A stretch of DNA of 25,236 nucleotides from a virus: positions 1 to 25,236 of IMG/VR virus record IMGVR_UViG_3300048836_000239, one strand, 5' to 3'. Every line of letters starts with the position of its first letter. The first letter of the stretch is position 1. Both the position numbers and the translations under genes were made by a program. A model generated the notes under the pieces. The model was not told where the DNA came from. It made no database searches and was given only the letters and a program-made list of their open reading frames with translations. Shown piece after piece: positions 1 to 25,236 of the stretch.

Positions 1-402
1 GCCCGCCGCCCGCCTCGAGCACCGCCTCCGCGCGGGCCTCCCAGTCCATCAGCTCGGCCAGCCCCATGCCGACCATCTCCCGCGGCGGCCAACCCCAGGC
101 CGTGGCGATCACGGCCCAGGCGTCTTCAACGGACTCGGGGAGTCGTCCGACGGCGTGAAAAAACCCACGACCGCGCTCATCAGCGCCAGCGCATCGCGTC
201 CCTTCAACTGCGCGAACTCCGGCGCCGTGAGCTCGCAGATGCGCGGGATCACCGCCGCATGGGCAGCCGGATCGAGCTGGAGAACATCGAGCAGCTTCAC
301 CCCGCGCAGCTCCCCGGCCGTGGGCTCGCGCAGGGTGATGGTGCGCCCGTCCGAGAGCACGACGACCGGATCCGCGCTTGCATTCAGTTCCATCGTGGCC
401 AT
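1..402 (-). CDS. E+E': Tail assembly chaperone gpE+E' (-1 frameshift product, continues past left edge)
   Basis: A -1 slip on TTTTTTC (157-163) moves the ribosome from ...VVGFF into a frame that stays open to the window edge, reading HAVGRLPESVEDAWAVIA and then TAWGWPPREMVGMGLAELMDW. The WGWPP...M.L.ELMDW pattern is the hallmark of P2-type E' proteins, which bind the tape measure. In P2 the E+E' product is made in exactly this way. The 3' end, and the tape measure gene expected next, lie outside the window. Confidence 0.85.
109..402 (-). CDS. E: Tail assembly chaperone gpE (unshifted product)
   Basis: A 97-residue tail chaperone of the P2 gpE family, with VVVLSDGRTITLREPTAGELRG and VIPRICELTAPEFAQLKGRDALALMSAVVGFF. 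It follows the tube gene by 9 nt with a GGGG-rich ribosome site. Ordinary translation ends at the TGA at 109-111. The last 20 residues are low-complexity, as expected behind a frameshift site. Confidence 0.9.
   Translation of the reverse strand: MATMELNASADPVVVLSDGRTITLREPTAGELRGVKLLDVLQLDPAAHAAVIPRICELTAPEFAQLKGRDALALMSAVVGFFTPSDDSPSPLKTPGP
157..163 (-). promoter_or_regulatory. -1 ribosomal frameshift site, T-TTT-TTC
   Basis: In the E frame the codons are GGT TTT TTC, giving the canonical X-XXY-YYZ heptamer. The downstream zero frame has a stop at 109-111 while the -1 frame stays open and encodes the E' signature. P2 uses the related T-rich heptamer. Any downstream stimulatory structure was not established. 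Confidence 0.85.
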
Positions 403-411
403 AGCGCCCCC

Positions 412-921
412 TTACAGCCCGATCGCGCCGCGCAAGGCGGCCATCTGATCCGTCCCGCCGACCACGCGGATCATCCGCTCGGCATCGATCTCGATCACCG
501 TCTGTCCGCCCACTTCGAGCTTGTAGGACCGGCAATTGACCGTGCACTCCATCTTCGCCTTGGCTCCCGCCTCCCAGGAGCCGCCGTTGAGCACGTGCAT
601 CTGCCCGCGCATGGTGACCTTGATCGGGGTCGCCTCCGCGCCGTCGTCGCCCATTGCCGCCCCGCGGAACACCAGCGGCACGCGCGAGCCGTCGACCAGG
701 CCCCACAGCTTGAGCACGTCGGCGCTGTACTCGTAGAGGGTGAACTTGGCATCGATCGCCTCGACCAAGCCCATGTCGAGCTTGATCTTGCCGGACATGC
801 CGCCGGCCGCGTACTCCTCCGTGACGACGCCGAGCTCGGGAAGCTCCACGTCGCATTTTCCCGCGTACCCCCTGCCGTCGATGAAGCAGGCATATGCCTT
901 GAGTACCGATGGGATCGCCAT
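412..921 (-). CDS. FII: Major tail tube protein, P2 FII family
   Basis: A 169-residue inner tube protein. It starts MAIPSVLKAYACFIDGRGYAG at an ATG with GGAG 7 nt upstream, has the family's ELPELGVVTEEYAAGGMSG and KLDMGLVEAIDAKFTLYEY, and ends KLEVGGQTVIEIDAERMIRV with a short tail. Length matches P2 FII (172). It follows the sheath and precedes gene E, as in P2. Confidence 0.95.
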   Translation of the reverse strand: MAIPSVLKAYACFIDGRGYAGKCDVELPELGVVTEEYAAGGMSGKIKLDMGLVEAIDAKFTLYEYSADVLKLWGLVDGSRVPLVFRGAAMGDDGAEATPIKVTMRGQMHVLNGGSWEAGAKAKMECTVNCRSYKLEVGGQTVIEIDAERMIRVVGGTDQMAALRGAIGL

Positions 922-1065
922 GTCATAACTCCGCTGGTTGTGCGCAATGAGGCCCCGGCAGCGCTGCCGGGGAAAGGGACATCCGCCGTGCCGGCATAGC
1001 CGCGCCCGTCGACACTTCAATGAGGCCGCCGCGTCCATGCCGCGGAAAGCTGCGCGCAAGCATGA
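922..1065. other. Gap between sheath and tube genes with a tube-like remnant
   Basis: A 144-nt stretch. On the minus strand, 1013-966 reads in one frame VDGRGYAGTADVPFPG, close to IDGRGYAGKCDVELPE in the N-terminus of the tube protein encoded just downstream, although the codons differ. There is a TGA two codons before it and no start, so it is at most a remnant of a duplicated tube gene. The tube ribosome site (GGAG) is at the left end. The reading frame of the tube is open through this region, but its real start has the better signal. Confidence 0.45.
953..972. repeat. Perfect 20-bp palindrome between sheath and tube genes
   Basis: CCCCGGCAGC followed directly by its reverse complement. 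It could form a stem in the mRNA between two genes that need very different expression levels, or be a protein site. There is no T tract on either side, so termination is unlikely to be efficient. Confidence 0.6.
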
Positions 1066-2571
1066 TTATGCCGCCTGAGAGAAAATCTCGACGAGGTAGT
1101 CGTTGACCAGGTGGCTCCTGAAGGTGATGTGCTCGGCCGGAGTTGGGGGGGTCATATCAAAGTCGAAGAACACCTTGCCTTGGGCGATCTGGTCCGGGGT
1201 GTTGAGCTCCGCATCCGCCCAGCAGCGCCCGCCGAGGAGGGCGCCGATCTTCACGAGGTGGCTGAGGTAGTTGTTGACGCCCTCCACGACATCCTCGATG
1301 TAAGTCTTTGTAATATTCCTGTCGACGGCCCAGAGGTGCGCGCGCAGCAGGCTCTCGTGCACCATGTCCGCGGTGCGGCGCACCGAGAGGAAGGCCCACT
1401 TCGGATCCGCCGAGCAGGAGCGGTTGCCCCACAGCCTGTAGCCGTCCTTGCGGATGATGGTCGCCACCTCGTTCTCGTTGAGGTAGTTCGCCCGGCTCAA
1501 GGCGTCGCCGAGCTCGAAGTCCACCGCGCGGGCGGTGCCGACGATGCCGCTCATCTCCCGGTTTGACGGGCTCCACCAGAAGCCGCGCTCGTTGTCGGAC
1601 TTGGCGATGATGCCGGCCACACGCGGCGATGCCGGGGCGATCGCCTCGGCGTTGGCGACGGTGTCCCAGACCTTCACCTGCGGGTCGACGATGTAGACAC
1701 GATCCGAGCCGAAGTTGCCGCGATAAGTGATGGCGGCAGCATCCGTGCTGTTGGGGCCGTCGGCGACGATGACCGCGCGCAGGCGCTCGGCGATGCCGAC
1801 CAGCTCCGACACGGCAGCTTGCTGATGCGTGAAGCCCGGGGCGATCAGGATCCGCGGCACCACGTGGCAGACCGATTCGGCATCCAGCAGCGCGTGCACC
1901 CCGGTGCGGTTGGCGCCGTTGCCGATGATGTTGGTCAGGGTGCCCTCGGGCGAGACCGCCTGCTCCACCCGCACCACCACCACCCAGGCGCCGGCCTGAT
2001 CCCAGATCGCATCGAGCGCGGCGGGCAGCGTGCCGGCCGCACCCAGCGCGGCGGCCTCGGTGCGGCGGGTGCACAGCACCGGGGTATTGAGCGGGAAGGC
2101 GTTGTCGGCGCCGCCGGACAGATAGGCCGGCTTGGACGTCCCGACGAGCAGACCCGGCGGGTCCTCGATGTCGTAGGCCGGCGTGACCGTGACCAGCGCG
2201 GCGGCCGCCGGCACGGCGGCCACGGCCGCGGCGATCTCCCCCGCGTTGGTGGTGGACACGCCGTCGGCGTCGCCGGCGAGCTGCACCGTAATGATCCGCT
2301 CGCGCACGCTCACGGCGAGGTCCGTGTCGTCGACGCTCGGGCGCTTGAAGTGCACGCCGACGGCATTGCCGGCGGCCCCGGCCGTCTTGGCCGTCCAGGT
2401 CAGGGCGGTGGTGTCGGCGATGTCGCCGGTCACCAGGACCGCCGCCGCCGCGCTCTGGCTGTTCGGCGCGGTGCCGACCAGGCCGATGACGGAGGAGCGC
2501 ACGGTCGTGATGGGGCGGGCGCCGTCGTCGATCTCGACGATCTCGACGCCGTGGAGGAATTGCTCGGGCAT
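1066..2571 (-). CDS. FI: Tail sheath protein, P2 FI family
   Basis: Contractile sheath protein of 501 residues. N-terminal PEQFLHGVEIVEIDDGARPIT and VIGLVGTAP, then an inserted beta domain (about 35-150, ALTWTAKTAGAAGNAVGVHF to AYLSGG), then the FI core: PVLCTRRTEAAALG, RILIAPGF, IVDPQVKVWDT, RGFWWSPSNREMSGIVG, RKDGYRLWGNRSC, the conserved YIEDVVEGVNNYL, and GKVFFDFDMTPPTPAE. P2 FI has about 396 residues, so the insertion explains the extra length. The ATG follows AAGGAG by 7 nt. The start chosen ignores a longer open frame upstream. Confidence 0.95.
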   Translation of the reverse strand: MPEQFLHGVEIVEIDDGARPITTVRSSVIGLVGTAPNSQSAAAAVLVTGDIADTTALTWTAKTAGAAGNAVGVHFKRPSVDDTDLAVSVRERIITVQLAGDADGVSTTNAGEIAAAVAAVPAAAALVTVTPAYDIEDPPGLLVGTSKPAYLSGGADNAFPLNTPVLCTRRTEAAALGAAGTLPAALDAIWDQAGAWVVVVRVEQAVSPEGTLTNIIGNGANRTGVHALLDAESVCHVVPRILIAPGFTHQQAAVSELVGIAERLRAVIVADGPNSTDAAAITYRGNFGSDRVYIVDPQVKVWDTVANAEAIAPASPRVAGIIAKSDNERGFWWSPSNREMSGIVGTARAVDFELGDALSRANYLNENEVATIIRKDGYRLWGNRSCSADPKWAFLSVRRTADMVHESLLRAHLWAVDRNITKTYIEDVVEGVNNYLSHLVKIGALLGGRCWADAELNTPDQIAQGKVFFDFDMTPPTPAEHITFRSHLVNDYLVEIFSQAA

Positions 2572-2582
2572 GGCAGGGCTCC

Positions 2583-3146
2583 TTAGAGGGACTGGATCAG
2601 GGTGGTTGCCGCGGTGACGACGGCGTCGATCGCGCTCTCGGTGGAGGCGGCATCGATGTCGCGCAGCGCCTTGGCGCGGGCGCCGTGGATTGCGGCATAG
2701 CGCGGGCGCCAGACGGCGACGAGATCCTCGATCTCGTCGATCAGGGTCGGGATCGTGATCGCGCGCGCGGTGGCCTCCGCATTGAGCAGCGGGAAGCCTC
2801 CCGGCTGCGGGTTGATACGCACCGTCCACTCCACGATCTCGGCGATCAGCGCGAAGAGGGTGACGGGCTCCAGATGCTGGCCCGCGGTCGCCGCGGCTTG
2901 GGCGGCTTGCGCCCGCTGCGCCACGATGGCCTTGGCGTGCGCGCGATGCGCCGCGAGGTTGTAGGCCGGCGGCACGTTCGAGAGGCTGCCGTCGAGCGCG
3001 AGCTTGGGATAGAGCATCCCGAGCGAGGCGGTCCAGACCGCCTCGGAGACCGCGACGGCACCGGGCGGGAGCGTGCTGTGGATGTCGTCGCGATAGCGTG
3101 CGATCACGAAGCGCGAGGCGTCGAGATCGAAGGCGTAGACGGTCAT
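2583..3146 (-). CDS. Probable tail-fibre assembly protein (187 aa)
   Basis: Starts MTVYAFDLDASRFVIARYRD at an ATG overlapping the fibre stop (ATGA). It has a short N-terminal domain, a Pro-rich segment, an Ala/Gln-rich helix and a C-terminal helical domain ending TAATTLIQSL. Its place directly after the fibre is that of P2 G, the fibre assembly gene, but sequence similarity is not clear to me. The stop TAA is part of the sheath ribosome site (TAAGGAG). Confidence 0.6.
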   Translation of the reverse strand: MTVYAFDLDASRFVIARYRDDIHSTLPPGAVAVSEAVWTASLGMLYPKLALDGSLSNVPPAYNLAAHRAHAKAIVAQRAQAAQAAATAGQHLEPVTLFALIAEIVEWTVRINPQPGGFPLLNAEATARAITIPTLIDEIEDLVAVWRPRYAAIHGARAKALRDIDAASTESAIDAVVTAATTLIQSL

Positions 3147-4291
3147 GCAATCCTCCCGATAGCGAGGATGAAGGGGGCGAAAGCGCCTGTCCAGACCGCG
3201 CCGCCGCTGGTAAATGCTCTGATTGAACAGCCAGCGGCGTCGGGCGCGGAGACGCCGAGGATGATGTCCGACGTCGCCAACATCCCCTGCTCGGTGGCCA
3301 ACACGCCGTACAGGTCGGTAAAGGCAAAGCTCCAGGTGACTCGGGTGTTGTTGTAGTAGCCGCCGGTGAACCGCAGCCATTGCAGATACACGTTATTCGG
3401 CGTCGACGGCGCCTCCGCAGTGGGGAGGGCGGGGAGCTTGAGCCACCCCCAGCGCAGATTTTCCGTCACGCCTGCGTAATGGGTCGGGCTGCGGTTGTAA
3501 ATGGCCGTGACGCTGGAGACCAGATCCCAAATGGCGTCGGCGGTGACCGCGGCATCGGTTTTGCCGTCGAGATTCGCCTGCGTCAGGCCATTGATGAGCT
3601 TGGCGATGCCGGGGGCGCCGGCCGTCGCGCTCGGCAGCCGCGCCGGATCCAGCGTGCCGCTGGTGATCGCCGAGGCGGCGTGCGTGTGGGCGCCGGCTGC
3701 CTTGCCGGCCAGCGCGGCCTCCAGGCCCGTGATCGCCGTCATCGGATGCTGGTCGGCGTTGGAGCGGTTGACCAAGGCCGCGTGATCGTTGGTGCCGCCG
3801 CCCCCGCCGCTGCCGATCAGGGCCTTGAGCTCGCGGATCTTGTCCGCGGTCACGGTCGCATCGATCTGCCCGTTGAGATCCGTATCGACCAGGCTGTTGA
3901 TCAGCTTGACCGCGCCCTTTGCCGACGAGGTGGCCGCCGGCAGGCGATCCGGATGAAACGTGTCGCCGGTAATCGCCCCGGCCAGATGCGTGTGGGCGCC
4001 GGCCGCTTTGCCGGCCAGCGCGGTCTCCAGGCCGGTAATCGCCGCGATCGGATGCTGGTCCGGACTGGAGCGGTTGTTGAGCGCAGCATGGTTGGTGGTG
4101 CCGCCCGACACGCCGTCGATCAGACCCTCGATCCGCGCGAGCTCGTTTTTCAGCCAGCGCGTGCGGTCCGCCAGATCCTTGATCGGCCGGTTGCTCGGCG
4201 CGGCATCCGGCCCGCCGAGGACCAGATCGCTGGTCTCGAGCTTGGTGACGGTGGCCGGAAAGCCGCTGCCGTCCTCGGTAATCGTTCCCAT
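3143..4291 (-). CDS. Tail fibre protein (P2 H position)
   Basis: A 382-residue fibre starting MGTITEDGSGFPATVTKLET at an ATG with GGAG 6 nt upstream. N-terminal attachment part (VLGGPDAAPSNRPIKDL, TRWLKNELARIEGLID), then two tandem ~102-residue repeats, each NHAALxNRSxxDQHPxxAI with TGLExALAGKAAGAHTH and a KLIN segment, then a C-terminal domain of about 120 residues (YLQWLRFTGGYYNNTRVTW onward) that would contact the receptor. It overlaps the next gene (ATGA). No variable region or lectin domain is visible. Confidence 0.85.
   Translation of the reverse strand: MGTITEDGSGFPATVTKLETSDLVLGGPDAAPSNRPIKDLADRTRWLKNELARIEGLIDGVSGGTTNHAALNNRSSPDQHPIAAITGLETALAGKAAGAHTHLAGAITGDTFHPDRLPAATSSAKGAVKLINSLVDTDLNGQIDATVTADKIRELKALIGSGGGGGTNDHAALVNRSNADQHPMTAITGLEAALAGKAAGAHTHAASAITSGTLDPARLPSATAGAPGIAKLINGLTQANLDGKTDAAVTADAIWDLVSSVTAIYNRSPTHYAGVTENLRWGWLKLPALPTAEAPSTPNNVYLQWLRFTGGYYNNTRVTWSFAFTDLYGVLATEQGMLATSDIILGVSAPDAAGCSIRAFTSGGAVWTGAFAPFILAIGRIA
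3681..4087. repeat. Direct repeats within the tail fibre gene
   Basis: Two ~100-nt segments (3681-3781 and 3987-4087), 306 nt apart, are closely similar in DNA and encode the AGAHTH...GLExALAGKAAG part of the two fibre repeats. The spacing is exactly 102 codons. This points to a fairly recent in-frame duplication. Confidence 0.75.
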
Positions 4292-4302
4292 AGAAGGCTC
4301 CG

Positions 4303-4944
4303 TCAGGAGGCGGTCAGGGTGCCGCCGTGGTAAAGGATCTGCCCGTCGTGCGCGTGCGTGCCGTCGTAGAACAGGTCGTAGGCGACGATGTAGCGCAGAT
4401 GCGAGCGGGCGTTCTTGTAGTAGTCGATGCGGCGCCGGATCTCGGCCTGCTCGCTCGGCGAGGGCACGGACCCGAGGCTCAGCAGCACGTCGAATTCGTA
4501 GGGGCCGAGACCGCTCGCGTAATCCAGGGAGCCGTCGTGCGGCGCCTCGCCGCGGTAGAAGGTGCCGCCGCCCTCGAGGATGCGCACCTGCACATACCCC
4601 ATCAGCTCGAGCGCGCGGCGCACTGCCCAGGGCGTGCCCTTGCGCGCATGCAGCAGCGCGGACTCGGCGACCAGCGCGCGGCGCGTCGGGTCGTCCCAAG
4701 CCGGGTTCCACTCGTCCACCGACAGCGTCCAGGCGAGCCACGGCAAGAGGCTCGACGGGCAGGTCTGCGGGCGCCACAGCTCGCGCAGCGGCACGCCGAC
4801 CGCGGCGATGCGCGCCGTGACGTCTTCGAGCGTCATCTCCTGCGGCGTGCAGTGCGACGGCAGCAGCCGTTCGCGCGCGCGCCCGTCCCAGGCATAGCCG
4901 CCGTCCCAGCGGACCCCGGCGCTGTCCCACGCGAGCGTGCTCAC
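4303..4944 (-). CDS. I: Tail protein I, P2 gpI family
   Basis: A 213-residue baseplate protein starting at a GTG that overlaps the previous stop. The gpI core is clear: ELWRPQTCPSSLLPWLAW, DEWNPAWDDPTRRALV, LHARKGTPWAVRRALELMG and the C-terminal ARSHLRYIVAYDLFYDG. It connects J to the fibre. The extended N-terminus (WDSAGVRWDGGYAWDGRAR) is additional to P2 I. The fibre gene follows after 11 nt, as in P2 (I then H). Confidence 0.92.
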   Translation of the reverse strand: MSTLAWDSAGVRWDGGYAWDGRARERLLPSHCTPQEMTLEDVTARIAAVGVPLRELWRPQTCPSSLLPWLAWTLSVDEWNPAWDDPTRRALVAESALLHARKGTPWAVRRALELMGYVQVRILEGGGTFYRGEAPHDGSLDYASGLGPYEFDVLLSLGSVPSPSEQAEIRRRIDYYKNARSHLRYIVAYDLFYDGTHAHDGQILYHGGTLTAS

Positions 4945-5546
4945 GGCCACACCTGCACGGCGCCGAGATGGATCGACGTGATCGGGGTGGATCCAAGCGA
5001 CACCCAAGCGATCGGCGTCGCGCCGAGCGTCAGCGGCAGCGCGGCGGATGCCCCGTGGTCGATGGACAGGCGCAGCGCATCGACATAGACGGTGGTCGTC
5101 GTCGCGGACGCCAGCATGATTTCCAGCGCGAAGGCGGCGGCGCGCAGATCCGCCAGGGTCGGCTGTGCAAAGACTGCATGGATCCACGGCCGATCGAGCG
5201 CGAGCGGCGGCGGATCGATCGGGGCGTCGAGCGCGAGCGTGTACCACGCCGACCATCCGGCCGCGCCGTAGTAGCGCGCCGACAGGGTCGCAAGATCGAC
5301 CGCCGTGCTGCGCGCCTGCAGCGCGATGCGCAGCGCTTGGAGCGTCGTGTCGGCGGGCAGCAGGGCGGCCAGCCCGAACGCCTCGGCGCGCAGCCCGTCG
5401 CTGCTGTAGCCGTCGAGGATGGTCACGGATGCCGACGACAGGTTGCGCTCGACGATGCGCGACGGATTGGACCAGGCATTGCCGTACGGTGCCGGGTGCG
5501 CGTAGCCCGCCGAGCCCTGCCCCGGACTGACGTTGAGCGTCGGCAT
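4941..5546 (-). CDS. Tail protein of unknown function, beta-rich (201 aa)
   Basis: Starts MPTLNVSPGQG at an ATG joined to the preceding stop (TGATG); the stop overlaps the next start (GTGA). It has a SSASVTILDGYSSDGLRAEAFGL opening and a beta-rich body with WSAWYTLALDAPID and TTTVYVDALRLSIDHG, the kind of pattern seen in jelly-roll carbohydrate-binding modules. It ends in SLGSTPITSIHLGAVQVW. I do not recognise the family; a virion receptor-binding or fibre-tip role is possible. Confidence 0.6.
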   Translation of the reverse strand: MPTLNVSPGQGSAGYAHPAPYGNAWSNPSRIVERNLSSASVTILDGYSSDGLRAEAFGLAALLPADTTLQALRIALQARSTAVDLATLSARYYGAAGWSAWYTLALDAPIDPPPLALDRPWIHAVFAQPTLADLRAAAFALEIMLASATTTTVYVDALRLSIDHGASAALPLTLGATPIAWVSLGSTPITSIHLGAVQVWP

Positions 5547-6187
5547 CAGCCGATCCCCAGATAGAGCACGTTGGCCGCCGGCGAAGCCGGCAGCGCCGTC
5601 ACCACGGCGATCGTCAGGCCCGCGACCGTGTTGTGGGCATGGAGGCCGAGCTTGGCATCCAGCGCGGCCTGGGTGGCCGTGCTGATCGGTTTGGACGCAT
5701 CGGCCGTGTTGTCGGCGTTGTTGAGGCCGACATCGGCTTTGACCAGCGTCACCGCACCGGTCTTGCCGGCCACCGAGGACACCGGAGCCGTCGAGTCCGC
5801 GGCCGTGACGGTCACGACCCCGTCGACCGCCGACAAGGTGATGTTGTTGCCGGCGACCAAGCCCTTGACCGGCACCTCCGCGGCGATCGTGCGGGCGGTG
5901 CCCGATGGCGTGATCGTGATGTTGTCGCCCGCGACCAGCGACTTCACCGGCACGTCCGCGGCGATCGTGCGGGCGCTCTCGTCGGCCGTGACCGTCACGT
6001 TCGCGCCCGCGACCAGGCTCTGGATCGGCGCCAGGGCGGGCACGTCCGCGAAGGTCGGGCGCTGTCCGAGCGCCGTGTCGAGCGTGGTCAGCGCCTCGGC
6101 GATGTGCCCGAAGTTCGCCCGCAAGGGGGCGCTGGTCAGCTCCGCGCCTTGCCCCGGCACACTGACGTCGATATCGCGGATCGCCAT
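5546..6187 (-). CDS. Tail-fibre-like protein with VAGxNIT repeats
   Basis: A 213-residue protein with three tandem repeats of about 26 residues, each starting S/G-LVAG-x-N (LVAGANVTVTADESARTIAA, LVAGDNITITPSGTARTIAA, LVAGNNITLSAVDGVVTVTA), a beta-helix or trimeric shaft pattern. Then SSVAGKTGAVTLVKADVGLNN, the recurrent fibre motif, and a C-terminal LPASPAANVLYLGIG. It lies between J and I, a place where fibre genes are often added. Likely a shaft-type fibre. Confidence 0.72.
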   Translation of the reverse strand: MAIRDIDVSVPGQGAELTSAPLRANFGHIAEALTTLDTALGQRPTFADVPALAPIQSLVAGANVTVTADESARTIAADVPVKSLVAGDNITITPSGTARTIAAEVPVKGLVAGNNITLSAVDGVVTVTAADSTAPVSSVAGKTGAVTLVKADVGLNNADNTADASKPISTATQAALDAKLGLHAHNTVAGLTIAVVTALPASPAANVLYLGIG

Positions 6188-7107
6188 TACTCGTCGACTC
6201 CCGTAATCGTGATCGAGATGCCCGTGCAGCGCGCGATCGCGTCGTGCGCCACCACCACGTCCGCGGCCGGGCTGCTCAGCACCACGTTCTGCACCCCCGG
6301 CACGTGCAGCGCCGCAAACAGCCCGGAGCGGGTCACGTCGTGGCCGAGCCGGCGCCGCGCGGCGACATACGTCTCCACCTGCGTCTGCGCCTGTGCGAGC
6401 ACGAGCGCCGGATCCGGCCCCGCGTAGATCGCCAGCGCTGCCGACACCGCGTAGGGCAGCGTCGCGCTCGGACCCTGCACGCTCACCGCGTCGGTGAGCG
6501 GCCGGACGTGGTCCGCATTCAACGCGGCGGCGACGATGCCGAGCAGGTTGCCGCTGGGCGTGCCGGCGTCGCTCTCGGAAGACAGCAGCGTGACGACCAC
6601 CTCGCCCGTGTAGCCGCCGGGCGTGCCCGGGGCAAAGACATCGACATCGATCACCCGCCCGTCCGCGGAGCGGGCATGGAATTCGTAGGCCCCGACCGAG
6701 CCGGCGGTGCTGTAGCCCTCCAGGGCCAGCTGGATGCGGGCGCGCAGATCCGCGTCGGACTCCAGGATCAGCGGGATCGGCGGGGCGGCGTCCGGGTCGG
6801 CGGCCTGCACGACCAAGCGCGCGACGTTGAGCAGCGCGCCCAAGTGATCCAGATCCGCGCCCGTCGCAAACGCCAGCATCACCGCGCGGGCGGCGTCGTT
6901 GACGCGGGCGCGCAACAGGGTCTCGCGGTAGGCGCAGACCTCCAGAATCTTGTTGATCGGCTCGGATTCGAGCCCGAGCACGGCGATCAGCGCCGGATCG
7001 CGCGCGGCGACATCCGCGCGCAGCGCCAGCAGGATCGCCTCGAAGTCGAGCGCCTCCACGACCTGCGGCGGCGGCAGCGCGGACAGATCGATGGCGGTGA
7101 AGCTCAT
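6187..7107 (-). CDS. J: Baseplate protein J
   Basis: A 306-residue wedge protein of the baseplate J family with the family landmarks DLSALPPPQVVEALDFEAIL, ILEVCAYRETLLRARVNDA, LAFATGADLDHLGAL, a PGGYTGEVVVTLLSS segment and a C-terminal GVQNVVLSSP. It starts at an ATG overlapping the W stop (ATGA) and its TAA is joined to the next start (TAATG). Length and order match P2 J. Confidence 0.95.
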   Translation of the reverse strand: MSFTAIDLSALPPPQVVEALDFEAILLALRADVAARDPALIAVLGLESEPINKILEVCAYRETLLRARVNDAARAVMLAFATGADLDHLGALLNVARLVVQAADPDAAPPIPLILESDADLRARIQLALEGYSTAGSVGAYEFHARSADGRVIDVDVFAPGTPGGYTGEVVVTLLSSESDAGTPSGNLLGIVAAALNADHVRPLTDAVSVQGPSATLPYAVSAALAIYAGPDPALVLAQAQTQVETYVAARRRLGHDVTRSGLFAALHVPGVQNVVLSSPAADVVVAHDAIARCTGISITITGVDE

Positions 7108-7550
7108 GCGGCCAACCTCCGGCGGGTGCCGGACGTCGTGATTCGCGTCGTGCCGCTGGCCGTGCGCCGCGCCCGCACGGGTGCCACGGTCGGCACGGCG
7201 ACGCGCGCGGCAGGTCCGATCAGAATACCCTCCAGACGCAGCGCCCCGCCGTCGGCACGCCAGATCAGGTCGAGATCCAGCGCGATCCGGCCGACCTCCA
7301 CCAGACGCACGGCCACGCGCTGCACGGCCACCCGCGGCTCCCAGCGCCCGATCGCCCCGGCGGTGGCCTGGATGATGTCGAGCACGGTCACGCCGTCGAG
7401 CGGAGCGTCCACCAGATCCGGCAGCGCGCTGCCGTACTCGCGGCGCATCACTCGGCTGCCGAGCGGGGTCGCAAGGATGTCGGCGATCGACTGACGCAGA
7501 TGTGCCAGCACATCCAGTTTCCGGCCGGTGACGGCGCTCATGCCGCTCAT
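7104..7550 (-). CDS. W: Baseplate protein W (gp25-like)
   Basis: A 148-residue protein of the GPW/gp25 family: HLRQSIADILATPLGSRV, REYGSALPDLVD and the later ALDLDLIWRADGGALRLEG. It belongs to the baseplate wedge that contacts the sheath. The ATG at 7550 overlaps the V stop (ATGA); an ATG three codons further is possible. The end is extended by an Arg/Thr-rich tail not seen in P2 W. Confidence 0.92.
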   Translation of the reverse strand: MSGMSAVTGRKLDVLAHLRQSIADILATPLGSRVMRREYGSALPDLVDAPLDGVTVLDIIQATAGAIGRWEPRVAVQRVAVRLVEVGRIALDLDLIWRADGGALRLEGILIGPAARVAVPTVAPVRARRTASGTTRITTSGTRRRLAA

Positions 7551-8107
7551 TCGGGCAGCCCCGACGTGCCGGAGCCCGGCTCGACGTTGGTATGCCGGTG
7601 CGTCTTCAGGCTCACGCCGTCGGCGATCACGTCGCCCTGCACCGTGATATTGCCGCCGGAGGCATTGATGGTGATCCCGCCCTCGGCGTTGATCGTCAGC
7701 CCCCCGTCGGCGACCAGGTTGACGGTGGCGCCGGAGGGCAGGACGGCGCTCAAGCGGTGCGCCGCGCGATCGTAGTCGATCACCGCGCCGTCGGCGTAGG
7801 TCGTGCGGGCGACGGTGGCCGCATTGGCGGGCGCCGCGTTGGCGGTGCTGTAGATCGCCCCGAGCACGATGCCGCCGGCCGGATCCCCGTCCGGGCAGAG
7901 CACCGAGACCTGCTCGCCCACCTCCGGCGCGCTCCAGGTGCGATCCCCGCCCGCCCGGACACTGAGCCACGGCAGCCAGGCCGTGACGAGCGCGCCGAGC
8001 GTCACGCGCACGCGCGCCTTGGCATAGTCCGCCTCGGCCACGGTGCCGATCTGCACCAGATTGGCCCGGCTGCGCTCCAGCTCGGCGGTGTCGCGGGTGG
8101 CGCTCAC
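7547..8107 (-). CDS. V: Baseplate assembly protein V (spike)
   Basis: A 186-residue protein starting at a GTG overlapping the hydrolase stop (GTGA). It is the P2 gpV-type spike: an OB fold (AKARVRVTLGALVTAWLPW, APEVGEQVSVLCPDGDPAGGIVLGAIYS), then a triple-stranded beta-helix of short repeats (GGLTINAEGGITINASGGNITV), and an apex with THRHT, the His-x-His that binds iron at the tip of such spikes. It punctures the outer membrane. The next gene overlaps its stop, in the P2 order V-W-J-I. Confidence 0.93.
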   Translation of the reverse strand: MSATRDTAELERSRANLVQIGTVAEADYAKARVRVTLGALVTAWLPWLSVRAGGDRTWSAPEVGEQVSVLCPDGDPAGGIVLGAIYSTANAAPANAATVARTTYADGAVIDYDRAAHRLSAVLPSGATVNLVADGGLTINAEGGITINASGGNITVQGDVIADGVSLKTHRHTNVEPGSGTSGLPE

Positions 8108-9924
8108 GCGTCGACCGTCAGCGATCCGATCGTGCACCAGCGCGAGCCGTCCGCGTCGGTCGTGCAGCTCGCCGGATCCAGGCTCGGGGAGACGACCGGC
8201 ACCGGCGTGACGACGCCCGACTTGGGCGCGATGCCGAAGCGCACCGTGTAGGTGCCGGCCGGCAGCTGGATGCCCCGCCGCGCCGCGATGGCCTCCTGCC
8301 CCTGCTCGAGGCGCGACAGATCGGCGCCGAGGGCCAGCGTGGTCGGAGCGCCGACGCTCGGGACGAAGCGAATCGCCGGCGCGTAAAGATAGCTGAACAG
8401 GCGATGCGGCCCGGCGTTGCGAATGCTCACGCGCACCGACCAGCTCTCGCCGGCACTCGGCGCGCTCGGCAGCAGGACCGATGCCGGGTAGAGCCGATAC
8501 CCGACCGCGGCATTGAACGCCTGGATGCGCGGCACCGCGGCGGCGAAGGTGGTCCCGAGATTGATGTACTTGGCGTTGAACATGCTCCCGCGGGGACCCG
8601 GGGTCACCTCGCCGTTCGGCCACGGCCAGGCCGAGACCGTACTGCCGAACCAGTCGAGCGAGGCCGACAGCGCCGTGGGGTTGGCAAAGGCCCCCGCCGG
8701 CTCGCCGTTGATCGGCCCGTAGCGCCAGCAGTCGCCGAGCTCCGGGAAATCACGCAGCGCCCGATTGATCTGCCATGCGGTATTGATCGCCGCGTCCGGC
8801 GCGTCCATCCCGTCGGTGCGCCAGGCGGCCATCTGCCCGCCGAAGCCCTCGTTGCGCGCCCGCGCGCACACCGCGCGCCAGCCGTCGAAATTCAGCGGGT
8901 TGGTGCGGTCGTTCACCGAGAAGGCTTGCGCGCTGTCCAGCGTGGCGGCCTGAAAGTTGGCCAGCAGCGGGATGGTGTCCGGCACCTTCCACCACTCGTC
9001 CAGGAGCGCGGTGAAGGTTTCGGTATTGGGCGTCGGCAGCCGAGTCGTCCCGTCCGCGTGCAAGCGCGTGTTGTGGGTGTGCATCTCGCCCCAATCGCCC
9101 CAGCCGCCGGTATCGATGTAGGCGATCCAGGGCGTGTTCGCCGGGGTCAGGATCTGGGTGCGGAACCACGCGATCAGGGCCGTGTAGCGCTCGCGAAAGG
9201 TCTGCCCGGAGCCCGGCGGCTCGTTGTAGTTGGGCATCCACATCGGCGCGCACACCGCCCCGTCGCTGTTGAGCCACTTATCCTGTCCGGCGTGGTAGGC
9301 GCAGCCGCCCTTCAGGAAACGCGCCCGGTAGTAGGCGCAGTTGCCGTCCGGCCCCCCGCCGGCACGCCCGAGATAGGCCGGACCCGACCCGATCGAGGTG
9401 CACTCCCCCCGCGCCGTGCCCGCCGTGATAAACCACTCGGGCACGCCGCGCGGGGTGCCGCTCGGCGGATTCTCCTGAGGCATGTAGGCAATCAACCGGA
9501 AGCCGATCATGTCCCCGGCCGCCTTCGCCGAATCAATCAACGCTTGGACCGCGGCGGTTTGATAGACCCCGTCCTGCGTCTCGAGCTGGCTCCACGGGAT
9601 CCGATACTCCCGGATCGCCGCATGGGGCAACTGCGATTGCGCGGCGGCGTTGGTGGTGATCGAGTCCACGCGCGAGCCGTTGGCCCACCAGGGCCCCGAA
9701 TTCCACCCGCCCGGCACCACGAGGCCGCGTTTGGCGGTTTCGAGCGCCCCGGTGTAGAGCGTCGGAGACAGCGTGGCGCAGGCCGCCAGGCCACAGCCGG
9801 TCTGACCGCTTTGCGCGCGCGGATTCTGCGGCGTCGGCGGTGCCGCGGTCGCGCTCGCGCCGATCAGGATGCCGAGCGCGAGAGCGGCCGCGCGGCGCGT
9901 CGGGGTCATCGGGGTCAAGGTCAT
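8104..9924 (-). CDS. Secreted glycoside-hydrolase-like protein (GH42-like TIM barrel, DUF4832-like)
   Basis: A 606-residue protein that begins with a Sec signal peptide: TRR, then hydrophobic AAALALGILIGASATA and an AxA cleavage site near residue 28. The body looks like a TIM-barrel glycosidase: RIPWSQLETQDGVYQ, GFRLIAYMPQ, NYNEPP in the place of the family's WNDP segment, and GGWGDWGEMHTHN, where the WGE glutamate is the best catalytic candidate. The C-terminal domain (GESWSVRVSIRNAGPHRLF onward) is the beta-sandwich typical of DUF4832-type proteins. It has many cysteines, as in exported proteins. It could degrade a surface polysaccharide. A signal peptide on a gene inside a tail operon is odd. 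Family level is from memory; the substrate is unknown. Confidence 0.7.
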   Translation of the reverse strand: MTLTPMTPTRRAAALALGILIGASATAAPPTPQNPRAQSGQTGCGLAACATLSPTLYTGALETAKRGLVVPGGWNSGPWWANGSRVDSITTNAAAQSQLPHAAIREYRIPWSQLETQDGVYQTAAVQALIDSAKAAGDMIGFRLIAYMPQENPPSGTPRGVPEWFITAGTARGECTSIGSGPAYLGRAGGGPDGNCAYYRARFLKGGCAYHAGQDKWLNSDGAVCAPMWMPNYNEPPGSGQTFRERYTALIAWFRTQILTPANTPWIAYIDTGGWGDWGEMHTHNTRLHADGTTRLPTPNTETFTALLDEWWKVPDTIPLLANFQAATLDSAQAFSVNDRTNPLNFDGWRAVCARARNEGFGGQMAAWRTDGMDAPDAAINTAWQINRALRDFPELGDCWRYGPINGEPAGAFANPTALSASLDWFGSTVSAWPWPNGEVTPGPRGSMFNAKYINLGTTFAAAVPRIQAFNAAVGYRLYPASVLLPSAPSAGESWSVRVSIRNAGPHRLFSYLYAPAIRFVPSVGAPTTLALGADLSRLEQGQEAIAARRGIQLPAGTYTVRFGIAPKSGVVTPVPVVSPSLDPASCTTDADGSRWCTIGSLTVDA

Positions 9925-11228
9925 CAGACGATCCTCGTGATCAACACGGCGGGGAGATTGTCGGCCGCACTCGACGCGGTCCAGGTGAGCGTGGCGAAGT
10001 CCGCCGGGAGGCTGGTTTGCCCGGCGCAGCGCAGGCTGCGCACGTACGTGAAATTGCCGTCTTCGTCGGCCGGCGCGAGCACGCCGAAGGTGTCGGCCGC
10101 CGCGGCCAGGGTCACGGCGCTCACCGTCGGCGCGCCGCCGCTCGCGAGCACGACCGCCCAGTAGCGGCGACCCGGCAGCAGCGTCACGGCGCCCGGGTCA
10201 CCCATCCGGGTTTTTGCCGAGGTCACGCCCGAGCCGGTGACGGCCGCCCCGAGCCGCGCGCCGGGGCGGCCCGCGGCATCGGCCGCGAGCGCGAAGGCGA
10301 GCGTGGCGCCGGCCGCCCCGGTGGTGACGCGCATCATCAGTTGGTCCACCGGCAGCGTCGCAGTGACGGTGAAGGGGTGGGCGTTGACCTCGCCATCCGC
10401 GAGCACGCGCGAGCCCAGGCCGTTCGCGCCGACCATCCCGGCCACGACGGAGTTGACCCGCGCAACACCGTCGATCGGGATCGACCCGCCCGGACCGTGC
10501 GCCGCCGCGTGCGCGGCCGCATCGAGCAGGCGCGGATCATCCGGCGTCACCCACAGTGCCGGGAGCGTGACCAGATCGACGACCACGGTCGCACTCGGCG
10601 CCGAGACCGACCGCCCGGTCGGCTCCATCGCGTCCCAGGCGTAGGCCAGCGTGCGCACCTCCCAGATCGAGCCGACCGCGCAATCGATCGCGTCCAGATC
10701 CACCGCCGTGACGGCGCCGACGTCGACCCGTCGCCAGGTCGCTGCCCCCGCCGCGCGCGACTCCACGTAATAGCCGTCGGCCCCGGCGGAGGCATCCCAG
10801 GCGAATTGGGTCGGCAGCTCACCGCCGACCCCGTCGAAATAGGCCACGATCGCGTCGCGGTCCGCCTTGGCGGTCCACAGGCGCGGCTCCACGGAGAGAC
10901 CGGCCGTGGCCTCCACGGAGGTCACCGTCGGCGGCAGCACGACGGGCTCCGTCGGCGGCACGGGGACGTTGAGCAGGAGGCGCGCGTCCAGCCCCGCCGG
11001 CAGCCCCGGAACCGGGTCGCCCTCGGGGTCGGTCTGCACGTCGACGACCGGGATCACGTTGCCGATGGCGGTCCCGAGCGTGTAGGGCGCGATCGCCGCG
11101 CGCAGTTGCGCCACGGTCGCACGCGCCGAGCTGCCGAGGGCGGTCTCGACCTCGAGCAGGTCCGCCTCCGCGGGCGGCGCGCCGAGCGCGGCGAGATCGG
11201 AGATTTTCTGATAGATCGGCTCAGCCAA
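9924..11228 (-). CDS. Tail-fibre / host-interaction protein (434 aa)
   Basis: Starts at a TTG with AGGAG 8 nt upstream, overlapping the preceding stop; the frame is open further upstream, but that part is an out-of-frame shadow. Order: LAEPIYQKISDLAALG with a helical stem, a Pro/Thr/Val-rich linker (about 80-100), a fibronectin-III-like domain around 125-210 (WDASAGADGYYVESRAAG, WEVRTLAYAWDAM), and a C-terminal beta domain with MMRVTTGAAGATLAF and RYWAVVLASGG. It is probably a fibre with receptor-facing domains. Its stop overlaps the hydrolase start (TGATG). Confidence 0.65.
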   Translation of the reverse strand: MAEPIYQKISDLAALGAPPAEADLLEVETALGSSARATVAQLRAAIAPYTLGTAIGNVIPVVDVQTDPEGDPVPGLPAGLDARLLLNVPVPPTEPVVLPPTVTSVEATAGLSVEPRLWTAKADRDAIVAYFDGVGGELPTQFAWDASAGADGYYVESRAAGAATWRRVDVGAVTAVDLDAIDCAVGSIWEVRTLAYAWDAMEPTGRSVSAPSATVVVDLVTLPALWVTPDDPRLLDAAAHAAAHGPGGSIPIDGVARVNSVVAGMVGANGLGSRVLADGEVNAHPFTVTATLPVDQLMMRVTTGAAGATLAFALAADAAGRPGARLGAAVTGSGVTSAKTRMGDPGAVTLLPGRRYWAVVLASGGAPTVSAVTLAAAADTFGVLAPADEDGNFTYVRSLRCAGQTSLPADFATLTWTASSAADNLPAVLITRIV

Positions 11229-11577
11229 GTGAGAGACTCCTGATGGATCCGTCGGCGCTCGTGCGCACCCCGGACGCCGTTGCGCGCAGCCGCGCGGCCA
11301 CGGCCCCGCCCCAATACCAGGCCACCCGGCCGGCGCTGTCCGGCACGCCGTAGAGCGTGCCCGCATCGGGCGCCGAGGGCAGCGCGTCGAGAATCGCGAG
11401 GCGGATCCCGCCGGCATGCTCGGGCGCCACCATCGCCGCCTCCGCGACGGCATCCGCGGCGATCCCGACGGCAAGCGCTCCGTCGAGCAGGTACGGCTCG
11501 CCCGCGGCGCAGTGTCCCGCCGCCGCTGCCGCGGCGGCTTGCGCACGGGTGCCGCGCTTGATGCGGATCGCCGCCAT
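11221..11577 (-). CDS. Small tail-fibre-like protein (118 aa)
   Basis: Opens AIRIKRGTRAQAAAAAAAGH, then GEPYLLDG, the same attachment-type motif as the neighbour gene, so the two are probably diverged paralogous pieces. The C-terminal half contains PDAGTLYGVPDSAGRVAWYWGG. No good ribosome site is visible before the ATG. Its stop lies within the start of the next gene (TTGGCTGA). Confidence 0.6.
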   Translation of the reverse strand: MAAIRIKRGTRAQAAAAAAAGHCAAGEPYLLDGALAVGIAADAVAEAAMVAPEHAGGIRLAILDALPSAPDAGTLYGVPDSAGRVAWYWGGAVAARLRATASGVRTSADGSIRSLSLG

Positions 11578-11583
11578 GCCGGC

Positions 11584-12036
11584 TTAGAAGGTCCCGCCGT
11601 CGACGGTCGCCACGTTCAGCGTCACGAACGCGTTGCTCGGATCCAGCGCCCATTGCATCGAGGTGCCCATCCGCAGCACGCCGTCGATGCCGTTCGTCCC
11701 CCACAGGTACCCGGACGCGCCACCGGAGACCGCGGCCACCCGCTCGTCCGTGTCGGTGTCGGCGATGTTGAGCGCGGCGCGCAGCGCCTGGACCGTGATC
11801 TTCTTCTCCCGCTGCCCGGCTGCGTCCGCGTCGTGGATCAGCAGCAGATCGGTCGTGGCGTTGACGGCGCCGATGGTGGTCAGCGCATCGACCGCCGGCG
11901 TCACCGGGATGCGGGTCGTGGCGTCCGTGGCCAGATGCAGGTTGCCCCGATCCAGCGTTGCCAGCGGCTCGCCCGCCAGCATCCCCGCGGAGGGCAGCGC
12001 CGCATGTTGGCCGCGTCGCAGTTGGAGTCGTGGCAT
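11584..12036 (-). CDS. Tail-fibre-like protein (150 aa)
   Basis: Starts MPRLQLRRGQHAALPSAGML at an ATG with AGGAG 8 nt upstream. The opening RLQLRRG...GEPLATLDRG is the recurrent fibre N-terminal motif (a trimeric attachment segment), followed by IPVTPAVDALTTIGAV, DLLLIHDADAAGQREKKIT, a short helix and a C-terminal strand region (YLWGTNGIDGVLRMG) that looks like a trimeric tip. Probably a short virion fibre. Confidence 0.65.
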   Translation of the reverse strand: MPRLQLRRGQHAALPSAGMLAGEPLATLDRGNLHLATDATTRIPVTPAVDALTTIGAVNATTDLLLIHDADAAGQREKKITVQALRAALNIADTDTDERVAAVSGGASGYLWGTNGIDGVLRMGTSMQWALDPSNAFVTLNVATVDGGTF

Positions 12037-12051
12037 CGAGCGGTCTCCTGT

Positions 12052-12267
12052 CTAGGTGAACAGGCCGGCGTCGAGAACGCCGACGTGGTGTTGCAAATCG
12101 AAGGCATCGGCGCGAATCGCGCGCGGGTCGTAGACCCCGGGCGCCATGCCCCCGTCGTGCCCGGGCGGGCCGGCGAGCGCGGCCAGGATCTCGACCTGAC
12201 CGGGCGGGTGCGAGGCCACCTCTACGGTAGCCGTGCCGACCTCGACCACCGCCGTCACGGCCGTCAT
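12052..12267 (-). CDS. Small fibre-region protein (71 aa)
   Basis: Starts at an ATG sharing ATGA with the BppU-like gene. It has a beta-rich N-terminus, a Gly/Pro loop (AGPPGHDGG) and a C-terminal YDPRAIRADAFDLQHHVG segment resembling short joints in phage fibres where YDP...A..F sequences recur. The small size suggests an adaptor piece. Function unknown. Confidence 0.6.
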   Translation of the reverse strand: MTAVTAVVEVGTATVEVASHPPGQVEILAALAGPPGHDGGMAPGVYDPRAIRADAFDLQHHVGVLDAGLFT

Positions 12268-12617
12268 TGCGTCTGGTCCTCGAGCAGATCGAGGAGGATG
12301 TCCTGCGAGGATTGCACCCGCCCGTCCGGCCAGGTGAGCTCCAGATCGAAGAGATGCTCGCCGGGCGGGATCTCCCGCATGACAGCCGCCGGGACCGTCA
12401 GCCCCAGCTCGCCCGGCGATGGGCCGTGCACGAGACGGCCGTCCTCGGTGGAAGCGTTCGCCAGGAGCGTGCGCGCACGATCCCGACCGCGCACCTCCAG
12501 GCGTGCCGCACAGCCGGACACGTCGAGCGGCGCCTTGGTGCGCGCATCGCGCCAGAAAAAACGCATGCTCAAGGTGTCCCCGCGCTTGACCGTGATGCGT
12601 TGAATAGGCGGCGTCAC
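12264..12617 (-). CDS. BppU N-terminal-like baseplate/fibre adaptor protein
   Basis: A 117-residue protein starting at a GTG that overlaps the preceding stop (GTGA). The pattern ITVKRGDTLSMRFFW, then SGCAARLEVRGRD, LTVPAAVM, FDLELTWPDGRVQS and ILLDLLEDQT matches the small beta-sandwich domain found at the N-terminus of phage baseplate upper proteins (BppU). As a stand-alone protein it may connect fibres to the baseplate. Fold assignment is by eye. Confidence 0.65.
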   Translation of the reverse strand: MTPPIQRITVKRGDTLSMRFFWRDARTKAPLDVSGCAARLEVRGRDRARTLLANASTEDGRLVHGPSPGELGLTVPAAVMREIPPGEHLFDLELTWPDGRVQSSQDILLDLLEDQTQ

Positions 12618-13195
12618 GGGGCGAGCCCTCCCGGCGGGGCAGCCACGCGCCAATAATCCTCGGCCGTGCCGCCCATCTCCCCGATCCGCGGGGCGATACC
12701 GAGCCACACTTCGGCCGGGGCCAGGCCCGCGCCGTCCCAGTCCGAGGCGCCGATGCGCACGTCGTGCGTCCAGCGCACCTCGCGCACGGCCAGCGCCCGG
12801 TCTTCGAGGTCCCACAGCGGCACGGCGCCGGCCTCGTCCTCGACGAGGCGCTCCGGCGGCATGAGCAGCGCCGGGGAGACGCCCGGCACGCCCCAGGTCT
12901 CGCCGTGCGCGCGCAGCAGCACCGCCGTCGCGAGCGCCCAGGCCGTTCGGCCGCGCGCCTCGGCGCTCTCGGCCTGGCGGGCGCACGCGAAGACGGACCA
13001 ATAGGTCCGCGCCAGCAGCTGCCCGGTGCCGGGATCCGGCAACAGCCGCAGGCGTGCCGCCGCCACCAACAGCGCCGGCGTCATGAGCGTGGCGTTGGCG
13101 TTGCGCTCGATCTCCCCGGCGTAGGGGCGCGCCGTCGCCACGCCGGGCAGCAACGCGAGCGCGTCGCAGATCGCGACTTCGAGGGTCGCGATCAT
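12614..13195 (-). CDS. DUF1834 protein, Mu gp37-like
   Basis: A 193-residue protein starting MIATLEVAICDAL, followed by TARPYAGEIERN, the typical DUF1834 (Mu gp37) opening in which a short N-terminal helix leads to a small beta domain. Mu gp37 lies at the head-tail junction and is thought to complete the tail end. In Mu it directly follows gp36; here the whole target/RT segment lies between the two. The end overlaps the next start (GTGA). The gene-start region has a long leader with the dyad repeat and a hairpin. Confidence 0.82.
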   Translation of the reverse strand: MIATLEVAICDALALLPGVATARPYAGEIERNANATLMTPALLVAAARLRLLPDPGTGQLLARTYWSVFACARQAESAEARGRTAWALATAVLLRAHGETWGVPGVSPALLMPPERLVEDEAGAVPLWDLEDRALAVREVRWTHDVRIGASDWDGAGLAPAEVWLGIAPRIGEMGGTAEDYWRVAAPPGGLAP

Positions 13196-13224
13196 GCGGC
13201 GGAGGAGCGGCGGGGGGGTGTCAT

Positions 13225-13243
13225 GGGCGCCAGTGTGGCGCCC
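13225..13243 (-). repeat. Hairpin in the leader of the gp37-like gene
   Basis: Perfect 8-bp inverted repeat with a 3-nt loop (GGGCGCCA-CAC-TGGCGCCC on the minus strand), between the dyad repeat and the gp37-like start. It has no T tract, so it is not a textbook terminator. It could be an RNA structure in the leader of a transcript started near the dyad. Confidence 0.5.
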
Positions 13244-13253
13244 GCGGGAGGGG

Positions 13254-13277
13254 GGATCAGCTAACCGAGGTTATCCG
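13254..13277 (-). promoter_or_regulatory. Dyad repeat, copy 2 (upstream of gp37-like gene)
   Basis: Second copy of the 24-nt element found before gene I. Here the minus-strand core is a perfect palindrome, TAACC-TC-GGTTA. It lies 11 nt after the stop of the preceding gene and 58 nt before the ATG of the gp37-like gene, the first gene of the tail block. Sequence conservation between two noncoding places 6.7 kb apart suggests a binding site. Confidence 0.55.
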
Positions 13278-13288
13278 GTGCGGCCGAC

Positions 13289-13822
13289 CTAGAGCGTCGC
13301 GGCCACCAGGAAGAGTGCGGCCGCCTGCTCCTCGGTCATACCGAGCGCCGCGACGAACGCCTGCAACACCGGGTCGCGGTATTTCCACACCTGCGCATCC
13401 TCCACGAAGACGCGCTGCTCCGGGGTCAGCGTCGGCAACAACGACGCGATCAACGCCTCGTATTGCGCCCACAGCCCGGCCTGGATGAGTGCGAGCTTGC
13501 CTTGCAAGCGGGTGCACTCGAGGCCGTCGAGATACGCCTCATGCGTCGCTGCCTCGTGTGCCTCGATCGCGGCTTGGCGCGCTTCGGGCGTCCCGGCCGG
13601 CTCCCGGTAGTAATGCGCCCCCTGCGCATCCTCGGCGAGCTGCCACGGACCGTAGCCCAGCGGCGCCGGACCGGCCGCGGTGATGTGCCGCAACACGCCG
13701 AGCGCGGAGAGCCGATGGATATCCTCGCGCCGGATCAGCGGCGCCACGGGGTGGCGCAGACCACCGGCGAGGATGTGGGCCGGTGGCGAGGCGTGGGTCT
13801 CGGACATCAGATACTCGGGCAT
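13289..13822 (-). CDS. Hypothetical protein after the RT, possible fibre-associated factor
   Basis: A 177-residue protein. The ATG at 13822 has GAAGG 7 nt upstream and overlaps the RT end by 16 nt; an ATG at 13807 is the alternative. The N-terminal part has IHRLSALGVLRHI and GPWQLAEDAQGAHYY, the middle is helical, and the end (YRDPVLQAFVAALGMTEEQ followed by AAALFLVAATL) looks like the C-terminal helical tail often seen in proteins of phage tail loci. Its place behind a target gene would suit an assembly chaperone, but the family is not recognised. Confidence 0.7.
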   Translation of the reverse strand: MPEYLMSETHASPPAHILAGGLRHPVAPLIRREDIHRLSALGVLRHITAAGPAPLGYGPWQLAEDAQGAHYYREPAGTPEARQAAIEAHEAATHEAYLDGLECTRLQGKLALIQAGLWAQYEALIASLLPTLTPEQRVFVEDAQVWKYRDPVLQAFVAALGMTEEQAAALFLVAATL

Positions 13823-14685
13823 GAGCGCACCTTCGTAAGCGCGGCGTTGAGCGTGATGCCGTAGTGCACGGCATGTCGCGCCAGTCGTTGCCGCTGGCGC
13901 CAGCCGTCGGTATGACGCAGCAGGCCCAGATAACTGTTCAGGGTTTGGCGCGGATTCGATGCGCCGCGCGCGATCTTGCGCAGGGCGTGCGCGACGCTGC
14001 GGCGCCGCAGATACCGGGCGTGCGGGCGCACGACATAGCCGACAAAATCCACACCCAATTCGGCACGCTGGATCGATGTCTTGCGCGGATGAAACCGCAC
14101 ATTCAGGCGATCCTGCGCGAATTGCTCGAGCTGCATGGCCGCGTCATGCAGCACGCTGCCGTTCGGGCCGATCGCGACCAGGTCGTCGACGTACCGCACA
14201 GAGTGACGCAACCCCAGGTCGCGCTCGGCATAGCGGTCGAGCGGGTCCAGGTAGACGTTGGCGAAGAACTGCGAGGTCAAGTTGCCGATCGGTAGCCCGC
14301 TGCCGCCCGCATTGAACAGGCTTTTGTGAGGCGGAATACGGCGCATCAGCTCCCGGGAGCTGCGCACATGCACGTTGCGAGTCGGGTCGTGATGGAGCAG
14401 CGTCCTGGCGAGATGCAGCGTGTAGGCGTCGTCGATCCGCGCGGCGAGGAGGCCATCCAACACGCCTTTGTCGATGCTCACGAAGAAGTTGGCGACATCC
14501 ATTTTGAGCGCCCATTGCGGCACGGACCAATTGCGGGTCGCGCTGCGCAGGTGGCGCTCCAGGCGCTCGACGGCGTACAGCGTTCCCCGCCCCGGAATGC
14601 AGGCGCAACTCCCGGCGCTGAACGCCCGGTAGAACCGCGCTGAGATTCGGTTGTACAGCAGGTGATGAAGCCGCCTCCGTGACCT
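13807..14685 (-). pseudogene. 5'-truncated DGR-type reverse transcriptase
   Basis: The frame is open from 14685 (after a TGA) for 292 residues. It begins within the reverse transcriptase fold at LHHLLYNRISARFYRAF, equivalent to the segment about 80-90 residues into the Bordetella phage enzyme. Present: motif A KMDVANFFVSID (Asp 63), the DGR-specific IGNLTSQ (133-139), the catalytic YVDD (165-168), and the thumb-side FVGYVV. Absent: the N-terminal fingers with motifs 0-2. No ATG or GTG precedes the GTG at 14523, so the only good start would also lose more of the domain. The avd start lies upstream in another frame. I read this as an inactivated gene made by a deletion; the surviving core is otherwise uninterrupted, so the event may be recent. 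Confidence 0.85.
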
Positions 14686-14740
14686 TCAGCAAGAGGTCGT
14701 AAGTGGCTTTATAGATCGGCAGATGCCGGTATTGCGCCAT
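14672..14740 (-). pseudogene. Remnant of avd, DGR accessory protein (first ~23 codons)
   Basis: The ATG at 14740 starts MAQYRHLPIYKATYDLLLKV, the characteristic opening of Avd four-helix-bundle proteins, which are normally about 110-130 residues long and bind the retroelement RT. After about residue 23 the similarity ends and the frame runs into antisense-like Arg-rich nonsense overlapping the reverse transcriptase in another frame. The rest of avd is therefore missing, most simply through a deletion whose right end lies near 14670. It follows the target gene by 33 nt, the normal place for avd. Confidence 0.75.
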
Positions 14741-14773
14741 AACAATGAGGCTGCCTGAGAAAGGATTAAAGAA

Positions 14774-15772
14774 TTAAAGGATTGATCGCCGCACGGCCCT
14801 GACCCGGGAGGTGAGCGTCTTGGCGTAGTTGTACTGGATCCCCGGATAGGACGTGTTGTAGTACTGGCCCCACGCGTCCGTGGCCGAATACTCGGAGCTG
14901 CTCCAAAACCGAATCTCCCACGGCGGCGCTTGCGCGCCGCCGGTCTGGAACAGGGCCAGCGCCGTTCGCGCAGGATCGGCGGCCGTATAGGCACCGCCGG
15001 CCGGGATGGAATGCCGATTCAGTCCGCGGCCCTCGCTCGCGATGTCGTCGGTGTTGGCGTCGCGGATGTAGCTGTTGGACTTCGGACGCGTCGCAACAAA
15101 GTTATCGAGCGTCACCGGCTTGAGGTGCCGCCACAGCAATTCGAGCCAGTCGCGGGCGGGAAGCTCCCAATCCGTATACCCGGAGAGGGCTGCGGCGTTT
15201 ACGCCCCGGATAAAATCTGCAGCCGGATAGATCACAGATCCCGCTGCTGTATTGGCCGCGATCATCGCCGCCGTTGCCGCGCGACCATTCGTCAGCGTCT
15301 TGCACTCGATGGGAGCGGCTGTATCCGCCGTTTTGTACGCCATGTTGACGGTCGACTCGCCGCCAGACTTCGGCGCGAGGATGACTTTCCAGCGCGCGGC
15401 GATCACCCAATCGGAGAACACGCCCGAGCCGGTGATGCCGGTGACCGCGATCTGCAGGCCGCGCGGCGTGCGCGTGCGGACGTGCCCGTCGATGAACGCC
15501 TGCGTCGTGTTCACGGCTGGGGCGATGCGCACGGATTGCCCGAGATAGAAGGGATGCAGCCCCTCCGGCAGAGCCAGCCACACCGTGCTGCCCGGGGCGA
15601 CCATCGAGAGATCGAGCGCGCCCGCGCCGGACGTGACGGTATCCCACGCCGCGCCCATGTAGTACCCGCCATCCAGGGCGTCGCCGATCGCGGGAGCGGG
15701 GGCCGGGCGCGGGACCAGCAGCGTCGCCGCACGCATCCCGGCCTCGAACATCAGTTGATGGAAACGGCTCAT
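14774..15772 (-). CDS. DGR target protein with C-terminal Lcl/DUF1566 C-type-lectin-like domain
   Basis: A 332-residue protein whose C-terminal ~135 residues form an Lcl (DUF1566) type lectin-like domain: GYTDWELPARDWLELLW around 198-215, and FWSSSEYSATDAWGQYY from residue 289, ending SRVRAVRRSIL. That last stretch is the classic variable-region form of retroelement targets: aromatic and Asn/Tyr/Ser codons mostly ending in C, then an invariant RVRAV end. The N-terminal part (GYYMGAAWDTV, WLALPEGLHPFYLGQSVRI) should attach it to the virion. It lies immediately before avd/RT sequences, as in known systems. Probably a receptor-binding protein. It is intact although the retroelement behind it is broken. 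Confidence 0.88.
   Translation of the reverse strand: MSRFHQLMFEAGMRAATLLVPRPAPAPAIGDALDGGYYMGAAWDTVTSGAGALDLSMVAPGSTVWLALPEGLHPFYLGQSVRIAPAVNTTQAFIDGHVRTRTPRGLQIAVTGITGSGVFSDWVIAARWKVILAPKSGGESTVNMAYKTADTAAPIECKTLTNGRAATAAMIAANTAAGSVIYPAADFIRGVNAAALSGYTDWELPARDWLELLWRHLKPVTLDNFVATRPKSNSYIRDANTDDIASEGRGLNRHSIPAGGAYTAADPARTALALFQTGGAQAPPWEIRFWSSSEYSATDAWGQYYNTSYPGIQYNYAKTLTSRVRAVRRSIL
14785..14908 (-). other. Putative DGR variable region (VR) at the 3' end of the target gene
   Basis: Covers target codons from FWSSSEY to about RAVRR. Variable-looking codons are TAC, AAC, TCC, ATC and TAT, consistent with origin from AAC-type codons by adenine mutagenesis. The GC-rich end encoding SRVRAVRR would be the site where homing initiates. 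Boundaries are approximate because no template repeat is available for comparison. Confidence 0.65.
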
Positions 15773-16167
15773 GCCGGCAGGCTCGCCTGGATCGCGCTGT
15801 AGGCGATGCCGGACGCGCCCCAGCTGCGCAGCGTCACGGTGACGGGGTCATCCCCGGCCTCGAGCGCGATCGTGTCGAGCGGCCCGAGGCACAGCCACGT
15901 TGAGGGGATCGACAACGCGAACGGTCCGCCCGATGTCGGCGGGAGGATGTCCAGCGAGGCCCAATACACCAGCGCCGACGCATCGCCGCCCGACGGCAGC
16001 GGCGCGGACCAGCCCGCGGCGACATCCGCGCTCAGCGTCAGCCGGTACGCGCTGCCGTCGAGCGGGGTGGCGATGGCGCCGGACACGATGGCGAGGGTCG
16101 AGACACGCGTCTCGCCGCCTCCGCCTGCCGCGGCGGCGCCGTACAGCGCAATGGATTTGATGCTCAT
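15769..16167 (-). CDS. Hypothetical phage protein upstream of the diversified protein (132 aa)
   Basis: Starts MSIKSIALYG at an ATG overlapping the preceding stop. It has a Gly-rich early loop and a beta-rich body with YWASLDILPP and DTIALEAGDDPVTVTLRSWG, and looks like a small virion or fibre-associated protein. The stop overlaps the start of the diversified target (ATGA). Family unknown; the link to the target rests on the coupling alone. Confidence 0.7.
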   Translation of the reverse strand: MSIKSIALYGAAAAGGGGETRVSTLAIVSGAIATPLDGSAYRLTLSADVAAGWSAPLPSGGDASALVYWASLDILPPTSGGPFALSIPSTWLCLGPLDTIALEAGDDPVTVTLRSWGASGIAYSAIQASLPA

Positions 16168-16442
16168 GCCATCAGCTCCGCGCTGGCGACGGCATCGGCG
16201 GCGGTCACGCGGACCCCGGCGACCGGGCCGGGGAAGAGGTAGAGGGTGGGCGCGGCAAGCGGCGCCTCGTCCAGCGCATGCCACACGGCGCCGGGGTCCT
16301 CGGGGTCGGAGACGGTCACGGCCACGGCCACGGTGCCGCCTTCCCCCGGGGAGACCGACAGGCTCCAGGGTGCGGCGCGGGGCGTCAGGATCACGGCCTC
16401 GTCGGCCGGGACGGTGGTGCGGATGGCGCGCTCGAGGGGCAT
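16164..16442 (-). CDS. Hypothetical phage protein (92 aa)
   Basis: A small beta-rich protein with VAVAVTVSDPEDP, AAPTLYLFPGP and VRVTAADA that I cannot assign. The ATG follows GAGG by 7 nt, and the stop is shared with the next start (ATGA). It is the first of three coupled genes ending in the retroelement target, so it may be part of the structure that displays the target. Confidence 0.7.
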   Translation of the reverse strand: MPLERAIRTTVPADEAVILTPRAAPWSLSVSPGEGGTVAVAVTVSDPEDPGAVWHALDEAPLAAPTLYLFPGPVAGVRVTAADAVASAELMA

Positions 16443-16481
16443 GGTCGGGCCTCGTGTGGGCCGGCGCGCAGGCGTCGGCGC

Positions 16482-16916
16482 TCAGTAATCGGTCAGGGTG
16501 TCGGGGCTAAAGGTCGGCGCCGGGGCGGTGCAGGCCGGAGCGCCGGCGGCTCCGGCGGCGTCGCGCGCGCTTGCATCCAGGAGCATGAGCCCGCGCGCGA
16601 CATCCCGCAGCCAGGCGTAGGCTTGCTCGTAGCGGCGCACGACCTCCTCGCTGGCCGCGTCGGCCCAGAGACGGTAGCGGGCGATGTCGCAGCAGACCTG
16701 CGCGAGGCGCTCCGCGGTCGCCGGGCCGTAGCCGGACAGGGGCACGGCGTAGCGGGCGCGAAAGGCGTCGTCCATCTCCCCGCTCGCCTCGGTCAGGGCC
16801 TGGGCGAGCCGCGCAAGGTCCGGGCCGTCCGCGCCGGGGCCGCCGGTGAGCTGGGTCAGCTCCGGGTTGGAGGGCCGATCGAAGCGGGCGCGCAAGGCGG
16901 CGGGGTCGGCGTACAT
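16482..16916 (-). CDS. DUF1320 protein, Mu gp36-like head completion protein
   Basis: A 144-residue protein with the DUF1320 pattern: MYADPAALRARF at the start, LARLAQALTEASGEMDDAF, RYAVPL, and a helical segment RLAQVCCDIARYRLW followed by VVRRYEQAYAWLRDVARG. The family includes Mu gp36 and works at the head-tail junction. Its position after the capsid genes is as in Mu. The last 30 residues are Ala/Pro-rich and variable. Confidence 0.9.
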   Translation of the reverse strand: MYADPAALRARFDRPSNPELTQLTGGPGADGPDLARLAQALTEASGEMDDAFRARYAVPLSGYGPATAERLAQVCCDIARYRLWADAASEEVVRRYEQAYAWLRDVARGLMLLDASARDAAGAAGAPACTAPAPTFSPDTLTDY

Positions 16917-17225
16917 CTAGCGAGGGGCCTTGCGGCTGCGCTTGGGGGTCGAGGCCGGAGCGCGCTCGGACGCGGGCGCCGGCTCGGGCTCGGGCGTCTC
17001 CGGGGTCTGCGCCGACGAAGCGGCGGCCTGCATCTCGACGCTCCCCGCGGGCGCGGCGTGGTCGGGCGCCCGCGCGAGGACCGGGATCGGCCCCGTACAC
17101 AGCGGATCGCCGTCCTGCGGGGGCAGCGCGATGACGTCCCCCGGACGGGCCACCCCGCCGAGGTGGTGGACAATGCCCCGCAGGACCCGGTAGCGGGCCT
17201 GCGGGGCGGCGGTGTCGGCGGGCAC
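16917..17225 (-). CDS. Small head-region protein of unknown function
   Basis: About 102 residues if it starts at the GTG 2 nt after the capsid stop; an ATG at 17255 inside the capsid gene is an alternative. Neither has a clear ribosome site. The N-terminal half has RYRVLRGIVHHLGGVARPGDVIAL, the look of a small barrel-like phage protein; the C-terminal half is Ala/Pro/Glu-rich and ends in a basic KRSRKAPR. Similar small proteins commonly lie between capsid and gp36-like genes in Mu-like prophages. I do not know the function. It directly abuts the next gene, whose ATG follows its TAG. Confidence 0.65.
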   Translation of the reverse strand: MPADTAAPQARYRVLRGIVHHLGGVARPGDVIALPPQDGDPLCTGPIPVLARAPDHAAPAGSVEMQAAASSAQTPETPEPEPAPASERAPASTPKRSRKAPR

Positions 17226-17226
17226 C

Positions 17227-18285
17227 TTAGAGCACGTCCGCCGAGACGAACGCATCCGGCTGATGCAGCGCCGGCAGCGGGCTGGCGTGCACCGCCACGT
17301 AGCGCTGCGACGGCTCCTCGACCTCCCAGGTCTTCACCCAACGCTGGGTGACGGGCATGGGGCATTTCAGATCGCTGATCGGGCCGTAGTGCACCCGGTT
17401 TTGGGCATTGCGGCTGCCGAGCACGACCCGATCCGCCGGGGTGTAGAGCGTGGCGGTGCCGGTCTGGTCCGCCTGGAAGGTGCGCAGGTCCTCGTAGATG
17501 TCGATCCCGGCGATCCGGCCGATGTAGTTCACACCCTCCACGGACATCTCGGACAGATTGATCTGCCCGACCTCCGTGCGGCGGTTGTCCAGCAGCGCGC
17601 GGATCTTGGCATGGTTGAGCAGCGCGGCCGCCACCGCGCTGCCGACGGTGCCGACGGTGGCGGACATGCCGGAGCTTTGTGCGATGAGGTTGCACCAGGC
17701 GCGCAGATTGGCGATGGGGTCGGAGTCGGCGTGGGTCCACTTTTCGGTCGCGTTGGCGAGCGTCACCAGATGCGCGACCGGCATGCCCCAGTCCACCTCG
17801 GCGTCGATGCCCATCGTCGCGCCGGTCTCGTCGAGCGACACCAGCGGGGTCTTGCCGGTGATCACGCCCTGCGCGGCCATGAACTCCATGCGCCGCCAGA
17901 TCATGTCGTCCAGGTCCTCGATGTCCCGGCCGATCTGGCGCTGGGCGGCGGCCACCAGGTCGCGATCGCTGTACAGATGCGCGCCCATCTCCCGGCGCTG
18001 GAGGATCTCCTCGGCGTTGGTCGGGCGGCCGGGCTTCATGTACGGGAGCCGGATCAGCTTCTCCGCGCCCGCCTCGCGCGCGACCAGCTTGGAGGCATCG
18101 GTCGGGCGCTGGATCGGGGCCAGCTTCTGGCCGCCGATCAGCACGTCCAGCTGCACCAGGCGGGCGCCGTGCGTCTCGGCCCCGGCGCGGTAGTAGGTGT
18201 CGAGATACCAGTTGTACGGGCGCTTGCGGATCTCGATCATCCGCGCCAGGCTGCGCGGCTCGAAGGCGGTAGTGGCGATGGTCAT
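17227..18285 (-). CDS. Major capsid protein, lambda gpE-like family
   Basis: Main shell protein, HK97 fold of the phage capsid E family. The 352-residue length is right for the family. Recognisable parts are the N-terminal RKRPYNWYLDTYY, the loop KPGRPTNAEEIL, DRDLVAAAQRQIGRDIEDLDDMIWRRME split over residues 110-140, and the C-terminal LPALHQPDAFVSADVL with the aspartate-phenylalanine ending seen in gpE. It follows gene D with coupled translation (TGAGGA). Pairing of lambda-type D and E behind a Mu-type protease is a mosaic feature. Confidence 0.93.
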   Translation of the reverse strand: MTIATTAFEPRSLARMIEIRKRPYNWYLDTYYRAGAETHGARLVQLDVLIGGQKLAPIQRPTDASKLVAREAGAEKLIRLPYMKPGRPTNAEEILQRREMGAHLYSDRDLVAAAQRQIGRDIEDLDDMIWRRMEFMAAQGVITGKTPLVSLDETGATMGIDAEVDWGMPVAHLVTLANATEKWTHADSDPIANLRAWCNLIAQSSGMSATVGTVGSAVAAALLNHAKIRALLDNRRTEVGQINLSEMSVEGVNYIGRIAGIDIYEDLRTFQADQTGTATLYTPADRVVLGSRNAQNRVHYGPISDLKCPMPVTQRWVKTWEVEEPSQRYVAVHASPLPALHQPDAFVSADVL

Positions 18286-18296
18286 GGATCAGGTCC

Positions 18297-18932
18297 TCAG
18301 CGCACGAAGATGTTGCGGGCGTCGAGCTGCGCCACGGCGGCCGCGTCGAGTCCGGTGAGTTTGGCCCGGCGGAACACGCCGGTGCGGTAGGCCACGGCTT
18401 TGACGGCCGCCGCACCCACGGCGACGGTATCCGCCAGGATCAGCGCGGCCGCCTGCGAGCCATCCACGGCCGCGGCGCTGTAGGCTTTCGCCTCCCCCGA
18501 GCCGGCCGCGACGGTGACGGTAATCACGTCGCCGATGTCCCAATCGTTCGCGCCGTCCGGGACCGTCAGGTTGATGTGGTCGGAGACATAGGCGGCGGCG
18601 ACCGTCAACGGCTGGAGCATCTGCCCGGTCGGGGTCTGGACGCTGAAGGTCCCGGCGCCGGACGCCTCGGCCGTGCACACCAGGCGGTACACACCCGGCT
18701 GGGCATACTTGCCGAGCGTCACGGCCGCGGCGGCGACGTCGCCGTCGCCCGTGCCGGAGACCTTCGCGGCCGTCGCCGCGCCGACCGTCACCAGCCCGAG
18801 CACGGTGCCGCGGGCCAGCGTGGCGGCCGAGGCGATCGCCAGGGTGATCACTTGGGAGAGGAGCGGGAAGCCCTCGCCGAGGATGTCGTCGACCGGGATG
18901 GCGACGCTGTTTTGGCCGTAATCTTCGGACAT
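18297..18932 (-). CDS. Head decoration protein, lambda gpD-like family
   Basis: Trimeric cement protein that stabilises the expanded capsid. The 211-residue sequence starts MSEDYGQNSVAIPVDDILGE and continues with the small hydrophobic segment ARGTVLGLVT typical of the decoration family; it sits directly between protease and capsid. At about twice the size of lambda D, it has an inserted middle domain (roughly residues 60-150, with GTFSVQTPTG and DIGDVITVTV), as in many longer members. It ends ...LDARNIFVR, a family-typical C-terminus. The start follows a TGAGGA ribosome site that also contains the stop of gene I. Confidence 0.88.
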   Translation of the reverse strand: MSEDYGQNSVAIPVDDILGEGFPLLSQVITLAIASAATLARGTVLGLVTVGAATAAKVSGTGDGDVAAAAVTLGKYAQPGVYRLVCTAEASGAGTFSVQTPTGQMLQPLTVAAAYVSDHINLTVPDGANDWDIGDVITVTVAAGSGEAKAYSAAAVDGSQAAALILADTVAVGAAAVKAVAYRTGVFRRAKLTGLDAAAVAQLDARNIFVR

Positions 18933-18943
18933 GGGTCAGATCC

Positions 18944-19417
18944 TCACGCGGATGCGGTGTCGAGCGGCGGCAGACCCGCCATGGTCCGGGCGGCGGCTTC
19001 GATGCGCGCGGCCTCGGGGTCGTGTCCGGCGGCGGCGGCGAACTCGCCGTAGGGCACGCGCACCGGCAGGGTCGGCAGCCAGGCGCGCAGCCACTCGGCG
19101 GCGCCGCGCGGGGTCGGCGCGCCGGTCTCGACGGGCGCGGCGAAATCGGCCGCGGGCTCCGCGGGCGCGGTCGCCAGCAGCGCGACCAGCGGCGCCTGCT
19201 CGATCGGCAGCAGCCGGCCCTCGGCCACCAAGCCGCCGACAAAGCTCGCGATCTCGGAGCGACGCAGCGCCTCGGCCTGGGCCGCGGCGGCGCGCTCGCG
19301 CTCGGCGATGGCTGCCTCGCGGGCTGCAAGGTCGGTTTGCAGGGCGGTTAGGGCCGCTTCACGGGCGGCGAAATCGGCGGTCGGATCCGCGGCGGGCGCG
19401 GCGACTGGATCGGGCAT
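18944..19417 (-). CDS. Nested scaffold protein, Mu Z-like (internal in-frame start)
   Basis: An in-frame ATG at 19417, exactly where the protease domain ends and the scaffold-like region begins, is preceded at 6-7 nt by GGAG. Initiation there would give a 157-residue protein beginning MPDPVAAP and consisting of the Pro/Ala linker, the Ala/Glu/Arg coiled coil and the C-terminal helices. Mu gene Z within I and lambda Nu3 within C are the established precedents. The start and the ribosome site are seen; use of the start is inferred. Confidence 0.6.
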   Translation of the reverse strand: MPDPVAAPAADPTADFAAREAALTALQTDLAAREAAIAERERAAAAQAEALRRSEIASFVGGLVAEGRLLPIEQAPLVALLATAPAEPAADFAAPVETGAPTPRGAAEWLRAWLPTLPVRVPYGEFAAAAGHDPEAARIEAAARTMAGLPPLDTASA

Positions 19418-19912
19418 CGTAGGCTCCGGGTCGGTGGCGGAGGCGTCCGCCGGGGATGAGAAATCGAGCGGGTCGGCTTGGATCGTCACCAGGTCGCCGT
19501 CGTCCGCGGCCAGGCTGACCGGGGCCAGCCCCAGCACGGCCGGGACCGCAGCGCCGAGAAAACCCACATGCCGCAGGGACCAGACACCCGGCACCGGGTT
19601 GGCCGGATGGGTCGGGGGCCAGAATGAGGCGGACACTTTCGCGTAGCGCCGGGCACGCACGGCCTCGGCGAACTCCGCGGCCACGTCGCGCGGGGCGGCG
19701 CGAAGGTCCTCGCCTTCGGCCGCCAGACCGGACACCCAGCCCCAGGCCGGGCCGTTGTCGGCCGGATGGCCGACGACGAGCGGCGCTTCGTGCCGTGCGG
19801 GATCGTAGGCCGCGGCGGTCGCGGCCAGATCGGCGGGCGTCAGCGTCACGCATTGCCCGGCCATGGCCTGATACGTGCCGGCCCTGAAGATATGCAGAAG
19901 GGGGGTGCTCAT
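18944..19912 (-). CDS. Prohead protease, Mu gpI-like, with C-terminal scaffold region
   Basis: Head-maturation protease. The 322-residue protein has an N-terminal protease domain (about residues 1-145) with AYDPARHEAPLVVGH, the likely serine of KVSASFWP, and the likely histidine of SLRHVGFLG, then an acidic linker, then a coiled-coil scaffold segment rich in Ala, Glu and Arg (AAREAALTALQTDLAARE and onwards), and a C-terminal helical end. In Mu the same gene encodes protease I and, from an internal start, scaffold Z; the same arrangement appears here. I prefer the ATG at 19912, 8 nt after an AGGA site, to the ATG at 19921, which abuts that site. The stop lies inside the ribosome site of gene D (TGAGGA). 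Confidence 0.92.
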   Translation of the reverse strand: MSTPLLHIFRAGTYQAMAGQCVTLTPADLAATAAAYDPARHEAPLVVGHPADNGPAWGWVSGLAAEGEDLRAAPRDVAAEFAEAVRARRYAKVSASFWPPTHPANPVPGVWSLRHVGFLGAAVPAVLGLAPVSLAADDGDLVTIQADPLDFSSPADASATDPEPTMPDPVAAPAADPTADFAAREAALTALQTDLAAREAAIAERERAAAAQAEALRRSEIASFVGGLVAEGRLLPIEQAPLVALLATAPAEPAADFAAPVETGAPTPRGAAEWLRAWLPTLPVRVPYGEFAAAAGHDPEAARIEAAARTMAGLPPLDTASA

Positions 19913-19941
19913 GGCGGGCATCCTGCCCCGAGGCGTCGAGC

Positions 19942-19965
19942 GGATCAGCTAACGGAGGTTATCCG
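19942..19965 (-). promoter_or_regulatory. Dyad repeat, copy 1 (upstream of gene I)
   Basis: A 24-nt element identical at 23 positions to the one at 13254-13277. On the minus strand its core is TAACC-TC-CGTTA, framed by GGA at one end and TCC at the other, so it is an imperfect palindrome of the size of a dimeric regulator's site. It ends 29 nt before the ATG at 19912. Function is inferred from position and symmetry only. Confidence 0.55.
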
Positions 19966-20033
19966 TTCCGGGCCCGGTTTCGGGTCTCGCGCGATCCGCG
20001 GCGCGGGTCGCGCGTGCGGCCGGGTCCCTTTCC

Positions 20034-20062
20034 GTTTTAATTTTTGCTGTAGGTGGTTTAAA
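20034..20062 (-). promoter_or_regulatory. Candidate sigma70-like promoter upstream of gene I
   Basis: In an otherwise very GC-rich sequence, this AT-rich island reads on the minus strand TTTAAA, 17 nt, TAAAAC, giving 4/6 matches to each of the -35 and -10 consensus hexamers with ideal spacing. It lies 122 nt upstream of the gene I ATG in the longest gap of the window. Mu has a late promoter (P_I) at the corresponding place. The match is modest, so this is a candidate only. Confidence 0.35.
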
Positions 20063-20145
20063 AACGTCTGGCGGGGGTTCGGTAAGGCGATGGTAGCGGG
20101 TCGGGGTCGCGACGCCTCGCAGGGCCGTTTTTCGCGGCCGGATCG

Positions 20146-20631
20146 TCAGCGCCCGGCGAGATGGTCGGCGACGATGTCCGCGGTCGCCTCCCGATCGTCC
20201 GCCGAGAGCCCCAGGGGCGGCCGCGGCGGGATGTCGCCCCACGGGATCGGCCCGCCGCGCTTGGTGGTGCCGCTCGCGCCCTTGGGCTGGCCGAACTGCT
20301 GCACGGCGGCATAGATTCTGTTGCTGCCCACCTCCACCGCGCGACCGTTGTCGGCGAGCTGCCAGCGCATCTGGCCCTGGAGCATGCCGGATTGATACAG
20401 CGGGTTGTCGCGCCCCTTGCGTGCGATGGTGGTCGCGGTGTTGCGTGCCCAGGGGGTGCCGTCCGGGGCGCGCTTCTCGCCTCGGCCGAAGCGGGCGCGG
20501 GTGGTCTTGAGCAGATGCTCGCCGATCTCCCGCAGCGCCGGGGCTGGATCGCCCACGGCGGCGGCGAGCTTGGACAGACTCGCCCGCAGCGCGGCGTCGT
20601 CGATCTGGATGGTGATGCGGGTGCCGGCCAT
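20146..20631 (-). CDS. Virion morphogenesis protein, Mu gpG family
   Basis: Mu G-type protein (phage virion morphogenesis family), placed after F as in Mu; related proteins act at the head-tail interface or in tail completion. The 161-residue protein has the family's layout: an N-terminal strand ITIQIDDAALRASLSKLAA, the segment LREIGEHLLKTTRARF, the conserved GTPWA motif (residues about 60-64) and PLYQSGMLQGQMRW, ending with an IPPRPPLGLSADD segment that is nearly invariant in this family. The ATG follows a TAGGAG site. A 233-nt gap separates it from gene I. Confidence 0.93.
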   Translation of the reverse strand: MAGTRITIQIDDAALRASLSKLAAAVGDPAPALREIGEHLLKTTRARFGRGEKRAPDGTPWARNTATTIARKGRDNPLYQSGMLQGQMRWQLADNGRAVEVGSNRIYAAVQQFGQPKGASGTTKRGGPIPWGDIPPRPPLGLSADDREATADIVADHLAGR

Positions 20632-20770
20632 TGTGCTATGCTCCTAAGTAGTCCTTGCGGCAAAATCCCGACGCGGTCGCCGCCAGAACCAACCCTGGTG
20701 ACCCATTCCTGACTGGGTGAGAGTTTCGTTCGCTGAGCACGGGCCAGCGACGCAAGGAACATTCGGCGCG
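20632..20770. other. Gap between F and G genes
   Basis: A 139-nt stretch with no recognised gene. It holds the strong TAGGAG ribosome site of the G gene (about 9 nt before the ATG at 20631) and a weak 5-bp stem (ACCCA / TGGGT, loop of 8) near 20700-20720 that lacks a T tract. One minus-strand frame is open through it, but it lacks a distinct start signal and merges into a shadow of the G gene, so no gene is called. Confidence 0.5.
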
Positions 20771-21970
20771 TCAGGCGACGCCGAGCTTTCCCCAATCGTC
20801 GGGCGAAACCGTCTTCTTCACTTCCTTCGCATCGGTCTGGTGCAGGCTGACGAGATACACCTCGTCGCGTGCCCTGGTCGTCTTCACGACAGCCATCCAG
20901 ATCACATCCCCTTTCCGCCAATAGATGACCTTTTGCGAGCCGTCATGGGTGATCACCGGCGCCCCGTCCAGCATCCCTTGCAGCGTCTCATACCAGCTTG
21001 CGGCATGCCCCTGGCCTTCCCGCTTCACGAGCTGCTTGACGAGGGTGTCGGCGGACAGCATGACGACCTGACGCTCGGTGCCGAGCAGCGCCTTGACGGC
21101 GGGTGAAATCACCGCCAGCGGGAGCCGTTCGGCAGGGATCAGCCGGGCCTGGCGCCACGCCCTCACCAGCGCATCACCGGCAAGCCCGACGGACAGCGGC
21201 AGACGCCGCCATTGCGCGACCTGCCCGCTCACCCGATCGAACCAGCGCTGCATCACCCCGTCGGCGGCATAGCTGTCGACGATGGCGCGTGCGGTGTCGT
21301 GAGGGTATTTGTCGAAGACCGGCCACCAGCTCGCCCCCGGCGCATACCCCCACCCCTCGTCGATCCCCGTCAGGTCGTCCGGCGCGCTCGGCGCTCGGTC
21401 CGGTCCGTCCTTGCCGGAGCGCTCGAGCTCGCGCTCGGAGACGCCCTCGATCCAGCATTTGCAGCCCCAACCCCCGGGAACGGAATGCGTCGACCACCAC
21501 GGATCGTCGGCCCGCAACACCGTCCCGTCCCAGGCCAGATGGTGCGGACGCGGATGCAGCACGTTGTCGTTGTGTTTGTAGCGCAGATACGGCACGCCCG
21601 TCTCCTTGAGCTGTGCCCAGCGCCCGGCGGCATAGCTGGTCCGCAGGTTGGTCTCGTAGATCACGCGGGTGCGCCAGGCGCGGCCGGCCTTGGTGGCGGA
21701 GCCGGTCCAGCCGGTCCAGCCGTGATGATCGACGATGGCCGCGAAGTCGCGCCGGAACTCCTCCAGTGTCGTGCCCTGGTCGATGCCCTTCTGCACGGCC
21801 ATGCGCAGATCGTCGATGAGGTCGGCCTTCATCGCCCCGGCGACCACGAAGGCGCGGTCGTGCGCGCCTTGCCAAATGTCGCGCCAGGTGGCGGTCGGCA
21901 GGCTGAGCTTGCCGAGAAGGAATTGGATCTGCTCGGCAAAGGGGAGCGCGCCGTAAGCGGGCTCAGTCAT
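20771..21970 (-). CDS. Head morphogenesis protein, Mu F / SPP1 gp7-like, with C-terminal nuclease-like domain
   Basis: Minor head protein needed for early capsid assembly near the portal. The family signature is the metal-binding-like stretch around residues 165-205, with PHHLAWDGTVL and PGGWGCKCW (His...Cys-x-Cys). The C-terminal ~110 residues, with SADTLVKQLVKREGQG, a HDGSQKVIYWRKGD strand pair and VVKTTRARDEVYLVSL, resemble the PBECR2-type (phage Barnase-EndoU-ColicinE5/D-RelE-like) nuclease domain often fused to F proteins. I chose the ATG at 21970, which has a GAAGG-type ribosome site just upstream, over a TTG six codons earlier. It overlaps the preceding small gene by 8 nt. F-family identity is firm; the nuclease fold is from memory of the family, and its activity is untested. 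Confidence 0.88.
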   Translation of the reverse strand: MTEPAYGALPFAEQIQFLLGKLSLPTATWRDIWQGAHDRAFVVAGAMKADLIDDLRMAVQKGIDQGTTLEEFRRDFAAIVDHHGWTGWTGSATKAGRAWRTRVIYETNLRTSYAAGRWAQLKETGVPYLRYKHNDNVLHPRPHHLAWDGTVLRADDPWWSTHSVPGGWGCKCWIEGVSERELERSGKDGPDRAPSAPDDLTGIDEGWGYAPGASWWPVFDKYPHDTARAIVDSYAADGVMQRWFDRVSGQVAQWRRLPLSVGLAGDALVRAWRQARLIPAERLPLAVISPAVKALLGTERQVVMLSADTLVKQLVKREGQGHAASWYETLQGMLDGAPVITHDGSQKVIYWRKGDVIWMAVVKTTRARDEVYLVSLHQTDAKEVKKTVSPDDWGKLGVA

Positions 21971-22163
21971 GCCCTTCGCCTTCGGCAAGGGTCACGCGCG
22001 GCGTGCGGATGCGCGCCCACACCGTGCACCGCGTGCGCTCCTGAGCGTTGACGCCCGGCGTGTAGTGCGGGCACTCGGAACAATCCTCCGGGACCTTGCG
22101 GTCGAGCTTGCACTCGGGCGGGTCGCGCTCGATGAGCTCGCCGCAGGGGATCAACCGCGTCAT
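21963..22163 (-). CDS. Small Cys-rich protein between portal and F
   Basis: A 66-residue protein starting at an ATG that shares ATGA with the portal stop and running 8 nt into the start of the F-like gene. It is charged and carries six cysteines, five of them in the pattern C-x(10)-C-x(8)-C-x(2)-C-x(14)-C, including CSECPHY. This suggests a small zinc-binding fold, but I do not recognise the family. The tight coupling on both sides argues that it is a real gene rather than a shadow. Its role could be a head accessory or regulatory factor; there is no direct evidence for either. Confidence 0.7.
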   Translation of the reverse strand: MTRLIPCGELIERDPPECKLDRKVPEDCSECPHYTPGVNAQERTRCTVWARIRTPRVTLAEGEGHD

Positions 22164-23809
22164 GCCCGACCCTCCGTCACCGCAAACCGCCCGGCCAGCT
22201 CGGCCGCGGCGAGCGCCTCGCCCATCACGGCGACGAGATCCCCGTCCGGGAGCTGCGGGTACAGCCGCTCCAGACGCGCCATGAGATCCGCCGGGGACTC
22301 GCCCGCGGCGATCGCGGCATCGAGCTCCTCGCGGATGCGAGCCGCCATCGCCTGCACGGCCGGCTCGGCGCGGCGCCCGAGGGCGGCGACGGTGAGTTGG
22401 GCGTAGTCGGGCGCGCTGTCGGGCTCGGTCGGCGCGGCCAGATCCGCCGGCACATCGTCCGGGTCCGCCTCGCCCACGCGCGCACCGGCCCCGTCGGCGG
22501 ACGTCCCGCCCTCGGTATCGGACGACTCGGGCGGCTCGGCGTCGTTCGCCGTCGTCGGCGCCGCGCCGTCGGCGAGGGCCTCGGCCGTGCCGGCCTGCAC
22601 GCGCTCCCACTCCCCGCCGTAGGTGGCGACCACCTGCGCCAAGGTCGGCCGATAGCCGACATCGAAGAGCTTGCGCTCGCGATCGGCGCGCTCGGAGAGA
22701 TCCTCCTCCTCGTCCGTGCGGCGCCAGATCTGCGGGGGAATGGCGCCGGGGAGGCTCCACTCCGTGACCCAGCGCACCCAGGTGGCGTTGGCCGAGCCGC
22801 AGAGTACGTCCGCATCGGCTTTGACCAGATCCGCGCGCACGGCGTCGGAGGAATCCTCCCCGCCCAGGCGCCCCGGCGTGGCGTCTGCCCCGGCGGAATG
22901 GCCGAGGATGATTTTCGAAATGGCGGTGTCCCAGTAGCGCGCGGCCGTGTCGTAGTCCGCCCCGCCGGAGCGCGAGGCGGCGAGCAGCTCCGCGGTCATC
23001 CCCTCGGGCAGGATCAGGGCGGCCTGGTTGCGGATCGCGGCCAGCGCGGCCAGGAGCTTGGCCTGCTCGTCCGCGCTCGCGCCGGGCGGGAAGTGCCCCA
23101 TCGCCGTGGGGCTGGCGTACTTGTCCAGGGCGATCAGCCACAACTTGGCGATGCCGCGCTTGAATTGCGCCGGCCAAAAACACCAGTGCGCGAGGCCCAT
23201 GCCGTAGGGGTCGTCCTCGTGCGTGGCGCCGGTGCTGAAGGTCCAGAACTTGCGCTCGGGCAACAGCTCCCCGAGCGGATTGCCGACGGTGAGCAGGCGC
23301 AGACGCCCCTCGGGATCGTAGGCGAAGCGGCGCTGATCGCGGACCTTGATGGCCTCCGGGATGATGTGGCGCCCGTCGCGCTGCCAGATCAACTCGCTCG
23401 CGGCATAGCCGTAGAACACCCCGTAGTGCATCTGCTCGGTGATTCGGTCCCAGGGCAGCACGTCCTCGATCACGTTGCCGATCAGCTCCGCGGCCTGCTT
23501 GTCCTTGCGCGCGGTCCCGCCGGGCAGCACCTCCCATTCGGCGGCGATCAGCCCGAGGCGGCGCTGTTGCAGCGCGCTGAAGACCTGGAAATCGTCCAGC
23601 ACCTGCCGATACACATCCAGCCACAGCCCGCCGCCGCAGCCCTGCCACTCGTCTTGCGGCGGCAGCAGGGGCAGGCCCTCGACCACGCCGCGGGTGATGT
23701 CGCGCCCCGCGGCCAGGGTGGCGAGCTCGCCCATCACGGGGCGCGCCGGGGCGGCCAGATCGGCCGTCGGCGTGCGGGCGCCGAAGAGCCGGCGGAAGGG
23801 GTTAGCCAT
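22160..23809 (-). CDS. Portal protein, Mu gp29-like (DUF935 family)
   Basis: Dodecameric portal at the head vertex through which DNA enters and leaves. The 549-residue product has the DUF935 look: an N-terminal MANPFRRLFG start, a central region with WEVLPGG, YGVFYGYAASELIWQ and FWTFSTGA, and a long acidic, Ala/Pro/Asp-rich linker around residues 410-470 before a C-terminal helical part. The length is normal for the family. The ATG overlaps the terminase stop by 8 nt and the stop overlaps the next ATG (ATGA), so translation is coupled on both sides. Order terminase-portal-F-G is that of Mu. Confidence 0.92.
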   Translation of the reverse strand: MANPFRRLFGARTPTADLAAPARPVMGELATLAAGRDITRGVVEGLPLLPPQDEWQGCGGGLWLDVYRQVLDDFQVFSALQQRRLGLIAAEWEVLPGGTARKDKQAAELIGNVIEDVLPWDRITEQMHYGVFYGYAASELIWQRDGRHIIPEAIKVRDQRRFAYDPEGRLRLLTVGNPLGELLPERKFWTFSTGATHEDDPYGMGLAHWCFWPAQFKRGIAKLWLIALDKYASPTAMGHFPPGASADEQAKLLAALAAIRNQAALILPEGMTAELLAASRSGGADYDTAARYWDTAISKIILGHSAGADATPGRLGGEDSSDAVRADLVKADADVLCGSANATWVRWVTEWSLPGAIPPQIWRRTDEEEDLSERADRERKLFDVGYRPTLAQVVATYGGEWERVQAGTAEALADGAAPTTANDAEPPESSDTEGGTSADGAGARVGEADPDDVPADLAAPTEPDSAPDYAQLTVAALGRRAEPAVQAMAARIREELDAAIAAGESPADLMARLERLYPQLPDGDLVAVMGEALAAAELAGRFAVTEGRA

Positions 23810-25236
23810 AATCGTAGTCCGCCATGCCGTTGGAGACCGCGCCGAAGCCGCAGGTGGAGAGCGGCAGCTCCGCGGGGTCGAGCCCGAGCCGGCCGGGCTC
23901 GCGCTGGCCGGCCGAGGCCACCGTGTTGAGATCCGGCGGGTCGGCGCTGGCGGCCACGTCCGCGAGCAGGCCGGCGATCGCCGAGTCCCCGTGGCGCTGG
24001 CCCTTGCCGTCCGTCTTGCCCTCCGGCACGCGCGGCACGCCGCGCACGATCTTCACCGCCCGGTGATCTTCGAGCACGTCGTCGTGCCGGATCAGGATGG
24101 TGGTGCGGTCTTCGAGACCCGCCTTGTACTTGGGGAACGCCTCGCGATAGAAGGCTTCGGTCGGCATCACGGCCTGGATCAGCCCGGCGCCGAAGGCGTC
24201 GACCGTCTCCTCGGCGAGCTGCTGGCCGTTGCCGCGTGCGTCCAGGGCCGCGCCGGAGAAGCGCGGAAGGCGCCTTAACGCGTGGTGCAACACCTGTTTT
24301 TGTTCGCTGAAAGGCGTGTTGTGCATCTCGATCAGGCCCCGCCAGGTGCGGCGCAGATCCGCGCCGATCTCGAGCAGGACGATGCTGGTCATATCCCCGG
24401 AGCGCGCGAAGTCCATCCCGGCGACATGACGGCGCGCCCCGTCCAGGGCGGCGAGCACGGGGTCGAGATGCTCGCGGATCCAGTCCGCCATGTCGGCCTT
24501 GCGCATGTGCAGCGGCATGGCGTTGAAGGCCGCGTCGCCGTCGAAGCGCACCAGGGGCGCGGAGTCTTCCGCGCGCGGCATGCAGCGCTCGATCAGGGCG
24601 CGCGGCAGGTAGGAGCCGCCACCCATGGCCGGGATGCAGAAGAGCTCCTCGTCCTCGTTGGGGCGATAGCGGCGGATGAGCTGCTCGCGCCACTCCGCCT
24701 CGGCCTCCGCGGACCAGGGCTTGCCGGTGACCTGACAGATGCGCTGATAGAGCCCGTCGGCGATCGCATCGTCCAGCGTCACCCGGTGGATGGAGTAATC
24801 GAACTTGCCCGCGCGGATGTCCTGAATCAGGGTATTGAAGGCGTTGTCGTCCCCGTTGTGGGTCGACAGGATCCGCACCTCCCCGCCCCACATGGTGACC
24901 GCCATGGCGGCCTTGAGCAGCTCCTCCAGATCATCCACGAAGGCGGCCTCGTCGATCACGACGCGATCGCCGGGCCGGCCTTTTGAGCGGAGGTTGCGGG
25001 GGTTATTGCTGAAGGTGCGGATGTGATGACCGGAGGCGAATTCGATATCGAAGACGTGAATATCCCGATCGTCGTCGCGTTTGAAGACGGATTCACCGAT
25101 CGAGCCGAGCGCGCTATTAAACCGTTTCGCCCAGCCCGCGCAGTCATCGACGAAGGTCGATGTCATGTCTTTGTTGTAGGAGATGTAATAGACATTCCCG
25201 CCGCCCGTGCTCGCCGCGGCATGCAATACATCGTCC
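23802..25236 (-). CDS. Phage terminase large subunit, Mu gp28-like (5' end outside window)
   Basis: Motor of DNA packaging: an ATPase plus nuclease that cuts the phage DNA and pumps it through the portal. The reading frame is open to the window edge, so the first codons and the Walker A motif are missing; the TTG near 25226 is internal, not the real start. Seen here: a Walker B-like segment VVIDEAAF followed by a coupling motif STHNG typical of terminases, then an RNase H-fold nuclease domain beginning VAGMDFARSGD, with a later acidic DARGNG motif. The gene ends with an 8-nt overlap (ATGGCTAA) with the portal gene, as expected for a packaging operon. The Mu gp28 assignment is from overall pattern and the portal neighbour; that it is a terminase is quite certain, the exact subfamily less so. 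Confidence 0.9.
   Translation of the reverse strand, partial: DDVLHAAASTGGGNVYYISYNKDMTSTFVDDCAGWAKRFNSALGSIGESVFKRDDDRDIHVFDIEFASGHHIRTFSNNPRNLRSKGRPGDRVVIDEAAFVDDLEELLKAAMAVTMWGGEVRILSTHNGDDNAFNTLIQDIRAGKFDYSIHRVTLDDAIADGLYQRICQVTGKPWSAEAEAEWREQLIRRYRPNEDEELFCIPAMGGGSYLPRALIERCMPRAEDSAPLVRFDGDAAFNAMPLHMRKADMADWIREHLDPVLAALDGARRHVAGMDFARSGDMTSIVLLEIGADLRRTWRGLIEMHNTPFSEQKQVLHHALRRLPRFSGAALDARGNGQQLAEETVDAFGAGLIQAVMPTEAFYREAFPKYKAGLEDRTTILIRHDDVLEDHRAVKIVRGVPRVPEGKTDGKGQRHGDSAIAGLLADVAASADPPDLNTVASAGQREPGRLGLDPAELPLSTCGFGAVSNGMADYDYG

Follow-up and report, generated by a model that had tools for sequence, protein, structure and literature searches.

In the reconstituted diversity-generating retroelement (DGR) of BPP-1 the loss of bRT, Avd or the template repeat (TR) each lowers retrohoming/repair to about 1e-9, and in E. 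coli the components of this element also act when the target is carried by a separate plasmid (PMC12875486). Inactivated DGRs are already known: elements in which the reverse transcriptase (RT) is truncated by a nonsense mutation, an insertion element or a frameshift have been described in DiGReF (PMC3521204, Figure 4), and the novelty of the case presented here is modest. It concerns a DGR locus in a stretch of 25,236 bp, referred to as the window, which corresponds to positions 1 to 25,236 of the IMG/VR virus record IMGVR_UViG_3300048836_000239. This record is a virus contig that, judged by the ~49 kb record of a sister phage (L159), covers about half of the phage genome. The minus strand of the window carries Mu-like structural genes (Mu portal PF06074, Mu F PF04233, capsid E PF03864, tail sheath PF04984). 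Amid the tail genes a 606-aa protein with a signal-peptide-like N-terminus but no Pfam match is encoded (window 8104–9924).

Like a BPP-1-type DGR, the locus contains a target gene ending in a variable repeat (VR), the start of avd and an RT core in canonical order on one strand, with the motifs IGNLTSQ and YVDD and with adenine-directed differences in the VR. Unlike a BPP-1-type DGR, avd is cut after 23 codons, the TR is absent and the RT lacks ~81 N-terminal residues (Table 1). What characterizes a functional element, namely a complete RT of the DGR clade, the accessory protein Avd and a TR close to the RT that departs from the VR at adenines, is represented here by a DGR-type RT core, by 23 of about 120 avd codons and by no TR in the window. 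With the inactivated elements of DiGReF (PMC3521204) the locus shares an RT truncated by mutation, however these keep VR and TR intact, whereas the deletion in the window would have taken avd and the TR as well. Comparison with its relatives makes it very probable that the locus is an ordinary VR-avd-TR-RT DGR of a Mu-like phage, which had served for the rapid mutation of a surface-type protein of this phage and was disabled by one deletion of ~0.78 kb, with loss of retrohoming in cis.

Table 1. Features of the DGR locus in the window and of the DGR of the sister phage L159.
Feature	Position	Strand	Evidence
DGR RT remnant, core and C-terminus, without the first ~81 residues	13807..14670	minus	RVT_1 2e-10; PHROG 1423 reverse transcriptase 3e-70
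Longest ORF in the RT frame with any start codon (GTG at 14523), 238 aa, begins just before motif A	13807..14523	minus	
Spurious 198-aa ORF, 23 Avd residues and then RT sequence read in the wrong frame	14144..14740	minus	no convincing family match
Putative deletion junction, position accurate to about ±6 nt	14670..14671	minus	spacing 64 nt vs 840 nt (L106) and 843 nt (L127)
avd remnant, first 23 codons	14671..14740	minus	19 of 21 residues identical to L106 Avd
VR, ends in conserved CGGGTCAGGGCCGTGCGGC	14788..14884	minus	aligned to L106 TR 5649–5745 and VR 4992–5114
DGR target gene, intact, 332 aa, C-terminal Lcl_C/DUF1566-like	14774..15772	minus	ORF; PF07603 9e-7, below the curated cut-off
L159 DGR, target VR	17914–18035 (L159)		
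L159 DGR, avd	18088–18489 (L159)		bAvd 9e-12
L159 DGR, TR	18512–18633 (L159)		
L159 DGR, RT	18753–19772 (L159)		

Behind the target gene an ORF on the minus strand starts at position 14740 and opens with MAQYRHLPIYKATYDLLLKVTEA. The intact Avd of a related locus, L106, to which its first 21 residues were compared, begins with MAQYQHLPIYKTTYDLLLKVT and belongs to bAvd (PF22296, E 7e-14; NF033474 4e-14, below the cut-off of that model). An initial reading made from the sequence alone (the sequence-only reading) had described the first ~23 residues as Avd-like and had placed the start of the adjacent RT frame 80–90 residues into the enzyme. Both descriptions hold; the RT resumes at residue 82 in L106 numbering (VHHLLYN). 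It had also noted that neither gene is complete and that the two frames do not match; indeed avd remnant and RT are in different frames and join out of frame.

Relatives of the window RT, ~50% identical to it from query residue 4 on, are encoded at about 155 loci on viral and cellular contigs. Nearly all of them align from this residue (window ~14676), and in nearly all close relatives the RT frame reaches at least 95 codons further upstream. The remaining core appears undamaged, as had been proposed: the open frame spans 14685 to 13810 with 292 codons and no stop, GC by codon position is of the coding type (0.67/0.46/0.81) and the motifs DVANFF, IGNLTSQ and YVDD are kept. In a tree the window RT forms a long branch of its own (1.25 changes/site), situated between two groups. 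It deviates at 14 of 91 columns that are ≥97% conserved in the main group, a number that falls to 3 of 60 when deep neighbours must also agree; given the long lone branch, these counts neither date the deletion nor demonstrate decay of the RT. That the deletion is recent, as the sequence-only reading had suggested, is no more than plausible.

The size of the missing segment was estimated from the spacing between the two genes. An avd could be recognized in 124 relatives, and its start lies 827–915 nt (median 866) away from RT residue 4. In the window the same two points are 64 nt apart, a difference beyond chance. L106 (Rhodocyclaceae MAG STC_64) and L127 (Comamonas MAG) are the nearest intact DGRs and served as reference for the deletion. 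They resemble the window in their homologous target VR, Avd and RT, arranged in the same order, but are complete, with a 120-aa Avd, a TR, a full RT and the wider spacing given in Table 1. Both match the window on either side of the junction, with order and orientation conserved, and imply a deletion of ~776 bp (L106) or 779 bp (L127). The sequence-only reading had predicted a gap of 0.5–1 kb at about 14670–14685, and the single deletion it proposed, running from avd through the TR into the 5’ end of the RT, is thus well supported.

Taking L106 as a model, the lost segment would comprise avd residues 24–120, the whole TR, the spacer and RT residues 1–81, including a stretch HPKVREVWAADFRDR that we take to be RT motif 1 (fingers). 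Counted from RT residue 4, most relatives have the TR at about -345 to -235 and the end of the VR at about -900, and the two repeats differ almost only at TR adenines; in L106 the TR lies at -356 to -254. With these positions the missing segment would correspond exactly to the 3’ part of avd, the TR and the 5’ part of the RT. Most relatives have a TR, whereas neither a TR nor a TR-like copy of the VR was found in the 25 kb of the window. When degenerate patterns derived from the VR were used to look for the lost TR, only the target gene of another phage (L157) was retrieved. The TR scan also picked up a 75-bp imperfect direct repeat (window 3681–3755 and 3987–4061) inside a tail-fibre-like gene with phage tail repeats (PF12789); it was rejected as a TR/VR pair with only 2 of 8 mismatches at A.

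We propose that one deletion of ~0.78 kb fused avd codon 23 to about RT codon 82 and would thereby have taken the Avd protein, the adenine-bearing TR, the cDNA-priming spacer and RT motif 1. Mutagenic retrohoming, which requires Avd, the TR and a complete RT, would then be impossible from this locus. The target would retain its intact frame and the VR sequence that was written last. Since bRT, Avd and TR are each needed in BPP-1 and all of them are missing or incomplete here, the element should be inactive in cis, and it is almost certainly dead. We infer the single event, the loss of activity and the fixed target, and the comparison with L106 and L127 does not separate one event from two.

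The target gene itself carries the traces of earlier activity. A search with the target protein yielded one related locus only, L157 (4364–5857), whose homologous target is 71% identical at the amino acid level and also shows adenine-type VR differences; in the 0.5 kb following this target neither avd nor RT is present. The targets of L106 and L127 are homologous as well. The L157 phage has a capsid of another family (PF13252) than the window phage and is unrelated to it; the target is thus common to unrelated phages. Between the two target genes 89 sites differ over 637 aligned bases. Within the VR, as delimited by alignment with the L106 template repeat, there are 19 differences, 17 of which fall on adenine sites of this independent, intact template (Fisher p = 8e-9). 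The changes are distributed over first, second and third codon positions as 9/9/1 inside the VR, that is on first and second positions, and as 13/10/47 outside, mostly on third positions. Adenine-directed differences together with the shift in codon position are the signature of a DGR, which indicates that the target was genuinely diversified in the past. This signature would have been written before the loss or, if the target is served from elsewhere, would still be supplied in trans.

The latter reading, with TR, Avd and RT encoded on the other half of the phage, by the host or by a co-infecting phage and the local remnant being redundant, has several points in its favour. In E. coli, DGR components do work on a target supplied by another plasmid (PMC12875486), the VR of L157 shows adenine-type changes with neither avd nor RT within 0.5 kb behind the target, and, measured against the ~49 kb sister record, the window represents about half of the genome. 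However, that 49 kb record of L159 contains a single RT, at this very site, the window holds no second RT-like or TR-like element, and the TR adjoins avd and RT in nearly all relatives. We therefore judge diversification in trans to be unlikely. That the target is frozen in one receptor specificity, as the sequence-only reading had suggested, is plausible, judged from a window that covers about half of the phage.

The sister phage is informative for the history of the site. L159 is ~90% identical to the window over reverse-complement positions 1–5614 and 81% identical over 7195–9080, and the two phages are collinear on both sides of the DGR slot. The slot itself (window reverse-complement 9080–11481, i.e. 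window 13756–16157) is occupied in L159 by a different, intact DGR (L159 16268–19820), in which 9 of 11 mismatches between TR and VR are located at adenine and whose RT is only 29% identical to that of the window. The slot thus holds unrelated cassettes in related phages, which points to exchange of whole cassettes.

These collinear surroundings also bear on the question whether the short arrangement was produced by the assembler, which would have collapsed or skipped an avd-TR-RT segment that is real in the phage. Assemblers are known to have difficulties with TR/VR repeats, the window is an IMG/VR contig judged from assembled sequence alone, and the exact junction sequence had no copy in other viral contigs in a search that may not cover records near the window. 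On the other hand, what the junction links is coding sequence of avd and RT and not a TR with a VR, and no common stretch is evident at this place in the aligned flanks of L106, L127 and L023. In addition the window contains no N letters, the flanks of the slot match L159 as described, and the same kind of loss is present in isolate genomes (see below). An artefact is consequently very unlikely.

Among 174 RT loci, which include some duplicate records and only such loci as keep an RT core, the N-terminal RT profile is nearly complete in 172; the remaining two, L114 and L126, have only its last part. Both have other breakpoints than the window and belong to other branches, and relatives sharing the short arrangement, which would have spoken against the deletion, were thus not found in this set. 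L114 (5231–6882) is from the isolate genome of Comamonas terrae NBRC 106524 and carries an Lcl_C-like target ending at 5872 that is directly followed by the 5’-truncated RT. L126 is from an isolate genome of Pseudomonas guariconensis; in neither locus were avd and TR detected. L114 resembles the window in its Lcl_C-like target directly before a 5’-truncated RT and in the absence of the TR, and it lacks avd as well. Its RT is cut less far in and belongs to a different branch, so that its loss is probably an event independent of that in the window. In a further locus, L148 (5791–6521, Paraburkholderia MAG), avd and TR/VR are present and the RT contains an internal, frame-changing deletion.

Long open RT cores in three remnants (window, L114, L126), in the window without stop or frameshift, and the few deviations at the ≥97% conserved main-group columns in L126 (0) and L114 (2) could suggest selection for a role other than retrohoming, but the search finds only loci retaining an RT core and is biased in this respect, the first start codon in the window lies just before motif A with motif 1 lost, and the deviations counted for the window RT may even reflect slight decay, making such a role most improbable.

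With the deletion as the preferred explanation, the different contents of the slot may be arranged into a cycle: loss of avd, TR and the front of the RT leaves a fixed target, an unrelated intact cassette later replaces the remnant, and sister phages would switch back and forth between a diversifying and a fixed state. We regard this turnover as a tentative and rather doubtful idea. If it were true, the dead loci of the window and of L114 and the different, apparently intact cassette that L159 has in the slot would be snapshots of the cycle.

The event by itself will not surprise a DGR specialist. The locus nevertheless provides a clean case of a phage that drops targeted hypermutation and keeps the diversified target. 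Together with the intact relatives, the sister phage carrying another cassette and the other losses, it could be used to ask how often and when phages abandon DGR diversification.
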